Shown here: positions 1-64,000 of the stretch, in pieces | How positions within the stretch are numbered: position 1 is the stretch's first letter | How the letters are laid out: each line of letters begins with the position of its first letter | Source of the DNA: Nocardia speluncae NBRC 108251 | GTDB taxonomy: Bacteria; Actinomycetota; Actinomycetes; Mycobacteriales; Mycobacteriaceae | Reading direction: 5' to 3' | Length of the DNA: 64,000 nt | NCBI RefSeq assembly: GCF_001613245.1 | Contig: NZ_BDBZ01000009.1 | Span: 62,001 to 126,000, forward strand | Notes under the pieces: generated by a model | What the model saw: only the letters and a program-made list of their open reading frames with translations | The model's database searches: none | Told to the model about the DNA's origin: nothing | Program-made: the position numbers and the translations under genes

Positions 1-282
1 ATGAACCCACCGCTGGTCACCCGTGTTGTCGAGATCGGCGGCGCCGGCAGCCTCGTCAGCACCATTCATACCTCGGTCATCACCCTGGGTATCACTGTCG
101 GCACCGGCGTGAGTGCGTTCACGATCAGTACGTTCGGCGACGACCCCGGCGTTGCGATGTGGACGGGAAGTGTGTTTGCCCTGCTGGCGGCAATCACGCT
201 CGCCCTGCAGAGCGGGCGCCGGAAAACGCACACTCGACGGCCGGTTCGGGAGCCGGCGCAATCCGTTGTGGGCGCGGAGTGA
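1..282 (+). CDS. MFS-type transporter, C-terminal fragment (cut by window start)
   Basis: The reading frame is open from the first base of the window, so the true start lies outside. The 93 residues contain two hydrophobic membrane segments (about residues 10-37 and 48-70), followed by a basic, Arg-rich cytoplasmic tail. This is the usual end of a 12-14 helix major facilitator efflux protein. The family assignment rests on this short tail alone and no substrate can be named. The nearest downstream gene starts 278 bp later, so nothing suggests an operon. Confidence 0.5.
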   Translation: MNPPLVTRVVEIGGAGSLVSTIHTSVITLGITVGTGVSAFTISTFGDDPGVAMWTGSVFALLAAITLALQSGRRKTHTRRPVREPAQSVVGAE

Positions 283-559
283 CTGTTCGTAGATCTGATT
301 ATCGGTGCAGGTCGCGTCGGAGTGCATCGGAATGACACCCAGCACACAACGCGGTGCGGCGTGCAGTCGCCGAATTATGCAGGGTGGAGACAGATGAGCC
401 CGTGTGCACCGAACTCGGGGCGCCGCGAGTGGCATGCTTGCGAGCTCTCAGTATTGGGTGCTTCGCGTATGTTTCGGCGAGTTCGAGTGGAAGAATCCGG
501 TTGTACGACGCCACGGGCGGTAGGGCAGCGCGTGGCGTGATATTTCGAGAAAGGACCTC

Positions 560-889
560 ATGCAGGCATCGAAGATCCTCGGTTTCCTCGCCGTGCTCGT
601 TGCGGTGCCGGTCATGTCGGCGGCATCGACAGGTGTCGCTGCCGCCGATGCGACCGCGACAGTCACTGCGGGTAAGAAGTGGATTGTGGTCTCGGTGACC
701 ACCACCGGCGGGGACCTGCCGGAATGGTGCCGGGTCGATCCCTATTTCGGTACGCCACAAACCGTCAGCCTGGAGGTTGCGCCGTCAGGGAACCTCTTCG
801 TCGACAACGTACCGCCGGGGCCGAGGAAGGTGTCGGTATGGTGCCCGAACGGGGGCGCGAGCGTGCACGACGTGGTTGTCCAGGCATGA
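560..889 (+). CDS. small secreted protein, unknown function
   Basis: A 109-residue protein preceded by an AAAGGA ribosome-binding sequence about 7 bases before the ATG. It starts with a typical signal peptide: a short basic N-terminus, a hydrophobic core at about residues 7-22, then an Ala-rich cleavage region near residues 27-30 (VAAADA). The mature part is about 80 residues with two cysteines (in the EWCR and VWCP motifs), which could form one disulfide outside the cell. I recognise no domain. It stands alone, with long non-coding flanks. Confidence 0.6.
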   Translation: MQASKILGFLAVLVAVPVMSAASTGVAAADATATVTAGKKWIVVSVTTTGGDLPEWCRVDPYFGTPQTVSLEVAPSGNLFVDNVPPGPRKVSVWCPNGGASVHDVVVQA

Positions 890-1788
890 GCCGAGTGGTC
901 CGCTCCCGTACTCGCGGCGTTGCCGGCGACTGCCGGAAGGCTGTTCTGGTGGCCGGCTGACGGACCGGGGACCCGGCGTCCTGACCGATAGCACCCTCAG
1001 CTGCGGTTCCTCGGATATCTACCTGATTGCCGGCGAGTGCCACCGCGGCCCCAGGTCGTGCGGCCCCCTGGAACGCGAGAAGCCCGGCCAATTCTCGTGC
1101 TGATCAGGGTTTCAGGCGTCCAGCATCCAGTACCAGCGTCAGATCGGGCCAGTTGATCGGGTGCTCGGTGTGTGCTCAGTCCGGCCAAGGTCGGGGCGAC
1201 CCCGTTTCGCTGCCTGGGGATAGGGCTTCGCCTCGTGCCGAGCGGCGTTGTCGCCCGGGATCGCGGACCGGGCGAAGTCCGATCCCCAGGGGTGTTCTCG
1301 GGGCGCGTCGGGTACAGGTCCTGGCGGGTTCGCTCGTTGCGTTCCGAGGTACTGCCGCGCCTCGGCGGGCCTTGCCGCCGATGACTGCACCGGCCAGGTG
1401 GATCCTCGCGCTCTACCGGCGCTGGCGCAGGGCTCGCGACCTAACCAGAGCGGTGTGGAGGCTGTCGGCGGCGACGGTGGCCGTGTGTTCGCCCCTGCGC
1501 AGCCCGCCGGCGCGCTGTGTCGGTGGGGTCGGGTGGCCATAGCATTCACTGAAAATCGGGCAGATATAGCGGAGCCGCCGGCTAGGAACGGGTTTTCGCG
1601 CTCAGCATGCGCGTGGCGCCGGCTGGGGGAGCGCGCCGCACACATGTCGGGAGCCATAGGTGGCGTACCAGATATCTTGTGTCACAGACGCGCTAATGAT
1701 CGAGCACCGTTTCGTATCGAAGCGTAACGAAATGGTCTACTCCTCGATTGTCCCTGCGAGGGCGGGGATAAGCGAACAGGAGAAATTC
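890..1788. other. about 900 bp without a supportable gene
   Basis: Several open frames cross this stretch on both strands (for example 1139-1657 minus and 1027-1542 plus). They overlap each other, have Arg/Pro/Ser-rich compositions typical of off-frame GC-rich DNA, and lack ribosome-binding sites. I see no domain, repeat or RNA gene here. The last 100 bp presumably carry the promoter of the following lipoprotein gene. Confidence 0.5.
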
Positions 1789-2445
1789 GTGCGAAGAGTA
1801 TTTGTGGTGGCTGCACTGGTGGCAGCTGCCGTGGGCCTCACCGCCTGCGACAGCGCGGTCGACCAGAGAGGCGCACCGGTCACCACGTCGGCACCGAGCC
1901 TGCATGTCATCACGTCCGACCAGCAGACCGCCGGGCCGGCATCGGCGCCGGCGGCGGGCGCGCCGGTGTCCGGTTCGGCACCAGCGCCTGTTACGGCGTC
2001 GGAGAATGCCTCGGAGACCTCCGCTCCTGCCAATGGTGGCTTCACCGACGTCGACGCGAGTAAGTATCAGATCGACGGCAGCTATTTCTTCCAGTCACCT
2101 TCCGGGAACATCAAATGCGGCATCCTCGCCTCGGCGCCCTACGGTGTCGGCTGCCAGCTGGCGAAGGCGACCATCGTTACGCCGAAACTGCCGAACTGTA
2201 CTGATGCGCCGGATCGCAAGGTCGCTGCGCACCTCTATGAAGGCAAGTCGGAGTTCCTGTGCACCAGCCAGGGCATCTTCGTCGGTATTTCGCCGGACGG
2301 CTCGCCTGCCGGTGGCGCGGTGCTGAACTACGGTGAATCCCTGACTGCCAACGGCTACACCTGCAGCTCGTCCTCGCAGGGTGTCCGTTGTGTCGCGGGC
2401 GGCCACGGTTTCGCCATCGCTGCCGAAAACCAGCACATCTTCTGA
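1789..2445 (+). CDS. putative lipoprotein, Ser/Thr/Ala-rich linker plus cysteine-rich C-terminal domain
   Basis: I chose the GTG start at 1789 because AGGAG lies 6 bases upstream and the protein then opens with a proper lipoprotein signal: VRR, a hydrophobic core, and an LTAC lipobox with the cysteine near residue 20. The open frame extends further upstream but that part is not signal-like. After the cysteine comes a low-complexity Ala/Ser/Pro/Thr linker (about residues 25-85), the likely spacer from the membrane. A C-terminal domain of about 130 residues follows with six cysteines, and the motif SPSGNIKCGI near its beginning. Similar SPSGNI-starting domains occur in actinobacterial exported proteins of unknown role. 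It probably sits on the outer face of the membrane. Confidence 0.75.
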   Translation: MRRVFVVAALVAAAVGLTACDSAVDQRGAPVTTSAPSLHVITSDQQTAGPASAPAAGAPVSGSAPAPVTASENASETSAPANGGFTDVDASKYQIDGSYFFQSPSGNIKCGILASAPYGVGCQLAKATIVTPKLPNCTDAPDRKVAAHLYEGKSEFLCTSQGIFVGISPDGSPAGGAVLNYGESLTANGYTCSSSSQGVRCVAGGHGFAIAAENQHIF

Positions 2446-2640
2446 GAGCGAAAGAGGGAGCGGCGAGGCGAAGGCCCCGGAGGCGCTGGTGTTCCCCGGC
2501 GCACGAACTCCGGGCGGGTTGACTCGTGAACGGATGTCGCCCTCGCGGTTGACTTTCCCGTGATGTGTCTACCCGCATGCGACGAGTCAGCGCAGGCGAC
2601 GAGGGCTTCGGTGGCGTGGTCTTCGCTTTCGGGCGCACAC

Positions 2641-3174
2641 TCAAATGGTGGCCTGTTCGAGATTGTCGATGATGCGTGCCATGACATTCATCATCTGTGT
2701 GAACTCCTGATCGCTCACGCCGGCCGAGGAGAGGTCGCGGATCCGGGCCACCGAGTCGGCGGCCGTCATGCGGATGGTCCGTCCGGCCTCGGTGAGGGCA
2801 AAACGTCCCTCCGTATCCTGGCTTACCCAACCGCGCTCGCTCAGCGCGGCGACCACCTCGTGTGGGTCTTCGTTCTCGACCTCCCAGAACGGGCGCAGCG
2901 CGTCGGTCAGTTCTGTAGCGCCGGCCGGGCCGGCGGCGAGTGCGTTGAGGGTTTGCCAATCGCGCCGGGAGAGACCGGCTTCGGAAAGTCTCCGGTCGAA
3001 GGCCAGTTCGATCAGCTGATCGAGACGTTTGACCTGGTGGCCGATGAGCCGGTTTTCGCCGGCCGGTGCCGGTTCTACTGGCGCCGGCTCGGCTGCGGCC
3101 GGCTCACCGCAAGCGGCGGCCAGCGGTATGAGCAGCAAGGTGGCGGCGCCGAGGAGCAGGCTGCGGGCGTTCAT
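2641..3174 (-). CDS. MarR-like winged-helix protein with an N-terminal lipoprotein signal
   Basis: The ATG at 3174 has GGGAG six bases upstream and gives 177 residues. The first 22 residues (MNARSLLLGAATLLLIPLAAAC) end in a textbook lipobox, LAAAC followed by G, then a short Glu/Pro/Ala linker. The rest (about residues 40-170) reads as a MarR-family winged-helix fold: a helix with LIGHQVKRLDQLIE, a helix-turn-helix region around LSRRDWQTLNAL, a wing at GRFALTEAGR, and a C-terminal dimerisation helix. MarR proteins are cytoplasmic DNA-binding repressors, so an export and lipidation signal is out of place. Either the start is wrong and the hydrophobic segment is an anchor, or the winged helix has been put to another use. 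It is divergent from a second MarR gene at 3252. Confidence 0.7.
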   Translation of the reverse strand: MNARSLLLGAATLLLIPLAAACGEPAAAEPAPVEPAPAGENRLIGHQVKRLDQLIELAFDRRLSEAGLSRRDWQTLNALAAGPAGATELTDALRPFWEVENEDPHEVVAALSERGWVSQDTEGRFALTEAGRTIRMTAADSVARIRDLSSAGVSDQEFTQMMNVMARIIDNLEQATI

Positions 3175-3251
3175 CGGTTCTCCCATCACATAGATAACAG
3201 ACAGCAAGTAGTTGTCGGAAGGCATGTACATGTCTGTAATAACATGTTCTG
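3175..3251. promoter_or_regulatory. divergent promoter region with ATGT/ACAT repeats, candidate MarR operator
   Basis: The 77 bp between the two divergent MarR-type genes hold TGTACATGT (3225-3233) and AACATGTT (3241-3248), which are ACATGT half-sites about 16 bp apart around an AT-rich centre. Palindromic sites of this kind in a divergent MarR promoter are typical autoregulatory operators. The sequence shows the repeats; binding is inference. Confidence 0.4.
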
Positions 3252-3665
3252 GTGGACGATGTCGAGTGCGTAGAACGAGCGATGGTTGCGATCCGCCGTC
3301 GGCAGACCCGGCGAGCGCTCGCGAAAGAGGGGGAACCGGCCGGGCAGTCCTTCGATGTGCTGGACGTGATCGAGGCGACGCCGACGCCCACGGTGTCGGT
3401 GGTGGCGGCTGCTCTGGCCGTGGACCAGCCCCGAGCCAGCAAGCTGGTGGCGGCCGCCGTGGCGGAAGATCTGGTCCACCGGGTCGCCGATCAGGCCGAC
3501 GGTAGACGTTCGGTCCTGGTCCTCACCGAGCGCGGACGCGAAATCCTCGAACTGTCCCACGCCCGCCGCCGGGCCGCCTTCGAGGCCGCCATGACGGGGT
3601 GGACCGTGGGGGAGCGCAGCGAATTCGCGCGGCTGCTCGATCGTTTCGTGCGTGCAATGCCGTGA
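3252..3665 (+). CDS. MarR-family transcriptional regulator
   Basis: A 137-residue protein starting at a GTG. It has the MarR layout: an N-terminal helix, a winged helix-turn-helix around VSVVAAALAVDQPRASKLVAAAV (residues about 48-70), the wing DGRRSVLVLTERGRE (about 83-97), and a C-terminal dimerisation helix ending near RFVRAMP. The wing motif DGR-x-SVLVLTxxGR is characteristic of the family. It probably represses itself and the divergent gene by binding the ACATGT repeats between them. A ligand cannot be predicted, and no obvious efflux or enzyme gene follows. Confidence 0.8.
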   Translation: MDDVECVERAMVAIRRRQTRRALAKEGEPAGQSFDVLDVIEATPTPTVSVVAAALAVDQPRASKLVAAAVAEDLVHRVADQADGRRSVLVLTERGREILELSHARRRAAFEAAMTGWTVGERSEFARLLDRFVRAMP

Positions 3666-4174
3666 ACGTTTGAGAGGCGCGCAAATACGTAGAGCGGCAC
3701 AACACTTACTCTTGGATGTTGCAACCCGGCGGAATGGGCAGCCCCGCGCGGCGGGAATTTCGACCGGCCGACACCGGTGAGCGGCCCAAGGTGACTCGGC
3801 AGGTCGTCGCCCTGCTTCGGGGGGATCGGCGGAGTGCGGAATCCTGGAAGGGCAACCGGGACCTGCGAACTCCCCGCCGCCACAGACGCCGGTATCGGCC
3901 GCCGCGGAAGTACGGGGTCGGCCGCGGTGAGCCAGATATCGGTAGAGTGACCTGATCTCGAATCGGACATTCGGTAGCAGGCCAGGCATAGCGCTCGGTC
4001 AGTGACTTCATCCTGCGGCAAGTATGCTGATCCGCTCGTCCACACCATCCGGTTCCGGCGCCGAACAGCACTCTTTCGCCGTATCCGATGGTGCTGCCAT
4101 TCTCGGGAAGGCCGGGTGCCTGCTCGGATGAGAAAATATGTGCTCGTGCCTCGACTACCGGCAAAGGCGGCTAG
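3666..4174. other. about 500 bp intergenic, no supportable gene
   Basis: A 152-codon open frame runs on the minus strand (3706-4164), but its composition (many Arg, Ser, Pro and Gly, no hydrophobic pattern) and the lack of a ribosome-binding site argue against it. Nothing else is evident. Confidence 0.4.
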
Positions 4175-4912
4175 TTGGAGATCAACTCGGTAGAGGGGAC
4201 AACCGATCCCAAACCGTCGCCCTCGCCGGGACCGTCGCCGTCGCCACGCCTTTCGAAGCCCGAGGACTGGCAGGTCGAGCTCGACCCTCCATGCCAGGCA
4301 TCGAAAGCTCTGGCCACCTATGTGGTCAAGGCCCGATCCATTTTCCGAAATGTGGCCGATACTCTGGGCACCCCGGACTATGCGGTCCCCCCACCCATAG
4401 CTCCACTCACGAATCCACCCGTGCCGTCTGCCGACATGACCATCAGTTTGGCCGGACTCGCCGCCGCATCGTATTCGACCGTCCAGAATACCCTGCAGGG
4501 CCATTCGGCGGAGTGGGATGGCGCCGACGGCACCGCCGTCACCATCACGCAAGGAGCCGCCACCGTAGGATCGGCGGCCCTGCGAAGAGTCAAGTACCTA
4601 GTGTGTCGATTACAGGATGTGTTGAACACAACCAACCTCGACCGAACGGTGCCCGCCTCCTACACCGAGCACCCTTCTGCCGGCGATGGTCTTACCTCGT
4701 ATGCCGAATACAGGCTTGTCCTCACCATCGAACAAACGCTCGATCAAACCGTCGATATCGTCAGCAAGACCCAATCGGATCTGGGCCTCACAGAGTTGAT
4801 TCCGTTGATTCCGGACTTTCCGATTGTTCCCGAAGGAATAGTGCCGCCCGGGCCCGTCCCCTTGCCCGAACGGCAGCGGCAGCCACAGGGGCCCACGGTG
4901 CTAGAGGTTTGA
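4175..4912 (+). CDS. hypothetical protein with proline-rich ends
   Basis: A 245-residue open frame with a TTG start at 4175; a slightly later start is possible. The N-terminus has a PSPSPGPSPSP run and the C-terminus is Pro-rich (about residues 205-240). The centre (about 40-200) is an alternating helical region with two cysteines. Protein-like composition and absence of competing frames support coding. I do not recognise a family. There is no signal peptide at this start. The overall pattern of a helical core with Pro-rich tails is seen in some cell-surface or secreted actinobacterial proteins, but this is only a resemblance. Immediately downstream lies transposase debris. Confidence 0.5.
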   Translation: MEINSVEGTTDPKPSPSPGPSPSPRLSKPEDWQVELDPPCQASKALATYVVKARSIFRNVADTLGTPDYAVPPPIAPLTNPPVPSADMTISLAGLAAASYSTVQNTLQGHSAEWDGADGTAVTITQGAATVGSAALRRVKYLVCRLQDVLNTTNLDRTVPASYTEHPSAGDGLTSYAEYRLVLTIEQTLDQTVDIVSKTQSDLGLTELIPLIPDFPIVPEGIVPPGPVPLPERQRQPQGPTVLEV

Positions 4913-4924
4913 CAGGTGGCGCCT

Positions 4925-5395
4925 CGACGGCCGGCCGTGACCGTCACATGCGCGATTGATATTCGTCGTCGGACCACCACAGGAGCGTCCGACGGCATGA
5001 TCAAACGGTTCGCTGGGGCCTGGCCCGGATCCGTTGCCCCCCTGTGTGAACCACGCGGGTTCGCGCACCGGCCGCGTGCTGGTGAACGCGTACGAGCGGG
5101 AATCCACCGCCACCTCCCGATCGGGTTCGTCCATCGCTTCGGCGATCACTGGCACCCGTTGCATGAGCATCACCGAGGTGCCGATGCGTGACCACTGCCA
5201 GAACTTCGTTGTAGACCGTTTTCCAAGGCCCGTATCGTTCGGCAGCTCTCGCCACGCCGCACCGGTCTCGGCCTTGTAGAGCATCACGTTCAGGATCTGC
5301 CGATCCTCCACTCGTGGGCGGCCTTTTGCTCCCGAGGCCGGCAACTACGGCTCGATCGTGCGCCACTGTTTCTCGGTCGACTCATGTCTAAGTGC
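4925..5395 (-). pseudogene. IS5-family transposase, N-terminal remnant, frameshifted
   Basis: Minus-strand translation gives the typical start of an IS5-type (two-frame) transposase spread over two frames. One frame reads EKQWRTIEP, stop, LPASGAKGRPRVEDRQILN and then GAAWRELPNDTG. Another frame continues RYGPWKTVYNEV and later VRVHQHAAGARTR, the usual segment around the first catalytic Asp (DSTVVRAHQHAAGAR in intact relatives). The in-frame stop and frame changes mean it cannot make a working transposase. The C-terminal half is missing here; a matching C-terminal half lies on the opposite strand at 5945-6451. Confidence 0.75.
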
Positions 5396-5399
5396 CACG

Positions 5400-5635
5400 A
5401 CCACACATCACATCAATCCGGCGCCTCGACAGCACAGGCTTTGAGGACACTCTCCAGCGATCTCCCGGCGTCGCGTCGCCTGACCGATCGCCCCCAACAG
5501 TGGCCCGACAACGTGGTGCATGCTGCGACGCACGGGAACCTGACCTTGCTCGGTGAGCGGGACGGCGATGATCTCGATCGAGTCGGGTCCGCTCGGAGTG
5601 CGGACGACGGCAGCCCGGAAAGTAGGTGTGCTCAT
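5400..5635 (-). pseudogene. truncated NADPH:quinone reductase / zinc-type alcohol dehydrogenase N-terminus
   Basis: The ATG at 5635 has AGGAG about 7 bases upstream. The translation starts MSTPTFRAAVVRTPSGPDS and continues IEIIAVPLTEQGQVPVR, the first beta-strands of the GroES-like domain of quinone oxidoreductases (MDR superfamily). After about 35 residues the similarity stops at MHHVVGPLL and the remaining frame is unrelated. The rest of the gene (about 270 codons including the NADPH-binding domain) is absent. It lies between two transposase pieces, which probably caused the loss. Confidence 0.55.
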
Positions 5636-5944
5636 ATTTCGCTCCTGTAGGGGTCGGTTCCGATGAGCTCGACAATGGTCCCCGGGTTTTGGAAGGTACT
5701 CGGAGCCGACTTGGAACGCTGTGGCCGGTGCACAGGACACCCGCCGCCCGACGCGGTTCAGCGTTGCCGCGGGGACGAAACCTGGCTGCCGAGATCATGA
5801 TCGGCGTGTGTTCGGGCGTCGGCGGACCAGTGTGGGGCAGGCCACTGGTCGGCGACGGCGGCGGCCCGGAGGAAGTGGGCGGCGGCCTCGTCGTGCCGGT
5901 CGAGGAAGAGGGCGAGTTCGCCGAGCGTGTGGACGGTGCGTAGT

Positions 5945-6451
5945 CATCAAGGCGGGGAGCAGATCGGCTACGACGCCGGTAAACGGGTGCGGGGCCGTAA
6001 CGGCATCTGCTGGTCGACACCGGTGGGCTGCTGCGTGGGCTGGTGCATTCGGTGTCGGTGCAGGACCGGCCCGGTGCCCGGATGGTGCTGGGCAGTATCC
6101 GGGCACGTTACCCGCTGCTGGGACTGGTGTGGGTCGACGGCAGTTACGTCAACACCGTCGATACCAGCGTGGTCGGGTGGGCTGCGGCGACCGAGGGTAT
6201 CGAGATCGTGGCGGTGCCCCGTCACGCCGATGTGAAAGGCTTTCAGGTGCTGCCCGCAGGTGGGTGGTCGAACGCACGTTTCCTGGTTGACGAGGTGCAG
6301 ACGATTGGCCCGTGACTACGAACGTAAAACCGCCCACGCCGAGGCGATGATCCGGCTCATGGCCGCCCGCCTCGCCGGGGAAGCCGTGGAACCCTCCGGC
6401 CCGATCGAAACCGAGGCCGCCCGCCGGCTAGCAGACGACCTCAGCAACTAA
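5945..6451 (+). pseudogene. IS5-family transposase, C-terminal remnant, frameshifted
   Basis: Plus-strand translation recovers the second half of an IS5-type DDE transposase in several frames: AGKRVRGRN, then LVDTGGLLRGLVHSVSVQDR, then YPLLGLVWVDGSYVNT (second catalytic Asp region), then RRWVVERTF (the Arg-rich motif with the catalytic Glu), then RRLARDYERKTAHAEAMIRL at the end. At least three frame changes are needed, so it is dead. Orientation is opposite to the N-terminal remnant at 4925-5395. Confidence 0.75.
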
Positions 6452-6789
6452 CCGATCAGGTTCCCCAACATTTTCTCAGGCGACGGCTGAGATCACAGCA
6501 GAATGCGGGAACTATGAAATGTGGCAGCTTGGGACCGATGCGTTTTCCGAGCACGACTGAGCAGTTCGACTGACCACAGCAGCGCCAACAGGAAGCACGC
6601 GGCCACAGTAGTAGCGAAATGGCGAAGGCATTGACCCCGGGGTGGAGGCGTTTCGGCGCACAGCGAGAATCGACATCGTCGTGCGGCCGGTCTCCAGAAC
6701 AATCGAAGCCGGTGTCCACCGATCGGTGGACACCGAATTCGACCGGTCGAGGCTGTCCTGGGGAGGAGGTCGGACAGCAGTATTCGAGT
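6452..6789. other. 338 bp leader region of the mmpL operon
   Basis: No gene is evident. The segment holds a long perfect palindrome (6710-6735, annotated separately) and a GGAGGAGGT sequence at 6762-6770. The latter lies about 20 bases before the chosen mmpL start, further away than usual for a ribosome-binding site. Confidence 0.45.
6710..6735. promoter_or_regulatory. 26-bp perfect palindrome, candidate operator of the mmpL operon
   Basis: Half-site CGGTGTCCACCGA followed directly by its exact reverse complement, with no spacer and no mismatch. It ends 54 bp before the mmpL start codon. A perfect 26-bp dyad in a promoter position suggests binding by a dimeric or double-dimeric repressor (TetR-like) or by the response regulator encoded in the same operon. 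The dyad is seen; the function is inferred. Confidence 0.5.
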
Positions 6790-8946
6790 ATGCGAAATCG
6801 CCTGGTGGCCACAGCCGGCTGGAGTGCACGTCGCCCGTGGCTCGCCATAATCGGATGGTTCGTCTTCGTTGCCCTGTGCATCGGGGTGGGAGCGGGGATC
6901 GGCGGGAAACCGGCTGCTACAGAGGATTTCCGGATCGGAGAAGCCGGGCGGGGTGAGGCGATCGCGGCCTCCGGTGGTCTGCAACCGCGAGCGGTGGAGC
7001 GGGTGCTCATCACCGGGGGTGGGGCCCGGCTGGACGGCGTGGCCGATAATGTCGCGCAGGAAGTTGCCGATCGGATGCTGCGGCTGCGGGAGGTCGAATC
7101 CGTGGCAGTACCGGTGTATTCACCCGGCAATACGGCGTTGCGGGTCGATGTGACCTTGATAGGGGCGGAGCTCGACGGGAAAAAGCATGTCGGTGCGCTG
7201 CGGGCGCAGACCGAGGAGGTGCAGCGGGCTCATCCCGAGCTGCTGATCGAGCAGACCGGTGGGCCTTCGATCAGCAGCGGTGTCGACGAGTTGCGCGGGC
7301 GGGACCTGGCCCGCACGGAGTTGATCGCATTACCGGTCACCTTCATCACCCTGATGTTCGTCTTTCGTTCAGTGGCAATGGCGCTGGTACCGGTGCTGCT
7401 GGCGGTGTCGTCGATCATCGCCGCCATCGGGTTGTCGATGCCCGCCTCGCACCTGTTTCCCGATAACGGTGTCGGCACCAACATCATCCTGCTCCTCGGT
7501 CTGGCTGTCGGCGTCGACTACACGCTGTTCTATTTGAAGCGTGCCCGGGAGGAGCGCGCCCGCTCCGGTGGAGTGCTGGGTGCACAGGCGTTGGTGGAAC
7601 TGGCTGCGGCGACCTCGGGCCGGGCTGTGGTTGTGTCCGGGCTTGCCGTCGCGGCCTCCACCGCGACCTTGTACTTCGCCGATGACGTGATCTTCTCCTC
7701 GATCGCCACCGCAGCGATACTGGTGACGCTGGTCGCGGTGATCAGCTCGCTTACCGCGCTACCGGCACTGCTTGCGGTGCTCACCCGTCGGGCCGCACGC
7801 AAGGCCGCGGTTACCGCACCGAACCACCGTGAGCCGTCGAACGGCGGGCGATTCACCAGGTTCCTGCTCGGTAGGATAGCGATGAAACCTGCTGCTGGAC
7901 TGGCGGTAGCGGTGACGGCGATGCTGGCGCTCACCGCGCCGGTGCTAGGTCTGGAACTCACCGATATGGGGCGGGAGACTCATCCGCGCACTATCCCCGC
8001 CATGCAGACCTTCGATCGTCTGAACGCCGCCTTCCCGGAACTGAAAGCGATGCACCGGGTGGTCGTCGCGGCGGAACCGGATCGGGCGAACGAGGTCACG
8101 GCCGCGCTGTATGCCCTGGCGCGACGGGCCGCGGCGGACCCGGCTCTGACGGGGACCTCGGACCTGCGTACCTCGGCCGACGGCCGCGTCGGTCTGCTGG
8201 AACTACCTGCGCCGCATTACGTCAGCGATAAAGCGGCCGTGGAGTCGCTCGAGAGAATCCGAGCGGACTACGTGCCGACCACGATCGGCGCCCTGTCCGA
8301 TATCGACTTCGCGGTGACCGGTGACGTCGCACGCTACGCGGACTACCCGGCACATCAGAAACAGAAGTTGCCCGTGATCATCGCTGCATTGTTGCTCGCG
8401 ACCTTCGTTCTGACGGCCGCGGCATTCCGGTCTCTCGCGCTCGGTGCGATCGGTGTGGTGCTGAACCTGCTCTCTGCGGGTGCATCTCTGGGACTGGTGA
8501 CCCTGGTCTTTCAGCACACCTGGGCCGAGGACCTGCTCGACTTCGACTCGACCGGCACGATCGGTTCCCGGGTGCCATTGCTGCTGCTGGTGATCCTGTT
8601 CGGCTTATCGATGGACTATCAGATCTTCGTGCTGAGCCGGATCGAAGAAGCCGTCGACAAGGGGCTGAATACCAGGCAAGCCGTGCTCGAAGGTGTCGGC
8701 GGTTCGGCCGCGGTGGTGACCGGCGCCGCATTCATCATGGTCACCGTGTTCGCCAGCTTCGTTCCGCTGCACATCATAGAAATGAAGCAGATGGGCTTCG
8801 CGCTCGCTGCCGCCGTACTCCTCGACGCGTTTGTCATCAGGATCGTGATCCTGCCCGCGCTACTGCTCATACTGGGGGAGCGAACCTGGTGGCCGGTCCG
8901 GCCGGTCGGCACCACTGAACGCTTCGTACCGGTGAAAGTAGGTTGA
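6790..8946 (+). CDS. MMPL-family RND transporter
   Basis: The ATG at 6790 (MRNRLVATAGWSARRPWLAIIGW) is chosen because the cytoplasmic-to-first-helix pattern RRPWLAIIGWF is how MmpL proteins begin; the open frame extends upstream but without that pattern. The 718-residue protein has the RND layout: TM1 (about 15-35), a large external loop, five TM helices (about 175-350), a second external loop, and a second set of five to six helices (about 520-700). Asp-Tyr pairs GVDYTLF and SMDYQIF mark TM4 and TM10, the proton-relay helices. MmpL proteins export lipids or hydrophobic compounds, or act in drug efflux. It overlaps or abuts the histidine kinase gene that follows, so the kinase and regulator probably control it. 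Confidence 0.9.
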   Translation: MRNRLVATAGWSARRPWLAIIGWFVFVALCIGVGAGIGGKPAATEDFRIGEAGRGEAIAASGGLQPRAVERVLITGGGARLDGVADNVAQEVADRMLRLREVESVAVPVYSPGNTALRVDVTLIGAELDGKKHVGALRAQTEEVQRAHPELLIEQTGGPSISSGVDELRGRDLARTELIALPVTFITLMFVFRSVAMALVPVLLAVSSIIAAIGLSMPASHLFPDNGVGTNIILLLGLAVGVDYTLFYLKRAREERARSGGVLGAQALVELAAATSGRAVVVSGLAVAASTATLYFADDVIFSSIATAAILVTLVAVISSLTALPALLAVLTRRAARKAAVTAPNHREPSNGGRFTRFLLGRIAMKPAAGLAVAVTAMLALTAPVLGLELTDMGRETHPRTIPAMQTFDRLNAAFPELKAMHRVVVAAEPDRANEVTAALYALARRAAADPALTGTSDLRTSADGRVGLLELPAPHYVSDKAAVESLERIRADYVPTTIGALSDIDFAVTGDVARYADYPAHQKQKLPVIIAALLLATFVLTAAAFRSLALGAIGVVLNLLSAGASLGLVTLVFQHTWAEDLLDFDSTGTIGSRVPLLLLVILFGLSMDYQIFVLSRIEEAVDKGLNTRQAVLEGVGGSAAVVTGAAFIMVTVFASFVPLHIIEMKQMGFALAAAVLLDAFVIRIVILPALLLILGERTWWPVRPVGTTERFVPVKVG

Positions 8947-8951
8947 TCGAA

Positions 8952-10124
8952 ATGTACGAGCAGCCGCGTACCGACGATCGATTCCGGGTGCGGATATTGC
9001 GGCGGTGGTACCACGGCTGTTGGGTCCTGTTCGGTCTGTGCCCGCCGGTGATCGCTGTGCACGACAGGATCGATGCCACGAAGTACGGGACGTGGGCGCT
9101 GGTGGCAGTACTCGCCGTGACCTACTTCGTCCTGAGGTGTTTTCCCGGCAATCCCCTGGTGCGGCCGAGCGGTTTCCTCTGGGTGCTCGTGCTGGTACTC
9201 GGCGGGACCGCGATCCTGCTCGACGGTGGCGCGGCGTTCTTCATCGTGTCGCTGCCCATGTTCTGGATTTATACCGCCACCCAGCGCCAGGCGATCGGCT
9301 TCATCGGTGCGGCCGCGGCCGCTACATTGATCGGTACTTTCACCGGGACGCCGTTTTCCCCGGGGAACGTGGTTTTTACCCTGATCGGCCTCGCCGGCGG
9401 TGTCTTGCTGGGGCTGTGGATGGACCGGGTGCTCGAACAGGGGGAAGAACGTGCCCGGATGCTCGGCGCCGAACTGGAACGCACACAATCGGAACTGGTC
9501 GCGGCGCACCAGCGGCAGGGCGCGGCCGAGGAACGTGAACGGCTCGCCCGCGAGATCCACGACACGCTGGCCCAGGGCTTTGCCTCCATCGTTGTGCTGG
9601 CCGAGGCGGCGCGCGCAGGCCTCGAAACCGATCCGGTGGCAAGCGCCGGACAACTCTTGTCCATCGAACGCACCGCCCGCGAAAACTTGACGGAAGCACG
9701 TGTCCTCGTCGGGCCGGCGCCGACGGGCGGTGTTGTGTCCGGCGGTATCGCACCGGCGCTTCGGCGCATTCTCGACAGGTTCGTCGAGGACACCGGGCTG
9801 GTCGTGGACGCGGAGCTGCACGATATCGGCTGTGATCAGCGCACCAGGATCGCACTGGTGCGCTGCGCCCAGGAATCGCTGGCCAATATCCGCAAGCACG
9901 CTGGGGCGAGCACGGTGAGCATCGTTCTGGCAGAAGGTACCTCCGGACCGGAACTCGAAATCACCGATGATGGAACAGGGTTCAGTCCCACTGCGGCCCG
10001 GGGGTTCGGCCTGAACGGTATGCGCGCCCGGCTCGCCGAACTCGGCGGTGAGCTCACCGTTACCAGTTCGCCCGGTGAAGGTACCCGCATCTTCGCCGTA
10101 CTACCCGCCGACGATCGGACGTGA
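8952..10124 (+). CDS. sensor histidine kinase, NarL-partner (HisKA_3) type
   Basis: ATG at 8952, six bases after the mmpL stop; a TTG at 8943 is an alternative. The 390-residue protein has four to six N-terminal membrane helices (about residues 15-165), a coiled-coil segment (EQGEERARMLGAELERTQSELVAA), and the dimerisation/phosphoacceptor helix EERERLAREIHDTLAQGF with the phosphorylated His (about residue 200). A C-terminal HATPase domain has EITDDGTGF as the G1 box and RGFGLNGMRARL as the G2 region. Short sensing loops suggest it detects a membrane or envelope signal. It pairs with the response regulator one base downstream. Confidence 0.9.
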   Translation: MYEQPRTDDRFRVRILRRWYHGCWVLFGLCPPVIAVHDRIDATKYGTWALVAVLAVTYFVLRCFPGNPLVRPSGFLWVLVLVLGGTAILLDGGAAFFIVSLPMFWIYTATQRQAIGFIGAAAAATLIGTFTGTPFSPGNVVFTLIGLAGGVLLGLWMDRVLEQGEERARMLGAELERTQSELVAAHQRQGAAEERERLAREIHDTLAQGFASIVVLAEAARAGLETDPVASAGQLLSIERTARENLTEARVLVGPAPTGGVVSGGIAPALRRILDRFVEDTGLVVDAELHDIGCDQRTRIALVRCAQESLANIRKHAGASTVSIVLAEGTSGPELEITDDGTGFSPTAARGFGLNGMRARLAELGGELTVTSSPGEGTRIFAVLPADDRT

Positions 10125-10125
10125 T

Positions 10126-10776
10126 GTGGCAGAACCTCTACGCCTGATTCTCGCGGACGACCATATCGTCATGCGTGCTGGTCTCACGGCACTGCTCGCC
10201 GCCGAAGCAAGTATCGATATCGTCGGTGAAACGGAGGACGGCCGCGCCGCCCTCGAACTCGCGAAGCGACTGAAACCCGATGTAGCCTTGCTCGATCTGC
10301 GCATGCCGGTCATGGACGGCGTAGCCGCTACCCGGGAGATCACCGGCCGCACCACAACGCGCGTCCTCATCCTGACCACCTACGACACCGACTCCGATAT
10401 CGAACGAGCCATCGAGGCCGGCGCTATGGGGTATCTCCTCAAGGACACCACTCGCGACCAACTCGTCGAGGCCATCCACTCCGCCGCCCGCGGCCGCACT
10501 GTCCTGGCTCCCCGGGTCGCGGATCTACTTGTCGCCCGGATGCGCCGCCCGGAACCGATACCCTTGACCGCTCGTGAAACCGACGTCCTGCAAGCCGTAG
10601 CCGCCGGGCTCTCCAACCCTGAAATCGGCAGGTTCCTGAGCATCGCCGAAGCCACCGTCAAGACCCATCTGCTTCGCATTTTCGCGAAACTCGACGTCAG
10701 CGACCGCACCCGCGCCGTGGTCGTCGCCCTGGATCGCGGGCTCCTGCCCCGGTCGAGGTCGGAAGGTCCGCGCTAG
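10126..10776 (+). CDS. NarL/FixJ-family response regulator
   Basis: The GTG at 10126 follows the kinase stop by one base, so translation is coupled. The 216-residue protein has a receiver domain (acidic pair in LILADDHIVMRAG, phospho-Asp in VALLDLRMP near residue 53, TTYD switch, and LLKDT with the conserved Lys) and a LuxR-type helix-turn-helix (LTARETDVLQAVAAGLSNPEIGR and ATVKTHLLRIFAKL, about residues 145-200). As the third gene of mmpL-HK-RR it most likely regulates its own operon; the 26-bp palindrome at 6710 is one candidate site. Confidence 0.9.
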   Translation: MAEPLRLILADDHIVMRAGLTALLAAEASIDIVGETEDGRAALELAKRLKPDVALLDLRMPVMDGVAATREITGRTTTRVLILTTYDTDSDIERAIEAGAMGYLLKDTTRDQLVEAIHSAARGRTVLAPRVADLLVARMRRPEPIPLTARETDVLQAVAAGLSNPEIGRFLSIAEATVKTHLLRIFAKLDVSDRTRAVVVALDRGLLPRSRSEGPR

Positions 10777-10816
10777 AGCCGGTCCGGATGCTCCGCTGCG
10801 TGCAGTTGCCCTCCGA

Positions 10817-10856
10817 ATCACCATCACCTGCGGTGCATCACCATCACCTGCGGTGC
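10817..10856. repeat. tandem direct repeat, two 20-bp units
   Basis: Two identical 20-bp units, each ATCACCATCACCTGCGGTGC, stand head to tail 40 bp after the response regulator stop. Each unit contains the small dyad CACCTGCGGTG. This may be part of a terminator or a recent slippage duplication. Confidence 0.7.
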
Positions 10857-10949
10857 GCCTCCAGCCATTACCGCCGCGGGCTGCGAGGGGACGACCAACG
10901 TACTGCGCTCGCGATTGTGATCGGATTAGAGCCGTTTAATTTGTCCAAC

Positions 10950-11070
10950 ATGTGCCCTCGGCAGGGCACATCGAAGATGGGAACGGGGACGACCTGCGGT
11001 TTTCGCGCGGTCGGTTGAGAATCGGAGCCGATTCCGGCCTGTAGACGCTCGGTGGTGGTCCAGACAGGGG
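10950..11070. repeat. dispersed repeat, copy A
   Basis: Begins with the hairpin TGTGCCC-TCGGCA-GGGCACA (10951-10970) and continues TCGAAGATGGGAACG, then GGGGACGACCTGCGGTTTTC. The same block recurs near 15.08, 35.14 and 36.96 kb. On the minus strand the segment after it (towards 11070) matches the last residues (TTxxRL) of the small-protein family found intact at 15155-15358 and 37032-37280, but the stop codon is mutated, so this copy is decayed. No left arm was recognised here. Confidence 0.65.
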
Positions 11071-11111
11071 TTGCAGCCATCCGGGACAATGCGCTCGGTG
11101 CAGTGGATCCC

Positions 11112-11753
11112 CTACACGAATCCCGATTCGTAGGCCACGATGACCGCCTGAGTGCGGTCTCGGGCGCCGAATTTCGCCAAGATCGAGCTGACATGGGTCT
11201 TCACCGTCTCCGACCCTACGTACAGGTCGGCCGCGATCTCCGCGTTCGATAGCCCTTTCGTCATCAGGCGCAGGACCGCCACTTCTCGTTGCGTGAGGTC
11301 AGCGCGGTCCAATATCGCGCGTGCGCTGTCGCTTCTGCGGCCTGCCGCCAGCAAGCGTACTGCGGCCGGATAGAGCACCGAATCGCCTTGTGCGACGGTG
11401 CGTACGGCGTTCGCGATCTCGACGGGGCGAGCGCGTTTGAGCAGGAATCCGTCGGCGCCGGCGCGCAACGCCTCGTAGACGTAGTCGTCGTTTTCGAAGG
11501 TGGTGATTATCAAGATCTTCGGTGGCTCCGGCACGGCTCGAAGTACCGTCCGGGTGGCTTCGATCCCGTCCATCAGCGGCATCCGCACGTCCATGGCGAT
11601 GACATCCGGGCGCAGTCGCCTGACCTCGCCGACCACCGACACACCATCGGACGCTTCGCCGACCACCGTAATTCCCTCTTGCGCCTCGAGAATCGCCCGC
11701 AGCCCGGCCCGCGTCAACGGTTCGTCGTCTACCAGCAGCACCGAAATGGTCAC
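11112..11753 (-). CDS. NarL/FixJ-family response regulator
   Basis: A 213-residue protein starting MTISVLLVDDEPLTRAGLRAI. Receiver domain with acidic residues in LVDDEP, phospho-Asp in VIAMDVRMPLMDG (about residue 53), the TTFEND switch and FLLKRA (conserved Lys). A LuxR-type helix-turn-helix (LTQREVAVLRLMTKGLSNAEI, then ETVKTHVSSILAKF) lies at about residues 150-205. The start is 4 bp after the stop of the kinase gene, so the two are an operon (kinase first). They are divergent from an ABC transporter operon, its likely target. The gene runs convergently towards the other two-component operon. Confidence 0.9.
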   Translation of the reverse strand: MTISVLLVDDEPLTRAGLRAILEAQEGITVVGEASDGVSVVGEVRRLRPDVIAMDVRMPLMDGIEATRTVLRAVPEPPKILIITTFENDDYVYEALRAGADGFLLKRARPVEIANAVRTVAQGDSVLYPAAVRLLAAGRRSDSARAILDRADLTQREVAVLRLMTKGLSNAEIAADLYVGSETVKTHVSSILAKFGARDRTQAVIVAYESGFV

Positions 11754-11757
11754 CGAA

Positions 11758-12954
11758 TCACCCTAGGCCGTGGGTCGGTAGCCGAACCCATGTCCGCCAC
11801 TGCCCGTCCTCCAGGCCCATACGAGCATCGCCGCCGAGTAGTTCGGCACGTTCCCGAATCCCCCGCAGCCCGCTGCCGTGATCGGCCGGGACAGCTCGAT
11901 CGGCCGCCGATTCGGCGGCAGGGACAGGATTCGACACGTCCAACTCGAGCCATTGCGCGTCCACGTACACACGAACCTGCACAGCGACGCGGCCGGCATG
12001 GCGCAGAGCATTGGTGAGTGCTTCCTGCAGAATTCGATAACCCTCGCGCGAAATCGGACCGGAAACCCGCTCTATCGGGCCGGTGATGTCGATATCGATG
12101 GTGGCTCCCGCCGAACGGGCCGAGTCGAACAGTCCGGAAGCCGCGGTCAGCATCGGACGCTGGTCCACGGGCGTGCTCGGCTCACGCAGCACTGCGAGCA
12201 CGCGCTCCAGATCCCCCAACGCGGTGCGGCCCGTGTCTTCGATCGCAGCGAGCGCGGTGCCGGTGAACTCCGGCTCACCGGTCGCGCGGGCGGCACCGGC
12301 CTGCAACACCATCGCGGTGAGCGAGTGGCCGATCGAGTCGTGCAATTCCCGGGCGATACGGTTGTTTTCCAGCAGCCGTTGGGTGCGCTCTTCCAGAGCG
12401 TGCAGACGCGTCGAGGCCGAGGGGCCGAGCAACCACCGCGCGCAGGCGGTGACCAACTCACCGAGGCCGACCAGCAGAGCGAGCAGCACCAGAATCGGTA
12501 GCGGCGCGATTAGCGCATACCACCACCGCGGACCGGTGAGGGGTAGCAGCGTGTCCCCGGTGGGCCCGGCGCCCAGCGCCGCTCTCACGAAATCCGAGCA
12601 CAGCAGGATCGCTGGTATGCCGACGCCGAACAACGCCGTGCTCAACAACAATCTGATCTCGAGCCACAGTACGGTCCGCCAGCGATCCGCCCAGTCGGCG
12701 GCAGGCGCCACGGCGATCGAGGCATCGGTGGCACCGCGTTCGTGCGGGGTGAGAAACAGTTGAGCCTGGATCGCCTCGGCCAGCCGCATTCCTGGGATCA
12801 ACCCGATCGGTACGGCCAGCAGGAGCGGCACCCAAGGACTGTGCATGTCGATGAACATCCACAACGCCGCTGCGGTCATCGGCAGGGCCAGATGCAGTCC
12901 ACGGGTATAGGTCACCGAACGTGCCAGTGGCCGCAACAGTGCTTTGAACACCAT
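11758..12954 (-). CDS. sensor histidine kinase, HisKA_3 type
   Basis: Start taken at the ATG at 12954 (MVFKALLRPLARS); the frame remains open upstream to 13089 but that part is not protein-like and would overlap the divergent promoter. The 398-residue protein has membrane segments at about residues 22-60 and 115-195, then a phosphoacceptor helix RIARELHDSIGHSLTAMVLQ (His near residue 230), and a HATPase domain with an N box (LQEALTNALRHA) and a G2 region (GSGLRGIRERAELL). The layout resembles LiaS/DesK kinases, which sense membrane stress. It forms an operon with the response regulator downstream and is divergent from the ABC transporter genes. Confidence 0.88.
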   Translation of the reverse strand: MVFKALLRPLARSVTYTRGLHLALPMTAAALWMFIDMHSPWVPLLLAVPIGLIPGMRLAEAIQAQLFLTPHERGATDASIAVAPAADWADRWRTVLWLEIRLLLSTALFGVGIPAILLCSDFVRAALGAGPTGDTLLPLTGPRWWYALIAPLPILVLLALLVGLGELVTACARWLLGPSASTRLHALEERTQRLLENNRIARELHDSIGHSLTAMVLQAGAARATGEPEFTGTALAAIEDTGRTALGDLERVLAVLREPSTPVDQRPMLTAASGLFDSARSAGATIDIDITGPIERVSGPISREGYRILQEALTNALRHAGRVAVQVRVYVDAQWLELDVSNPVPAAESAADRAVPADHGSGLRGIRERAELLGGDARMGLEDGQWRTWVRLPTHGLG

Positions 12955-12985
12955 GCCATCGTGCCAGCGCTCGATGGCCGACGAT

Positions 12986-13001
12986 TCCCCCGCGCGGGGG
13001 A
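12986..13001. promoter_or_regulatory. 16-bp perfect palindrome in a divergent promoter region
   Basis: TCCCCCGCGCGGGGGA is self-complementary over all 16 bases and lies in the 103-bp gap between the kinase gene (minus) and the ABC transporter gene (plus). It could bind the response regulator and serve both promoters, or act as a simple hairpin. Only the dyad is observed. Confidence 0.4.
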
Positions 13002-13057
13002 GGCGATACCCGCTCGGTGGGGAAGTCTTGTCATCGCAGCCAGGCGATGGTGTGAGC

Positions 13058-13984
13058 ATGACCAGTATCGAAGTCCGCGAACTCAGCAAGGTTTACCGAC
13101 GCACCAGGGCTGTCGACGGGATCGACTTCTCGGTCCGCCCCGGGCGCGTCACCGGATTCCTCGGCCCCAACGGCGCGGGCAAGTCGACTACGATGCGGCT
13201 GATTCTCGGCCTGGATCGGCCGAGTTCGGGGACAGCGACCATCGGCGGTCGCCGGTTTCGCGACATCGACTGGCCACTGCGCACGGTCGGCGCCCTGCTC
13301 GATGCCGCAGCCGCGCATTCGGCCCGCACCGCGCATGACCATCTCCTCGCGCTCGCTGTCGGCAACCGTATTCCGGCCCGCCGGGTCACCGCGGTCCTCG
13401 AGGAGGTCGGGCTGGGGGCGATGGCAAGGCGTCGAGTCCGCACCTATTCGCTCGGCATGCGCCAGCGCCTCGGTATCGCGGCCGCGCTACTGGGTGATCC
13501 ACCGGTCGTCATGCTCGACGAACCGTCCAATGGGCTCGATCCGGAGGGGATCATCTGGATCCGGGAAACGCTGCGCCGCTTGGCGGGCGAGGGCCGTACC
13601 GTGCTCGTCTCCAGTCACCTGATGGGCGAGACCGCCGCGTTCGCCGACCAGCTGATTGTGCTGGGGCGCGGCCGAGTGCTTGCCGATACCGCCTTGCAGA
13701 CCTTCATCGGCGATCACGTGCAGCCGCGAGTCCGGGTGCGTACGACCGACGAAGCGCGGTTACGCGAGGTGCTGGCCGGTGCCGGAATCGATGCGATCGA
13801 GGAGTCCGGGCACTGGTTCATCCAGGGCCAGCGCCTCGACCGGATCGGCCCGCTACTCGCGGGCGCGGGCGTCCCGGTCCTCGAACTCTCCGATGAGCAG
13901 GCGTCTCTGGAACAGGCATACCTCGAATTGACCTCGGCCGACAGTGAATACGCGGCCACTACCCCCGCATCCGAGAAGGCATGA
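13058..13984 (+). CDS. ABC transporter ATP-binding protein
   Basis: ATG at 13058 (MTSIEVRELSKVYRR) gives 308 residues. All nucleotide-binding motifs are present: Walker A GPNGAGKST (about residues 37-45), a signature region YSLGMRQRLGIA (about 128-139), Walker B VVMLDEPSNGLDP (about 150-162) and the H-loop SSHLMGE (about 186). The C-terminal 90 residues form the accessory domain typical of DrrA/bacitracin-type exporters. The stop overlaps the permease start (ATGA), so the two are translationally coupled. It probably energises export of a drug, peptide or lipid, under control of the divergent two-component system. Confidence 0.93.
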   Translation: MTSIEVRELSKVYRRTRAVDGIDFSVRPGRVTGFLGPNGAGKSTTMRLILGLDRPSSGTATIGGRRFRDIDWPLRTVGALLDAAAAHSARTAHDHLLALAVGNRIPARRVTAVLEEVGLGAMARRRVRTYSLGMRQRLGIAAALLGDPPVVMLDEPSNGLDPEGIIWIRETLRRLAGEGRTVLVSSHLMGETAAFADQLIVLGRGRVLADTALQTFIGDHVQPRVRVRTTDEARLREVLAGAGIDAIEESGHWFIQGQRLDRIGPLLAGAGVPVLELSDEQASLEQAYLELTSADSEYAATTPASEKA

Positions 13985-14730
13985 CAATGACGTTCACCCC
14001 GGTACTTCGCTCGGAATGGATCAAGGCTCGATCACTGCCATCGCTGAACGGCATTCTGGTGCTGTTGCTCGCGGTGACGGTCGGACTCTCACTGCTCGGC
14101 AGCGCCACGCTTGCGCACGAAGCGAAGGGCACAGCGGATTTCGATCCGGTGCTGCTGTCGTTCTTCGGCATCAATTTCGGGCAGGTCATCGCCATCGCCT
14201 TCGGTGCGGCCTGCGCTTCGGGACCCTACCGCGACAACGGCATGCGAGTATGGCTCACGGCCGTTCCACGGCGGGGCCTGCTGTACTCGGCCAATCTGAC
14301 CGTGATCGGTGCACTGACTTTCAGTGTCGGGCTCGTCACAGGTGTGATCTGCTTCCTCGTCGGCCGGCCACTCATCGGCGACGGCGCGATCGGACTGGAC
14401 GATCCGGTCGGCTGGCGCGCCATGCTCGGCTGCGCGGTGCACCTGACGCTGATGGCGCTGATTGCTGCAGGGGTCGCCACCCTGCTGCGCAGTTCGGCCG
14501 CCACCATGGGCGTGCTGATCCCACTCGTCCTGATGCTTTCGTTCGTGCTCGGCGATGTCACCCGCGGTGGGAGCATCGCGGAGTTCCTGCCGGATCGTGC
14601 GGGCCGCCAGGTCCTGGTATACGACCCCACCGGCGTCCTCGGTCCCTGGACAGGTCTTGCGGTCACCGCATGCTGGGCAGCGGCGGCCATCGGAGTGGGC
14701 TGGATGGCGCTGCGCCGCCGCGACTCCTAG
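13981..14730 (+). CDS. ABC transporter permease
   Basis: Starts inside the ATGA overlap with the ATPase gene. The 249-residue protein has about six membrane helices (around residues 20-40, 58-76, 103-125, 145-170, 175-195 and 220-240) and begins VLRSEWIKARSLPSL, the usual cytoplasmic start of ABC-2 type permeases that pair with DrrA-like ATPases. No separate solute-binding protein is nearby, consistent with an exporter. Confidence 0.88.
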   Translation: MTMTFTPVLRSEWIKARSLPSLNGILVLLLAVTVGLSLLGSATLAHEAKGTADFDPVLLSFFGINFGQVIAIAFGAACASGPYRDNGMRVWLTAVPRRGLLYSANLTVIGALTFSVGLVTGVICFLVGRPLIGDGAIGLDDPVGWRAMLGCAVHLTLMALIAAGVATLLRSSAATMGVLIPLVLMLSFVLGDVTRGGSIAEFLPDRAGRQVLVYDPTGVLGPWTGLAVTACWAAAAIGVGWMALRRRDS

Positions 14731-15040
14731 CTGGAACCGCTGGGCAGCAGTCCCGCCGAGGCGATGCCGAGCTCCTTGGCCGGCGGGCGCCGGGTGCCGC
14801 GGGGCGGGGCGACACCGTTTTCCCCTGGTGCGATCGCCACACCGATCTTCCAGTACCACTTCGACCTCGAAGCGACCATGTGTCACGTCGACAACGTGCC
14901 GCTCGAGGAAACGCGCCGCCTTGCGCGACTCGACTTACCGGCTCAGGAATTCGCTACTCGATGATGGTGTGCATTGTGTGGAATGCCACCGCAGGACGTT
15001 GAGAAGAGCTGCGGCCTGCTGTCACAGTGAAACTGCGTTT
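14731..15040. other. 310 bp after the ABC operon, possible gene debris
   Basis: A 66-codon frame (14764-14964, plus) ends YHFDLEATMCHVDNVPLEETRRLARLDLP, which looks partly protein-like but has no ribosome-binding site or recognised family. It may be the tail of a decayed gene. The segment ends at repeat copy B. Confidence 0.3.
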
Positions 15041-15160
15041 TACCTGCGGAAACGCGGTCGCAGGTTTGTGCCCTCGGCGGGGCACGTCGAACATGGGAAC
15101 GGGGACGACCTGCGGTTTTCCTGTGGGCGGTTGGTGGTCGAAGCCGATTATGAGTTATAG
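15041..15160. repeat. dispersed repeat, copy B
   Basis: Contains the stem-loop ACCTGCG-GAAACGCGGT-CGCAGGT (15042-15065), the hairpin TGTGCCC-TCGGCG-GGGCACG (15067-15086), then TCGAACATGGGAACG and GACGACCTGCGGTTTTC. The right end runs into the stop codon of the small minus-strand gene at 15155. The first part matches the downstream flank and 3' end of tRNA-Arg at 58444. A left inverted arm, present in copies D and E, is not seen here. Confidence 0.75.
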
Positions 15161-15358
15161 GTGGGTGGTGCTGCTGTCTCGCTGTACCGCTTGCCATCGT
15201 GCGATCGCATGGAAGGTGTTGGCCTGAAGTCGTGTGAGTGTCTCTGCCTCCGTTCCGTCGGCGAGGATGATTTCGAAGTCAGCTTCTGGTCCGTTTGTCC
15301 GTCGAGGCTGGCGGTCGGTGAGGTGTGGCTCGACGGGTTCGGTTGCACGGGGCGGCAT
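15155..15358 (-). CDS. small conserved protein of the repeat-associated family
   Basis: 67 residues from the ATG at 15358. The core (FEIILADGTEAETLTRLQANTFHAIARWQAVQRD, quoted here in parts: FEIILADG, EAETLTRLQA, HAIARWQAVQRD) matches the 82-residue product at 37032-37280 (VEIILIDE, EALTQQQA, EIAHWQADRTD), and both end in TTxL. Codons just upstream of the ATG still encode YEILPRM, as in the relative, but a TGA precedes them. The helical, charged core looks like a short coiled coil. No known domain. The family is always followed by the hairpin repeat, so gene and repeat travel together. Confidence 0.55.
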   Translation of the reverse strand: MPPRATEPVEPHLTDRQPRRTNGPEADFEIILADGTEAETLTRLQANTFHAIARWQAVQRDSSTTHL

Positions 15359-15700
15359 GCGGGGGAGTATCTCGTATCAGTTGGTTTGCGAGGAAGGACA
15401 CGCTCGAACCCTCGGTAATGCCGATCACCGGAGGTTCACGGAAGCCGCCGCACGACGTGCGGGTGGCGATGGTTCGGATATGCGTCGTCGATAGGCTCAA
15501 GGTGATGTCGCAGGGCTGTTCCGGTATGGGTATCTCATGCGTTGATCACGGTGTGCCGACCGAGGAGGCGCCGGGTCCGCCGTTGGTGTCTCGGTACGGA
15601 TCAGGTAGCCACGCCCTGCAGGGCCATTCTCGGGCTCCGGCGGATCGGCAGAAGCGCTGAAAGCTGTTGGCCTTCGACGCAATCGTGAAACCATCTTCGT
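15359..15700. other. 340 bp without a clear gene
   Basis: Open frames on both strands (15279-15500 minus, 15325-15660 plus, 15497-15694 minus) are short, mutually overlapping and of low-complexity composition. The left part is the former 5' region of the small gene at 15155; the right part must hold the promoter of the gene at 15701. Confidence 0.35.
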
Positions 15701-16192
15701 GTGAGTAACTCGGTGTGCATGGTCTGTGGGGCGAGTGAGGGCGCGCAGGAAAGGCCCGTTCCGATGCGGACGGTCACCTGCGATCAGTGTTGGGACGAGG
15801 CGGTAAAGTTCCCGGACCGGGAGCCGGAGAAACTCGACCTCGAGCTGACCGTCGACCAGCTACGCGTCGCACCGGTGGCCGACGCCAGAGAAGGCACACC
15901 CACGGCGTGCAAGCACTGCGAGACCGAATGCTCATGGCATCGGACCAGAAACGGCCGTTGGCTGCTGATGGAACCGGGGTTCTATCCCACCGCGAAGATC
16001 CCGCCGGGCAAGCGTTGGCGCGTTGCGGGCGATGGCACCGCGATCAATCTTGGTGGTGCTAATCCGACTGACGAGTGCCGGATCACCCATTTCGACGTCT
16101 GCCCTGCCAGACGGGCTCCCGAGGACGGGACGCTGCTGCTTGCCATCTGGAGGGGGAACCACCGCGAATGGATGGCGCGACAGAACCAGTAA
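15701..16192 (+). CDS. small zinc-type protein, DUF6083-like
   Basis: 163 residues starting at a GTG. It has a CMVCG and CDQC pair (about residues 6-30) and a CKHC-x-TEC cluster (about 70-78), consistent with a zinc ribbon. These are followed by WHRTRNGRWLLMEPGFYPTAKIPPGKRWRVAGDGTAINL, given here in short form: WHRT, GRWLLMEPG, GKRWRVAGDG. That block is the hallmark of DUF6083 proteins as I remember them from Streptomyces and Nocardia. Role unknown; probably intracellular. It is followed by the dehydratase gene after 123 bp, in the same direction. Confidence 0.6.
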   Translation: MSNSVCMVCGASEGAQERPVPMRTVTCDQCWDEAVKFPDREPEKLDLELTVDQLRVAPVADAREGTPTACKHCETECSWHRTRNGRWLLMEPGFYPTAKIPPGKRWRVAGDGTAINLGGANPTDECRITHFDVCPARRAPEDGTLLLAIWRGNHREWMARQNQ

Positions 16193-16315
16193 CGATTCCG
16201 CGGATAGCTCGGGGACGGGTGTGGTCGGGGCCGTGGTAGTTGATGTTGCGATCTCCACAGGCGCCGACCACGCGATATCAGCCACATCCGTGGGGCTGGG
16301 CTAGGCTCAGCGATT

Positions 16316-17380
16316 ATGGCCGTTTACCTCGTCACCGGCGCTGCCGGGTTCATCGGCGCAAACTATGTGCACCTCCTGACCGGCTGGGAACCGGACGCGC
16401 AGGTGGTGGCGGTGGACTACGTCGGCTTCGCGGGGAACATGGCCAACCTGGATCCGGTGATCGACCAGGTGAGCTTCGAACGGGTCGATATCGCCGACCC
16501 AGCGGCAATGGAGACGATCTATCGCCGGTACCGGCCCGACTATGTGGTGAACTTCGCCGCCGAATCGCACAATGATCGCGCGATCCTCGGACCTGGCGCA
16601 TTCATGCGGTCGAACGCGCTGGGTGCGCAGGTGATGGCCGAATGCAGCCGCATCGTCGGGGTGACCGCGCATGTGCACGTGTCGACGATCGAGGTGTACG
16701 GGGAACTGGCGGCGGGCCAGCGCTGGTTCACCGAGCGCAGTCCGTTGAACGCCAAGACGCCCTACAGTGCGGCGAAGGCGGCCGGGGACCAGATCGTGCG
16801 CGCATATATGGCGACTTATCCGGAACTCGATATCCGGATGACGCACTGCGCCAACAACTACGGCCCCTATCAATTGCCGGAGAAGCTGATCCCGCTCGCC
16901 GTGACGAATCTGCTGCGGGGCAAGAAGGTACCGGTCTACGGCGACGGGCTGCAATCACGGGACTGGCTACACGTGGCCGACCACTGTTCCGCGGTACACC
17001 GCGTCTTGCACGCCGACTTGGACCCGATTCCGGCCGCCGCGGGCACCGACCCCGGACTGTTGCCGATCTTCGATATCTCCGCACGCCGTGAGGTCACCAA
17101 CCTCGATATCGCCCGTCGTGTCGTGACCGCGCTCGACCTGGATCCGCAGGAGTGGATCGAACACATCCCCGACCGGCCGAACCACGACCGCCGCTACCTC
17201 ATCGATCCGGCCAAGCTGGAAACCGATCTCCAGTGGCGGCCTGAACACGAGTTCGAGGCCGGAATTGCCGAGACCGTGGCCTGGTACATCGAGCATAGAG
17301 ACTGGTGGGAGACGATCATCGCCGCCAAGGGCGAGCTCGGGTTCGACTGGAGTCAGATGGGTCCTGCTCCGGCGCATTAG
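16316..17380 (+). CDS. NAD-dependent nucleotide-sugar dehydratase/epimerase, dTDP-glucose 4,6-dehydratase-like
   Basis: 354 residues of the extended short-chain dehydrogenase family. NAD-binding glycine motif GAAGFIG at residues 8-14; FAAESHNDRAI matches the RmlB substrate loop (AAESHVDRSI in known enzymes); active-site YSAAK with Tyr about 150 and Lys about 154; NNYGPYQLPEKLIPL follows, the classical RmlB signature. It should convert an NDP-hexose to the 4-keto-6-deoxy sugar, though the substrate nucleotide is not determinable. The DegT aminotransferase downstream on the other strand would use such a keto sugar, suggesting an amino-deoxysugar pathway. Confidence 0.85.
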   Translation: MAVYLVTGAAGFIGANYVHLLTGWEPDAQVVAVDYVGFAGNMANLDPVIDQVSFERVDIADPAAMETIYRRYRPDYVVNFAAESHNDRAILGPGAFMRSNALGAQVMAECSRIVGVTAHVHVSTIEVYGELAAGQRWFTERSPLNAKTPYSAAKAAGDQIVRAYMATYPELDIRMTHCANNYGPYQLPEKLIPLAVTNLLRGKKVPVYGDGLQSRDWLHVADHCSAVHRVLHADLDPIPAAAGTDPGLLPIFDISARREVTNLDIARRVVTALDLDPQEWIEHIPDRPNHDRRYLIDPAKLETDLQWRPEHEFEAGIAETVAWYIEHRDWWETIIAAKGELGFDWSQMGPAPAH

Positions 17381-17491
17381 CCGCCGGAGCGCGGTCTCGG
17401 CCGCCAGTGAACACGCGACGAATCCGTTCGCTCGTCGAGGCGCGATCGCCGAACTACTACCAGGTCCGTCGCTGGGCTGGCCCGCAAGTTG

Positions 17492-17623
17492 TCAGGTCAG
17501 GAGTACCAGCGCGAAATCGGCCACTCGGGTGCTCTGCCTGCGGGACTCTTCCGCGAATGCCTCGTCCAACCACGGATGGTCGAACCGCATGGCATTGAGT
17601 TGAGTCAGGAAATCGGGTCCCAC
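17492..17623 (-). CDS. possible 43-residue small protein
   Basis: A short minus-strand frame from a GTG at 17623 with AGGA seven bases upstream. It encodes VGPDFLTQLNAMRFDHPW then LDEAFAEESRRQSTRVADFALVLLT, a composition that looks like real protein (balanced acidic, basic and hydrophobic residues), unlike neighbouring frames. No known family. It lies between the dehydratase and aminotransferase genes, in the 340 bp otherwise empty gap 17381-17722. It could also be the remnant of a longer gene. Confidence 0.3.
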   Translation of the reverse strand: MGPDFLTQLNAMRFDHPWLDEAFAEESRRQSTRVADFALVLLT

Positions 17624-17722
17624 CGCGCGATCCTACGACTTCGCGGGTCCGCGCCCGTCTCCGCCGTGTGGGGCGTTCCGAGAATGCGTCGATTCTTTGC
17701 CGGGCTGCCCCAACCCTGCGAA

Positions 17723-18820
17723 CTAACCGCCGATCGCGGCCTCGACCGCGGTGATCACCTGTTCGATAGTTTCGTTGTCCATGCTCCGCCATAGCGGTAG
17801 GCAGAGGTGGCGGTCAGCGAAGTCGTCAGCGGAGGGAAATGCGTCGGTGACGTTGAGGGCGGCAAACACCGGCTGGCCGTGCAGTGGCTGCTCGTAGACT
17901 CCCCGGGCCAAGGCCACACCGTGCTCGGCGACGGCCGCGCGGAAAGCCGTGCGGTCGATGCCTTCGCCGAGCAGAGTGACGCATTTATGGCCACTTACCT
18001 GACCTTGGGGAGCAACGGTCGGGAAGGTCAGACCCGGTGACGCCAGCTCCGCGGCGTAGCGGTCGATAACCTCTCGTCGGGCATCGACATCGCGGGTGAG
18101 GTGCTCGAGTTGAGCACTGCCGATCGCGGCGCCGATCTCGGTCATCCGCCAGCTGTTACCGGCGATTATGTGCCGGCCGTTATCGTCTTTGCCCTGGTTG
18201 CGGGCTCGGCGGGCGAATGCGGCCACGTCGGGGTCGTTGGTGGTGAGCGCTCCACCCTCGCCGCCGGTGGTGATGACCTTGGTGGCGAAGAACGACCACG
18301 CCGCCGCCAGCCCGAACCCGCCTGCCGGTGTACCCGCCTGGTGCGCACCGTGGGCGTGGGCGGCGTCCTCGATCAACGGCACCCCGGCGTGGGCACAAAT
18401 CCGTGCAAGTTCGGGGAGGTCTGGGCTGAGGTAGCCGCCTATATGGACCACCACCACTGCAGCAACGTCAGGGGTGAGGCGGGCGGCGATATCGTCGAGG
18501 TCTGGGTAGAGGCCGGAGTCATAGAGCTGCACTCGGGCACCGGCGTTGCCGGCGGCGGCTGCGGTTGCGTAATTGGTGTTCGTCGGCACCAGCACGGCGC
18601 GTCCGGACACCTCGAGGCTGCGGAAGATGATCTCGAGTGCGGTGGATCCGGAGTTGACCGCCACCGCATGGTGGGTGCCGGCCATCGCTGCGACTGCGGC
18701 CTCGAAGGTTTCGGTGTGGCGGCCCAGCACGAGGTTCCCGGACCGCAGGATTTCCTCGATGGCTGCGAGTGCGACGCGGACCTCGGCCTCGGGCAGAGCC
18801 GCGGCGAACGGAACGATCAT
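17723..18820 (-). CDS. DegT/DnrJ/EryC1/StrS-family PLP-dependent aminotransferase
   Basis: Start set at the ATG at 18820, which overlaps the stop of the upstream reading frame (ATGA) and begins MIVPFAAALPEAEV; the frame open before it is not protein-like. 365 residues. Sugar-aminotransferase motifs: GRHTETFEAAVA (about 33-44), NSGSTALE (about 56-63, cofactor phosphate), EDAAHAHGA (about 151-159, Asp to the pyridine nitrogen), and SFFATKVITTGGEGG with the PLP lysine near residue 181. It should aminate a keto sugar using glutamate or glutamine. Coupled to the disrupted FAD oxidoreductase gene. Confidence 0.88.
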   Translation of the reverse strand: MIVPFAAALPEAEVRVALAAIEEILRSGNLVLGRHTETFEAAVAAMAGTHHAVAVNSGSTALEIIFRSLEVSGRAVLVPTNTNYATAAAAGNAGARVQLYDSGLYPDLDDIAARLTPDVAAVVVVHIGGYLSPDLPELARICAHAGVPLIEDAAHAHGAHQAGTPAGGFGLAAAWSFFATKVITTGGEGGALTTNDPDVAAFARRARNQGKDDNGRHIIAGNSWRMTEIGAAIGSAQLEHLTRDVDARREVIDRYAAELASPGLTFPTVAPQGQVSGHKCVTLLGEGIDRTAFRAAVAEHGVALARGVYEQPLHGQPVFAALNVTDAFPSADDFADRHLCLPLWRSMDNETIEQVITAVEAAIGG

Positions 18821-20003
18821 TGTGCCTGCACCTCCTGGTGGACCGCCCACGGCGAGATCCCGACGAGTTCACGGGCACCGTCGAGATCGCGAAGCGTCGC
18901 GGGCGCCAAGCCCAGCGGTTGCATCTCACCGGTGACCGCTGCGGCCACGTCACGGGAGGCGTGCAACGCCAGAGTCATCTTTCCTGGTAGTACGGTCCAC
19001 AGCCCGCCGATCTGTTCACGCCGTTGATGGTCGACGACGGTGTAGTTCGGGGAGGTGCCCCACTGGTCCTGGTCGCGGATCGTGTGTTCGGTCTTCGAAC
19101 ACACCCACGCGACCGGCTCGGCATGGTCGATCACTCCCGGCGCGATCCACTCGGCCAGTTCCCCGTCGAGTGCGGCGGCTTCCGCAGTGGGAACGGGCCA
19201 GCGCCCGCGCCGCTCTACCGTGCGTTGTGCTCCGCCGTAACGAGAAGCCAGCACGGTGCCGACGACAGCGGCGGGTGCGAGGGCCGGCCAGCCGAACTCC
19301 AAGCCGATGACCGGACGGGTCAGGGCACCGGGTAGGCGGTCAGTATCTCCAGCCGCGAGGCCAGCTCGGCACCGATCACCGAGCCGGCACGATCGAGCAG
19401 GTCTCGGGTTCCTATGCCCGCGCACACCACCACCTGCCGCGCCCGCACCACCCCGTCACCGGTGCGTACGCCGCGGACCCGGCCGTTGTCGATGAGGATC
19501 TGGTCGGCGGTGAGGCCCACCGACACCTCGACTCCCAGGTCGATGCAGCGTGCGACCAGCACGGTCAGCAACGCCCGCGTGTCGATGACCACCTCGTGGA
19601 TCGCGCAGGCCGCGATGTCACGGCCTTCGGTTCGGAAGACCGCGCCGAGGAGGCGACGATCGACCCTGTTGTGGACGATATCGTGTCTGCGCCAAAGGGT
19701 TTGGTAGATGTGCAGGGTCTTCGAGGTCGCGAAGTACCAGCACGGTTCGGCCGAGACCAGACAGTCGGGGAACGAGGACCGGTAGGCGAGCTGTGCTTGT
19801 CGGCAGGCGGCGACGATTTCGGGATGCCATCGGGCGTATAACGCCCCGGAGTGAATGAGTCCGTGGTTGCTGGTAGTCGCGCCTGCACCGAGTAGGTCGC
19901 GCTCGATCAGCCGTACTCGTCGGCCGGATTCCGCGAGTCGGGCCGCGGTCATCAGGCCGGTGACCCCACCGCCGACGATCACACAATTGACATCGATTGC
20001 CAT
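18817..20003 (-). pseudogene. FAD-dependent oxidoreductase (DAO/LhgO-like), split by a single-base frameshift
   Basis: The first frame starts at 20003 with MAIDVNCVIVGGGVTGLMTAARL (FAD-binding GGGVTG) and IHSGALY, typical of D-amino-acid oxidase and L-2-hydroxyglutarate oxidase relatives. It ends after 227 residues at a TGA (19320-19322). The neighbouring frame continues without a gap of homology (LTRPVIGLEFGWPAL to the stop at 18817), adding about 167 residues for a normal total near 394. Restoring one C in the CCC run at 19323-19325 (C4 to C3) rejoins the frames as AYPVPLTRP. So it is either a fresh mutation, a sequencing error, or two coupled polypeptides. Its end overlaps the aminotransferase start, marking one operon. 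Confidence 0.75.
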
Positions 20004-20288
20004 CGTCCACCGCCTTATCTGCCTGTGGTTGGAAGGCATCAGGCGCCCAAGCCTCCGCCTCGGCCTCCGGAATTCGGAGAACAGCTCAGCCCAGCTCCGA
20101 AACCCGCCGCACGGGCATACTCCCGGGCACCTGATGCTGGTATCCAGCCTGCATCGAGCCAATACTGTTGAGCGAGCGCATATACCGGGCACGCGAATGT
20201 GCAGAATATGCGGTCGACAACCACGGCTCCCGCATACAGTCTGGGCCATAGTGACGGAATCAGTGCAGGTCAAATAGGTGGTGGGGCT

Positions 20289-21611
20289 ATGAATGACCCG
20301 ATGTTCGCATGGGATACAACAGAATTCCGTGCCGCGCTGGCCCAGGGACGACCAGGGCGTGCGTTCACGCTGGTCCGCAAGGCCGCCGGGCTTACCCAGG
20401 CCGGGTTCGGTGAACTCATGCACTGGAACCGCACTCACGTGGGCCGGATCGAGCGCGACGAGGTCGCCACGCTGTGCGATATCTACCAGCTGGGACGTGC
20501 CGCCGACGTGCTCGGGATCCCGCGGTTGGCGTTGCTGCCGGCCTTGCTCCAAACCTCGGAGGTTGGGAACATCGAGATCACCGACTATGAAGGAGCCGAT
20601 GTGGACCGTCGACAGTTCGGGCAGGTCAGCGCCCTTATCCTTGGCGCGGCCCTGACCACGACCGCGTCATCGGCGAATGCTGCCGCACCAGCTACGCCCC
20701 GGCTGGTCGGGGCCGACCATGTCCGGCATTTCGCGGCGACTGCGGATCGGTTGTGGGCCCATGACAACGATTTCGGCAGCGGCGGCATGCTTCAGGCCGC
20801 GGTTGATCAGTTCACCACCGCGCAGCGGTTGCTCGATCACGCCGACTACGACACCGCGACCGGGACCGAATTGTCGGCCGTGACTGCTGATCTCGGACTG
20901 GTGAGTGGGTGGCTGGCCTACGACAGTGGCGATCAAGCCACGGCCGCCCTCTGCTACAAAGATGCGTTGATCCTGGCCGAACGTGCTGGTGATGATTCCG
21001 TGGCCGCAGACATCATCGATGCACTACGCCAGCAGGCATGGACCGGTGGGCGCATGCGCGAAGCGTTGCAGCTGAGCCTGTGGGCCAGTGACCGCAGCCG
21101 CGGTGATCGCTCCGCGCGTTTGCAGGCCATCCTCACCGCTCGCGAAGGCGTCGCTTACGCCGCAGTCGGTGATCGCCGTGAATGCGAACGCACGCTCGCC
21201 GCCGCCTGGCGCCAAGTCGACCGGGGCCTGGACGACCCGGACGATCCGGTCCGGCTGCATTACATCACCGCGGATGAAATTCGCACCATCGAAGCCCACG
21301 CCCGCCGATATCTCGGTGAATACGACACCGCCGCCGGGATCTACCACGACACCATCCATGCGGGCCGGCAACCCTTGCGCGACGAGGCGTCATACCGCGC
21401 CTACTACGCCGCTTCTCTGGCCGATCTCGGCGACACCCAGGCCGCATTGGCCGAAGGGCTCACCGCCCTCGCCCTGTTCGAAGGACCCGTGAAATCCCCG
21501 CGGCTGGTCAACGAGATGCGGCCAGTACATCACCTTGCGCTCAGCACCTCCGGCAGCGACGCCGAAGAGTTCCGGATCCGATTCCATACCCTGACCACCA
21601 TCGCTGCCTGA
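20289..21611 (+). CDS. XRE-type helix-turn-helix regulator with TPR-like C-terminal domain
   Basis: ATG at 20289 (MNDPMFAWDTTEFRAALAQ) with GGTGGTGGGG upstream; 440 residues. The N-terminal domain (about 15-75) has a Cro/C1-type helix-turn-helix: AAGLTQAGFGELMHWNRTHVGRIE in pieces LTQAGFGELM and RTHVGRIE. A short Ala/Thr-rich hydrophobic linker (about 115-135) and a long helical region (about 145-430) with alternating helix pairs resembling tetratricopeptide repeats follow. Such HTH-TPR proteins in actinobacteria often regulate neighbouring development or antibiotic genes and may sense peptides. It is divergent from the FAD/DegT operon. Confidence 0.75.
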   Translation: MNDPMFAWDTTEFRAALAQGRPGRAFTLVRKAAGLTQAGFGELMHWNRTHVGRIERDEVATLCDIYQLGRAADVLGIPRLALLPALLQTSEVGNIEITDYEGADVDRRQFGQVSALILGAALTTTASSANAAAPATPRLVGADHVRHFAATADRLWAHDNDFGSGGMLQAAVDQFTTAQRLLDHADYDTATGTELSAVTADLGLVSGWLAYDSGDQATAALCYKDALILAERAGDDSVAADIIDALRQQAWTGGRMREALQLSLWASDRSRGDRSARLQAILTAREGVAYAAVGDRRECERTLAAAWRQVDRGLDDPDDPVRLHYITADEIRTIEAHARRYLGEYDTAAGIYHDTIHAGRQPLRDEASYRAYYAASLADLGDTQAALAEGLTALALFEGPVKSPRLVNEMRPVHHLALSTSGSDAEEFRIRFHTLTTIAA

Positions 21612-21653
21612 TCGAGACAGGGCCATCGGACGAAACAGAACGGGATCTAACAA

Positions 21654-22571
21654 TTGAGTAAGAAGAAAAGGAATAAATCCGGCAAATACAAGCGGGATAA
21701 AAAGGGCTTCGACCTTCTTATGGTCGCAGCGAAAGATGCCATCGAGGCTGTCGTGAGGCCTGTGCTCGGCGATATCGCTTTGGGTGATCTGGACGCCGAC
21801 ATCGTAAAGTCGCTGCGGGACAATATTGTGGCAGCAGGCTACTCGGACTTGTATGCAGACCTGGTCCGTTTGATACTATGCGACATGATCGATCTCGCGG
21901 AGGTCCGTGAGGTTGTCACCAACAATGTAGCAGCTGAACTTTCGTCATCGGTCGGGGGATTCGCGAACTTCTTTCAGAGGCTGGAGTCCGGAAACGAAAC
22001 GATTGAACCGGAGTCATTCCGCGATCTCGTAGCCTACATTCTCCAGCGTTATGTTCTGCCGATTCGTGAGGGTGCGACACCCGATACGACGCTCACCGAC
22101 GCATGGGTGGAAGTCGAGCGCATTGCGGGAGATACCCCCGATCTCTACATAGAATTCGCGAAACTCGTATTCTCCGAGGCTGTCGTGGCAGCGCATCGAG
22201 ACGGATACGACCCAGCTCAGCTCTTTGATGCTTCTGGCGGCACAGAAGACCCCTACCAGAACTTGGTAACCGTGCTGGAGCATCTACGTGAATCCGATGA
22301 GGGGATGGAAAAATTTGAAGAACTGGCTTCCAGTCCCGATGGCGATGTGAGTAGCACTGTTCTAATCGCGATGCTGACAAATGAGGTACTCAAACAGTTC
22401 GACCTGCAGACTATGCCGTCGCATAAGCGGTTGCACCGGGATGTGGTTGAATTTGTGGTCGGTCTTCGATGGGACGAGGTCGATCTCGACGCTAGCGAGC
22501 TTGCCATCCCGGAAGACTTGGCCGTACGGCTAGAAGCCGAGCGTGACCGAATGTGGGGGTCTCAGAGCTAA
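21654..22571 (+). CDS. hypothetical protein with lysine-rich N-terminus
   Basis: 305 residues from a TTG at 21654; no better start is visible. The first 17 residues are strongly basic (MSKKKRNKSGKYKRDKK), then an all-helical, acidic protein with no membrane segment or signal. Base composition is visibly less GC-rich (more AAT, AAA, GAA, TCG codons) than the flanking genes, which suggests horizontal transfer. I recognise no domain; the basic tail could bind nucleic acid. It lies 42 bp after the XRE-TPR gene in the same direction and may be cotranscribed. Its 3' end overlaps the convergent gene by 4 bp. Confidence 0.6.
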   Translation: MSKKKRNKSGKYKRDKKGFDLLMVAAKDAIEAVVRPVLGDIALGDLDADIVKSLRDNIVAAGYSDLYADLVRLILCDMIDLAEVREVVTNNVAAELSSSVGGFANFFQRLESGNETIEPESFRDLVAYILQRYVLPIREGATPDTTLTDAWVEVERIAGDTPDLYIEFAKLVFSEAVVAAHRDGYDPAQLFDASGGTEDPYQNLVTVLEHLRESDEGMEKFEELASSPDGDVSSTVLIAMLTNEVLKQFDLQTMPSHKRLHRDVVEFVVGLRWDEVDLDASELAIPEDLAVRLEAERDRMWGSQS

Positions 22572-22813
22572 TTTCTTGTCGTGCAACGCTCGTTAGGTAA
22601 TCGGGTCGCCGGATTCGGGGCCGACGGTGAAGTCGTGGACCGGTTCGGCCTGCTGGACCGGTTTAGTCCGTCACCGGCGTGAGCGAGCTCGACCTCGGAG
22701 TTGCGCCACGCCCGTTGAGCGATCGCTGCTGCGGCAATTAGCATCGGATCTGCCTCGTCACCAACGGTGCTCCGGAATGCCGACCGCAGGGCTTCTATGT
22801 CGATGTTCTCCAC
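22568..22813 (-). CDS. small hypothetical protein
   Basis: 81 residues from a GTG at 22813 with GGGGAG six bases upstream. The N-terminal half (VENIDIEALRSAFR, then DEADPMLIAAAAIAQRAW) is helical and acidic; the tail is Ser/Asn/Arg-rich and looks disordered. No known family. Convergent with the 305-residue protein gene and overlapping it by 4 bp. Confidence 0.45.
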   Translation of the reverse strand: MENIDIEALRSAFRSTVGDEADPMLIAAAAIAQRAWRNSEVELAHAGDGLNRSSRPNRSTTSPSAPNPATRLPNERCTTRN

Positions 22814-23101
22814 AGTAGGCTCCCCTCGTGTATCCCTGGTTCGCCCGCCACAGGCGAAGCGGCACGAAACCGTGCCGCTGGTCGTGAGGCCTTCGGGGGA
22901 TGGCCGCGAGCGTCGAAAGTCTGGTCTGCTCCAGGCATTCAGCACAGCGTCGAGTCGGTTACTTGTATGGAGCCGGCTTCACGACGGTCATCGGCTGCTG
23001 TCGCGAAGTGGCGGGTAGTCGGACGACGTTGTGTGAGCTTATCGGCGAGAATGTCCGCGTAGTTGCCACGCTCGGTGCGTGGATGGCCGACAATTGTCGG
23101 T

Positions 23102-23383
23102 ATGGCTGGCGCGGAACAGGTCGATCCCGCCGACTCGGCGGCAGTGGGGTTGGAGGTATCGCCGAGCCAGGGATCGGCTGACACCGCAAGTGCGGAAGGC
23201 CACGATGTCCATCGTGGTTGTCTGGGCGAGCTACCTGGTGCGCGCGGTGGCGTCTCGGCGTCGTTCGAGATTCGCTATGTCGACGGTGGGGAAGGAGAGC
23301 GCCGCGCCGCGGTGCAGGCCAAGGCGATTGCCGAGCTGTTGGTCTGGCTCCGCGATCATGGAGACGGTGGCGGTGTGAGCTGA
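23102..23383 (+). CDS. small hypothetical protein, 3' part repeated as a fragment near 34.9 kb
   Basis: About 93 residues; the ATG at 23102 is a guess and an upstream start at 23063 is possible. The C-terminal half (FEIRYVDGGEGERR, then QAKAIAELLVWLRDHGD) is the credible part. The DNA from about 23316 to 23420 (GCAGGCCAAGGCGATTGC region and ATCATGGAGAC) recurs in decayed form at about 34872-34990. That shows this gene belongs to the material that was duplicated across the accessory region. Confidence 0.4.
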   Translation: MAGAEQVDPADSAAVGLEVSPSQGSADTASAEGHDVHRGCLGELPGARGGVSASFEIRYVDGGEGERRAAVQAKAIAELLVWLRDHGDGGGVS

Positions 23384-23423
23384 ATCCGGGCGGTGCTGGC
23401 CAGGCAGGCGATCTCCCTCTAGT

Positions 23424-24377
23424 TCAGCAGCCGGTCTGGAAGGGGTAGCAGCCCGCTGGGAGTTGTGGCTGCATAGGCGCAGGCAGCTCGTCGACCGGCG
23501 CAGGCAGCTGTTCTTCCGCAGGAGGCGGCGGTAGTTCCACCGAAGTCGCAGACGGTGGGGTCGTTTCCTGGTCAGGTGCTCTGTTGGCTTCGGGTTGGAG
23601 GTGGGTTGTCAGCCAGAGGCCGCCAGTGACTGCGACGATTGCCGCCATGGCGGCGACCAGTGGGCCCCCGACACGGCGGCGGACCGGGGTGGATGCCTGT
23701 GCTGCGGTTGTGGGCGGCGCCGAGACTGCGGGAATGGGCCAGCGGTCGGGGTCGCCGAAGCGGCCGGCTGCAGGAATTGCCGTGCGTGGTGCGGTGGGTG
23801 CCGGACGTGGCGACACCGGCTGAATCGGTGTCGATGTGGGATGAGGCAGCCGGGCTTGCGGCATGGCGGCGGGCCTGGGTTTCGACGGTCTCGGGACCTT
23901 TTTGACGTCGGGGAGTTGACCGTCGACGAGGATTAGTTGTTCGATCTGGGTCTTTGTTCCCCGGACCAGGGTGGTGCGGCCGACAGGGTACCAGCTGTGC
24001 GGATCCCTCCCGTTGCCATGGTATTTTCCGCCGCAGGCGCATACACAGTCCCACACTCGCGTCACCTTTGCGGTTTGGCATCGTGTGTCGCACTGCTCTT
24101 CTATGGTTCTTCCTTCGTCTACACGTGTGATCTCAAGGCGTACTTTGGTGGGGCCGTACGCGTGGGCAATTGACCCGACCAAAGGAATCATGTGGCTTGC
24201 GGCGAGCTTCCAGGCCGGGACTCCGTGGCGGCGAACCCGCTCGATCGGGATCCCTTTGCCGAGTACGCGTCGAAGCCACCTGCGGGCCGAGTACTCGTCG
24301 TCGGGCAGGTAGACGTACAGCTCGGTTGTTTCGGTTCCGGGCGCGATCGCGCGCTCTATCCAGGGGCGGGCCGACAT
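23424..24377 (-). CDS. membrane-anchored protein with cysteine-rich (CxxxC / CVCACGG) domain
   Basis: ATG at 24377 preceded by GGAAG; a GTG four codons upstream is an alternative. 317 residues. The N-terminal 150 residues hold the cluster CDTRCQTA and CVCACGGKYHG (about residues 98-122), a probable zinc-binding motif I associate with proteins from actinobacterial phages and mobile elements. A Pro/Ala-rich linker (about 165-235), one membrane helix (about 240-262, LVAAMAAIVAVTGGLWL) and a Pro/Glu-rich outer tail ending in CYPFQTGC follow. So the Cys-rich domain is inside and the tail outside. No function known. Confidence 0.6.
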   Translation of the reverse strand: MSARPWIERAIAPGTETTELYVYLPDDEYSARRWLRRVLGKGIPIERVRRHGVPAWKLAASHMIPLVGSIAHAYGPTKVRLEITRVDEGRTIEEQCDTRCQTAKVTRVWDCVCACGGKYHGNGRDPHSWYPVGRTTLVRGTKTQIEQLILVDGQLPDVKKVPRPSKPRPAAMPQARLPHPTSTPIQPVSPRPAPTAPRTAIPAAGRFGDPDRWPIPAVSAPPTTAAQASTPVRRRVGGPLVAAMAAIVAVTGGLWLTTHLQPEANRAPDQETTPPSATSVELPPPPAEEQLPAPVDELPAPMQPQLPAGCYPFQTGC

Positions 24378-24501
24378 AGATTCTTCCACTTCGTGTTTCC
24401 GGCGTTCGTCGAGCCGGTCGGATCAGGTTTCCGACTCAGTGTGGGGAGAGGTACCGACAGGATCCGTGCAGATCATGACGGTAAGCGTCACGCAGTGACG
24501 G

Positions 24502-24858
24502 CTATGCGTCATCGTCACGTATTTTTTTTGCGTTCCGGGCTCGGTAGGCGCGCTGCCTGCATCGGGCCGAACAGTGTCTGGCGTCGGCGCGCAGAAGCCG
24601 ACCACCCGGATTTATTCGCGACCCGCAGCCGAGGCACGCAATCCCGATCTCGGGCCCCTCGCCCGCGTCCAGGTACCGGCTAGCGGCCATCGTTCGTTGG
24701 TGGATCATCACGCAGCGCTTGCGGTCACGGTAGGCGCGGGCGACGCAGGCCGCTGAGCAGTAGCTGCGCTTCGGGTGCGCGTCCCGGGACAGTACCGTCC
24801 GACACACGGGACACCTGCGGCGGGAAGACTGGCCCATATCTCCATATTCACCCACCAC
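24502..24858 (-). CDS. small protein with two internal zinc-finger-like repeats
   Basis: 118 residues; the ATG at 24837 (MGQSSRRRCPVC) is an alternative start. Two homologous modules are visible: RCPVC then YCSAACVARAYRDRK (about residues 15-48), and ACLGCGSRI then HCSARCRQRAYRARN (about 74-110). Each has CxxC...CxxxC spacing followed by a basic RAYR helix. This is the pattern of small recombination- or phage-associated DNA-binding zinc proteins. The tandem duplication suggests binding of a repeated site. Runs in the same direction as, and just upstream of, the membrane-anchored Cys protein. Confidence 0.6.
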   Translation of the reverse strand: MVGEYGDMGQSSRRRCPVCRTVLSRDAHPKRSYCSAACVARAYRDRKRCVMIHQRTMAASRYLDAGEGPEIGIACLGCGSRINPGGRLLRADARHCSARCRQRAYRARNAKKIRDDDA

Positions 24859-25099
24859 AACGCTTGCAGTGGCCGAACCATCAACGGCAGGTAGAAATTT
24901 CGTGTTCGCGGCACGGCTCGCCGTCAGCGCTACCTGGGTACCTGGCCACCAGGTCCGCCTAGAAACAGCGGTCAGGATCTATCGGCGCCGATATCCGAAC
25001 GTCGGCGAGAGCGGGCACCGATGCAACTACATCCGGGGGAATCGGGCTGGTTCTGGCGACTCGGTGCACAGTGACGGCCACGGCAGTCCGAACAGTCCT

Positions 25100-25330
25100 G
25101 GCTGGCCAGACAAACCCCAGATCTGGCGAAGTTTCATCCGAACAGGGTGCTGTTCACCAGCCATGACCTGCTGTTCTTCTGGATCGCCCGGATGAGGATG
25201 TTCGGCACCTACGCCATGGACGGGCAACCCTCGTTCAAGACGGTCGCGTTGCACGGAATGGTGGGTTTTCAACACGGAAAGAAAATATCGAAGACGTTGG
25301 CAATGCGGTCGACCCGCTACGCACCTCGGA
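25100..25330 (+). pseudogene. valyl-tRNA synthetase internal fragment
   Basis: Translation gives GWPDKPQ in one frame, then (frame change) RVLFTSHDLLFFWIARM and MFGTYAMDGQPSFKTVALHG, and near the end HGKKISKT. This is the region of class I valyl-tRNA synthetase running to the catalytic loop, where intact enzymes have TGFDIIFFWVARM, VYIHGLVRD and KMSKS. Only about 75 codons of a gene of about 880 remain. It has a frameshift and neither end is intact. It must have come from a duplicated or mobile valS copy. Confidence 0.65.
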
Positions 25331-25368
25331 ACCGCGGCAAACCGGTAGGGCGTCCCCGAAGTGGCTTT

Positions 25369-28347
25369 CTAGGGGCCGCTATGGATGAGCGCTGCCCACA
25401 AATCAGGGCGGGTTGGATGTTGAGCGCGTAGGTCGCAGGTGGTGCGGTGCAGGGCGGTCGCGGCGTGGTCGACCGTCGGTGATGGCGGGAGCTGCCGGTA
25501 GAAAGTGGTGGCGGCGGTCGCGGCGATGTGGTCGGCGAGGGGCCATAGGCTGGCGATGACGTGTCGGAATCCGGCGAGTTGGAAGGCGGAGGCGGGGTGG
25601 AGGGATTCGTCGGCGTGGCTGGTTCCGCGATTCGCGGTGGAGCAGGCAGACAGATAGGCCAGTTCGGCGTGGGTGAGCCGGAGCTGACTGATCTCTGGCA
25701 GTGACAGGGTTCCGTTGTGCAGGTGCAGTCCGCCGCGGGAAGGGGCGGTGAAATCGACGCTGGCGTGGGTGGCGAAATGCGCCCACGTGGCGTTGGGAAG
25801 AGCGGCCAAGACGCGGTCGGTGGTGGCGGTGTCGTCTAGCAGCAAGGGGGTGTCGGGGTGGTGGGTGTGCAGGGTGGTGGCTTCGACGAAAGTGCCGGGC
25901 AGATCCGGCAGGCCCGGCGTGTGGTGCAGGGCCACGGTCAGTTGGCGGCGGGCGGCGGCTGGTGGCCGGGTGCGAGCGTGGGCCAGCGCACGCAGGGTCG
26001 GGGTGTAGGAGGAGATCATGGTATCGAGGGCGCCGGGCCGTCTGGTATGTCCGGCGGCGTGAAGAGGGAACAGGCCGAGCAGGCCCGTAGGCAGCCACCA
26101 CACCCGCGGCAGTGACCCCTCGCTGCCAGTCAGGAGTGTGGCCTGCAGTACGGGGTGCACGATGGCGTCCCAGAGCCAAGCGAGGATCTCGGGGACCACA
26201 CGCTGGCGTTGCAGTATTCCTGCGAGGACGGGGCCATAGCTCGCTTGCAGCAAGGCTCCGGCGTGAGCCTCGACGTCGGCGCGTGACAGGTCAGGTAGCC
26301 GAACAGGCACCGGGCCGGTGTGGAGGCCGAGAACGATCGCGTCGCTGCGATGTTGTGCCGTGTTGACCATGATGACGAAATCGCCATCGTCCGGAGCGGG
26401 CTGGAGGTCTGTCAGATTGGGGGGCCGCTGGAATCGGTCGAGTCCGGGGTGTCGGCGGATTTGGGTGATCAGTTGGTCGTGCTCGTTCCACCAGTGTCTA
26501 CGGTCCTCGATCGAGACGGTTCCCTTAGCAGGTGACTCGTTTGGTGCCCCGTCTCGGGAATGTGGGGTATTGAGGAGGTCACGCACCTGTCGCAGTCGTG
26601 CGGCTAGGTCAGGAAGAACGCGGTCGAGATCGGAAAGGTCAGTGCGGGCGTCTAGCTGGGCCGCAAGCAGCATCCCCCGGCCTAGCTCGGCGATCTCCAC
26701 CGCACCCGCGGGGTCGTCGATAGCGCAATGCGCAGCGATTGCCTCTCCTACCAGCCCGGGGAGTTTTCCGAGACGGTGTTCCTGGTCTTCCCAGTCTGAC
26801 TCCCGTGGTGCCGTCGACGGCATCAACGCCACCGCGGCGTCGAGCAATTCCACCGCGAGAGCATGCTCGTTCATCGCAGACGCCAGCGACCCCACTGCAC
26901 CTCCGGCCAGAATGCGCCCGACCGGCGAAGCTGTCACCGCCGCCCCAACCTGCTCGGCAAGGTCGTACAGGGTTTCCCGGTCAACGCCCTGCCGTCCCGC
27001 ACTGAACCGCGCCATGTAGGCGACGCCAAGGCTGGACAGAATTCGAGCCCGGTCGGGGTGGTCGGGAACTGTCGCCGTTCTTGCCTTCTCAATTAGGCCG
27101 ATGGCGAGCTCAAGGTCGACCGCCACCCCGTCACACGCGAAAAGCCCCAAATGGGCCACACCGAGGTTGTGCAGGAACCTTGCGTGGTGGGGGTGGCCGA
27201 TGGGAGCCGCCGCCACCGCTCGCACCCCCGCGTCGATGGCTCCGTTCAGGTCATCTGTGTCCCCATCGAGCTTGTACCGAGCCATGTAGGCGTCGCAGAG
27301 ATTGGACAGGCGCCCAGCCCGGTTGGGGTGGTTGTCGACTGTGGCCGTTACTGCCTGCGCGTACACCCCGATGGCGTGGTCCAGGTCAGCTGGGTCAGCT
27401 GTCGCCCCACCTCGCTCGAACCGTCCCATGTAGGCGTTGCCGAGATTGGACAGGCGCCTGGCTCGTTCCGGGTCATCAGTGGGTGTCGCCGTCACTGCTT
27501 TCTCGCCCATCTTGATGGCGCAGTTCAGATCAGCCGTCACCCCGAACCGCCTGAAGCGTGCCATGTAGGCGATACCGAGATTGGACAATCGCGAGGCCAG
27601 TTCCGGGTCATCAGTGGGTGTCGCCGTCACTGCTTTCTCGCCCACCTTGATGGCGCGGTTCAAGTCAGCCGCCGCCCCCACATGCTCGAACCGCACACGG
27701 CAGGCGTTGCCGAGGTTGGACTGGAGCCCAGCCCAGTTGTGATGTTCGATGGGTGTCGCGGCTATCGCGTGCTCAGCAAGGTCGATGGCGCGGTCAACGT
27801 CGGCTACCATCCCTTCCCGCTCGAACCGCGTCAGATAGGCGATTCCGAGATTGGCGCGCACCGCCGTCTGGTCGAGGTGTTCGGCGGGTGCGGCGGCCAG
27901 TGCCTCAGTGTGCAAGCTGATGCATACGTTGAGAAGTATTGGGTCGGCCGTGGTTTCCGCGTGCTTTAGCATGTCGGCGGCGAGGGCAGCTTGATCGCTG
28001 GCCTCGGCGCCTGGACCGAGGATGGTCCGCAGCTGTTCTGGTATCGCCTCGGCCTCCTCAGCCCAAAGGCCAAGGAAGGCAATGGTGCGGGCCAACTCCG
28101 GCAGACCCATGCCATTGGGTAGGGCGTTCGATCGCATGAAATGCAGCCAGCCCAGTGCGAGAGATGCTGCCGCTTGGCAGTGACTCTCCTCAGGTGTGGG
28201 GTGGTCGGGATCGGCCGGCAACGCTGCCTGCGCCAGTTCGGTAATCTCGGCCTGCACCGCGTCGCCTAACACGGTCTCGGCTTGACGCGACCGCCAGAAG
28301 TCGGCGACTCGCTGCTGGATCCGCTGAAGCAACTCATCGAACGACAT
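25369..28347 (-). CDS. CHAT-domain peptidase with TPR repeats
   Basis: ATG at 28347 (MSFDELLQRIQQR) with a G-rich ribosome site upstream; 992 residues. N-terminal helical region (1-165), then about seven tetratricopeptide units of roughly 45 residues (about 165-490), each with the phrase LSNLGNAYMARF or close to it. A C-terminal CHAT (caspase-HetF) domain follows (about 690-992). Catalytic His lies in WAHFATHA (about residue 860) and catalytic Cys in YLSACST (about 901), followed by ASAFQLAGFRHVIASLWPL, all as in active CHAT proteases. Divergent genes at 28479 and 28832 form a probable module with it. Expected role: a protease set off by a TPR-sensed signal, as in known conflict and programmed-death systems. 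Confidence 0.88.
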   Translation of the reverse strand: MSFDELLQRIQQRVADFWRSRQAETVLGDAVQAEITELAQAALPADPDHPTPEESHCQAAASLALGWLHFMRSNALPNGMGLPELARTIAFLGLWAEEAEAIPEQLRTILGPGAEASDQAALAADMLKHAETTADPILLNVCISLHTEALAAAPAEHLDQTAVRANLGIAYLTRFEREGMVADVDRAIDLAEHAIAATPIEHHNWAGLQSNLGNACRVRFEHVGAAADLNRAIKVGEKAVTATPTDDPELASRLSNLGIAYMARFRRFGVTADLNCAIKMGEKAVTATPTDDPERARRLSNLGNAYMGRFERGGATADPADLDHAIGVYAQAVTATVDNHPNRAGRLSNLCDAYMARYKLDGDTDDLNGAIDAGVRAVAAAPIGHPHHARFLHNLGVAHLGLFACDGVAVDLELAIGLIEKARTATVPDHPDRARILSSLGVAYMARFSAGRQGVDRETLYDLAEQVGAAVTASPVGRILAGGAVGSLASAMNEHALAVELLDAAVALMPSTAPRESDWEDQEHRLGKLPGLVGEAIAAHCAIDDPAGAVEIAELGRGMLLAAQLDARTDLSDLDRVLPDLAARLRQVRDLLNTPHSRDGAPNESPAKGTVSIEDRRHWWNEHDQLITQIRRHPGLDRFQRPPNLTDLQPAPDDGDFVIMVNTAQHRSDAIVLGLHTGPVPVRLPDLSRADVEAHAGALLQASYGPVLAGILQRQRVVPEILAWLWDAIVHPVLQATLLTGSEGSLPRVWWLPTGLLGLFPLHAAGHTRRPGALDTMISSYTPTLRALAHARTRPPAAARRQLTVALHHTPGLPDLPGTFVEATTLHTHHPDTPLLLDDTATTDRVLAALPNATWAHFATHASVDFTAPSRGGLHLHNGTLSLPEISQLRLTHAELAYLSACSTANRGTSHADESLHPASAFQLAGFRHVIASLWPLADHIAATAATTFYRQLPPSPTVDHAATALHRTTCDLRAQHPTRPDLWAALIHSGP

Positions 28348-28478
28348 ATCAAGGCCCCCGCGTGGTTTCGTTGCACACTGCACTTTCCGCGTGCAGTCAG
28401 TACGTGACATTATCGGGTCAGTGTGGTGGGCGGTCGTCACGCCACAGCGATAGCCGCAATTGAGGGGAAGAGGTTCTG

Positions 28479-28826
28479 GTGGAGGGTGCCGAGCGGGCGG
28501 TGTTGACGGCACTGTGTACGGGGCTGGACGCACTACGGGCAGAGTGTGCCCAGTGGCCCGAATCCCGTCGGCAGTTGCTGGCACGGATCGAAGCCGAAGC
28601 CCGAGCACGACGACCGATCCTGCATCTTGTGGCCCAACTCTTGGGCACCAGCCAGGAAGAGACGCGGCAGATGACTTCCGGTGGCCTGGCCGGATTCGGC
28701 CCCGGGCGGGCGGACGAGGAATCGTTCGGTTGCCCCGACCGCGCCTGCGATCAGGTGGCCACAACCCTGCCGGCAGGGCCGTTGCCGCGCTGCGTGCTTA
28801 CTGACACCTCGATGCGGCGACAGTAG
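28479..28826 (+). CDS. small protein with C-terminal Cys motif, CHAT-module partner
   Basis: 115 residues from a GTG at 28479, with GAGGGGAAGAGG just upstream. The N-terminal two thirds are helical (AERAVLTALCTGLDALRAE and PILHLVAQLLG). The C-terminus has FGCPDRACDQVATTLPAG then PLPRCVLTDTSMRR, with three cysteines in C-x4-C-x14-C spacing, a likely small zinc site. I recall similar short proteins beside CHAT/TPR proteins in actinobacterial conflict systems (the name CATRA comes to mind) but cannot verify membership. It is divergent from the CHAT gene (131 bp between them) and 5 bp ahead of the membrane protein gene. Confidence 0.65.
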   Translation: MEGAERAVLTALCTGLDALRAECAQWPESRRQLLARIEAEARARRPILHLVAQLLGTSQEETRQMTSGGLAGFGPGRADEESFGCPDRACDQVATTLPAGPLPRCVLTDTSMRRQ

Positions 28827-28831
28827 ACACG

Positions 28832-29743
28832 GTGGGCACCTTCTTCCAGGAACTGGCCAAGAAACTCGCCGAACGATGGATCACGCTGCTGGCCGTCCCC
28901 GGCGCGCTGTTCGTTGCGACCGCCGGGATCGGTATCCGGCTGAGACATCAACATGCCCTCGACTACACCAGGCTACGCACAATCGTCTCCGATGCCACCG
29001 CCTGGATGGCACGCCAGCCCGCAAGTAGCCAGGCCGTGGCGGTGGTCGCAGTGCTGCTGGCCGCCGTAGGCGTCGGGTTGGCCGTGCAGGCGTTGGCGGG
29101 GATCACCCGAACGATATGGCTGGGCCCTTGGCCCCGCCTGCTGGCCCCACTTCAGTACCAGCGGGTCAAAAGCCGTCGACGCCGATGGCGCACCCGGGTG
29201 AACCACCGACACACGCTGCAACAGACCCATCTGCCAGCATCTCGAACCCCCGAGGAGCAACACCAGATCGACACCGCCGCTGAGAAAGTCAACCGACTTG
29301 CCCTGGCCGAGCCAGGTAGGCCCACCTGGATGGGCGACCGCATCCACGCCCTCGAAACTATCGCCCACAACCGGTACGGCATCGACCTGAGCTTCGCCTG
29401 GCCCCGCCTCTGGCTGGTACTCCCCGACACCACCCGCACTGAGATCACCACGGCGAACGGGGCGTTCGCTGCCGCCACGGCCACCGCTAGCTGGGCATGG
29501 CCCTATCTGTTCCTTGGCGCCCTGTGGTGGCCCGCGTCGCTCATCGGAATCGGTGTCGGTGCCACTGGATGGGTTCAAGCCCGCGCGGCCGTCACCGACT
29601 TGACCATTCTGTCTGAAGCAGCCCTGGACCTGAACGGACGCAGCCTTGCCACCGCTCTCGGTGTCGCCGAACCCGACCAACTCGGTCCGCTCACCCCCAC
29701 CGAAGGCCAACAACTCACCGCCCTCATCCGCAAGGGACGCTAA
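28832..29743 (+). CDS. multi-pass membrane protein of the CHAT module
   Basis: 303 residues from a GTG at 28832, five bases after the previous stop. Begins MGTFFQELAKKLAERW, an amphipathic helix, then membrane segments at about 17-36, 66-90 and 205-248 (two helices). A large basic cytoplasmic loop between them is rich in Arg (VKSRRRRWRTRVNHR). No enzyme motif. Position and coupling suggest that it is the membrane effector or anchor of the CHAT-TPR protein, for example cleaved or assembled on activation. That role is inference from context. Confidence 0.6.
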   Translation: MGTFFQELAKKLAERWITLLAVPGALFVATAGIGIRLRHQHALDYTRLRTIVSDATAWMARQPASSQAVAVVAVLLAAVGVGLAVQALAGITRTIWLGPWPRLLAPLQYQRVKSRRRRWRTRVNHRHTLQQTHLPASRTPEEQHQIDTAAEKVNRLALAEPGRPTWMGDRIHALETIAHNRYGIDLSFAWPRLWLVLPDTTRTEITTANGAFAAATATASWAWPYLFLGALWWPASLIGIGVGATGWVQARAAVTDLTILSEAALDLNGRSLATALGVAEPDQLGPLTPTEGQQLTALIRKGR

Positions 29744-29829
29744 TTCGCAACCGAACCAATCCCACACCCACCGAATGACCACGCCGCCGAGGAGCCACTA
29801 CCCCTTCCCATCCATGCCGACCTTTGCCG

Positions 29830-30435
29830 GGATGATTTCGACGTCCGCTTGTGGTGTGGTGGGTCGTTGTCGCCGCAGGTTCTCGGGTGCGATTGTGCTG
29901 GTTCGCGTACGCCGTTCGGCATGTCGAGGAGTATTCCGTACCAGCTGACACTGCGGTGCGCTGACACGCCGAAACGCTCAGCAGTGCCGATCAGTGTGTC
30001 GGTGACAGAACCGATTCGCGGCCTTTGCGTCTGAGTCGCGTACCTGCCTGTGGCTGAATGATTCCGGTCTGGCTGACTGTTGGTCGATGAGCAACTCGTC
30101 GCCGCGGCGAGACGGAGGACCGTTCCTGCAGGATCTCGGGTCCAGCCTGGTTGTGGCTGGCTCGGTGGCGTCGGATTCGCTGCACATGGATGTATGCATG
30201 ACGGACCGGTTCGACAGCTAGGTCCTCCGGTCCCGCCGATCGGCACCGAAGTGCGCTATCCGGTGAGGCCGGACTTGGACGGGCCTGGGCGCCATCCAGG
30301 TAGCCAGCAGCCAGTACCTCGGGCTCGCCGGGGATACCAAGCGCACCGGTCGGGCCGTACGACACCATCCGGAAGGTGATCTCGCCATGGTGCCGTCCAA
30401 ATCGGCATTGCCATGAATTTGCCCGGCGCAGGCGA
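29830..30435. repeat. long direct repeat, copy 1 (partner at 37142-37784)
   Basis: About 606 bp, clearly homologous to 37142-37784 in the same orientation, with one deletion of about 35 bp and many point changes. It carries, on the minus strand, the 3' end of a gene intact at 37602-38861 and the 5' part of the small gene at 37032-37280. Both are broken here. The left edge cuts the small gene and abuts the end of the CHAT-module membrane protein gene, so it marks a rearrangement junction. Confidence 0.85.
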
Positions 30436-30604
30436 CTGGCCCGCCCACTGCTCAGTCATTTCGACACAGGTCGTGCCGGAGGTAGTGAGAACGGCAGGTG
30501 GATCCGAATCTGAGGCAGAATGTACTCCTCAGCAACAGGGCTGGGTGCGCCCGCCGTCCGAGCTTGGGCGTTTGAGCCCAACGTTGGGTTGGGAGCCGGA
30601 GTAG

Positions 30605-33358
30605 GTGGTGTCGATGACTGCTGGTGGAGGCACAATCGCTGCGTTCGGCTTGAAGTATCAATATATGGCGACCATCGAGCAGTTCCTGCGGCACTTGCGG
30701 GGCAACCTGGACCTGCTGCCACGAGTGGCGCTTGAGGTCGAACCTCCAGTGTTCGCTGCGGGTGGTGCGGTCGACGACATTGTGGACTTCGGATTCCTGA
30801 CCGATGGAATCGCTACCCACCACTATCAGGTGAAGTCGTCTTTGAATCCGGCTGAGAATCCGCTCACGCCCGCTGCGGCACGGGAAGTTTTGCAGCGACT
30901 CGCTTTCCACAATGCGCAGGATTTCGCGCTGTATACGAATAAGCCCTTGTCGCCGGCGCTGGCCCACGACGTCACGGTCGACAACCGTCGATCACCGTGT
31001 GCCGGGGTCGTGTCCTACGAGTGGTCACCGGCACTAATTGGCGTGTCGCAGCCTGATCTCCATCCCACGATTACGGTGGACAGCAGGGGTCGACGTGAGA
31101 TCAGAGGGTCGATCAGCGCGCTGATCCGAGATTTTCGCAGAGACCGCCAGCTCAGCCTAGGAGAGATAACATGTGATTTGCTGGTGCCGATCCTTTTGGA
31201 AAAGGTTTTCGACGCGGCGGCATCGGATTCACCGTATCGGATCGACGCACTCGAAGTCGTGGAGCTGCTCGCGATGCCTGATGCGAGGATTGCGAAGATC
31301 GTGGGCGGTTTCGATTGGGGTCTGCCGCTGTCCGGTGTTCCCCACTACGCCTCTACAGTTCCACGTCTCGCCCACCTTGCGAAGATCAGAAGTGAATTTC
31401 CCGACGACTCCGCTAACCGGCCACCTCGGATCATCTTGGCCGGTCACACCGGATCTGGGAAATCGGTCGTTGCGTCTGACTACTGTCACCTCGACGCAGT
31501 GTCGTTCGCATTCATGTGCTGGCTCGACTGCCGAGACGCCGCTTATCTCGATTCTCAGATCCGTGATCTTGTGCTCCAATTGACTAGTGGTACTCCGGTA
31601 TCTGATGCCGATATTGCTCCGGTCTTCACTGGTCTCTTAGGTCGGCATCCAGGGCCGTGGCTTCTTGTGTTCGATGGCGCTCTGTGCCGGGGCGACATCG
31701 AACAGTATCTTCCGACGCGAGGCCACGGCGTCATCCTGATCACCAGCGTCAACGAAATCGGATGGTGGTCTGACTCGACGGTTATCGAGATCAAGGGCTT
31801 CACATCGGCGGAAGCCGAATTGTGCTTCCGAGCGTACTCCGGTCTGCAAGAGAACGAAGTGGACGACCATGTCGTAGTGGAGATAGTCGAGTCACTTGGG
31901 AGTATTCCGCTTGCCGTGAGTATGGCCGGACTGTATTTCAAGAATACTCAAGGCTCGGTTGGTGAACTAGCGCCGCAGTATTTCGCAGATCTCGCCGCCC
32001 TCGATGACAGCCTGTCGATTCCGCCTGGCTTCAACCGGACGGCCTTCAAAGCGGTGCAGCATGCTGTCGCTACGCTGGCAACTGACGGCCCGACCGGGCA
32101 CGGCACAAGTGCCCGCGCGGTACTTGAGATGGGATCATTGTTCGCGCCGGAACAGATCCCACTGAACCTTATGTTGCAGGCGACGGTGCCGACGATCAAG
32201 ATGGACGCCGCCAAGGCGCCGACGCCATCCGAGGCAGATCCGGCACTTCGACGAGGTGTCGTCGCGACCCTCCGAACTCAGTCGATCGCGCGACGGACAC
32301 TGCGCACCGGCGAAAGCCAGAGCCCCACGGATGAGACCGTCGCCGTGCACCCGCTGATCCACCAGATCTTGCAGACATCACGATTGCGCGCCCTTCCGCC
32401 GGGCCAGCTACAGGCGGACTCGACTGTGTTGATGCATTTCCTGAGAGGATGGCTAGGGTCGCTGCGCGTGGGGGGTGATTTTCTCGGCACCGACCAAATC
32501 CGCATCCATGCGGAAGCGGTCCTCGCCATCGTTGATGCGCACGAGCCGCTTCACTCCTACGGCCTACAGGAACAACGTGTCTACGCCTACACCAAGGCGT
32601 TACTGCAAGCCGAACTCAGCACTTGCCATGCGAGCAGAGGACGCTACGACCGCTCCATCCACTTCGCGCGCGCGGCTGCCGCCACATTGAGGGTCGTCGG
32701 TACCGAACCAGCAGCCAACGCGATGTTTGTTCCGATTCTCACCAATATGATTCATGATCTGTCGTTCATGCAGGTGTCACCTGACGTCGTTGCTGCTGTG
32801 GCAGTCCCCGTAGTGTGGGGGATCGAGGCGGTGATCGCCGATTCACGCCCAGCCTATCAAGATCTCGGCTATACCTTCGCCGGGGAGCTTCGATTCTGGT
32901 TGACCCGCACGGCTAGCTATCAGTCGGCCGAAGCGCTGCGCGGACCGAACGAAATCCTGCGAAGGATCATCGACTCCGACCCTAGGGCAGATACACGCCC
33001 AGCCGCACAGAATGCGCTTATCAATGACCTCTATAACGCGCGAAAATTCGAGGATCTCGGCAGACTCATCCCATCGCTGCGCGCCGACGCCGATCCCGAT
33101 ACCCATATCGGACTCGCCGCGCTCGATATCGTCGTCCAACTTCGCACCGGAAGCACCGACGACGCCCTCATAAAGCTCTACGAGCTTATCGAACTAGACC
33201 CGCACGCAGGATATCTGTCGCACTCACTCATTGAAGCGCTCTCGAAAGTTAACCGAGAGATTCACAGAATCATCCACGAAGGGGATAGCGTCGATTCGCG
33301 AATCTCCGGAGTCCTTGCAGTTATCGCCGCGCGGGTCGCCACACTACAAAGCTCATGA
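30605..33358 (+). CDS. STAND-type NTPase with N-terminal PD-(D/E)XK nuclease-like domain
   Basis: 917 residues (GTG at 30605; GTG 30608 or ATG 30614 are also possible, GGAG lies at 30598). N-terminus: AAFGLKYQYMATIEQFLRHL, then DDIVDFGF and HHYQVKSS (about 55-80). This is the G-Y-Q...D...QVK pattern of DUF4297/Cap4-like nucleases. NTPase domain: Walker A GHTGSGKS (about 280-287), Walker B PWLLVFDGA (about 352-360), sensor HGVILITSVNE, and GSIPLAVSMAG (the GxP motif of NB-ARC/STAND). C-terminal 400 residues are helical, repeat-like, a probable sensor. Such nuclease-STAND fusions are antiphage proteins (Avs and relatives): binding of a phage protein triggers oligomerisation and DNA cutting. Confidence 0.8.
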   Translation: MVSMTAGGGTIAAFGLKYQYMATIEQFLRHLRGNLDLLPRVALEVEPPVFAAGGAVDDIVDFGFLTDGIATHHYQVKSSLNPAENPLTPAAAREVLQRLAFHNAQDFALYTNKPLSPALAHDVTVDNRRSPCAGVVSYEWSPALIGVSQPDLHPTITVDSRGRREIRGSISALIRDFRRDRQLSLGEITCDLLVPILLEKVFDAAASDSPYRIDALEVVELLAMPDARIAKIVGGFDWGLPLSGVPHYASTVPRLAHLAKIRSEFPDDSANRPPRIILAGHTGSGKSVVASDYCHLDAVSFAFMCWLDCRDAAYLDSQIRDLVLQLTSGTPVSDADIAPVFTGLLGRHPGPWLLVFDGALCRGDIEQYLPTRGHGVILITSVNEIGWWSDSTVIEIKGFTSAEAELCFRAYSGLQENEVDDHVVVEIVESLGSIPLAVSMAGLYFKNTQGSVGELAPQYFADLAALDDSLSIPPGFNRTAFKAVQHAVATLATDGPTGHGTSARAVLEMGSLFAPEQIPLNLMLQATVPTIKMDAAKAPTPSEADPALRRGVVATLRTQSIARRTLRTGESQSPTDETVAVHPLIHQILQTSRLRALPPGQLQADSTVLMHFLRGWLGSLRVGGDFLGTDQIRIHAEAVLAIVDAHEPLHSYGLQEQRVYAYTKALLQAELSTCHASRGRYDRSIHFARAAAATLRVVGTEPAANAMFVPILTNMIHDLSFMQVSPDVVAAVAVPVVWGIEAVIADSRPAYQDLGYTFAGELRFWLTRTASYQSAEALRGPNEILRRIIDSDPRADTRPAAQNALINDLYNARKFEDLGRLIPSLRADADPDTHIGLAALDIVVQLRTGSTDDALIKLYELIELDPHAGYLSHSLIEALSKVNREIHRIIHEGDSVDSRISGVLAVIAARVATLQSS

Positions 33359-33373
33359 TGTACCGGTGCCTGC

Positions 33374-33808
33374 GTGACGGTTCTAAGTGGAGTCGATCCT
33401 TTTGCATTGTGGTCCCCCCTTTCCCGGGCGCTCGGAGCCCGGAGAGGGGGAAGCGGGGATGATCGCCTGACCGCGTACCGTTCGAGGGATGGCCTCCACG
33501 ACCGGCGAAGTCCGGTACGGGCCGAACGATTCTCAGGCCAAAGCGCTGGCCGGAACTGCGTTGCGCACTACGATCCGCTCACCAACGGGCAGGTAACGTG
33601 TTGGATGGATAGATTCGATGGAAAGTGGGGGATGACAGTAAAGCGTCCTGCGAATCCTTCGGTGCAGAGTCGATTGCGATTCGACTTCGATTCCGGGCCG
33701 GAAGCCTTGCAATACTGTCATGCGGTTACCGAACACCTTGTGGCACTCAGCGAGGGGGTCGTCGCATTGCCTGCGGTATCGAAACATATAGTCGGTACGG
33801 AGGTATAG
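33374..33808 (+). CDS. possible small protein after the STAND gene
   Basis: 144 codons from a GTG at 33374, 16 bases after the STAND stop. Only the second half looks like protein (CWMDRFDGKWGMTVKRPAN, then RFDFDSGPEALQYCHAVTEHLVALSEG). The first half is Arg/Ser-rich, so the real start may be near 33604. No family recognised. If real, it may be a companion of the STAND protein. Confidence 0.3.
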   Translation: MTVLSGVDPFALWSPLSRALGARRGGSGDDRLTAYRSRDGLHDRRSPVRAERFSGQSAGRNCVAHYDPLTNGQVTCWMDRFDGKWGMTVKRPANPSVQSRLRFDFDSGPEALQYCHAVTEHLVALSEGVVALPAVSKHIVGTEV

Positions 33809-34020
33809 GCGGTTCTCCTGCTTGTGGCTAGCTGCAAGCACTTTCGTCGTTCGTGTCGAATCGGGTGCGGACGCTTCTGCGATGTGTCGAGCCGCGGTCG
33901 GTCGCACGGACCGGGCCGCGTAAAGAGCTGTGCGGGTCATGCCACCCGGTTGGGGCCGTGAGTCCAAGTGGGGGAGGCTGTAGCATCGCCTGTCGGCAGC
34001 GTCCGTGGGTGAGGGGAGAA

Positions 34021-34773
34021 GTGTTGGCGGATCAAGCATCTGGCGGTGGTCAGGAGCAAGAGATGGCTCCCGTCGGCGCAGACATCGCCGGAGTCGAGTC
34101 GTCAGCGACTCTGGAGGCCTCTGACGCGGGTGAAGGCAGAGCTCTTCTCGTGCAGGTTGACTTCGGCGAACAGGTATCGCTTCGGGAAGTGCACGAGGCA
34201 CAATCGCTCGTCCGGTCACTACTCTTTGATCTTGTCGCCTACGAAGCATCGAAGATTGATCTGCCCAGCTGCGAGGGGTCCGCATGGGTCCGGACGGCGT
34301 GCTGGTCGACATTCGGGAGGAACTCGCGAAGCAGGGAAGTTCACACGGTATTGCCTTGCCGCACTCCGGTCGCGCAGTAGGCACAGTCGGCGGGTTCCTT
34401 GAACTTCTCGATGGGTGGCTGACAAGTGCGATCCGGGTATCGAGCAGCCTCAGTGTCAATCCGTGGCAGGAAATCGAACGCCAATGCGATTCTCGACTTT
34501 GTCGTTCGAGCATCAGCCTTCAAAGTGGAGCGAAGGGTACGCCTCGCAGAATTGGAGGCGGAGGCTTTGAGGCAAAGTAACGCGATTGTCCAGGAAATCT
34601 TTCAGGCAAGCTCCGATTCCACAGTGGCTAGCAAGACGATCGGAACTATCGAGGTCTTCTCGTCCGAGGTGGCCAGTCGCGTGCGCATCAGCGAAATCTC
34701 GGCAGAGGAAGCAGAGACTCGGCGTCTTGATCTTCTGAACCTGGTTCGTGGTAGCGAAACTCAACAGGAGTAG
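34021..34773 (+). pseudogene. broken gene of unknown family, two compensating frame changes
   Basis: Three consecutive frames each look protein-like only in part: from 34021 one frame reads LVQVDFGEQVSLREVHEAQ and LFDLVAYEASKIDL. From about 34284 the next frame reads GPDGVLVDIREELAKQ then GTVGGFLELLDGWLTSAIRV. From about 34470 the first frame resumes with SNANAILDFVVRASAFKVERRVRLAELEAEALRQ (in parts) to the stop at 34773. Two indels of opposite sign would explain this. The C-terminal part is a long charged helix. I cannot name the family; a role with the adjacent STAND gene is possible but unproven. Confidence 0.4.
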
Positions 34774-34871
34774 GCCCGTGGCGCGCGAATGATACGACAG
34801 CGCGACACGCATGCGGAAGGCTGAGGGTTGCTCGGCTCAGCCTGACAATCGACCCTGCCCAACTTCGGCTT

Positions 34872-34990
34872 CCTCCCCGTGCGGTGCAGGCTACGGCGAT
34901 TGCTGAGTTGCGATCTGGCTGCGCAATCATGGAGACGCTGGCGGTGCCGGCTGAATCCGTGCGGTGTCGACCCGGCAGGCGGTCTGGCGA
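34872..34990 (+). repeat. decayed copy of the 3' part of the gene at 23102-23383
   Basis: Shares GCGGTGCAGGC, GCGATTGC and ATCATGGAGAC with 23316-23420, in the same order and spacing apart from small indels. The reading frame is lost. It shows that the 23-kb and 35-kb areas derive from related segments. Confidence 0.5.
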
Positions 34991-35119
34991 AGGCGTGTCG
35001 GGGCATTTGGTCCGTGTGTCGCTCGTCCGTAGGGGCGCGAACCTGCGACGCGTGACCTGGGGCTTCTTGCCCAGGCTGGATATCCGACCTCTTGTCGTCG
35101 ATCTGACCGGCGCAAATGG

Positions 35120-35250
35120 GGCGCAGGTTGTGCCCTCTGCGCGGGGCAACTCGAACATGGGAACGGGGACGGCCTGCGGTTTTCGGGTGGTCGGCGGGTT
35201 ATCGAAGCGGATTGCCAGCTCTAGTGACGGGTGGCGCTGCTGTTCTACGG
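35120..35250. repeat. dispersed repeat, copy C
   Basis: GTGCCC-TCTGCGC-GGGGCA hairpin region (35131-35149), followed by TCGAACATGGGAACG (35151-35165) and GGCCTGCGGTTTTCGGGTGGTCGG. To the right, on the minus strand, come the last codons and stop of the small-protein family (NSSATRH, TAG near 35223); the rest of that gene is gone. To the left, TGACCTGGGG at about 35058 matches copies D and E, but the outer inverted arm is not recognisable. Confidence 0.65.
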
Positions 35251-35422
35251 GGGCGTCTCGGCCACAACCAACACCGCCGACGCGCCCTCATCGACGGCAT
35301 TTGTCACTCCCCACCACGAAACCGCTACCGGAGATAAGTCGGGACCTAAGATCCAGACGGACGAGCAGGTTGGTTTGAGAACCGGCTGCTTCGTGAGGGG
35401 GTATTCATGCAAAGCTGATCGA

Positions 35423-36328
35423 ATGGGTGACAAAACCGACGCTGAGGCGCGGCTCGCAGTGGTCGAAGAGTGGCTCGCGTCACTCCGCCAGAGCCTGGTC
35501 ATCGGCGACCTGACGTGGGAGGCCGTAGCGTCAGACCTTCGCTTGCTTGCAGTGAATTACATCGTTCGGCGTCAACTCGAAGCCCTCGAAGCCGCCGTGG
35601 TGTTGGCGAAGTCTGGCTTCGGTCATTTGGCCGTGGGGTTCGTACGGCCCGCCCTCGACGAGTTGCTGTGGATCGACTGGGTCAAAGGTCTCTCGAAGGC
35701 CGCAGCGCACGAGCTGCTACTCGACATGGGCAAATACGATGCGGTGCGCTCATTGGTTGCCCAGCGTGGCTTTGTGGGTGATGAAGTGATGCAGCAACTC
35801 TGGTACCCAGTGGCTTTTCTGGACACGGCAGCAAACCAAGAAAGCGAGTTGAAGGGTGAGCTGAAGAAGCGCGGCGAAGCCCTCGGGTGGGGGAAACGTG
35901 TGTCCCCGCTCGCGGACTGGGTCGCGGAGCAAACCGGCCGGGGGCCGCTCTATCGCTATCTTCACAGCGCTACGAGTAGATCGCTGCATTTTTCGATGGG
36001 CGAAGCTATGAGGAACGGATGGGGTGAGCCCGGGGGGATTCTCACCACCATCAAGCCCGAGTTCCGGAGTAACCGAGCTGATTTCGCCCTCTATCAGCTT
36101 CCTCGACTGTTCCAGGACACACTGGTTACGTGCGATTCGCTGCATGAAGGCGCCGGAATCGAATTCGAGGTCGAAGATGAGGGGATAGCGAACCGGATTC
36201 TCACCGCGAGTGAGAGCCTCGCAGCGTGCGGCGCAATACCGCTCGTACACGCTCACGAGTGGAATCTCGGGCCTGACGGTCTGATCGGATCTCGGGTCGA
36301 GACGGATGCCCCTCTTCACGGAGATTGA
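35423..36328 (+). CDS. hypothetical helical protein
   Basis: ATG at 35423 (MGDKTDAEARLAVVEEWL); 301 residues. Upstream codons are open but belong to repeat copy C. All-helical and soluble, with RQLEALEAAVVLAKSGF, FVRPALDELLWIDWV and YRYLHSATSRSLHFSMGE. The pattern of a paired-helix core resembles DUF5677-like proteins of unknown function, but this is a weak impression. It stands alone between repeats C and D, so it may be cargo of the repeat-bounded segment. Confidence 0.5.
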   Translation: MGDKTDAEARLAVVEEWLASLRQSLVIGDLTWEAVASDLRLLAVNYIVRRQLEALEAAVVLAKSGFGHLAVGFVRPALDELLWIDWVKGLSKAAAHELLLDMGKYDAVRSLVAQRGFVGDEVMQQLWYPVAFLDTAANQESELKGELKKRGEALGWGKRVSPLADWVAEQTGRGPLYRYLHSATSRSLHFSMGEAMRNGWGEPGGILTTIKPEFRSNRADFALYQLPRLFQDTLVTCDSLHEGAGIEFEVEDEGIANRILTASESLAACGAIPLVHAHEWNLGPDGLIGSRVETDAPLHGD

Positions 36329-36472
36329 CTGGACGGACGCGCCGTGTGTTTGCGCTGTTCGTGCGGTCCGGAACTGCTAGTAAGACACGGATGCTGGGCC
36401 CGCACTCCTTGCGGCGCCCGGGCGGCTTCTGATCGGTTTTCCGGCGGACCGAGAGCTGTGGATACAGTCGCC

Positions 36473-36670
36473 AGGGTGGAGTCGAAGGCGGATCGGCGGG
36501 TCGCTCGTGACCGGGTCGCGGGCTATCACAGGGTGTAGCTGGGCGAGTTGATCGGCCACGTCGAGCATGCGGTGGCGGGGTTCCGGGCTGGCGAGCTGGA
36601 TGCGTTCGAGGTCGACGCGGTGATCCACCGGTATCACCGGACCAGTGTGCCGCCGGGCTATAGCACACGG
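36473..36670 (+). pseudogene. small protein gene with an in-frame amber stop
   Basis: From the GTG at 36473 the frame reads VESKADRRVARDRVAGYHRV, TAG (36536-36538), then continues in the same frame LGELIGHVEHAVAGFRAGEL and DAFEVDAVIHRYHRTS. The joined product resembles a short family in mycobacteria and nocardiae with YHEA-x-LGEL and GEIDAFEVD-x-IHRY phrases. The stop and the loss of the C-terminus (usually RELWKFC) make it a pseudogene. Downstream (36664-36780, minus strand) lies another protein-like scrap, YWLPDNTIDICPVALAIRY. Confidence 0.45.
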
Positions 36671-36826
36671 TGGAGTTCCCACAGTACCGGGAGGCGGTCG
36701 TCGAGGTAGCGAATGGCCAGGGCGACCGGGCAGATGTCGATGGTGTTATCCGGCAGCCAGTACACGGCTGCGTTTGTGTCGGTTGGCCCGGTTGTCCGGC
36801 ACGAACGATCGCATATGTTCGGTGTG

Positions 36827-36978
36827 CGTTCCCATGTTCGATGTGCCCTACCAGCACCGTGTCTGACCTGGGGTTTCTCAACGCGGCGATTCTGGGATCT
36901 TCGCGGAAAATCCTGCTGACCTGCGGAAACGCTGTCGCAGGTTTGTGCCCTCGGCGGGGCACGTCGAAGATGGTAACG
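36827..36978. repeat. dispersed repeat, copy D: 152 bp with terminal inverted repeats
   Basis: Left arm CGTTCCCATGTTCGATGTGC (from 36827) and right arm GGGCACGTCGAAGATGGTAA (from 36957) are inverted repeats with 19 of 22 positions matching. Inside lie the stem-loop ACCTGCG...CGCAGGT and the hairpin TGTGCCC-TCGGCG-GGGCACG overlapping the right arm. The same 152-bp unit occurs at 48763. To the right the homology to copies A-C continues into the small gene at 37032. Confidence 0.85.
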
Positions 36979-37031
36979 GGGACGACCTGCAATTTTCAGG
37001 TGGCCGGTTGGTGATCCAGGCGGAGTACCCG

Positions 37032-37280
37032 CTATAGCCGGGTGGTGCGGGCGTCTGTGCGGTCTGCTTGCCAATGGGCGATCTCGAGGAGGACGGCAGC
37101 CTGTTGCTGGGTGAGTGCCTCGCTGTCGGCTTCGTCGATGAGGATGATTTCGACATCCGCTTGTGGTGTGGTGGTTCGTTGTCGCTGCCGGTCGTCGGGG
37201 TGCGGGTGTGATGGTTCACGTACACCGTTCGGCATGTCGGGGAGTATTTCGTATCGGCTGACACTGTGGTGCGCTGACAC
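37032..37280 (-). CDS. small conserved protein of the repeat-associated family
   Basis: 82 residues from a GTG at 37280; the ATG in LPDMPNGVREP (near 37235) is an alternative start and agrees better with the relative at 15155. Sequence SVSRYEILPDMPNGVREP, a linker, then ADVEIILIDEADSEALTQQQ and LEIAHWQADRTDARTTRL. The helical core is conserved with the copy at 15155-15358; the 5' half is also in the broken copy at 29830. It is preceded by a 320-bp conserved gap and the 419-residue gene, so the two may form one unit. No known domain. Confidence 0.55.
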   Translation of the reverse strand: MSAHHSVSRYEILPDMPNGVREPSHPHPDDRQRQRTTTPQADVEIILIDEADSEALTQQQAAVLLEIAHWQADRTDARTTRL

Positions 37281-37784
37281 GCCGAAATGCGCGGTCGTGC
37301 CGATGAGCGTGCCGGTGGCAGAACCGATTCGCGGCCAAATGTGTCTGAAACCGCGTACCTGCCTGTGGCTGAATGATTCCGGCCGGCTGACTTTTGGTCG
37401 ATGAGCAACCCGTCGCCGCGACGAGACGAAGGACCGTTCCTGCAGGCTCTCGGGTCCAAGCTGGTTGCGGCTGACTTGGTGGCGACGATTTGCCGCACAC
37501 GGGTGTATTGCGTGACGGACCGGTACGACAGCTGGGTCCGTAGGTCCCGCTGATCGGCATCGAAGTCAACGCGGGCGCACTCATCGGTGCTTTGCACGGC
37601 GCTATCCGGCGAGTTCGGGCTTGACGGGCCTTGGCGCCATCCAAGTAGCCAGCAGCCAGTCGACCTCGGGCTCGCCGGGGATGCCGAGCGCGCCGGTCGG
37701 GCCGTAGGACACCATGCGGAAGGTGATCTCGCCAGGGACGCCGTCCAAATCGGCCTTGGCATGTATTTTCGCGGCGCAGGCGAC
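37142..37784. repeat. long direct repeat, copy 2 (partner at 29830-30435)
   Basis: The intact version of the 0.6-kb repeat: the 5' part of the small gene, a 320-bp gap, and the 3' end of the 419-residue gene. Same orientation as copy 1, 7.3 kb away, enclosing the STAND gene and the region around it. Recombination between the copies would delete or amplify that segment. The gap itself (37281-37601) has no convincing gene although it is well conserved between copies, so it may hold a promoter or RNA. Confidence 0.85.
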
Positions 37785-38861
37785 ATCGAAACAGACTCGC
37801 GAGATCGTGAACGCGCCCAGGCGATGGCGTTCCAGCATAGCCTTGGCCTGCACCGCTGATTGCTTGGCTTGACCGGTCGACGGGGGCGGCGCGAACCCGG
37901 CGACCAGACCCCAGCGCTGGTGTTGCCAAGCCCGCAGGAAAGCTGTCGCCTGCACCACGACATCCTGGTCGTCGAAACCGGGATCGCCGGGCAGCAGCTG
38001 CGAGGGCACGAACTCCTCGTGGAACCGGCGCTGGGCACAGTGCTGCTGGATCTGTGGCCACAGCGTGTCCCAACTCGGTTCAGGTAACGCGGGTGCGGCG
38101 GCATTGGTGGTGGCACGAGCCCAATCCGATACTGCGAACAGCATGCACCACGCCTTGGTCGCGACGACGACGTTGTCGAAGTTGACGATCGAGCCATGCA
38201 CCATGCCGTGCCGGTGGACCTCGAAGACCTCCACGTCGACACGCTTTTTGAACGTCTTGCGAAAAGCTCTCATCGCGTGGGTGAGCCCGAGGTGATGCCC
38301 GACCACCGAGTCCCACGCCACCATCTCCGCTGGCTCACGGGCGGCCAGACCTCGGCGCGCCGCGGGCTGGAAATCATTGACGAAACCATCCATGACAGCG
38401 ATCAATTGCAAAGTAGCACTGTCGAACTCATCAGAAAAGTAGTGCTCGAAGGCACGTTGGATCTGACGGCGGCGCACTTTCAGGCCGTGATGGGCGTTCA
38501 AACGCAGAATCCACAACGAGAGGGTATCGCGGTCGCGGTAGAGCTCGATCAGTCGCTGTTCGGCGGCCTCGGCGGTCGTAGTCTGGGCCAGGATCTTTTC
38601 GATCTCCGCGATGTTGAGCAGGTCGTGGAAGATCCACTGCCGCACGCCGAGACGGTCGTAGAACTCATCGACCACCGCGACCAAGCGGTCCAGATCGTGG
38701 CGGATCGCCAGGATCGGCTTGCGCTGGGTGCGCATCGCAAGATGGGTGATCGACCCCAACACCTGGATTTGCCGATTCAACTCGCGGTAGCTGGGCAGAT
38801 CCTTGGCCGAGCCATACGGCTTGGGCGTGGGCGAGACCGACGCGGCGGACATGGGGACCAT
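37602..38861 (-). CDS. hypothetical protein with HEPN-like R-x4-H motif
   Basis: 419 residues (ATG at 38861; a second ATG three codons in). The protein is helical and soluble: LPSYRELNRQIQVLG, then LRLNAHHGLKVRRRQIQRAF and FEHYFSDEFDSATLQLIAVMDG. At about residues 216-225 is EVHRHGMVHGSIVNF, which fits the R-x4-6-H pattern of HEPN ribonucleases, although the usual Asn after Arg is His here. The C-terminal part ends DLDGVPGEITFRMVSYGP and is duplicated as a remnant at about 30.3 kb. A HEPN toxin role would suit the region but is unproven. Confidence 0.55.
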   Translation of the reverse strand: MVPMSAASVSPTPKPYGSAKDLPSYRELNRQIQVLGSITHLAMRTQRKPILAIRHDLDRLVAVVDEFYDRLGVRQWIFHDLLNIAEIEKILAQTTTAEAAEQRLIELYRDRDTLSLWILRLNAHHGLKVRRRQIQRAFEHYFSDEFDSATLQLIAVMDGFVNDFQPAARRGLAAREPAEMVAWDSVVGHHLGLTHAMRAFRKTFKKRVDVEVFEVHRHGMVHGSIVNFDNVVVATKAWCMLFAVSDWARATTNAAAPALPEPSWDTLWPQIQQHCAQRRFHEEFVPSQLLPGDPGFDDQDVVVQATAFLRAWQHQRWGLVAGFAPPPSTGQAKQSAVQAKAMLERHRLGAFTISRVCFDVACAAKIHAKADLDGVPGEITFRMVSYGPTGALGIPGEPEVDWLLATWMAPRPVKPELAG

Positions 38862-38879
38862 ACTAGGACTGCAACCTGC

Positions 38880-39260
38880 CGTCCCTCCACCGATTTCCCC
38901 TCTGCCTTCTTTCCGTGGTCGACCGGGCTGCGGCCGGTCAGCGAGCCCCTTCTGTCGCCCGTAACGACGCTGCGTTCAGGATCGCCACATTCCAGTTGAG
39001 CTCGCCGGCCGCTTCGAGCCGGTCGAGCACCTCTCGGTGCAGCGCATCGAATACTCCGGTGCCGGCCCACACCATGAACCGTCGATGCGCGGTCGGAACG
39101 CTCATCCCGGTCGAGGGCGGCAGGGGCCGCTACGCGCAGCCGCTGGTCAACACAAACACGACCGCGGTGACACAGCTCGTTCGTCCACCGGTGAAGTCCC
39201 ACCGCCCCGAGGCTTGGAGCCTGAACTCCGGTACCAGCGGTTTCACGATCTCCCAGGTCT
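38880..39260 (-). pseudogene. IS5-family transposase remnant
   Basis: Minus-strand frames give GMSVPTAHRRFMVWAGTGVF and DALHREVLDRLEAAGELNW, then, after a frameshift, GSLTGRSPVDHGKK. This is the middle of an IS5-type transposase (intact relatives have WRRFHTWARAGVFDQLH, DWSRASVD and GANPVDRGKAGSK). The start, the catalytic C-terminal half and the frame are lost. It belongs to a different IS5 subgroup from the remnants at 5-6 kb. Confidence 0.65.
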
Positions 39261-39870
39261 CGAAGTCCGCCTTCGGTCCGGTGTGACGCCGCTGACTACC
39301 GCGGCCGCGGGACTGGTCGTGCGAGAAAGCGCAGCGACAGCCACCATCACGGCAAATCCCGGGGAACCGGGGCCGTCGACGGCCAGCGAGGTCGGGATGG
39401 CCGGCAGCATCCAGGGATCATGGTTGCCCTGTTACTCCAGGTCAGGGGGGTCGCCGCGCCTCCCACGGGGACCTTTCGCCCGACGGGCGCAACCCCCGTC
39501 CACTGGCATGTTGCTCGCGCAGACGATAATGAAGCGCGTGCGACGGCCCTAGCGTAGCCAGCCGTCCATCAGCAACGCCGCAACAGACTTCTGGAGCCGC
39601 AGCCAATGCCACCGTGAGACCTACCGGGCACCTCACCGCTGACGAGGCGCCCGAACTGGAGATAACCCTGACCGAGTTGGAAGGCATGAGGTGCGAGGTG
39701 CAACGGCGTCTGGTGAACCTGACTCCAATCGCCGACCACACTCGGAGGGAGGCGTCGACAATGATCTGACATCGCGTCAAGCTACCCAGTCGAGCCTTGC
39801 AAGTGATGCCCACCAGACGTAGTGCTGTATTTTCCGCCCTTCGCAGCACGACGAGAGGAGCTACAACGCC
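39261..39870. other. about 610 bp upstream of hsdM, no firm gene
   Basis: A 51-codon frame from a GTG at 39614 (VRPTGHLTADEAPELEITLT, then ELEGMRCEVQRRLVN) is protein-like and may be a small gene or the remnant of one. No other feature is visible. The promoter of the type I restriction operon should lie in the last 100 bp. Confidence 0.35.
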
Positions 39871-41511
39871 GTGCCGCCGCGGAAAAAGAAGGACGTCAAG
39901 CCCAAGCCGCTGAAGGCGGTTCTCTGGGAGTCCGCTGACCAGCTACGAGGGACCCTCGACGCTGCCGAGTACAAGCACTTCGTGCTCGGCTTGGTCTTCC
40001 TAAAGTACGTCTCAGTGGCTATGGCCGAGAAGAGGGCGCAGCTGGAGTCCGGGCTCAGGGACGGCAGTTTGCTTGCGTCGCTCGGTCTCACGGGGGTTGC
40101 CTCCGAGGATCTAATCGTCCAGACGGTGGAGGACCGCAGGCAGTACACGGGTGCTGGGCTCTTCTACGTACCTCCCAATGCTCGCTGGGAAGTGGTGATG
40201 GAACGAGCGAGACTGACCCTGGAGGGCGAATCGCTCGGCGAGGTCATCAATGGCGCGATGGACTCCATCGAGAAGGTCAACCCAGCCCTCCGGGGGACCC
40301 TTCCGCAGGAGTACAACAGTCCGCGGGTCAACGAAACGACACTGGCTGGCCTCGTCAAGCTCCTCGACCGTCTCGAATTCCAGTCCCAGGTCGGCGAGGA
40401 TGGGATGCGTGCTGGTGCCCGGGACCTGATGGGCGAGGTGTACGAGTACTTTCTCGCACAGTTTGCACTGGCCGAAGGGCGTAAGGGCGGGGAGTTCTTC
40501 ACGCCCGAGTCCATAGTCCGCCTCCTCGTCGAGATGTTGGAGCCACAAGAGGGCGAGCGTGTCCTCGACCCAGCGTGCGGTTCGGGCGGCATGTTCGTAC
40601 AAGCCGAGAAGTTCATCGAAATGCATGAGGGCAACCGCTTCAACATCTCTGTGTACGGCCAGGAGCGCAACCTCACGACGTGGCGACTGGCGAAGATGAA
40701 CCTCGCCATCCACGGCATCGAGGCCAATCTCGGCGAGGAGCCTGCCGACTCCTTCCACGAGGACCAGCACCCCGAACTGAAGGCCGACGTGGTCCTCGCA
40801 AACCCGCCGTTCAACATATCCAACTGGGGTGGTGAGCGGCTCGGCATGGACCCTCGCTGGACGTATGGCGTACCACCGGTGGGCAATGCGAACTTTGCGT
40901 GGATCCAACTCATGGTGAACAAATTGCGGCCGGGTGGACGGGCGGGCATCGTACTGGCCAACGGCTCGATGAGCGGCAAGTCGGGGGGCGAGGGCGACAT
41001 CCGGCGGCGCATGGTTGAGGACGACCTGGTTGCGTGCATGGTGGCGCTGCCGGGACAGTTATTCCGGTCGACTCAGATTCCGGCGTGTCTGTGGTTCCTG
41101 GCGGAGGGGAAAGGCACGCGGCATGCGGAGTGGATTAAGGGGCGTGTCGGGGAGGTGCTGTTCATCGACGCAAGCGGGCTCGGCACGATGGAAGAACGCA
41201 CGCTTCGAGAACTCAAAGCTCCAGACATTGAGCGAGTCGCTTCAACGTTTCGCGCATGGAGGGGAGTCCTTGGGGCGGGAGCATATGCAGACGTCCCGGG
41301 GTTCTGTCGGAGCGCGTCGTTGGAAGAGGTGCGGAGCAACGACTTCATCCTGACACCCGGACGCTATGTGGGGGTCGCCGAGGCGGAGCAGGACCCGGAT
41401 GCGGAGTCTGCGGAGGCGAAGGTAGAACGACTTACGAAGGAACTGTTGCTTCTTTTCGAAGAAGGGGTGCGGCTGGAGGCGGCTGTGCGAGAGCAGGTAG
41501 GGAGGCTGTGA
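39871..41511 (+). CDS. hsdM: type I restriction-modification system, methyltransferase subunit
   Basis: 546 residues from a GTG at 39871. N-terminal HsdM helical domain (LWESADQLRGTLDAAEYKHFVLGLVFLKYVS, quoted in parts: DQLRGTLDAAEYK and LGLVFLKYVS), then the N6-adenine methylase: FFTPESIVRLLVEML, SAM-binding motif LDPACGSGGMF (about residues 232-242) and catalytic NPPF in VLANPPFN (about 308-315). It methylates adenine in the recognition site together with HsdS. Its stop overlaps the hsdS start, GTGA, so expression is coupled. Confidence 0.97.
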   Translation: MPPRKKKDVKPKPLKAVLWESADQLRGTLDAAEYKHFVLGLVFLKYVSVAMAEKRAQLESGLRDGSLLASLGLTGVASEDLIVQTVEDRRQYTGAGLFYVPPNARWEVVMERARLTLEGESLGEVINGAMDSIEKVNPALRGTLPQEYNSPRVNETTLAGLVKLLDRLEFQSQVGEDGMRAGARDLMGEVYEYFLAQFALAEGRKGGEFFTPESIVRLLVEMLEPQEGERVLDPACGSGGMFVQAEKFIEMHEGNRFNISVYGQERNLTTWRLAKMNLAIHGIEANLGEEPADSFHEDQHPELKADVVLANPPFNISNWGGERLGMDPRWTYGVPPVGNANFAWIQLMVNKLRPGGRAGIVLANGSMSGKSGGEGDIRRRMVEDDLVACMVALPGQLFRSTQIPACLWFLAEGKGTRHAEWIKGRVGEVLFIDASGLGTMEERTLRELKAPDIERVASTFRAWRGVLGAGAYADVPGFCRSASLEEVRSNDFILTPGRYVGVAEAEQDPDAESAEAKVERLTKELLLLFEEGVRLEAAVREQVGRL

Positions 41512-42728
41512 CGAAGGATCAGCGGCAGTGGACAATAAGGGAACTAGTACTGGCTGGCGAGCTTGAATTTGGCGACGGGTACCGCACGAAACGCTCCGAA
41601 CTAGGGGCTTCGGGTTTCCCGATCCTCCGAGTGGCGGAGGTGCTCGATGGGAAGATCGCTCCTGTCTACTCTGAGTTCGTCCGGCCGGAGTTTCGATCCG
41701 CCATCAGGCAGAAGATTGCACGCCCCGGCGACATTGTGCTCACGACCAAGGGCACCGTGGGCCGTGTAGCCGTGATCCCTGCGCAGTCCGCCGAGTTCTC
41801 ATACAGCCCACAGGTTTGTTACTTCCGAACTACGGGCGGTAACAGGGTCATCTCTCGATACCTTTACTACTGGCTTCGTAGCGATGAGTTCCGCGTACAG
41901 GCCGCCGGCCTGAAGGGGCAGACGGACATGGCCGACTATCTGAACCTTGCAGATATCGGCTCACTTAAGGTCACGCTCCCCGAGCTTCAATCGCAGCGAT
42001 CCATCACTGAAATCCTCGGCGCGCTCGACGACAAGATTTCCGTCAACGAGCGGATCGCCGAGACTGCGCTCGCGCTTGCCAAGGCACGCATAGAGGCCGT
42101 GGAACACGCCGAACCTATGTGTATCGGAGACGTAGCCGACGTTTTCGACGGTCCACACGCCACGCCGCAAAAGACTACCGAGGGACCGTGGTTTCTCAGC
42201 ATCAGCAGCCTCAAGGGAGGTGTCCTCGATCTGGCCGAATCGGCGCATCTCACGGAGGATGACTTTCCCCGCTGGACTCGACGTGTGCAGCCGAGGGCGG
42301 GCGACGTCTTGTTCTCCTACGAGACACGGTTGGGCGAGGCTGCGCTCATGCCTTCTGATGTGCGGGCGAGCCTTGGTCGGCGAATGGGCCTGTTACGCCC
42401 CAAACCCGGTGCCGTCAGGAGTGCGCTCCTACTCCATGCCTATCTCAGCCCGCGTTTCCAGGAGGAAATCCGACGGCGCACCGTGCCTGGGGCTACGGTC
42501 GACCGGATCCCGCTAAAGGAATTGTCGACGTGGCCAATTTCGCTTCCTGTCGCAGGTGTTCGCGAACAGCTGTCCGCCGCTCTCGAAGCACTGCACGCGT
42601 TGATCGATCAGATGACCGTAGAGAACCGCACTCTCGTCGAACTCCGTAACACTCTCCTTCCTCAGTTAGTCACCGGAGAGATCCGTGTCAAAGACGCCGT
42701 GCGTGTCGTGGAGGACATTGCGTCATGA
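41508..42728 (+). CDS. hsdS: type I restriction-modification system, specificity subunit
   Basis: GTG at 41508 within the GTGA overlap with hsdM and with GGGAGG just upstream; 406 residues. Two target-recognition domains: residues about 1-170 (FGDGYRTKRSELGASGFPILR, then LTTKGTVGRVAVIP) and about 200-370 (GDVADVFDGPHATPQ, then LFSYETRLGEAALMP). Each is followed by a conserved coiled-coil spacer (SQRSITEILGALDDKISVNERI near 175-200; REQLSAALEALHALIDQM near 360-385). It decides the bipartite DNA target, which cannot be read from sequence. The stop overlaps the hsdR ATG. Confidence 0.95.
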   Translation: MTKDQRQWTIRELVLAGELEFGDGYRTKRSELGASGFPILRVAEVLDGKIAPVYSEFVRPEFRSAIRQKIARPGDIVLTTKGTVGRVAVIPAQSAEFSYSPQVCYFRTTGGNRVISRYLYYWLRSDEFRVQAAGLKGQTDMADYLNLADIGSLKVTLPELQSQRSITEILGALDDKISVNERIAETALALAKARIEAVEHAEPMCIGDVADVFDGPHATPQKTTEGPWFLSISSLKGGVLDLAESAHLTEDDFPRWTRRVQPRAGDVLFSYETRLGEAALMPSDVRASLGRRMGLLRPKPGAVRSALLLHAYLSPRFQEEIRRRTVPGATVDRIPLKELSTWPISLPVAGVREQLSAALEALHALIDQMTVENRTLVELRNTLLPQLVTGEIRVKDAVRVVEDIAS

Positions 42729-45700
42729 GTAGAGAAACCGTTGCCGGGGCAGGGGAGCTCGAGGAGCACCCCTTCTCCGACCATTCGGAGAAGGTTTGGG
42801 AAGCGTTCGCTCTAGTTCGGCTAGACGAGGCCGGCTGGCAGCCGATTTCCGGCAAGGACCTTAATCCGAGCAGCGGTCACCGTAAGGACTGGGGTGACCT
42901 CGTCCTGTACCCGCGCCTGCGTACCGCCATCGCCACTCGTCACCCCGAACTCCCTTCGTACGCAGTGGAAGAGGCGATCACCGAGCTGCTACGACAGACG
43001 CCCGGCAGTGATGTTCGTAAGAACTGGGACTTCTACAAGAAACTCACCGGTGGTCTGAAAGTCAGCTATACGGACTCACTCACCGACAAGAAGCGCAGCG
43101 TGACTGTCCGTCCCGTCGATTTCACCGACCCGCACGGAAACGATCTCGTCGCCGCCTCGCAGGTGCGGATACGCGCGGCCAGTGAGCGTGCGTTCGTCTT
43201 CGACATCATCCTGTACGTCAATGGACTCCCGCTCTGCGTCGTCGAGTTGAAGAAGGCGAGCGGGCCGGATGACTCCCGCACGGCGTACGACCAGATCCAG
43301 AACTACCGGCGCGAACTGAAGGTTGACAGCACCTTCCGAACCGTGTGTCTCGCTGTCGCTTCCGACGGGGTAACCGCCCGCCTCGGCACCCCGTTCACGC
43401 CGTGGGAGCATATGGCGCCCTGGCACGCTGAGGATGGGGTTCTGCTGAAGAAGAAGGCCGAACGGGAGGACGGCCGGGCCCTGGGGCGGATGATCGCCGG
43501 GGCGCTCGATCCCGACCACTTCCTCGGCCTGATTGCTGGATTCCTCTCCTACTCTGCTGAGGGGACCGGTGGCAGCGTCGACACGGTGAAGCTTGCTAAG
43601 GCTCACCAGTACATTGCGGTCAACACGGCCCTCGCCGCCACCGCGTCCGCCGCCGCCACGGACGGCAGAGCAGGTGTCATCTGGCACACGCAGGGGGCCG
43701 GTAAGAGCGAGGAGATGCTCTTTTATACGGGCAGGGTGGGCGGGCTCCAAGGTCTGTCCAATCCGACAATCGTCCTAATCACCGACCGGATCGACCTCGA
43801 CACCCAGCTCTACAGGACGTTCAACCTCAGCCACAGCCTTCGTAGGGCCACCGGTGGTGTCCCGGAAAAGGCTCATAACAGTGGCCAGCTGAAAGATCTC
43901 CTCACCCGGCGTGAAGGCAGCGGCGGTGTCATCTTCACGACGCTCCACAAGTTCCGGATCAGCAAGGCGGAGAAGGTCGCCGGTGCCCGGCATCCGCTGT
44001 TGTCTGACCGCCGGGACATCATTGTCGTCGTCGACGAGGCGCACCGTAGCCATTATGACTTCGAGGACGGCTTCGCCCGCCATCTACGGGACGCGCTGCC
44101 GCACGCCACGTTCATCGCCTTCACCGGCACTCCAATTGATAACCGGACGGGCAACACTGTTGCTGTCTTCGGGCCGACGATCCACACCTACGACCACACG
44201 CAGGCAGTTAATGACGGGGCTACCGTCCGAGTCTTCTACGAGCCGATCCTCCACAAGGTGAAGCTTCCTGACGACCAAGACCTGGATGAGATGAACGCTC
44301 GGGCCGAGGGGCTGGTCGAGGGGCTGAGTCAGGAAGAACAAGCTCGTGCCCGTGCCCAGTTCGCCACGTTCGAGAGCGTAATCGGTGCACCGGAGCGTAT
44401 AGCGAAGCTCGCCGATACCCTCCTGTCCCATTGGGACAGCCGCAGCATGGAAATGCTCAAGTTGACGGGTGGGCCCGGCAAGGGGATGGTTGTCTGCTCC
44501 TCTCGCAGGATTGCGGCGCGGCTCTTCAACGCCCTCGCGGCTCGTCGGCCCGACTGGGCCGGCGAGCCCGACAAGAAGACCGGGTTGCTGCCCGACAACA
44601 CTGGAAAGATCCGTGTCGTCTACACCGGCAACCCCGGCAAGGACGACGCTGAGATCGCCCCGTACGTGCGCACACCCGCCAAGATCAAGGACATCCAGAC
44701 ACGGGCCACCGACCCCGACGATGAACTCGAACTCGTCATCGTCCAGTCACTGTGGCTCACAGGATTCGACTCGCCCCCGCTGCACACCCTGTATCTCGAC
44801 CGCCGGATGCGCGGCGCTGCGCTGATGCAGGCCGTTTCCCGTGTCAACCGCACCTGGGGCGAGAAGCCGTCGGGCCTGGTTGTGGACTTCCTGGGGGTAG
44901 CTCAGCACCTCACCAATGCAATAGCCGAATTCACCTCCGACAGCGACGAGAACGAGGAGACCCTCGCCGCGGAAATCTCGGAGGCCGTCAAGGTCGTACG
45001 GGAAAAGCACCAGTCGATCACTGAGCTGCTCGAGGACTGCCCATGGCGTGAGGCCCTCGGCTCGGCCGGCTATCAGGAAGCCCTGTATGCCGTTCTGGAG
45101 TTTCTTCAGGAGGCCGAGCCCGCACTGCAACCCGGGATGCCAACCCGCCTTCAGCGCTTCATGCACTTCGGCAAGCTGCTGTCCCAAGCTTTCTCTCTGT
45201 GTCCTACCCACGAGGGCGTCAAAGATGTACTCGACGATATCCGGTTCTTCGCGTCGGTGCGTGCCTCGCGCGAGAAGTTCGACGTGGATGCCCGGGCCGA
45301 CCAAGGGCTCGCCACCGCCGCCGACCAGCTCCGCTATATCGAGCAACTCAATGCCGCAGCGGTTGTCGCCGACGGGGTGGTGGATATCTACGACGCGGCA
45401 GGTCTCACCAAACCTGATCTTTCCCACCTAGATGAGGAGTTTGTCGCGCAACTGCAGGAGAGTCGCCACCCCAACCTGGCGCTCGAAGCCCTGCGCCGCT
45501 CCCTGATGAAGGAGATTCGCGATTCCCACCCAGGCAATATCACCCAGCAGCGCGCCTTCACCGAGCGCATGCAGGAGACGATGAATCGCTACCACAACGG
45601 GATGATCACATCCGCCGAGACGATGGATATCCTCGTCGAGTTCGCGCGCGAAGTGTCCGCCGACCGGGTTCGCGCTGCGGAACTCGGCCTGACGGAAGAC

Positions 45701-45967
45701 GAACTGGCCTTCTACGATGCGGTCGCCGCGAACCCCTCTGCTCTGCAAATGGGTGACGACATCCTCCGTCAGATCGCCCAACACTTGTGCCGGTTGGTAT
45801 CGGAGGATGTAACAGTCGACTGGCGGATCAAGAGCCAGGCTCGTGACAGGATCCGTGCCAAGGTTCAGTTGCTGCTCAACCACTATGGCTATCCACCGGA
45901 CAATGCGCAGGACGCAATCGACCGAGTGCTGAAGCAGACCGAGGCCAAGGCAGAGGAATGGGCCTGA
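42725..45967 (+). CDS. hsdR: type I restriction-modification system, restriction subunit
   Basis: ATG at 42725 overlapping the hsdS stop (ATGA); 1080 residues. Nuclease domain with FDIILYVNGLPLCVVELKKA (PD-(D/E)XK: Asp about 160, E-x-K about 174-176) and a QxxxY-like motif (YDQIQNYRREL). SF2 translocase: Walker A TQGAGKS (about 323), DEAH in VVVDEAHRSHYD (about 437), TGTPI, and the helicase C-terminal motifs VIVQSLWLTGFDSPPLHTLY and QAVSRVNR. C-terminal helical domain contacts the methylase. All motifs are intact, so the system should cut unmodified DNA after ATP-driven translocation. Confidence 0.97.
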   Translation: MSRETVAGAGELEEHPFSDHSEKVWEAFALVRLDEAGWQPISGKDLNPSSGHRKDWGDLVLYPRLRTAIATRHPELPSYAVEEAITELLRQTPGSDVRKNWDFYKKLTGGLKVSYTDSLTDKKRSVTVRPVDFTDPHGNDLVAASQVRIRAASERAFVFDIILYVNGLPLCVVELKKASGPDDSRTAYDQIQNYRRELKVDSTFRTVCLAVASDGVTARLGTPFTPWEHMAPWHAEDGVLLKKKAEREDGRALGRMIAGALDPDHFLGLIAGFLSYSAEGTGGSVDTVKLAKAHQYIAVNTALAATASAAATDGRAGVIWHTQGAGKSEEMLFYTGRVGGLQGLSNPTIVLITDRIDLDTQLYRTFNLSHSLRRATGGVPEKAHNSGQLKDLLTRREGSGGVIFTTLHKFRISKAEKVAGARHPLLSDRRDIIVVVDEAHRSHYDFEDGFARHLRDALPHATFIAFTGTPIDNRTGNTVAVFGPTIHTYDHTQAVNDGATVRVFYEPILHKVKLPDDQDLDEMNARAEGLVEGLSQEEQARARAQFATFESVIGAPERIAKLADTLLSHWDSRSMEMLKLTGGPGKGMVVCSSRRIAARLFNALAARRPDWAGEPDKKTGLLPDNTGKIRVVYTGNPGKDDAEIAPYVRTPAKIKDIQTRATDPDDELELVIVQSLWLTGFDSPPLHTLYLDRRMRGAALMQAVSRVNRTWGEKPSGLVVDFLGVAQHLTNAIAEFTSDSDENEETLAAEISEAVKVVREKHQSITELLEDCPWREALGSAGYQEALYAVLEFLQEAEPALQPGMPTRLQRFMHFGKLLSQAFSLCPTHEGVKDVLDDIRFFASVRASREKFDVDARADQGLATAADQLRYIEQLNAAAVVADGVVDIYDAAGLTKPDLSHLDEEFVAQLQESRHPNLALEALRRSLMKEIRDSHPGNITQQRAFTERMQETMNRYHNGMITSAETMDILVEFAREVSADRVRAAELGLTEDELAFYDAVAANPSALQMGDDILRQIAQHLCRLVSEDVTVDWRIKSQARDRIRAKVQLLLNHYGYPPDNAQDAIDRVLKQTEAKAEEWA

Positions 45968-46066
45968 AGCTCGGCCGGGTGATTCGGTCGCGGTCACCGC
46001 TGCATCCGTGTCAGCCTCCCATGAGATGCTGAAACAGCCAATCATCAGTGCTGGACGGAGGAGGAG

Positions 46067-47434
46067 TTGTACGTAACCGGGGTCGGCTTCTCCAATGTCC
46101 GAGGTTTCACCGGAGCGCGCGCGGTAGATGAGCTCCGGCTACCGGCCGATGGTGGCGGCAGCTGGACAGTCATCGCCGGCCGAAATGGTTCGGGAAAGTC
46201 GACCTTCCTGCAGGTTCTTGCGCTCACACTGGCCGGCCCTCAAGCGGCTCGAACGCTTGTCCAGGACTTCAGCAGCTGGATCACCACAGGTGAGACCTCA
46301 GCCTGGGCACAAGTGAGCGTAAAGCCGGACTATGCCATCGACAGGCTTACCGGCCGGGGCAGACCGCCTGATGGTCCTGTTGTTCTGGGATTGGACTGGA
46401 CCGCCCCGGAGAGTTCGCCGAGCAGACCCCTCTATGCCACGCCACAACAGCCCCAGCTGGCGCCCTACGACGGCGAGGTCTATGGATGGGGAGGCGCGCC
46501 GCGTGGCCCTTGGGCTGACAATCCGCAGGGCTGGTTCTGCGCCGGTTACGGTCCGTTTCGTCGGTTGGCCGGCGGGTCCGGGGAAGCCCAGCGGATGATG
46601 CTCGCATCTGGCCCAGCGGGGCGCATGGCTTCCCTTTTCCATGAGGATGCTTCCCTTGCCGAAGGAGTGAGCTGGCTCAAGGAATTGCGGCTGAGAGCGC
46701 TTGAGGGGCAGCAGTCGGCGTCCGACCTTCTGGAGACTGTACAGGGGCTGCTCTCCGATGGTTTGCTGCCAGATGGGTATCGCGCGATGAGGGTGAGCTC
46801 GGAGGGGCTCTGGGTTTCGCCAGCCAGCGAACCAGATCGCGCGTACCCGCTGCGCGAGATGAGCGACGGCTTTCGAACCGTCACTTCGTTGGTGCTGGAT
46901 ATCGCGAGGCAGCTGCAGAATGCCTACGGGACGATTGACGCGGGCACAGATGACAATGGGCATCCGGTGGTTCAGATGCCCGGGATTGTAATCATCGACG
47001 AGGTGGATGCGCACCTTCACGTCACTTGGCAGCGGCGAATCGGAGGCTGGTTGCGCGCCCACTTCCCACGGATCCAGTTCATCGTTACCAGTCACAGCCC
47101 GTACATCTGCCAAGCGGCGGACCCTGGCGGCTTGGTTCGACTGCCGGGCCCGGAAGAAGATCGGCCACCTGAAGTCGTCGACGACGCGCTGTACCACCGC
47201 ATTGTGTACGGCAGCGGGGAAGACGCTGTGCTCTCGGAACTGTTCGGCCTGGAGTCGCCGTACTCCAGCCGTGCTGAAGAACGACGTAGAGACCTGGTAC
47301 TACTGGAGCGTAAGGTCTTTGCGGGCAAGGCCAATGAGCAGGAAGCCCGAGAATACCGCCAGCTGGCCGCCGAGCTCAGTAGTTCCCGCTCAGCACGAGT
47401 GCGCGAGGTGGCAGCCCGACTGGGAAATGATTAA
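46067..47434 (+). CDS. AAA/ABC-type ATPase, PtuA-like (Septu-type defence)
   Basis: 455 residues from a TTG at 46067 with GGAGGAG a few bases upstream. N-terminus MYVTGVGFSNVRGFTGARA, the usual start of SMC-like ATPases, then Walker A IAGRNGSGKST (about 36-46). DGFRTVTSLVLDIA (about 264) is in the position of the ABC signature, Walker B GIVIIDEVDAHLH (about 304-316) and a His switch in FIVTSHSPYIC (about 336-346) follow. An ATPase of this type coupled to an HNH nuclease is the definition of Septu (PtuA-PtuB) and retron-HNH systems. The downstream gene start overlaps its stop (TAATG). Confidence 0.8.
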   Translation: MYVTGVGFSNVRGFTGARAVDELRLPADGGGSWTVIAGRNGSGKSTFLQVLALTLAGPQAARTLVQDFSSWITTGETSAWAQVSVKPDYAIDRLTGRGRPPDGPVVLGLDWTAPESSPSRPLYATPQQPQLAPYDGEVYGWGGAPRGPWADNPQGWFCAGYGPFRRLAGGSGEAQRMMLASGPAGRMASLFHEDASLAEGVSWLKELRLRALEGQQSASDLLETVQGLLSDGLLPDGYRAMRVSSEGLWVSPASEPDRAYPLREMSDGFRTVTSLVLDIARQLQNAYGTIDAGTDDNGHPVVQMPGIVIIDEVDAHLHVTWQRRIGGWLRAHFPRIQFIVTSHSPYICQAADPGGLVRLPGPEEDRPPEVVDDALYHRIVYGSGEDAVLSELFGLESPYSSRAEERRRDLVLLERKVFAGKANEQEAREYRQLAAELSSSRSARVREVAARLGND

Positions 47435-48174
47435 TGATTCCGATCGAGAGGCTGCCAGCCACTGAACGGCTGGTCCGGCTGTGCGATAACCGTACGGAAC
47501 AGATCCAAGAATTAGGGGCAACGAGCAAAGCTGCCAGAGACACATGGCGACTTGCAGTGACGGCAAAAGGCGAGATCCGTACTCTGCTAGAGAAGATGGC
47601 GCCAGGAGTGCTGAGGTGCATGTACTGCCTGGACAGTTTCGGTACCGATATCGACCATTTCGAACCGTTGTCACTGACCCCCCTGCGAACTTTCTGCTGG
47701 CACAACCACTTGCTGGCCTGCTCCAGGTGTAACAGCAACTTCAAGCGCGAAGACTTTCCCTGTGACGGGGAGACCGGAGAGTGCCTGTTGATCGATCCAA
47801 GCGCAGATGACCCGGCCGACCACCTCGAACTGCTTGTGGCAGTTGGTCAATATGAGGGCAAGACCCGCAAAGGCATCGAGAGCATCCGGGTCTTCGGCCT
47901 TAACCGTCAGGACCTGATACAAGGGCGCTTCGATGCATATGTCAAGTCATGCGACATACTCACCTCTTGGCACCGCAAAACTCGTAAAGGCGATGTGGCC
48001 GGAGCATCCCAGTCTGCGGGCGCCCTGCGTCGTGAGCCCTTCGGCGACGTACTGCGAGCTTTGGAGAGGCTGGCGCGTTTGCCCTACGCCTCTATGGCCC
48101 TTGATGAAGAAGTAGCCGAATCATTGGCGGCCTGGATCCGTAACGGTGAACAGCCACGGACAGCTCACAGATAG
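47434..48174 (+). CDS. HNH endonuclease, PtuB-like (Septu-type defence)
   Basis: 246 residues; the ATG shares its A with the last base of the ATPase stop (TAATG). HNH core: LRCMYCLDSFGTDIDHFEPL (about 59-79; CxxC and the DH of the first His), then WHNHLLACSRCNSNFK (about 88-104; the Asn/His and second CxxC). This zinc-stabilised HNH architecture is the same as PtuB and the TIGR02646-type HNH proteins. The rest is helical and has DPSADDPADHLEL, common in this family after the HNH core. Predicted to cut nucleic acid when released by the ATPase. Confidence 0.8.
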   Translation: MIPIERLPATERLVRLCDNRTEQIQELGATSKAARDTWRLAVTAKGEIRTLLEKMAPGVLRCMYCLDSFGTDIDHFEPLSLTPLRTFCWHNHLLACSRCNSNFKREDFPCDGETGECLLIDPSADDPADHLELLVAVGQYEGKTRKGIESIRVFGLNRQDLIQGRFDAYVKSCDILTSWHRKTRKGDVAGASQSAGALRREPFGDVLRALERLARLPYASMALDEEVAESLAAWIRNGEQPRTAHR

Positions 48175-48249
48175 ACGATGTCAAGCTCGTGAATTTGCCG
48201 AGTGGCGTGGCCTCGGCCCGATCTCACTGAACCGCCCCGGGTTGGTGCT

Positions 48250-48690
48250 CACCTTCTTGGGAAGGATGGGCAGCTTACGAAGTACGACGAAGCGACCAAG
48301 GCCAAGGCTGCCCGGTTGGTCATCGATCACCGTGACGACTACGACAGCGAGTCGGCCGCGATGCAGGCGGTCGCGGCCCGGTTGGGGATGTCCACCGAGA
48401 CTCTGCGTAAATGGGTCCGCCAGGCCGGAGTCGACCAGGTGAGGCTGACGGCGGGACGACGGAGGCCGCGCGGACGATCCTCGAGTGGAATGGAAGATCG
48501 CCGAGCTGGAACAGACGATCGAGATATCCTCGGCAGCAACATCTTTCTTTGCGCGGGCGAGCGACCCGCGACAGAATTGATCTGTGGATTCATCGCTGAG
48601 TATAGGGCTCAGTTCGGGGTCGTTTCGATCTGCCGGGCGCTGACCGCGCACGGATGCAAGATCGCCCCGAGAACGTTCCATGCCTGAGCG
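48250..48690 (+). pseudogene. IS3-family transposase remnant (orfA with start of orfB)
   Basis: KYDEATKAKAARLVIDHRDDYD (in parts) and AAMQAVAARLGMSTETLRKW followed by VRQAGVD are the helix-turn-helix start of an IS3-type OrfA. The leucine-zipper part is found in other frames (IAELEQTIEI). The beginning of OrfB follows as ICGFIAEYRAQFGVVSICRALTAHGCKI (in parts). The frames are broken, the orfA stop is missing and the integrase core is absent, so the element is dead. It lies directly after the PtuB-like gene and before repeat E. Confidence 0.8.
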
Positions 48691-48762
48691 TGGCGGGCAC
48701 CATCGAAGCGATATCTGTGAGCCTCAGTTGTCTGGCGAGGATGGTTGCATTTGCTCGATGTG

Positions 48763-48914
48763 CGTTCCCATGTTCGATGTGCCCTACTAGAGCCGCGTCT
48801 GACCTGGGGTTTCTCAATGCGGTGATTCCGGGATCTTCGCGGAAAATCCTGCTGACCTGCGGAAACGCTGTCGCAGGTTGGTGCCCTCGGCAGGACACAC
48901 AAAACATGGGCAAC
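48763..48914. repeat. dispersed repeat, copy E: 152 bp with terminal inverted repeats
   Basis: Left arm identical to that of copy D (CGTTCCCATGTTCGATGTGC from 48763); the right arm is diverged (GGACACACAAAACATGGGCA from 48893). The internal 110 bp is nearly identical to copy D, including GACCTGGGGTTTCTCAA, GATCTTCGCGGAAAATCCTG and the stem ACCTGCG...CGCAGGT. The segment after the right arm (CTGGAAAACGCCTGGTCATC) is shared with copy F at 57.3 kb and not with A-D. Confidence 0.85.
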
Positions 48915-48954
48915 TGGAAAACGCCTGGTCATCGTGGGCGTGCACCCAGTCTGA

Positions 48955-49234
48955 CGATTTCGTCGACACCGAGCCGGGGCTATCCCCTGAGGACGCCGAC
49001 CGGGTATTCGAGCGATTCCACCGAACGGACAGGCTCCTGGATTCGCACAGAGTTCCCATCTCTGCCCGGAGTCCGCGGATCGTATCCGGTCACAGTGCTC
49101 ATCTCACCGATCTGAAAATGAGGGCCATGGCGGTCACCGCGCCACCGGTGACCGCCCACCGAGCTTCCGGTGCCGACGCCGAGCTGGTGCGTGATCGGAT
49201 GCCCCGGCGCGGGACTCGGGTCCGGGTGCGCTAG
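48955..49234 (+). pseudogene. histidine kinase C-terminal remnant
   Basis: GLSPEDADRVFERFHRTDR matches the G1/F-box of HATPase domains (GIPPEDRERVFERFYRADR in intact kinases). The frame ends RRGTRVRVR and stop, as such kinases often do. The intervening G2 region is not recognisable and everything upstream is missing. It begins right at repeat E. Confidence 0.5.
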
Positions 49235-49593
49235 CGCTGGTAGACCTCTACATAGGCGTTGGTAGCCACCGCGAGGATGCCGGGGCCTGCCCCGGTGCAG
49301 CCGGCGGTGACGCGATCGCCGGACGGTGTGAAGGGGTAGCTGAGGGTGTGGTACGGGCCCACGGCGTAGAGCGGGAACGGACCGTTGGCGTAGAGGCCGA
49401 GGCATTCGACGCGCAGGACGTAGTTGCTGCCGCCGTCGGGTCGGCAGATCGCCGAGGCGCCGAAGAGGTCACGTTCGACGGCACAGTCCCGGGGTGCGGC
49501 CTGGGCGGTGCCGGAACCGATGATCGCGACGAAGGCCAGGCCCGAGATACCGGCGGTCGCGAGTCGCGCTGCCGAAACGATGTTCTTCTTCAT
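49231..49593 (-). CDS. small secreted protein at the end of the NAT operon
   Basis: 120 residues starting in the ATGA overlap with the NAT stop, so translation is coupled. Signal peptide MKKNIVSAARLATAGISG... with a hydrophobic core (residues 9-27) and cleavage after AQA (about residue 32). The mature part has four cysteines (DCAVE, AICRP, VECLG, AGCTG), suggesting two disulfides, and a beta-rich composition. No domain recognised. Its coupling to a cytoplasmic detoxification enzyme is unexpected. Confidence 0.7.
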   Translation of the reverse strand: MKKNIVSAARLATAGISGLAFVAIIGSGTAQAAPRDCAVERDLFGASAICRPDGGSNYVLRVECLGLYANGPFPLYAVGPYHTLSYPFTPSGDRVTAGCTGAGPGILAVATNAYVEVYQR

Positions 49594-50441
49594 TGAAGTT
49601 CTCCTGTGTCGAGGTGGTTGACGAGCTTCGCCGCATCAGCGGCGTCGGTTTCGATATCGAAGATCTCGGTGAGGAGCCTCGGAACATCGGAAGATCGCAC
49701 CGTACGGGTCTCGCCGGTGCCGTCGGGGTAGTTGGTGTGCAGGGTGAGACCGTCGAGCATGTGGTGAACCTCTGGGCGGAGGCGCTGTGCGATGGGGCGA
49801 GTGGTGAACGGCGAATGCGAGGACGTCGAGACGTAGTAGTTGCCGACGGCCTGGTCGATCGGGTACTGCGGGTTCATCGTGAAAGTGCGACGAGTGAGCC
49901 AGCCGTTGCGGGAGAAGTGGCGCAGGGTCCACAAGCCGCCGCCCAGCACATCGGTGTCGCGTTCCAGCGTGAATCGCCATGCACCAGCGGTGAGTTCGCC
50001 GTCGACGGGGGCGAGTTCGATCGGTTCCAGCGGTCCGGAGCCGAAACCGACATCACACAACCAGCCTCGTTCGTCATCGGTCGTGGTGACGTGCAGCAGG
50101 GCGTGTGTGGCGGGGAGCAGGCGGGTGTCCGCGCCCAGGAAGATCCGTCCGGCCAGGCCGGTGACCCCGAAGCCGAGCCGTTCCAGCACCGCGGCGAACA
50201 ACGCGCAGTTCTCGAAGCAGTAGCCGCCTCGGCGGTGTCGAACCATTTTGTCCTGCATGGACTCCACGTCCAGCCGGACCGGCCGGCCCAGGATGATCTC
50301 GAGGTTCTCGAAAGGGAACGTCGTGGTGTGCCGATAGACCAAATCGCGCAATGTCGCCAGGGTCGGTGCACGCACGCCGGTGAGGCCGATGCGGGCCAGA
50401 TACGCGTCCAGGTCCAGGTCCGCACCGCGCCAGGTGCTCAT
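49590..50441 (-). CDS. nat: arylamine N-acetyltransferase
   Basis: ATG at 50441, overlapping the stop of the upstream gene by 4 bp; 283 residues, the normal NAT length. The catalytic triad is visible: Cys75 in HRRGGYCFENC, His113 in LPATHALLHV and Asp130 in WLCDVGFG. N-terminal TFPFENLEIILGRPVRLD is also characteristic. It transfers acetyl groups from acetyl-CoA to arylamines or hydrazines (isoniazid-like drugs). In the operon it follows an FMN reductase and an imine-reductase-like enzyme. Confidence 0.95.
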   Translation of the reverse strand: MSTWRGADLDLDAYLARIGLTGVRAPTLATLRDLVYRHTTTFPFENLEIILGRPVRLDVESMQDKMVRHRRGGYCFENCALFAAVLERLGFGVTGLAGRIFLGADTRLLPATHALLHVTTTDDERGWLCDVGFGSGPLEPIELAPVDGELTAGAWRFTLERDTDVLGGGLWTLRHFSRNGWLTRRTFTMNPQYPIDQAVGNYYVSTSSHSPFTTRPIAQRLRPEVHHMLDGLTLHTNYPDGTGETRTVRSSDVPRLLTEIFDIETDAADAAKLVNHLDTGELQ

Positions 50442-51310
50442 GCGCGGCCCGGTCGGCGGCCGAAGTGTTCGACCAGCCGGGAGTAGCTGTCGTCGCCGTG
50501 GCCGGCGACCAGGGCGTCGGCCACGAGTCGCCTGGTGTAGGTCGGTAACGCTATATCGATTCCACGGGCCTCGCTTTCTGCGATCACATCGTCGATGGAG
50601 GGCAGGTGGTGTTTGAGAGCGCCGAACGGGGTGGCGAATTCGGCGCGGTCGATCTCCCCGGCGAACAGCCCGAACAGCGACGGCAGCGCCGCCAGAGACG
50701 GATCCGCCTGTTCGGTGTAGCGGCCGATCGGGATTCCGGCGTCGCGCAGCAGCGCCGCGGCGTGCAGGAACCCGTTCAGCAGACCCCACATGATGTCGTG
50801 GAATGCCATTCCGTACAGCAGTGGTACCGCGGGGTCGGTGGACACATGGGTCGCACGTCCGCCGAGTGACCGCAGGACCGGTTCGTACCGGTCGAAGACC
50901 TGTCGGGGGCCGCCGAAGAAGATCACCGCGTCCGGCGAGCCGATCGCGGGAGCGATGGTCATGATCTGGCCGTGCAGGTAGTCCGCGCCCAGGCCGGTCA
51001 CCAGGTCCGCTGCGACCCCGGCCTGTTCGGACGGCCCGTCGGTCAGGTTGACCACGGTACGCCCGGCCAAGGCGGGGCCCGCCGCCCGCAGCAGCTTCTC
51101 GGCCACCGCGCCGTCCTGGACGTTGACGAGCACCAGTTCGGCCGCACGCACCGCCGCTTCCGGCGACTGCGCCGGCCGGGCGCCCGCGGCCACCAGCGGC
51201 TCGGTTTTCCCGGACGATCTGTTCCAGACGGTGAGCGGGTGCCCGGCGGCCAGCAGGGCGGCGGCCAGCGCGGAACCCATCTCACCCAAACCGAGTAGTG
51301 CGATTGTCAT
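50438..51310 (-). CDS. NADPH-dependent imine reductase-like / 6-phosphogluconate-dehydrogenase-family oxidoreductase
   Basis: ATG at 51310; 290 residues. Rossmann start MTIALLGLGEMGSALAAALL (GxGxxG) and NRSSGK, an Arg after the second strand for the NADPH phosphate. The C-terminal all-helical domain with LLYGMAFHDIMWGLLNGFLHA is as in imine reductases. Could reduce cyclic imines, or act on a beta-hydroxyacid. The stop overlaps the NAT start; the gap to the MFS gene upstream is 55 bp. Confidence 0.8.
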   Translation of the reverse strand: MTIALLGLGEMGSALAAALLAAGHPLTVWNRSSGKTEPLVAAGARPAQSPEAAVRAAELVLVNVQDGAVAEKLLRAAGPALAGRTVVNLTDGPSEQAGVAADLVTGLGADYLHGQIMTIAPAIGSPDAVIFFGGPRQVFDRYEPVLRSLGGRATHVSTDPAVPLLYGMAFHDIMWGLLNGFLHAAALLRDAGIPIGRYTEQADPSLAALPSLFGLFAGEIDRAEFATPFGALKHHLPSIDDVIAESEARGIDIALPTYTRRLVADALVAGHGDDSYSRLVEHFGRRPGRA

Positions 51311-51365
51311 GATTCTCCGATCTCGTTGCTTGCACACGACGGTAAAACCTCAACCCTTATTGAGA

Positions 51366-52769
51366 TCAAGAAGGCGAGACGTAGGCGACCTCGGCCGGCA
51401 CCGCGCGCCGATTGGGCAGCGAGCAGGCCGCGAGCAGGCCGAGGAGGATGAGGGCGGAGGCGACGCCGACCGTGCTGCGCAGACCGTCGGCGGTGGCCGT
51501 CGGCAGTGCGTCACCGTCGAGGCCGGTGGTGCCCGCGTTCGCGATGCCGACGAGGACCGCGAGTCCGGCGCCGATGCCGACCTGCATGGCGGTGTTGGCC
51601 ATCCCGCCCGCCGTGCCCTGTGCCTGTTCGGCGACACCGGTGCCTGCGGCGGCGTACATGGTCGGGTAGACGGTGCCCATCCCGGCGCCGTAGACCAGGA
51701 TTGCGGCCACGATCGTGCGGTAGGAACCGTCGGCGACCATCCCGGCGGCGAGCAGGGCGCCGCCCACCGCGCCGAGCAGCAGTCCGGCGATCAGCGTGGC
51801 GCGGATGCCGATCCGCACGATCAGTCGCTCGGCGACGAAGTTCGCGACCGCGATGACCAGCGATAAGCTCAGGAACACCAGTCCGGTGACCAGCGCGCTG
51901 TAGCTCCACACGTTCTGCAGGAACAGCGTGAGGAAGTAGACGATGTTCTGCATGGTCGCACCGAAGACGAAGATCACGGCCAGCACCGGCCCCAGCCCAC
52001 GAGCCAGCTGCAGCGGCATGAGTGGGCTGTCACTGCGCGATTCGATGACCAGGAACGCGGCCAGCAGCACCACCGCGAGCGCGCCGCCGCCGAGGACCGG
52101 CGCCGAGGTCCAGCCGGATTCCGGTCCCTGCGCCACGGTGAACACCAGCAGTGTTGTGCCGAGGGTCCCCGTGAGCGCGCCGGGCACGTCGAACCGGCCC
52201 TGGGCGCGCGGACCGTCCGCGCGCAGCAGCGGGAACGCCGCCACCGCGCCGACCACGACCAGCGGTATGTTGATCAAGAACACCGCCTGCCAGCCGAACG
52301 CGCTGGTCAGCACGCCGCCGAGCAGAGCGCCGAGGCTGAGACCGCCCGCACCGGCCATCGCCCACACCGCGAGCGCGCGGATGCGCTGTCTGCCCTCCTC
52401 GAACATCGTGTTGACCAGCGACAGCGTCGCGGGGAACAGCAGGGCCGCGCCGGCTCCCTGGACAGCGCGGGCGGCGATCAGCGCGAACGTGGTGGTGGCC
52501 ACGCCGCCCAGCAGCGACGCGATACCGAACACCACCATGCCGAGCACGAACAGCCGCCGCCTGCCGAGCAGGTCCGCGCAGCGTCCGCCCAGCAGTAGCA
52601 GGCCGCCGAAGAAGATGGCGTAGGCGCTGACCACCCACTGCATGGAATGCCCGGAGAATCCGATATCGCGGGCGATATCGGGCAGGGCGACGTAGATGAT
52701 CGTGAAGTCCAGCGAGGTGATCAGGCTGGAGAAGCCGAGCAGGGCGAGTGTTGTGGCGGGACGTCTCAT
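51366..52769 (-). CDS. MFS drug transporter, DHA2/EmrB-QacA-like
   Basis: ATG at 52769; 467 residues with about 14 membrane helices. Motif SLDFTIIYVALPDIARDIGFS in TM1 (the Asp-Phe-Thr-Ile motif D1), GGRCADLLGRRRLFVLG (motif A, loop 2-3), ARAVQGAGAALLFPATLSLV (motif B and C region). These are typical of proton-driven multidrug exporters of the DHA2 group. It sits 14 bp after the FMN reductase gene in one operon, so it probably exports the substrate or product of these enzymes. Confidence 0.9.
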   Translation of the reverse strand: MRRPATTLALLGFSSLITSLDFTIIYVALPDIARDIGFSGHSMQWVVSAYAIFFGGLLLLGGRCADLLGRRRLFVLGMVVFGIASLLGGVATTTFALIAARAVQGAGAALLFPATLSLVNTMFEEGRQRIRALAVWAMAGAGGLSLGALLGGVLTSAFGWQAVFLINIPLVVVGAVAAFPLLRADGPRAQGRFDVPGALTGTLGTTLLVFTVAQGPESGWTSAPVLGGGALAVVLLAAFLVIESRSDSPLMPLQLARGLGPVLAVIFVFGATMQNIVYFLTLFLQNVWSYSALVTGLVFLSLSLVIAVANFVAERLIVRIGIRATLIAGLLLGAVGGALLAAGMVADGSYRTIVAAILVYGAGMGTVYPTMYAAAGTGVAEQAQGTAGGMANTAMQVGIGAGLAVLVGIANAGTTGLDGDALPTATADGLRSTVGVASALILLGLLAACSLPNRRAVPAEVAYVSPS

Positions 52770-52783
52770 GACGGTGTCCTTGT

Positions 52784-53356
52784 CTACAGCGGGTAGGGCC
52801 GGGCTTCGCGGGCGTCGTGCAGCGCGCGGGCCCACCAGGTGAGCTGGTTGAGCAGCGCGGTGGCGGCGGCGCCCGCGCCCGCGCTGTCGAGCGGCTGACC
52901 GGCGTCGTCGAATTTGTTCCAGCACGAGTGGAAGCTGACGGTGTCGCGGATCGCGATGGCGTGCAGTTCGCCGAACACCTGGCGCAGCTGTTCGGCGGCG
53001 CGCAGACCGCCGGAGACCCCGCCGTAGCAGACGAACGCGACCGGTTTGGCCTTCCACTCGTCGACGTAGGAGTCGATGGCGGTTTTGAGCGCGGCGGGAT
53101 AGCCGCGGTTGTATTCGGGCGAGACGATGACGAACGCGTCGGCCCTCGCCAGACGTTTAGACACGGCCGCGACCGTGTCGTCGGGGCGGTCGAGGTCGGC
53201 GGGGAGGGGGATCTCGGCGAGGTCGATCAGGTCGAGATCGAGCCCGCCGTGCTCGACGGCGTGACCGTGGAACCAGCGGGCGACCGTCGGCCCGAATCGC
53301 TGGGTACGGGTGCTGCCGATGATGATCGCCACGGGCAGGAGGTCGGTTACGGGCAT
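52784..53356 (-). CDS. NADPH-dependent FMN reductase / azoreductase-like
   Basis: ATG at 53356; 190 residues, normal size. Flavodoxin-like fold: IIIGSTRTQRFGPTVARWF (phosphate loop of FMN), LIDLAEIPLPAD, and the signature SPEYNRGYPAALKTAIDSYVDEW with PEYN-x-GYPAALK. Enzymes of this family reduce FMN, quinones, azo dyes or nitro groups with NADPH. It is the first gene of the operon and is divergent from the AfsR-type regulator (113 bp between them). Confidence 0.9.
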   Translation of the reverse strand: MPVTDLLPVAIIIGSTRTQRFGPTVARWFHGHAVEHGGLDLDLIDLAEIPLPADLDRPDDTVAAVSKRLARADAFVIVSPEYNRGYPAALKTAIDSYVDEWKAKPVAFVCYGGVSGGLRAAEQLRQVFGELHAIAIRDTVSFHSCWNKFDDAGQPLDSAGAGAAATALLNQLTWWARALHDAREARPYPL

Positions 53357-53469
53357 CGGGTCCGCCTTCCGGTCGGGTCGTTGTCGTCACGACCTTCACC
53401 CGCGCGGCCTACACCGCTCCTACAGTCGCCCTACACGCCCCGGAAAGCGGGTACGTATCGTCACTGGTC

Positions 53470-56400
53470 ATGCGGTTCGGTGTGCTCGGTCCCTTGACGG
53501 TGTGGACGGACCGGGGCGAGCAGGTCACGATCCCGGCCGGGCAGGTGCGCACGGTGCTGGCCGTGCTCCTGATACATCGCGGGCGTTCGGTATCGGCCGA
53601 TCGGCTCATCGAGGTTCTGTGGCCGCGGCGAGTTCCACGGGATGCGTCGGCGGCGCTGCAGGTGAAGGTCTCGCAATTGCGCAGTGCGCTGGCCGCGGCC
53701 GAGCCGGAGGCGCGGGCCCTCGTGGTGTCGGGGCCCGCGGGATACCACCTGGACGTAACAGCCGATGCGGTGGACGCGGGCCGTTTCGAAGATATGCTCG
53801 CCCTCGTCGACCTGGACCCCCGGCAGCGGGCCGATACCGTCACCACCGCACTTGAGCTGTGGCGTGGCCCCGCGTTCGCGGAGGTGGCCGACGCGGAGTT
53901 CGCGCAGGCCGAGGTCGCCCGGCTGGACGAACTGCGCCTGTCCGCGGTGGAATCCCGGGCCGAGGCGCTGCTCGAGCTCGGCGAATATACCGGGCTGGTC
54001 GGCGAATTGGCACCGCTGGTCGCCGAACATCCACTGCGCGAACGCCTGCGCGCCGCGCACCTGTGGGCGCTGTACCGAGCCGGACGGCAGAGTGATGCGC
54101 TGGCCGAGTTCACCGATCTGCGCACACGATTGCGCACCGAGCTCGGCGTGGACCCGAGTCCCGAGATCGTTGCCGTGCACCGGGCGATCCTGGCCCAGGA
54201 CCCGCTGCTCACGCCCCGCTCGGCCACCGCGACGAACCTGCCCGGCCAGCTCACCGAACTGATCGGGCGGGCCGAGGCAGCGCGCGATGTGCGGGCACTG
54301 GTCGGCGCGCATCGCTTGGTGACCCTGGTCGGGCCCGGCGGTGTCGGCAAAACGCGCCTGGCGATCGAGGTGGCGCGCACGCTGCTCCCCGCCCGGCCCG
54401 ACGGCACGTGGTTCGTCGAGCTGGCCGGAATCGAGGAGACCCCCGCCGCGCGCGCGACCGTCGTCGACACCGTGCACGCGGTGCTGGGCATCCGCGACGA
54501 TATCCGCTCCCCCGCCGGCCCGGTCGACCAGCTGATCAGCGCGTTACGCGGCAAGCGGGTGCTGCTGATCCTCGACAACTGCGAGCACCTGGTGACCGTG
54601 GTCGCCGAATTCACCGAGCGGCTGTTGCGCTCGGTTTCCGAACTGTGCGTGCTGGCCACGAGCCGCGAACCACTCGGCGTGGCCGGCGAGGCCGTGTACC
54701 CGGTGGCCGCGCTCGAATTACCGCACTCCCCAGTCGATACCGGCCCCGACGCGCTACCGCGGTTCAGCGCCATCCGCCTGTTCACCGCACGCGCGACGGC
54801 CGCGGCGCCCGGTTTCACCCTCGATGCGGGAAACGCCGGTGCCGTCGCCACCATCTGTCAACGGCTCGACGGAGTCCCGCTGGCACTCGAGCTGGCGGCC
54901 GCCCGGGTGCGGGCGCTCGGCGTGCGAGAACTGGCCGCCCGGATGGACGATCGGTTCGACCTACTGGTCGCCGGCCACCGTGGCGGGCCGAGCCGCCAGC
55001 AGACCCTGCGCGCGATGATCGACTGGAGCTGGGAACAACTCGCCGAGCCGGAAAAGATCGTACTGCGCCGGCTTTCGGTGCACGCCGACGGATTCGAGCT
55101 GGCGGCGGCGGAGTGCGTCTGCGCGATCGGGGAACTTTCTCGCGCAAGGGTTCTCGATCTGCTCGCCCGGCTGGTGGACCGGTCGCTCGTCGCGACCGCC
55201 GACACCGGCGACGGGCCGAGATACCGGCTGCTGGAAACGGTCGCACTGTACTGCTCGGAACGACTGAACGAAGCCGGTGAGTCCGGCCTGGTGCACGAGC
55301 TGCGCAACGAGTACTACGCGACGCTGGCCGAACAGGCACGCGACCGGCTACGCGGCGCCGAACAGCGGCGATGGCTCACGTTACTGGACGTCGAATACAC
55401 GAATATTCGTTCCGCCATCGAAGATTCACTGCGTCGCGGGGATCGTGTCGTCGCGCTTCGGCTGGCGGACGCGATGGCCTGGTACTGGTTCCTGCGCGGC
55501 CGCATCGGAGAGGGTGTCCGGCTCCTCGGCACGGCGCTGGCCGCCTCCCACGACGCCGCGCCCGTGCTGTGGGCCCGGGCCAACGGCTGGCGGTCGGCGC
55601 TGACGCTGCTCGGCGGCGGCGATACGGACCGTCCGGGATTGGTGCCCGCCGCGCTGGCCGGGTTCGACGATGTGGACGATCCGGCGGGTCGCGCGTACAC
55701 CGAATGGCTACTCGCCGAAGTGCTGCTCGGCGGCGGCGACCAAGCGGCCAGCGATACGCTGGCACAGCGCGCGCTCGCCGGATTCCGTGCGACCGAGGAT
55801 CACTGGGGTATCGCCGCGGCCCTGAGCAGCGCCGCGCACCATGCCATGCTGCGCGGCGACCTCCCCGCCATGGCCCGCGACGCCACCGAAAGCGCACGGC
55901 TGTTCACCGATCTCGGCGACCGCTGGGGACAGCTGCGCGCCACCGAACTGCTCGCTCGCCGCGCCGAAATCATCGGCGACTACCCCGAAGCCGCCCGCCT
56001 GCTCCACGACGGCCTGTGCCGGGCCGAGAAGCTCGGGCTCTGGCCGCAGGTCGCCGATATGCTGTCCGGACTGGGCCGGCTCGCCCTGCTCGCGGGCGAT
56101 CTGGACCAGGCACGCCGCCTCCACGAACGCGCGCTCGAGCTGTCGGTGAGCCAGGCCCACGAACTCGGCCGGGTCTTCGCCGAGGTCGGCCTCGGCATCG
56201 GCGCCCGGCGCGCGGGCCGCCTCGACGACGCCGAACGCCACACCCGCGCGGCCCTGGACTGGAATCGGGAAGTCGGCTACGCACCGGGCCTCGCACACAG
56301 CCTCGCCGAACTCGGCTTCATCGCCGAACTGCGCGGCGATCCCGAACAAGCACGCGCACTGCACGAAGAGGGAATCGCGGTAGCCCGCCACACCGGCGAC

Positions 56401-56586
56401 CCTCGCGCCATTGCCCTCGCGCTGGAAGGCCTCGCCGGAGCCGCCGCCCTCGCGGGGGATGTCGAACAGGCGAGAACCTTGCTCGCGGACGCCACCGCGG
56501 CACGCGACACCGCGGGAGCGCCACTGCCGGAACAGGAACGCACCGATGTGGACCGCATCGCGGCGGCGATTCGCGCGGCCGAGTGA
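53470..56586 (+). CDS. AfsR/SARP-family regulator (BTAD + STAND ATPase + TPR)
   Basis: ATG at 53470; 1038 residues. N-terminal winged helix, Trans_reg_C type (MRFGVLGPLTVWTDRGEQV, then ADRLIEVLWPRRVP; about 1-90), followed by a bacterial transcriptional activation domain (about 95-245, RLDELRLSAVESRAEALLEL). An NB-ARC-like ATPase follows with Walker A VGPGGVGKTR (about 286-295) and Walker B VLLILDNCEHL (about 361-371), then a TPR-rich C-terminus (about 620-1030). Such proteins activate antibiotic or detoxification genes after ligand sensing. Divergent placement makes the FMN-reductase operon the likely target. Confidence 0.92.
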   Translation: MRFGVLGPLTVWTDRGEQVTIPAGQVRTVLAVLLIHRGRSVSADRLIEVLWPRRVPRDASAALQVKVSQLRSALAAAEPEARALVVSGPAGYHLDVTADAVDAGRFEDMLALVDLDPRQRADTVTTALELWRGPAFAEVADAEFAQAEVARLDELRLSAVESRAEALLELGEYTGLVGELAPLVAEHPLRERLRAAHLWALYRAGRQSDALAEFTDLRTRLRTELGVDPSPEIVAVHRAILAQDPLLTPRSATATNLPGQLTELIGRAEAARDVRALVGAHRLVTLVGPGGVGKTRLAIEVARTLLPARPDGTWFVELAGIEETPAARATVVDTVHAVLGIRDDIRSPAGPVDQLISALRGKRVLLILDNCEHLVTVVAEFTERLLRSVSELCVLATSREPLGVAGEAVYPVAALELPHSPVDTGPDALPRFSAIRLFTARATAAAPGFTLDAGNAGAVATICQRLDGVPLALELAAARVRALGVRELAARMDDRFDLLVAGHRGGPSRQQTLRAMIDWSWEQLAEPEKIVLRRLSVHADGFELAAAECVCAIGELSRARVLDLLARLVDRSLVATADTGDGPRYRLLETVALYCSERLNEAGESGLVHELRNEYYATLAEQARDRLRGAEQRRWLTLLDVEYTNIRSAIEDSLRRGDRVVALRLADAMAWYWFLRGRIGEGVRLLGTALAASHDAAPVLWARANGWRSALTLLGGGDTDRPGLVPAALAGFDDVDDPAGRAYTEWLLAEVLLGGGDQAASDTLAQRALAGFRATEDHWGIAAALSSAAHHAMLRGDLPAMARDATESARLFTDLGDRWGQLRATELLARRAEIIGDYPEAARLLHDGLCRAEKLGLWPQVADMLSGLGRLALLAGDLDQARRLHERALELSVSQAHELGRVFAEVGLGIGARRAGRLDDAERHTRAALDWNREVGYAPGLAHSLAELGFIAELRGDPEQARALHEEGIAVARHTGDPRAIALALEGLAGAAALAGDVEQARTLLADATAARDTAGAPLPEQERTDVDRIAAAIRAAE

Positions 56587-56869
56587 TACGGAGTGCAGCC
56601 GAGTTCGCGACTGAAAGCGCACGACGTTGGTTGGGGAAGCTCTCATCTGCGATAAGGACCGATCATGAGCCCTCGCGGTCCGTCGCCTCACCGAAATTCT
56701 TGGGATCTCTGTGAGGAGGAGAAATTCCCGCGTTCGGCATGGCCGAATGTCGTCACGGGTACTTCGGGCCCGCTGGCTGGGGCCGGTTCGGGTCGCGATG
56801 TCGGTATTGCCGGATTGTGTTGGTTCGTATGCATCACACGAAACTTCGGCGTGGGAGTTGGCTCGGGAG

Positions 56870-57270
56870 TTACCGCGCGGCCGGAGGCAGAAGCCTCCCG
56901 CTGAGGACGGGGCGATCGATGCGGGCATCTTCTTCAGGCACCCCGACGCCGAAGTTCTCTGCAAGCCTGTAGAACAGACCGCGGGACCCCGAGGGGCCGT
57001 ATTCGTCTTCTTCGGGTCGGGCGTCTAGGGCATGCATCTCGGTGTCGAAGCGGTACGGGTCACTGCCTGTCCGTGCGAAAAGCTCCGTGGTGTCGAGTCC
57101 GGTGATGAGGCGGCCGTCCTCGGCGTACCGGAACTCCACTCCCGGTTCCTCCCCGGCGTGCAGTTCCAGAGCCGCGGTTCCGATCGAGGCGCGCAGCACC
57201 GGCCCCCGGTCTTCGACGCCTTTCCAACTACCGTGCTCCCACGCCCAGTTGGATCGACCGACTCCAGCTC
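56870..57270 (-). pseudogene. C-terminal fragment, DUF6461-like protein
   Basis: The frame that runs 57331 to 56870 enters through repeat F and then reads WAWEHGSWKGVEDRGP, VLRASIGTAALELHAGEE and FRYAEDGRLITGLDTTELF, to the stop. This matches the second half of DUF6461 proteins as I know them (W-x-E-GW, G-x-A-hydrophobic, F-x-Y-x-DG-x-hydrophobic). The N-terminal half is missing where repeat F begins. No ribosome site is visible at MMTRRFPVA. Confidence 0.45.
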
Positions 57271-57276
57271 CTGTCA

Positions 57277-57345
57277 GAGGTTCCCCGGCAGGGCACACAG
57301 CAGGGGCAACTGGAAAGCGCCTGGTCATCACGGATTCTTATCCGG
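57277..57345. repeat. dispersed repeat, copy F (right arm only)
   Basis: GGCAGGGCACACAG (57287-57300), then GGGGCAACTGGAAAGCGCCT and GGTCATCA, matching copy E (48890-48935), including the downstream CCGGTCTGACGAT / CCAGTCTGACGAT. No left arm. It is a junction between a truncated DUF6461-like gene and a region with other fragments. Confidence 0.55.
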
Positions 57346-57513
57346 TCTGACGATGCCAGTCCGCTGAACGGGCTGTCCCTGTTGGCCGCGACGTCGGCGG
57401 TGTTCCCCCAGTGGGTCGGCGGCATAGCGGCCCATTTCTGCCACGGTGGGTTCCGGTTTGCCGGGAGTGGCAGGCTTCGTACGAAGCCTGGCCGCCCCAG
57501 GTGGTCTGGAGGG

Positions 57514-57760
57514 CTACAACCGGGCGTTCACCGCGATCACGGTGGCGATGGTGGCGGCTGCGGCCGCCACGGTGCTGCTTCCCGCCCACCGCGATACCGC
57601 CGACCCCGGCCGGTAGGTGACTTCCGGGCCGGGCCCGGGGCAGGGGTGGGTGCGTGCGTCGAGGAGTTCGCCGAATTCGTTGGCGTAGGTCAGGTGGCGG
57701 CGCAGTCGTTCGGCGCTGTCGCGGGTCCGTTCCCGGCACTGCTGTAGGAACTCTCGTGCC
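57514..57760 (-). pseudogene. 3' part of a small protein gene with a C-terminal membrane helix
   Basis: Reads REFLQQCRERTRDSAERLRRH, then LTYANEFGELLDARTHP and a hydrophobic end STVAAAAATIATVIAVNARL with stop. The open frame continues upstream to 58065 but there it is only the antisense of a TerD-like frame, so the true 5' end is lost at about 57760. No family name. Confidence 0.35.
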
Positions 57761-57765
57761 CGGGC

Positions 57766-58206
57766 GTGCTGCTCGTGGTCGGGTTGACCTCCCAAGACGG
57801 CTCCGTGCGGCATCTCGGTGACAGTGTCACTGGTGACGGCAAAGGCGACAACGAGGTCGTCTCGATCGATTTCACCCGCGTTCCGGCTGTGGTCGACCGG
57901 ATCGTCCTGCTGGTCACCTGTCACACGGGGCAGAGCTCCGCCGAAATCGAGAATCCGTTCTACCGGTTGGTGGATGCGCGCGACGGGACCGAACTGCTGC
58001 GGCACGACCTGAGCCTGTACGCCGCCAGCGGTTTCGTCCTGGCAGTGCTGGTTCGTGGCGAGCACGGATGGCAGCTACGTGAAATTGCGGACACAGTCAA
58101 CGCCCAGCATCCAGTGGAGGCAGTGCCCCAGGTTGGGAGGTACCTGGCCTGCGCCGTCACCCATCCGCCCGCCTCCTCGGTGGTGCCGGAGTCCTTGTTC
58201 CGGTGA
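57766..58206 (+). pseudogene. TerD-family protein, N-terminally truncated
   Basis: GLTSQDGSVRHLGDSVTGDG, then GDNEVVSIDFTRVPAVVDRI and FYRLVDARDGTELLRHDLS are the TerD fold (intact: DGSV-x-H-x-GDN-x-TG, GDDE, VDL-x-xVP, RVVD-x-x-TG-x-ELARYDLS). The first 60 or so residues are missing and the frame starts inside a fragment on the other strand. TerD proteins bind calcium and act in tellurite and phage resistance. About 145 codons remain. Confidence 0.55.
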
Positions 58207-58299
58207 GTGAGTCGGCGGCCGGGGCGGAGTTGTCGATCCGGCAACATCCGTACCGGACGGTAAGTAGCGACGTACCTGTCCAACGTCCGTGGTCAGTAC

Positions 58300-58443
58300 A
58301 TCTAGTTGCCCTTGTTTTGTGTTTCCTGGAGGATCGAACCAGGGCAACCGTTTGACCTGCATATATGTGGTTCTGTTGATTATTCACAAGCCTGTTGAGG
58401 ATCAGGAAATCCTGTTGACCTGCGGGAACGCTGTCGCAGATTG
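58300..58443. repeat. dispersed repeat-like sequence downstream of tRNA-Arg, copy G
   Basis: Directly 3' of the tRNA gene (minus strand sense) is AATCCTGTTGACCTGCGGGA, then ACGCTGTCGCAGATTGTGCC, nearly identical to copies D and E (AATCCTGCTGACCTGCGGAA). Near 58306-58327 is a diverged left arm (GTTGCCCTTGTTTTGTGTTT). The position where A-F carry the right arm is occupied here by the tRNA itself. Confidence 0.65.
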
Positions 58444-58516
58444 TGCCCTCGGCAGGATTCGAACCTGCGACACCCGCTTTAGGAGAGCGGTGCTCTATCC
58501 CCTGAGCTACGAGGGC
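58444..58516 (-). tRNA. tRNA-Arg (anticodon CCT)
   Basis: 73 nt on the minus strand. Acceptor stem GCCCTCG / CGAGGGC with discriminator A; D arm GCTC AGGGGAT AGAGC; anticodon stem CCGCT / AGCGG with loop CTCCTAA, giving anticodon CCT (reads AGG); T arm GCAGG TTCGAAT CCTGC. All stems pair completely. CCA is not encoded. The 3' end is a common integration target, and its last 12 bases recur in the dispersed repeats. Confidence 0.97.
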
Positions 58517-58597
58517 CGGGCCCGGGGGCCGGTGGGCGAGAGTCTACCGGGTGACCCGCTGTGAGGCCGCATCGTACGCCCGGCGGGCCCACAGTAG

Positions 58598-60058
58598 TCA
58601 GGATGCGACCGTGGTTTCGTAGTCGGCGGCGTCGAAGCGGCGGGTTTTCCAGCGGTAGAGGACCGTGGCGCCGGGCCAGTTGTTCGTGATGCGGCCCGAG
58701 GCGTTGCGGTACCAGCTGGAGCAGAAGTTCCAGGGGGTGTCCTTCAGGCGTTTTTGTAGCCAGTTGTCCCAGCGCTGTTCGGTTTCCACGCGGGCGGCCA
58801 GGCCGCGGCCGGGATGGTGGCGGAGGTGGTCGACGGCTTGGCGGATGTAGCGGGCCTGGGATTCCAGCATGTAGACGATGGAGCCCGAGCCGACGTTCGT
58901 GTTCGGGCCGTACATCATGAACAGGTTGGGGAATTTCGGAACCGAGATGCCGAGGTAGGCGCGGGCGCCTTCGGCGGCCCAGGCATCGGAGAGTTTGTGG
59001 CCGCCCGTGCCGTAGATGTTCATGGGGGCAAGGAATTCGGTGCCCTTGAAACCGGTGCCGTAGACGATGACGTCGACTTCGTGGTCGATACCGTCGGCGG
59101 TCCGCACGCCCGTGGGAGTGATCTCGGTGATCGGGTTGGTCTCCACGGTGACGTTCGGCCGGCCGAGGGCGGGGAAGTAGTCGTTGGAGAACAGGGCACG
59201 TTTGCAGCCGGCGGCGTAGTCGGGGGTGAGTTTTGCCCGCAGGATCGGGTCGGGAATCTGCCTGGCGCGGTGGGCTTGCGCCACCTTCAGAACCGGGGCC
59301 TGGATGCCTTGCAGATCGGTGAGGGCCAGCGCCATGACCTCGAAGAACATCCACCAGCCGAAGCGTTCGGCCCAGCGAATAGGGGGTAGGTACTTGAATA
59401 CGGTGTGGTGGCGGGGGGCGTATGCGGCGTCGGCTTTAGGGAGCACCCAGGCGGCGGAGCGCTGGAACAGGGTGAGGTGTTCGGCGATCGGCTGGATACG
59501 GGGGATGTACTGGATCGCGCTGGCGCCGGTACCGATACAGGCGACCCGTTTGCCGGTGAGGTCGACGGAGTGGTCCCATTCGGCGGAGTGGAACGCGGGC
59601 CCGTCGAAGGTGTCGATACCGGGGATGTTCGGCATGGCGGGGCGAGACAGCTGGCCGACGGCGGAGATCAGCACATCGGCGGTGAGCGGGTCGCCGTCGC
59701 GGGTGCAGATCTGCCATTTCGCGGTGGTTTCGTCGTATTCGGCGTCGCTGATCTCGGTGCCGAAGCGGATATAGCGTTCGAGATCGTATTTGCCGACGAT
59801 CCGGCGCATGTAGTCGTGGATATCGGGCTGCTCGGAGAAACGCCGGGGCCAATCGGAGCGCGGTTCGAAGGACCACGAGTACAGGGGGCTCGGTACGTCG
59901 CAGGCCGCGCCGGGGTAGGTGTTCTCGCGCCATACGCCGCCGAGGTCCTGGGCGCGTTCGACGATGGTGAAATCGTCTATCCCGGACCGCAGGAGTTCGA
60001 GTCCCATACCGAGCCCACCGAACCCGGCCCCGATGATGATTATCGACGGCGCTGTCAT
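58598..60058 (-). CDS. flavin-containing monooxygenase, Baeyer-Villiger type
   Basis: ATG at 60058 (MTAPSIIIIGAGFGGLG); the frame extends further but the FAD motif fixes the start. 486 residues. FAD-binding GAGFGG (residues 10-15), the Baeyer-Villiger fingerprint F-x-G-x3-H-x3-W at residues 151-161 (FDGPAFHSAEW), and the NADPH-binding VACIGTGASA near residue 175. Such enzymes insert oxygen next to ketones, or oxidise heteroatoms, using NADPH. Monocistronic, next to the tRNA gene. Confidence 0.93.
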   Translation of the reverse strand: MTAPSIIIIGAGFGGLGMGLELLRSGIDDFTIVERAQDLGGVWRENTYPGAACDVPSPLYSWSFEPRSDWPRRFSEQPDIHDYMRRIVGKYDLERYIRFGTEISDAEYDETTAKWQICTRDGDPLTADVLISAVGQLSRPAMPNIPGIDTFDGPAFHSAEWDHSVDLTGKRVACIGTGASAIQYIPRIQPIAEHLTLFQRSAAWVLPKADAAYAPRHHTVFKYLPPIRWAERFGWWMFFEVMALALTDLQGIQAPVLKVAQAHRARQIPDPILRAKLTPDYAAGCKRALFSNDYFPALGRPNVTVETNPITEITPTGVRTADGIDHEVDVIVYGTGFKGTEFLAPMNIYGTGGHKLSDAWAAEGARAYLGISVPKFPNLFMMYGPNTNVGSGSIVYMLESQARYIRQAVDHLRHHPGRGLAARVETEQRWDNWLQKRLKDTPWNFCSSWYRNASGRITNNWPGATVLYRWKTRRFDAADYETTVAS

Positions 60059-60615
60059 AGTTCGAGCGTAGGTCGGCGAGCGGTCATAGCGAAGGGGAAC
60101 GAAGGTCAGTGAATCAATATTTCCGGCCATATTTTCGGGCTCGGGCAGCGCTGCGCGTGCATCTGTAAGTGATTCCGGATTTCTGCGCCGAGTGGGTTTG
60201 TGTCGGTCATAAAGGGTGGTCGCGCGGCCGGGGCGGCGGTGGATTCATCCCGCCGGTCGGTACACGAATGCGGTGCGTGTCTCGTTTAGATGTCGTTTCG
60301 TTATCTGACTTGGCAGCAGGCCGGATTCCCGGCTATCACAGGTGAGTGCTCGGCGGCGATGGCGCAGTGCCGGTGGCCCGCAGGGGGCGTCGCGGGCGCT
60401 GCGTCTCATCCCGTACCGTCGCGTCACACCCTCCTTCGTGCTGACCAGGTCGTCGGCTACTTCTCTCGGTTTCGCCCGAGCTTCCCCATGTCCGGCTACT
60501 CCACGGTAGTCTCCGGCGGTGTGATGTGAGTCATGCCCACTTCTGTGTCTCACCGACCAGGGCCGGGCTCATATCGCATGCCTGCCGCCACCCAGATCAG
60601 TAAGGGGTAGTTCCG
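60059..60615. other. 557 bp between two divergent metabolic genes
   Basis: No convincing gene. Frames at 60245-60553 (minus) and 60290-60529 (plus) overlap each other and lack family resemblance. Promoters for both flanking genes are expected here. I found no palindrome long enough to name. Confidence 0.45.
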
Positions 60616-62253
60616 ATGTTGAGCACCATGATGGACGACCAGCTCTCGCTGGCGACGCTGCTGCGCTACGCGTCCACCTTCGTCGGCGATTCCACGGTGT
60701 CCACCTGGACCGGCGACGGAGTGCGCACCATGACCTACCGCGAGGTCGGTGCCGATTCGGCCCGGTTGGCCAATGCGCTCACCGATCTCGGTATCGGGCT
60801 AGGCGACCGGGTCGGCACCTTCATGTGGAACAACAACGAACATCTGGTCGCCTATATCGCCATTCCCGCGATGGGGTCGGTGTTGCACGCCCTCAATATC
60901 CGGCTCTCGCCCGAACAGCTGATCTATGTCGCCAACCATGCCGAAGACCAGGTGGTACTGGTCGACGGCAGTCTGGTGCCGATGTTCGGGCAGTACCTGC
61001 CGCAACTGAAAACCGTCCGGCATGTGATCGTGGTCAACGGCGACACCGCGGCGGTGCCCGCGGTCGACGGGGTCACCGTGCACGACTACGCCGACCTACT
61101 CGCGAAATACCCCGACACCTTCGATTTCCCGGTTGTCGACGAACGGACGGCGGCCGCGATGTGCTACACCTCCGGCACCACCGGCGAACCGAAGGGCGTG
61201 GTGTATTCGCATCGCTCCAATTGGCTGCACTCCATGCAGGCCACCACCCCCGCCGCCATGGGGTTGCGGATCGACGACACCGTGCTCGGAATTGTGCCGA
61301 TGTTCCACGCCAATGCCTGGGGGCTGCCGTACGCGGCGCTGATGACCGGCGCGAATGTTCTGATGCCGGACCGTTTCCTGCAGCCGGGGCCGCTGCTGGA
61401 GATGATGGCCGCTGTCAAGCCGACGTTTGCCGCGGCCGTACCGACCATCTGGGGTGGTGTGCTCGCCGCACTGGCGGCACAACCGCAGGACATCACCCAT
61501 CTGCGTGCCGTGGTGGTGGGCGGTTCGGCCGCGCCGCCGTCGATGATGAAGGCCTTCGAGGAGAAGCACGGGGTGCGGGTGGTGCACGCCTGGGGAATGA
61601 CCGAAACGTCACCGCTCGGCAGCCTGGCGCATCCGCCGAACGGCGTGAGCGAGGAGGAGGCATGGACGTACCGGGTCACCCAGGGGCGGTTTCCGGCCGC
61701 CGTGCAGGCGCGGCTGGTCGGCGACGACGGATCGGTGGTGCCCAATGACGGGAAATCCCTGGGTGAGCTGGAGGTGCGCGGACCGTGGATCACCGGCTCC
61801 TATTACTCACCCGACGGGGCGGCCGTGGATCCGGGCAAATTCGACGACGGCTGGCTGCGCACCGGCGATGTCGGCAAGGTCACCCCGAACGGCTATCTCA
61901 CACTGGTGGATCGATCCAAGGATGTGATCAAGTCCGGTGGCGAGTGGATCTCCTCGGTGGACCTGGAGAACGCGGTGATGGGTCATCCTGCCGTTGCCGA
62001 GGCGGCGGTCATCGGTATTCCGGACGAAAAATGGGATGAGCGACCGCTGGCGGCGATCGTGGTGGCCGAGGGCGCTTCGGTGCGGCCGGAGGAATTGCGT
62101 GAGTTCTTGTCGTCGCGGTTCGCGAAATGGCAGCTGCCCGAGTACTGGACCTTTGTCGAGGAGGTGCCCAAGACCAGCGTCGGCAAATTCGACAAGAAGC
62201 GGCTGCGGGCGCGGCACGCCGACGGTGAACTGGATGTGACCACGGTGCGCTGA
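60616..62253 (+). CDS. long/medium-chain fatty acid--CoA ligase (FadD-like)
   Basis: 545 residues; AAGGGG lies about 8 bases before the ATG. Adenylation motifs: P-loop YTSGTTGEPKGVVYSH (about 183-198), GMTETSPLG (about 331-339), DGWLRTGDVGKV (about 413-424), DRSKDVIKSGGEWIS (hinge, about 434-448) and the catalytic Lys region TSVGKFDKKRLR near the C-terminus. It activates a fatty acid with ATP and CoA. A strong hairpin follows. Confidence 0.95.
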   Translation: MLSTMMDDQLSLATLLRYASTFVGDSTVSTWTGDGVRTMTYREVGADSARLANALTDLGIGLGDRVGTFMWNNNEHLVAYIAIPAMGSVLHALNIRLSPEQLIYVANHAEDQVVLVDGSLVPMFGQYLPQLKTVRHVIVVNGDTAAVPAVDGVTVHDYADLLAKYPDTFDFPVVDERTAAAMCYTSGTTGEPKGVVYSHRSNWLHSMQATTPAAMGLRIDDTVLGIVPMFHANAWGLPYAALMTGANVLMPDRFLQPGPLLEMMAAVKPTFAAAVPTIWGGVLAALAAQPQDITHLRAVVVGGSAAPPSMMKAFEEKHGVRVVHAWGMTETSPLGSLAHPPNGVSEEEAWTYRVTQGRFPAAVQARLVGDDGSVVPNDGKSLGELEVRGPWITGSYYSPDGAAVDPGKFDDGWLRTGDVGKVTPNGYLTLVDRSKDVIKSGGEWISSVDLENAVMGHPAVAEAAVIGIPDEKWDERPLAAIVVAEGASVRPEELREFLSSRFAKWQLPEYWTFVEEVPKTSVGKFDKKRLRARHADGELDVTTVR

Positions 62254-62268
62254 GCTCCGGGAAAATAC

Positions 62269-62298
62269 GGTCCCCGGCGCGAGATCGCGCCGGGGACC
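62269..62298. terminator. strong stem-loop between convergent genes
   Basis: GGTCCCCGGCGCGA, a two-base GA loop, and its exact reverse complement: 14 paired bases. Located 15 bp after the acyl-CoA ligase stop and 8 bp before the end of the convergent gene, so it probably ends transcription from both sides. No T-run, as usual in actinobacteria. Confidence 0.85.
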
Positions 62299-62305
62299 TG
62301 TGTTC

Positions 62306-62698
62306 TCAGCAGTTGCGCAGTTCCGGGCTCTGGTTGAGCAACTGGTTGCGTGGGCTGATGAACCGGCTGTATGTATCACCGCCGACGGCCGCGAGCGGGA
62401 ACGCCGCGACGCGATGGCAGTTCTGGAACGCCAGTTTCACGCCGAAATGCCGTTCCAGCCCGCCCCGGATGGCATCGGAGGCCAGGGCGCGCAGCAGTTG
62501 GCCCCGTGCGGTCTCGTCCGGCGGGGCTACTTCGTTATCGGCGAATTCCGCGGTGCCGGTCTGCAGTTCACCGGCGACGCGGCTGACGACCTCCCAGGCG
62601 TAGGGCAGTGAGGTGCGGACGCATTCGACGAATTCGGCGTCGGTGATCTCGCCGCTTTCGGCGCGTTCCAGTAGGGCGGTGGGGACATCTAAGGACAC
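62306..62698 (-). CDS. SCO5389-like conserved actinobacterial protein
   Basis: 130 residues. ESGEITDAEFVECVRTSLPYAW, then RGQLLRALASDAIRGGLERHF, KLAFQNCHRVAAFPL and LLNQSPELRNC at the end match the SCO5389 family, widespread in Streptomyces and Nocardia. Function unknown; soluble, acidic, helical. Alone on its strand, with the terminator at its 3' end. Confidence 0.85.
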   Translation of the reverse strand: MSLDVPTALLERAESGEITDAEFVECVRTSLPYAWEVVSRVAGELQTGTAEFADNEVAPPDETARGQLLRALASDAIRGGLERHFGVKLAFQNCHRVAAFPLAAVGGDTYSRFISPRNQLLNQSPELRNC

Positions 62699-63221
62699 GG
62701 CGACCTCCTGAGGTCAACTGGTCTGTGCGACAGGTGATGCGGAAACCCGCGGCAGATCTGCCGGACCGAGTCTAATCGAAATCGGTTGTCAATAACAGGG
62801 GGTTGCGAATGAAAGATGTTCGGTGGTTGTCGTTTTGGCTCTCGCCCTACCGGTCCGTCGTCTCCGGGGTGTGGCCTCGGTGGCCGACCGGGCCGGCGCG
62901 GGGGTGAAGCGGCCGGGGTGCTGTAGGGCTTCGGCGGAGTGGCCGGGAGCAGCCGGGTGGCCGCGGTAGTGGTGCCGGGCCCGGTTCGCCGGCGGCCGGT
63001 TCGCAACCGGTCAGGTAACGGAAAATTCGCGCGATCGTGACCGTTTCACACCGGCGTATCGGGCCTCTGACCGGCCCTTTTCGGGTGAAGGTTGCGATAT
63101 GATCACGGGGCGGTAGAGTTACCGTCACAACGGATGCCTAAACGTTACGTTTACCGGGCTCGAGTCTGGGTCCGCACGTGAGGCATTCGTGAACATGTTG
63201 ACCGGATAGCGAGGACGGACA
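62699..63221. other. about 520 bp upstream of the M23 peptidase gene
   Basis: The left 100 bp hold the promoter of the SCO5389-like gene (AT-richer, with GTTATTGACAAC-like sequence on the minus strand near 62790). The right 200 bp are the leader of the peptidase gene. Cell-wall peptidase genes in actinobacteria often carry a c-di-AMP (ydaO) riboswitch, so I looked for one and did not recognise the conserved core. No gene seen. Confidence 0.4.
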
Positions 63222-64000
63222 GTGGCGCACCATCGATCAGGCACCGGTTCCATAACCGTTATGAGCCTCATCGGCGACGAGGTCCGCGTGCGGCCGCATC
63301 GTCACCGGGCCGGAACCACCGCTGTCGAGAAGGTTCGGACGGCGGCCGGAGCCGCTGTCGCGGCGGGTGCGATCATCGGGACGGCCTCGCAGGTCGCGCC
63401 GGCGCTGGCCTACGCCGCCCCGATGCTTCCGGGAGGCGGTGAAAAGGAGGCCGTCGAAGCCGAACCCGCGCCCCCCGTCGCGGAGGAGATCGCACAGCCC
63501 GCCGAACAGGCCGCGGAGGCGGACATCGCCGCTCCGGCACCGGCTCCCGTTCGGGCCGCCGAGGTCGCGGCCCCGGCGCCTGTCGCCGCGCCCTTCGGGT
63601 TGAGCAACCTTCCGGTCGAGGTCGCCGCGCCGCTGGCCCATGCCGAACAGACCCTGAAACAGCTGCACCAGCAGTTCGCTCCCGCGCCGGTCGTGCGTCC
63701 GGTAGCGGGGACGGTGAGCTCCAATTACGGCAGTCGCTGGGGCGCCATGCACTACGGTATCGATTTCTCCGATGCACTGGGCGCGCCGATCAAATCGGTC
63801 GCCGATGGCACAGTGATCGAGGCCGGGCCGGCCTCCGGCTTCGGTATGTGGGTCCGTGTCCTGCACGACGACGGCACCACCGGCGTCTACGGCCACGTCA
63901 ACGATATCTATGTCGCAGAAGGGCAGCGGGTGCGGGCGGGCGAGGTGATCGCCACCGTCGGTAACCGCGGCCAATCCACCGGTCCGCATCTGCACCTCGA
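63222..64000 (+). CDS. M23-family zinc metallopeptidase (LytM-like), cut by window end
   Basis: GTG at 63222 with GAGGAC 7-8 bases upstream; 259 codons in the window without a stop. Begins MAHHRSGTGSITVMSLIG, then an Ala-rich hydrophobic segment (about 45-70, TAAGAAVAAGAIIGTASQVA in part). A Pro/Ala/Glu-rich linker (about 80-135) and a peptidase domain follow, with NYGSRWGAMHYGIDFSD (His and Asp zinc ligands about 178 and 182) and GQSTGPHLHL at the very end (the HxH motif). Expected to cut peptidoglycan cross-links outside the cell. The overlapping frame on the minus strand is a shadow. Confidence 0.92.
   Translation, partial: MAHHRSGTGSITVMSLIGDEVRVRPHRHRAGTTAVEKVRTAAGAAVAAGAIIGTASQVAPALAYAAPMLPGGGEKEAVEAEPAPPVAEEIAQPAEQAAEADIAAPAPAPVRAAEVAAPAPVAAPFGLSNLPVEVAAPLAHAEQTLKQLHQQFAPAPVVRPVAGTVSSNYGSRWGAMHYGIDFSDALGAPIKSVADGTVIEAGPASGFGMWVRVLHDDGTTGVYGHVNDIYVAEGQRVRAGEVIATVGNRGQSTGPHLHL

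Follow-up and report, generated by a model that had tools for sequence, protein, structure and literature searches.

What does a domain of the MarR type do on a protein that carries an export signal? Few bacterial regulators are as common as MarR proteins, which are regarded as cytoplasmic DNA binders. In a 64,000-nucleotide stretch of the genome of Nocardia speluncae NBRC 108251 (the window), one gene, here called gene X, combines such a domain with a predicted lipoprotein signal peptide and lies divergent to a conventional MarR gene (Table 1). The reading that we prefer, at a confidence somewhat short of even, is that of an exported, non-DNA-binding MarR-fold lipoprotein, likely a binder of small molecules, which would be induced through its MarR neighbour.

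Table 1. Positions of gene X, the divergent MarR gene and their features in the window.
Feature	Position	Strand	Basis
Gene X, predicted lipidated MarR-fold protein, 177 aa	2641..3174	-	ORF call, orthologue comparison
Predicted lipoprotein signal peptide, residues 1-21	3112..3174	-	Sequence pattern and orthologue alignments
Lipobox Cys22, predicted lipidation site	3109..3111	-	Cys here in 19/19 signal-bearing homologues
Pro/Ala-rich linker, residues 23-43 (21 residues)	3046..3108	-	
MarR-fold domain, residues 44-177	2644..3045	-	AlphaFold2, Foldseek, VIA-align
Ribosome-binding site GGGAG of gene X	3180..3184	-	By eye
Divergent canonical MarR regulator; recognition helix DQPRASKLV, full wing DQADGRRS	3252..3665	+	
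Operator-like palindrome 1, ACAWNTANWTGT type	3222..3233	.	
Operator-like palindrome 2, 18 bp from the first	3204..3215	.	

Export signal and its homologues

The original prediction for this locus had described an LAAAC lipobox with a good hydrophobic core and a well-placed ribosome site, and all three are borne out. Gene X begins with an ATG at 3174, with GGGAG 5 bases upstream, and its signal sequence, MNARSLLLGAATLLLIPLAAAC, has Arg4 in the n-region and a lipobox, L-A-A-A-C, that ends at Cys22. The best 12-residue Kyte-Doolittle mean of the core is 2.42 (range in 19 homologues, 2.09-3.43), and the residue at -3 is Ala, not Leu. The strict Gram-positive lipoprotein pattern (G+LPPv2) fits 3 of the 340 stop-to-stop ORFs of at least 100 codons in the window, gene X being one. 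A second is a lipoprotein gene (1789-2442, + strand; DUF6636) with the signal MRRVFVVAALVAAAVGLTAC, which is convergent with gene X. After the ATG, the next in-frame starts come at codon 13 (TTG, within the signal) and codon 107 (GTG, within the domain), so that an intact domain without the leader cannot be made.

Close homologues were defined by a match at E 1e-35 to a profile of 17 lipidated sequences, and were found in 29 of the 150 Nocardia genomes searched; an initial search at E 1e-3 had returned relatives in 108 of 148 Nocardia genomes, mostly distant ones. According to the 5' ends, 19 of the 29 carry a signal with a lipobox Cys and the remaining 10 are leaderless, starting directly with M-x-E-R-R-L-I-G-Y or similar. 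The original prediction would have been refuted had every orthologue begun past the hydrophobic segment; this is not so for 19 of the 29. Ala21-Cys22 is unchanged across the 17 aligned lipidated sequences, which together with the frequency of the signal among the close homologues argues that the signal in the window is more than chance. The strict pattern fits 12 of the 19 lipidated forms (the window's included) and none of the 10 leaderless ones; the other seven signals fall outside it, by our own reading, solely through a Pro at -4. A start-site error was considered for gene X and was ruled out by the start-codon scan and by the conservation of the signal across 19 species. On this sequence evidence gene X is very probably exported as a lipoprotein.

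The linker between lipobox and domain is 20-152 residues long in the 12 of the 19 homologues measured, and is rich in Ser, Gly, Pro, Ala and Asp. Four copies (L018, L020, L021 and L032) have Ser/Gly/Asp/Pro-rich stalks of 64-152 residues from lipobox to domain; L032 (G013:C128) is a frame-broken copy of the lipidated gene. Several lipidated homologues have an internal start near the domain (e.g. at RMIGY) and may produce a second, cytoplasmic form. In the start-codon scan, the window gene, L005 and L008 offered no usable start of this kind.

For the domain, dN/dS lies at 0.18-0.32 in 10 lipidated pairs versus 0.24-0.46 in 3 leaderless pairs, and the lipidated domains are under purifying selection. 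The values for the signal range from 0 to 2.02, the signal being too short for a firm estimate. The motifs RRxWQ and ALRPFW are conserved in lipidated and leaderless forms alike. Avoidance of Cys was considered as proof of export and discarded: none of 18 lipidated domains contains Cys, against 6 of 10 leaderless domains, but distant leaderless domains, too, rarely contain it (2 of 20). One of those six (L027, located by eye) sits within a C-terminal extension.

The close homologues without a leader group in a single clade (100/99). In the best tree from concatenated X domain and MarR sequences, this clade is nested within the lipidated group (starred branches). The topology points to a gain of export at the base and a later loss in the leaderless clade, though a single lipidated clade is not rejected, p-AU being 0.14 for the concatenated data, 0.33 for MarR alone and 0.43 for X alone. 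L046 (no motif) and the frame-broken L032 were left out of one tree, and L032, L008, L025 and the distant L038 and L046-L053 out of a second set of trees.

Beyond the close group, a class-wide search at E 1e-10 returned relatives in 65 of 296 genomes (two Nocardia) and 19 of 114 genera, and in the 18 best non-Nocardia loci none of the 5' ends showed a lipoprotein signal. A family search of 251 genomes at E 1e-15 matched 13, all Nocardia (1 of 31 genera), and a plasmid search gave 7 weak matches, in Streptomyces and Embleya, covering at most residues 42-174. Leaderless relatives of the GYWLKHLDRLIE type (L085-L102) make up a widespread actinobacterial family; beside 17 of these 18 loci no MarR relative was found.

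Domain fold and DNA-reading parts

The AlphaFold2 model of X, built from 28 sequences, has a mean pLDDT of 83, with values above 90 across most of the domain. It places helices at residues 44-65, 70-80, 86-92, 94-100, 104-113, 129-149 and 155-176, and two short strands at 117-119 and 125-127. When the model was submitted to Foldseek, nearly all of the best 50 matches were annotated as MarR-type (best E 7.2e-7, ST1710), and VIA-align superimposed it on YusO (1s3j) with Z 14.1 and rmsd 3.4 over 131 residues. As modelled, then, the X domain has the MarR fold including the helical dimer domain. The original prediction had placed a MarR-like winged helix after the linker, and the predicted structure does contain that fold; at the level of sequence profiles the claim fares less well, since the window protein falls short of the Pfam cut-offs for MarR and winged-helix families (PF13463, 18.3 vs 22.2; PF12802, 13.3 vs 27). 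It likewise stays below the cut-off of the SlyA model (16.2 vs 120).

The differences from MarR regulators lie in the parts that read DNA, and the model of X lacks the intact helix-turn-helix and full beta wing of these regulators. Helix 94-100 is an addition between the two helices of the helix-turn-helix, whose spacing is 11 residues in the X model versus 3 in that of the neighbour MarR. The wing strands have 3+3 residues, compared with 6+9 in the model of the neighbour (75-80 and 83-91). In three of the four PDB MarR alignments shown, the wing of X is short of 6 consecutive residues; in the remaining one it lacks two separate stretches of 3. Wing length was compared over the intact lipidated and the leaderless rows, with L032 and the distant L036, L037, L040, L042, L044 and L053 excluded. 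It discriminates where the D-x-R motif, tried as a wing marker, does not, the motif being found in 11 of the 19 lipidated X proteins and also in 2 of the 10 without a leader.

Charge points the same way. The mean net charge of the domain is -5.9 in lipidated, -5.1 in leaderless and -6.6 in distant forms, versus +0.4 and +0.2 in neighbouring MarRs. Lipidated and leaderless proteins have an acidic or neutral predicted recognition helix, with mean charges of -1.95 and -1.40 respectively; in the neighbouring MarRs the helix carries 0 to +1. Judged from these models, X is probably not a DNA binder. A role for X as regulator of the shared promoter was also considered, and is unlikely given the changes in helix-turn-helix and wing. 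The leaderless relatives have the altered features too, so alteration of the DNA-reading part probably preceded the signal.

Compared with known MarR/SlyA repressors (E. coli MarR, 1jgs/3voe; SlyA, 3q5f; ST1710, 3gfi; HcaR, 3k0l), X shares the overall fold and the helical dimer domain. It differs from them by its lipoprotein signal, the extra helix in the helix-turn-helix, the acidic recognition helix, a wing shorter by about 6 residues, and scores below the MarR Pfam cut-offs. The SCO6745 family/HTH_67 gives weak matches in some of 28 relatives (5 for PF21863, 4 for NF047719), and the window protein has no match to either at E 0.01. Regulators of the CadC/ToxR type carry a cytoplasmic winged helix ahead of a membrane segment, and like X they present a winged helix on a membrane-linked protein. 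In X, by contrast, the winged helix is C-terminal to an N-terminal lipoprotein signal, an arrangement that sets it apart from tethered regulators. A literature search, with most subscription papers outside its reach, found no earlier description of a lipidated MarR-fold protein. Neither a MarR fold nor a lipoprotein signal is unusual in itself; what is new, as far as that search goes, is that the two are joined, and conserved together, on a domain whose DNA-reading parts are altered.

The divergent MarR gene and its operator

A conventional MarR gene reading the other way had been predicted next to gene X, and this holds. Its product scores 37.3 bits with PF12802 (cut-off 27), and the model of the protein (mean pLDDT 83) has an intact wing. 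The starts of the two genes are 77 bases apart. The arrangement recurs, as a relative of the divergent MarR lies beside X in 28 of the 29 close loci and in 17 of 21 distant Nocardia loci; L025 has none, and in L008 the contig ends after the first 18 residues of the MarR.

Two 12-bp palindromes in an 18-bp register lie between the genes in 26 of the 28 testable close loci, a palindrome being counted if at least 8 of its 10 defined bases match; L009 and L012 have a single one each. Shuffled regions gave 0.06-0.26 single sites per close locus. Within the 7.4-Mb genome of the organism itself, the pair (at most 3 mismatches) occurs at one place, 3204-3233, on both strands, and the reversed-pattern control gave one forward and one reverse match, so that the pair count is near background. 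The operator claim is therefore carried by conservation across loci and not by uniqueness in the genome. No second close relative of the neighbour MarR was found in that genome at E 1e-5. From the conserved arrangement of genes and palindromes, X is likely to be repressed by the neighbour MarR.

The surroundings were compared over 15 fetched loci and the window. The only family present in all 16 is the X-MarR pair itself, with its antisense shadow; other families found in at least 4 loci come from five leaderless loci, plus single members from L107 and L114. Since the pair alone is common to all loci, X seems to be the principal target of its own local repressor. The lipidated loci compared share no gene cluster that might hint at a function: beside the pair they have no transporter or enzyme gene in common, which leaves a ligand role without genomic support, and no gene for a membrane partner. 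Near the module in the window lie two ORF fragments resembling IS5-type transposases by eye (4901-5366, - strand; 5927-6315, + strand). Farther on, an MMPL transporter gene (6619-8946, + strand) overlaps a HisKA_3 histidine kinase gene (8943-10124, + strand) by a few bases.

Possible roles of gene X

In the reading that we prefer, gene X and the divergent MarR would form a two-gene module, in which MarR would bind both palindromes and repress itself as well as X. A small-molecule inducer would release MarR, and X would then be made. X itself would be a MarR paralogue with a dismantled DNA-reading surface that, in this Nocardia lineage, gained a signal for Sec and signal peptidase II and with it export. 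With a lipid anchor and a flexible stalk holding it on the outside of the plasma membrane, X would use its retained dimer fold to bind a small molecule, either sequestering it or keeping it for uptake or efflux.

The ligand-binding part of this proposal is conjecture, put forward a shade more tentatively than the reading as a whole. The structural matches of the X model include 5zc2, the reductase component C1/HpaC of Acinetobacter baumannii 4-HPA 3-hydroxylase, whose C-terminal domain has the MarR fold in common with X; this domain is described as binding a phenolic ligand and not DNA (PMC10816480). It differs from X in being part of an enzyme, X being a stand-alone protein with an export signal. 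Lipidated and leaderless forms alike retain the domain, as would fit a ligand that diffuses; the persistence of the core motifs in both suggests a function independent of DNA, which could act on a diffusible molecule.

X could instead be an extracytoplasmic sensor or receptor lipoprotein that binds an outside signal and relays it to a membrane partner. The stalk and the predicted surface anchoring would suit this, as would the phenolics that MarR folds commonly bind, but the lipidated loci have no membrane-partner gene in common and we regard a sensor as unlikely. Slightly less likely still is a structural or protein-binding envelope lipoprotein, with the winged helix serving as an interaction module without ligand. 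The conserved RRxWQ and ALRPFW motifs could form its binding face; as they are also present in the leaderless cytoplasmic forms, however, the same partner would be needed across the membrane.

An improbable alternative is that X is an anti-repressor coupled to export, a heterodimer partner of MarR whose retained precursor derepresses the module upon failure of Sec or lipoprotein export. It draws on the paralogy of X and MarR, with dimer helices kept and DNA-reading parts changed, and on the steady pairing of the two genes together with the conserved export signal. Against this, X would constantly oppose MarR in the 10 leaderless species, and the profiles of X and the neighbour MarR match weakly (hhalign probability 68.6) and in the C-terminal half only. 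The fuller version, a wing-less paralogue acting as an export-coupled signal that inactivates MarR, its export signal gained once and lost in one clade, is more doubtful again. Least probable, and highly so, is an ordinary cytoplasmic MarR with a miscalled start or a non-functional leader: ten of the close orthologues lack a leader, and internal starts exist in some lipidated ones, but the window gene, L005 and L008 have no usable one, Cys and signal are present in 19 species, and the DNA-reading parts are altered.

Of the three roles that the original prediction had left open, namely sensor, antagonist and reuse of the fold outside the cell, the last is best supported, by the conserved signal, the purifying selection and the altered helix-turn-helix and wing. 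A direct antagonist of the neighbour MarR would fit poorly with export. That prediction did not include the orthologues without a leader, the shortened wing, the pair of operator sites or the likely gain and subsequent loss of export.

If the preferred reading, that of an exported MarR-fold lipoprotein which does not bind DNA, is true, the family would be a natural experiment in the reuse of a fold across the membrane, with an exported clade and a seeming return to the cytoplasm in its sister clade. For annotation pipelines it would mean that a MarR-like match is not always a regulator. The adjacent repressor and its two-site operator would make the inducer, and perhaps the ligand too, directly findable.

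Follow-up and report, generated by a model that had tools for sequence, protein, structure and literature searches.

The gene described here occupies positions 30605-33358 (+) of the window, the whole 64,000-nucleotide stretch of DNA that was analysed, where an open reading frame with a GTG start and no internal stop encodes a 917-residue nuclease–NB-ARC–solenoid protein. An ATG at 30614 would yield a coding sequence of 914 residues (30614..33358, +) and is the likelier start, because in the homologue L002 the protein starts at the position equivalent to Met4; residue numbers throughout refer to the 917-residue version with the GTG 30605 start. The host genome (7.4 Mb) contains one copy. An earlier note on this DNA had described a single gene, and no obvious co-directional operon partner was indeed seen to adjoin it. 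The motifs quoted in that note were all found, namely D61...Q75-V-K77, GHTGSGKS (residues 280-287), LLVFDGA (353-359) and GSIPLA (432-437); a winged-helix motif that it had missed, HPLIHQ, lies at residues 582-587. A three-part layout consisting of a nuclease core, an NB-ARC switch and a C-terminal alpha-solenoid was recovered from relatives in about 20 genomes.

The first ~125 residues are a predicted Cap4/DUF4297-type PD-(D/E)xK nuclease core (residues 4-125; 30614..30979, +), as judged from conservation in 20 sequences and from Pfam and PADLOC matches. Across 20 diverged sequences, the only positions of this core without any substitution are A12, G15, Q19, D61 and K77; position 46 is Glu or Asp in all 20, and position 75 is Gln in 19 and Glu in the remaining one. 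The key residues E46 (30740), D61 (30785) and Q75-V-K77 (30827-30835, all +) follow a G..YQ lead-in helix in the order E-D-QxK, which is the order of the catalytic residues in PD-(D/E)xK enzymes. The strict pattern A..GF.YQ...E...D...QVK was present in 15 of 17 family sequences, the window copy included, versus 2 of 20,000 shuffles of the window protein. With respect to profile matches, Pfam Cap4_nuclease was the commonest in the family (7 of 20 members, best E 0.008, below the curated cut-off), and the PADLOC LmuA model matched 15 of 20 members (best 4e-6), the window protein among them at E=3.5e-4; other PADLOC matches of family members included CBASS endonuclease, SAVED-PDDEXK and DUF4297 LmuA models. 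Matches of single members are weak, yet consistent across the family, and an hhalign comparison of the N-terminus with four genuine LmuA proteins brought the expected motifs into register, albeit weakly (E=0.03). The conserved catalytic set in 20/20 sequences and the Cap4/LmuA profile matches support the nuclease that had been proposed from a D...QVK pattern.

Structure prediction of both ends gave models of low (N-terminus, pLDDT 40) or low to moderate confidence (C-terminus, about 50-70), owing to shallow alignments. The N-terminal AlphaFold2 model, built from an alignment of two sequences (mean pLDDT 40), displayed the low-confidence order H24-33, E41-43, E60-66, E69-77, H89-102, E108-111, which is compatible with the alpha-beta-beta-beta-alpha-beta arrangement of the restriction-endonuclease fold. 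Foldseek returned no usable structural match for this model, and a PDB profile search with the N-terminus yielded no Cap4 chain among its matches.

A linker or helical segment (residues 126-255; 30980..31369, +), in which R178, P246 and R254 are invariant (16 sequences), follows the nuclease core and ends in a conserved DWG..P....PR immediately before the NTPase. The centre of the protein is an NB-ARC (AP-ATPase STAND) switch with a winged helix (31370..32404, +), the switch class of plant NLRs and Apaf-1. Along this module are found Walker A (GHTGSGKS, 31442-31465), Walker B (LLVFD, 31661-31675), the GLPL-like GSIPLA (31898-31915) and the MHD-like winged-helix motif HPLIHQ (32348-32365), all on the plus strand. 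The FxsT model NF040586 matched residues 254-591 (E=1.8e-36, 126 bits against a curated cut-off of 300), the best PDB matches were NRC3 (E=2e-10), NRC1 and AfsR, and in relatives Pfam AAA_16 was matched in 16/16 sequences and NB-ARC in 10/16. Both the motifs and these profile matches agree with the NB-ARC-like NTPase claimed previously. Among relatives that share only the NB-ARC module, most carry DUF7779 and TPR behind it and their N-termini differ, with TIR_2 in L067, EAD2 in L024 and no recognised domain in others. The occurrence of TIR or EAD2 on a related NB-ARC–DUF7779–TPR chassis therefore points to a swappable, plug-in effector.

The remainder of the protein (residues 601-917; 32405..33355, +) was assigned as an alpha-solenoid, the presumed sensor, from helix prediction, profile matching and faster divergence. 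Specifically, the C-terminal 320 residues were predicted to be all helical, in paired helices (AlphaFold2, single sequence), a profile of four full-length orthologues matched designed PPR/alpha-solenoid chains (best E=7e-15), and a wider-family profile matched TPR proteins. The earlier note had called the C-terminus helical, which these predictions and matches support, and also unrecognised, a description that no longer applies once relatives are added and TPR/PPR alpha-solenoid repeats are matched. Such repeats are the usual sensor arm in this protein class. A 34-residue periodicity was strongest in the C-terminus, yet fell within the 95% level of shuffles, and Foldseek gave no usable match for the C-terminal model. 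In terms of divergence, the two closest full-length relatives were compared, and identity dropped from 37–47% in the first 600 residues to 25–28% in the solenoid for G024, and from 37–39% to 20–22% for G052. A sensor would be expected to diverge faster in this way, and that is the role we presume for the solenoid.

A single-protein search of 150 same-genus genomes gave some match in 43, mostly to the NTPase part only. Matches that include the nuclease were few (G024, 38%, residues 6-888; G052, 39%, residues 4-695), with distant nuclease-bearing matches at 25–29% identity, and near full-length nuclease-bearing orthologues were present in only a few of the 150, a patchy distribution. Truncated relatives occur in G142 (447 residues) and G012 (252 residues); the G142 copy (L042 9372-10712), which comprises the nuclease and P-loop, looks disrupted, and a group II intron-type reverse transcriptase gene lies about 0.6 kb past its 5′ end. 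Order and class searches added further distant members of the same layout. The nearest relative by sequence is L002 (58% identity), which lies at a contig edge in a Rhodococcus MAG; directly upstream of it a type IIG RM enzyme, a DEAD-box helicase and a T5orf172 gene run in one direction. Another homologue (35% identity) is carried by a mobilizable plasmid of Mycolicibacterium arabiense, about 2 kb from Pycsar genes. No relatives were found in IMG/VR with a single-protein query or in phage genomes. A phylum-wide nuclease-profile search, in which 6 candidates per genome were scored, recovered the window gene alone, a null result that is uninformative.

The gene resides in an island (2454-58304) at whose edge tRNA detection placed a tRNA-Arg (CCT) gene (58443..58516, -), the likely integration target. 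Repeat comparison revealed, at 36908..36958 (-), an attachment-like sequence that duplicates the tRNA-Arg 3′ end together with its downstream flank, and further copies, direct repeats of the same 3′ end, at 48844-48895 and 15042-15097; the repeats consist of the tRNA-Arg 3′ end plus ~40 bp of downstream DNA. An exact 36-mer common to two copies occurs at only two sites in the 7.4-Mb genome, both within the island, and nowhere else within three mismatches. These attachment-like repeats suggest tandem accretion; no tyrosine recombinase was found on the window's contig. In the close relative G036, the flanks right of 58305 and left of about 2453 are conserved (roughly 87–96%), and where the window has 56 kb between them, G036 has about 20 kb of DNA with almost no relation to it, which places the gene in a variable tRNA-Arg hotspot. 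Closer to the gene, a pair of direct repeats of about 610 bp, 82% identical to each other (29830..30436, upstream of the nuclease gene, and 37142..37784), brackets both the nuclease–NB-ARC gene and a downstream gene for a DUF5677-like protein (35231-36328, +; E=1.8e-4, below cut-off). The second copy overlaps the end of an open reading frame at 37605-38861 (-), and the first copy therefore looks like a remnant of that frame and its flank.

Several neighbours in the window are defence genes, in keeping with the defence-rich surroundings reported for this region. A complete type I RM system (39871..45967, +) comprises HsdM (39871-41511), HsdS (to 42728) and HsdR (42725-45967), and is followed directly by a Septu system (46067..48174, +) of PtuA (46067-47434, E=9e-171) and PtuB (47434-48174, E=2e-86); an AAA_21/SMC_N match at 46067 corresponds to this PtuA. 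Since both systems (39871-48174) lie between the attachment-like repeats at 36.9 and 48.85 kb, they perhaps represent one acquired defence cassette. On the other side of the gene lies a repeat-CHAT protease-type protein of 1131 residues (25369..28764, -; CHAT E=2.5e-45), which has several tandem 45-residue repeats (27003-27897) and whose best NCBIfam match, far below cut-off, is the TPR-CHAT protease Csx29. Together with a divergent open reading frame of 303 residues (28832-29743, +), it possibly forms a separate two-gene defence system.

Taken together, the domain order, the preserved catalytic residues, the NB-ARC motifs, the faster-evolving solenoid, the swappable effectors and the mobile defence-island setting support the reading of this protein as a receptor. 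Weighing against it are the low-confidence N-terminal model, the weak profile matches of individual members, and searches of phage genomes and IMG/VR that yielded neither a relative nor a candidate trigger. We consider it likely that the gene encodes a single-gene NLR-like antiphage receptor, in which ligand-triggered NB-ARC oligomerisation would lead to Cap4-type DNA cleavage. Judged from its sequence, the protein is probably a functional, nuclease-armed NLR-like receptor, and by analogy the gene would most likely serve as a suicide-type phage alarm, causing abortive infection and resembling Avs in action. Specifically, an ADP-bound NB-ARC would keep the protein and its nuclease inactive in the uninfected cell. 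Binding of a component of a phage or other invader by the C-terminal alpha-solenoid may then promote nucleotide exchange at the NB-ARC and oligomerisation of the protein, and the resulting clustering of N-terminal Cap4-type domains would enable DNA cutting via E46, D61, Q75 and K77. Destruction of phage and probably host DNA would end the infection through cell death and so confer protection. We take this proposed mechanism over from antiviral STAND proteins that have been characterised (PMC12931631, PMC10907252) and from Cap4 (PMC10586767). In particular, Avs1-4 cut phage and host DNA once phage proteins are recognised (PMC12931631), Cap4 is thought to be activated by oligomerisation, and the Cap4 nuclease domain is present in many Lamassu systems (PMC10586767).

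A related explanation retains the defensive role with a different target, such that the solenoid would detect a protein involved in conjugation or replication, and the Cap4-type nuclease would then eliminate the plasmid or other mobile element or kill the cell. The LmuA effector model is the best match of the nuclease domain, Lamassu acts against plasmids as well as phages (PMC10586767), and attachment-like repeats mark the accretion island that houses the gene. Nonetheless, the scanned neighbours include no SMC (LmuB) partner, and one homologue is itself borne by a mobilizable plasmid, and we regard this explanation as unlikely. Slightly less probable again is a role in which the protein, from a multicellular actinobacterium, regulates peptide processing or programmed death, much as in FxSxx-COOH/FxsT-like or AP-ATPase ternary systems, and does not sense invaders. 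The 126-bit match of the NB-ARC region to the FxsT model would fit such a role, as would the similar AP-ATPase–TPR proteins described in multicellular actinobacteria (PMC7159879, PMC8195603), but that score is far under the curated cut-off of 300, no radical-SAM gene was seen among the Pfam-scanned neighbours, and the gene is patchy, island-borne and accompanied by defence genes.

The possibility that the gene is a decaying, non-functional passenger of the accretion island seems to us very improbable. Its third-position GC is 0.66, compared with about 0.84 in genes at the window's right end, its flanks are duplicated and degraded, and the relatives in G142 and G012 are truncated; the window copy, however, is intact over 917 codons and has kept all catalytic and NTPase motifs.

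If the antiphage-receptor proposal is true, a bacterial NB-ARC switch and a DNase effector would be united in one protein, which would offer a simple one-gene system for studying the step from NB-ARC activation to killing and the phage signal to which a bacterial solenoid responds. The orthologues of about 915 residues (those of the window, G024, G052 and the M. arabiense plasmid) keep effector and switch conserved while their sensors diverge, and would provide a ready comparison for mapping trigger specificity. More tentatively, with the odds in our estimation somewhat against it, these proteins could constitute an uncharacterised actinobacterial class of immune receptors, unrelated to the Avs and bNACHT sensors, in which a Cap4-type DNase is fused directly to an NB-ARC of the plant NLR/Apaf-1 type and the invader signal is read by a variable solenoid.

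With respect to known systems, the effector–switch–sensor design is known in principle, and the combination of a Cap4-type nuclease with NB-ARC and a solenoid is absent from PADLOC. No description of a Cap4–NB-ARC fusion was found in the literature searched, in which key Avs/bNACHT papers were not covered. The nuclease resembles the CBASS effector Cap4/DUF4297 and LmuA in motif order and profile matches; here it lacks a SAVED sensor, CD-NTase or LmuB/SMC partner and is fused to NB-ARC and a solenoid. Membership of Lamassu was rejected, as no LmuB SMC-like partner was among the scanned neighbours. FxsT/FxSxx-COOH and actinobacterial AP-ATPase–TPR proteins share the NB-ARC with winged helix (NF040586) and the solenoid C-terminus, whereas the present protein scores below the family cut-off, on which ground FxsT was rejected, has another N-terminus, and was not seen near peptide-maturation genes. 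In the NB-ARC module the protein resembles plant NRC-type NLRs and AfsR, its best matches in the PDB; in contrast to the former, the N-terminus is a predicted nuclease and not a coiled coil, and the solenoid is TPR/PPR-like and not LRR, and in contrast to AfsR the nuclease takes the place of a SARP/BTAD DNA-binding domain. A SARP/AfsR regulator was rejected because N-terminal Trans_reg_C and BTAD were absent in a Pfam scan, which found both in another window gene at 53470. As for the Avs-type reading of the earlier note, the homology it implied did not hold, and Avs membership was rejected, given that PADLOC Avs models gave no match at E<=0.1 and the PDB matches included no Avs chain. The functional analogy stands: like Avs1-Avs4 (AVAST), this protein joins an effector nuclease, a STAND NTPase and a repeat sensor in one island-borne polypeptide and would be expected to act abortively, with the difference that its switch is of the NB-ARC/AP-ATPase type.
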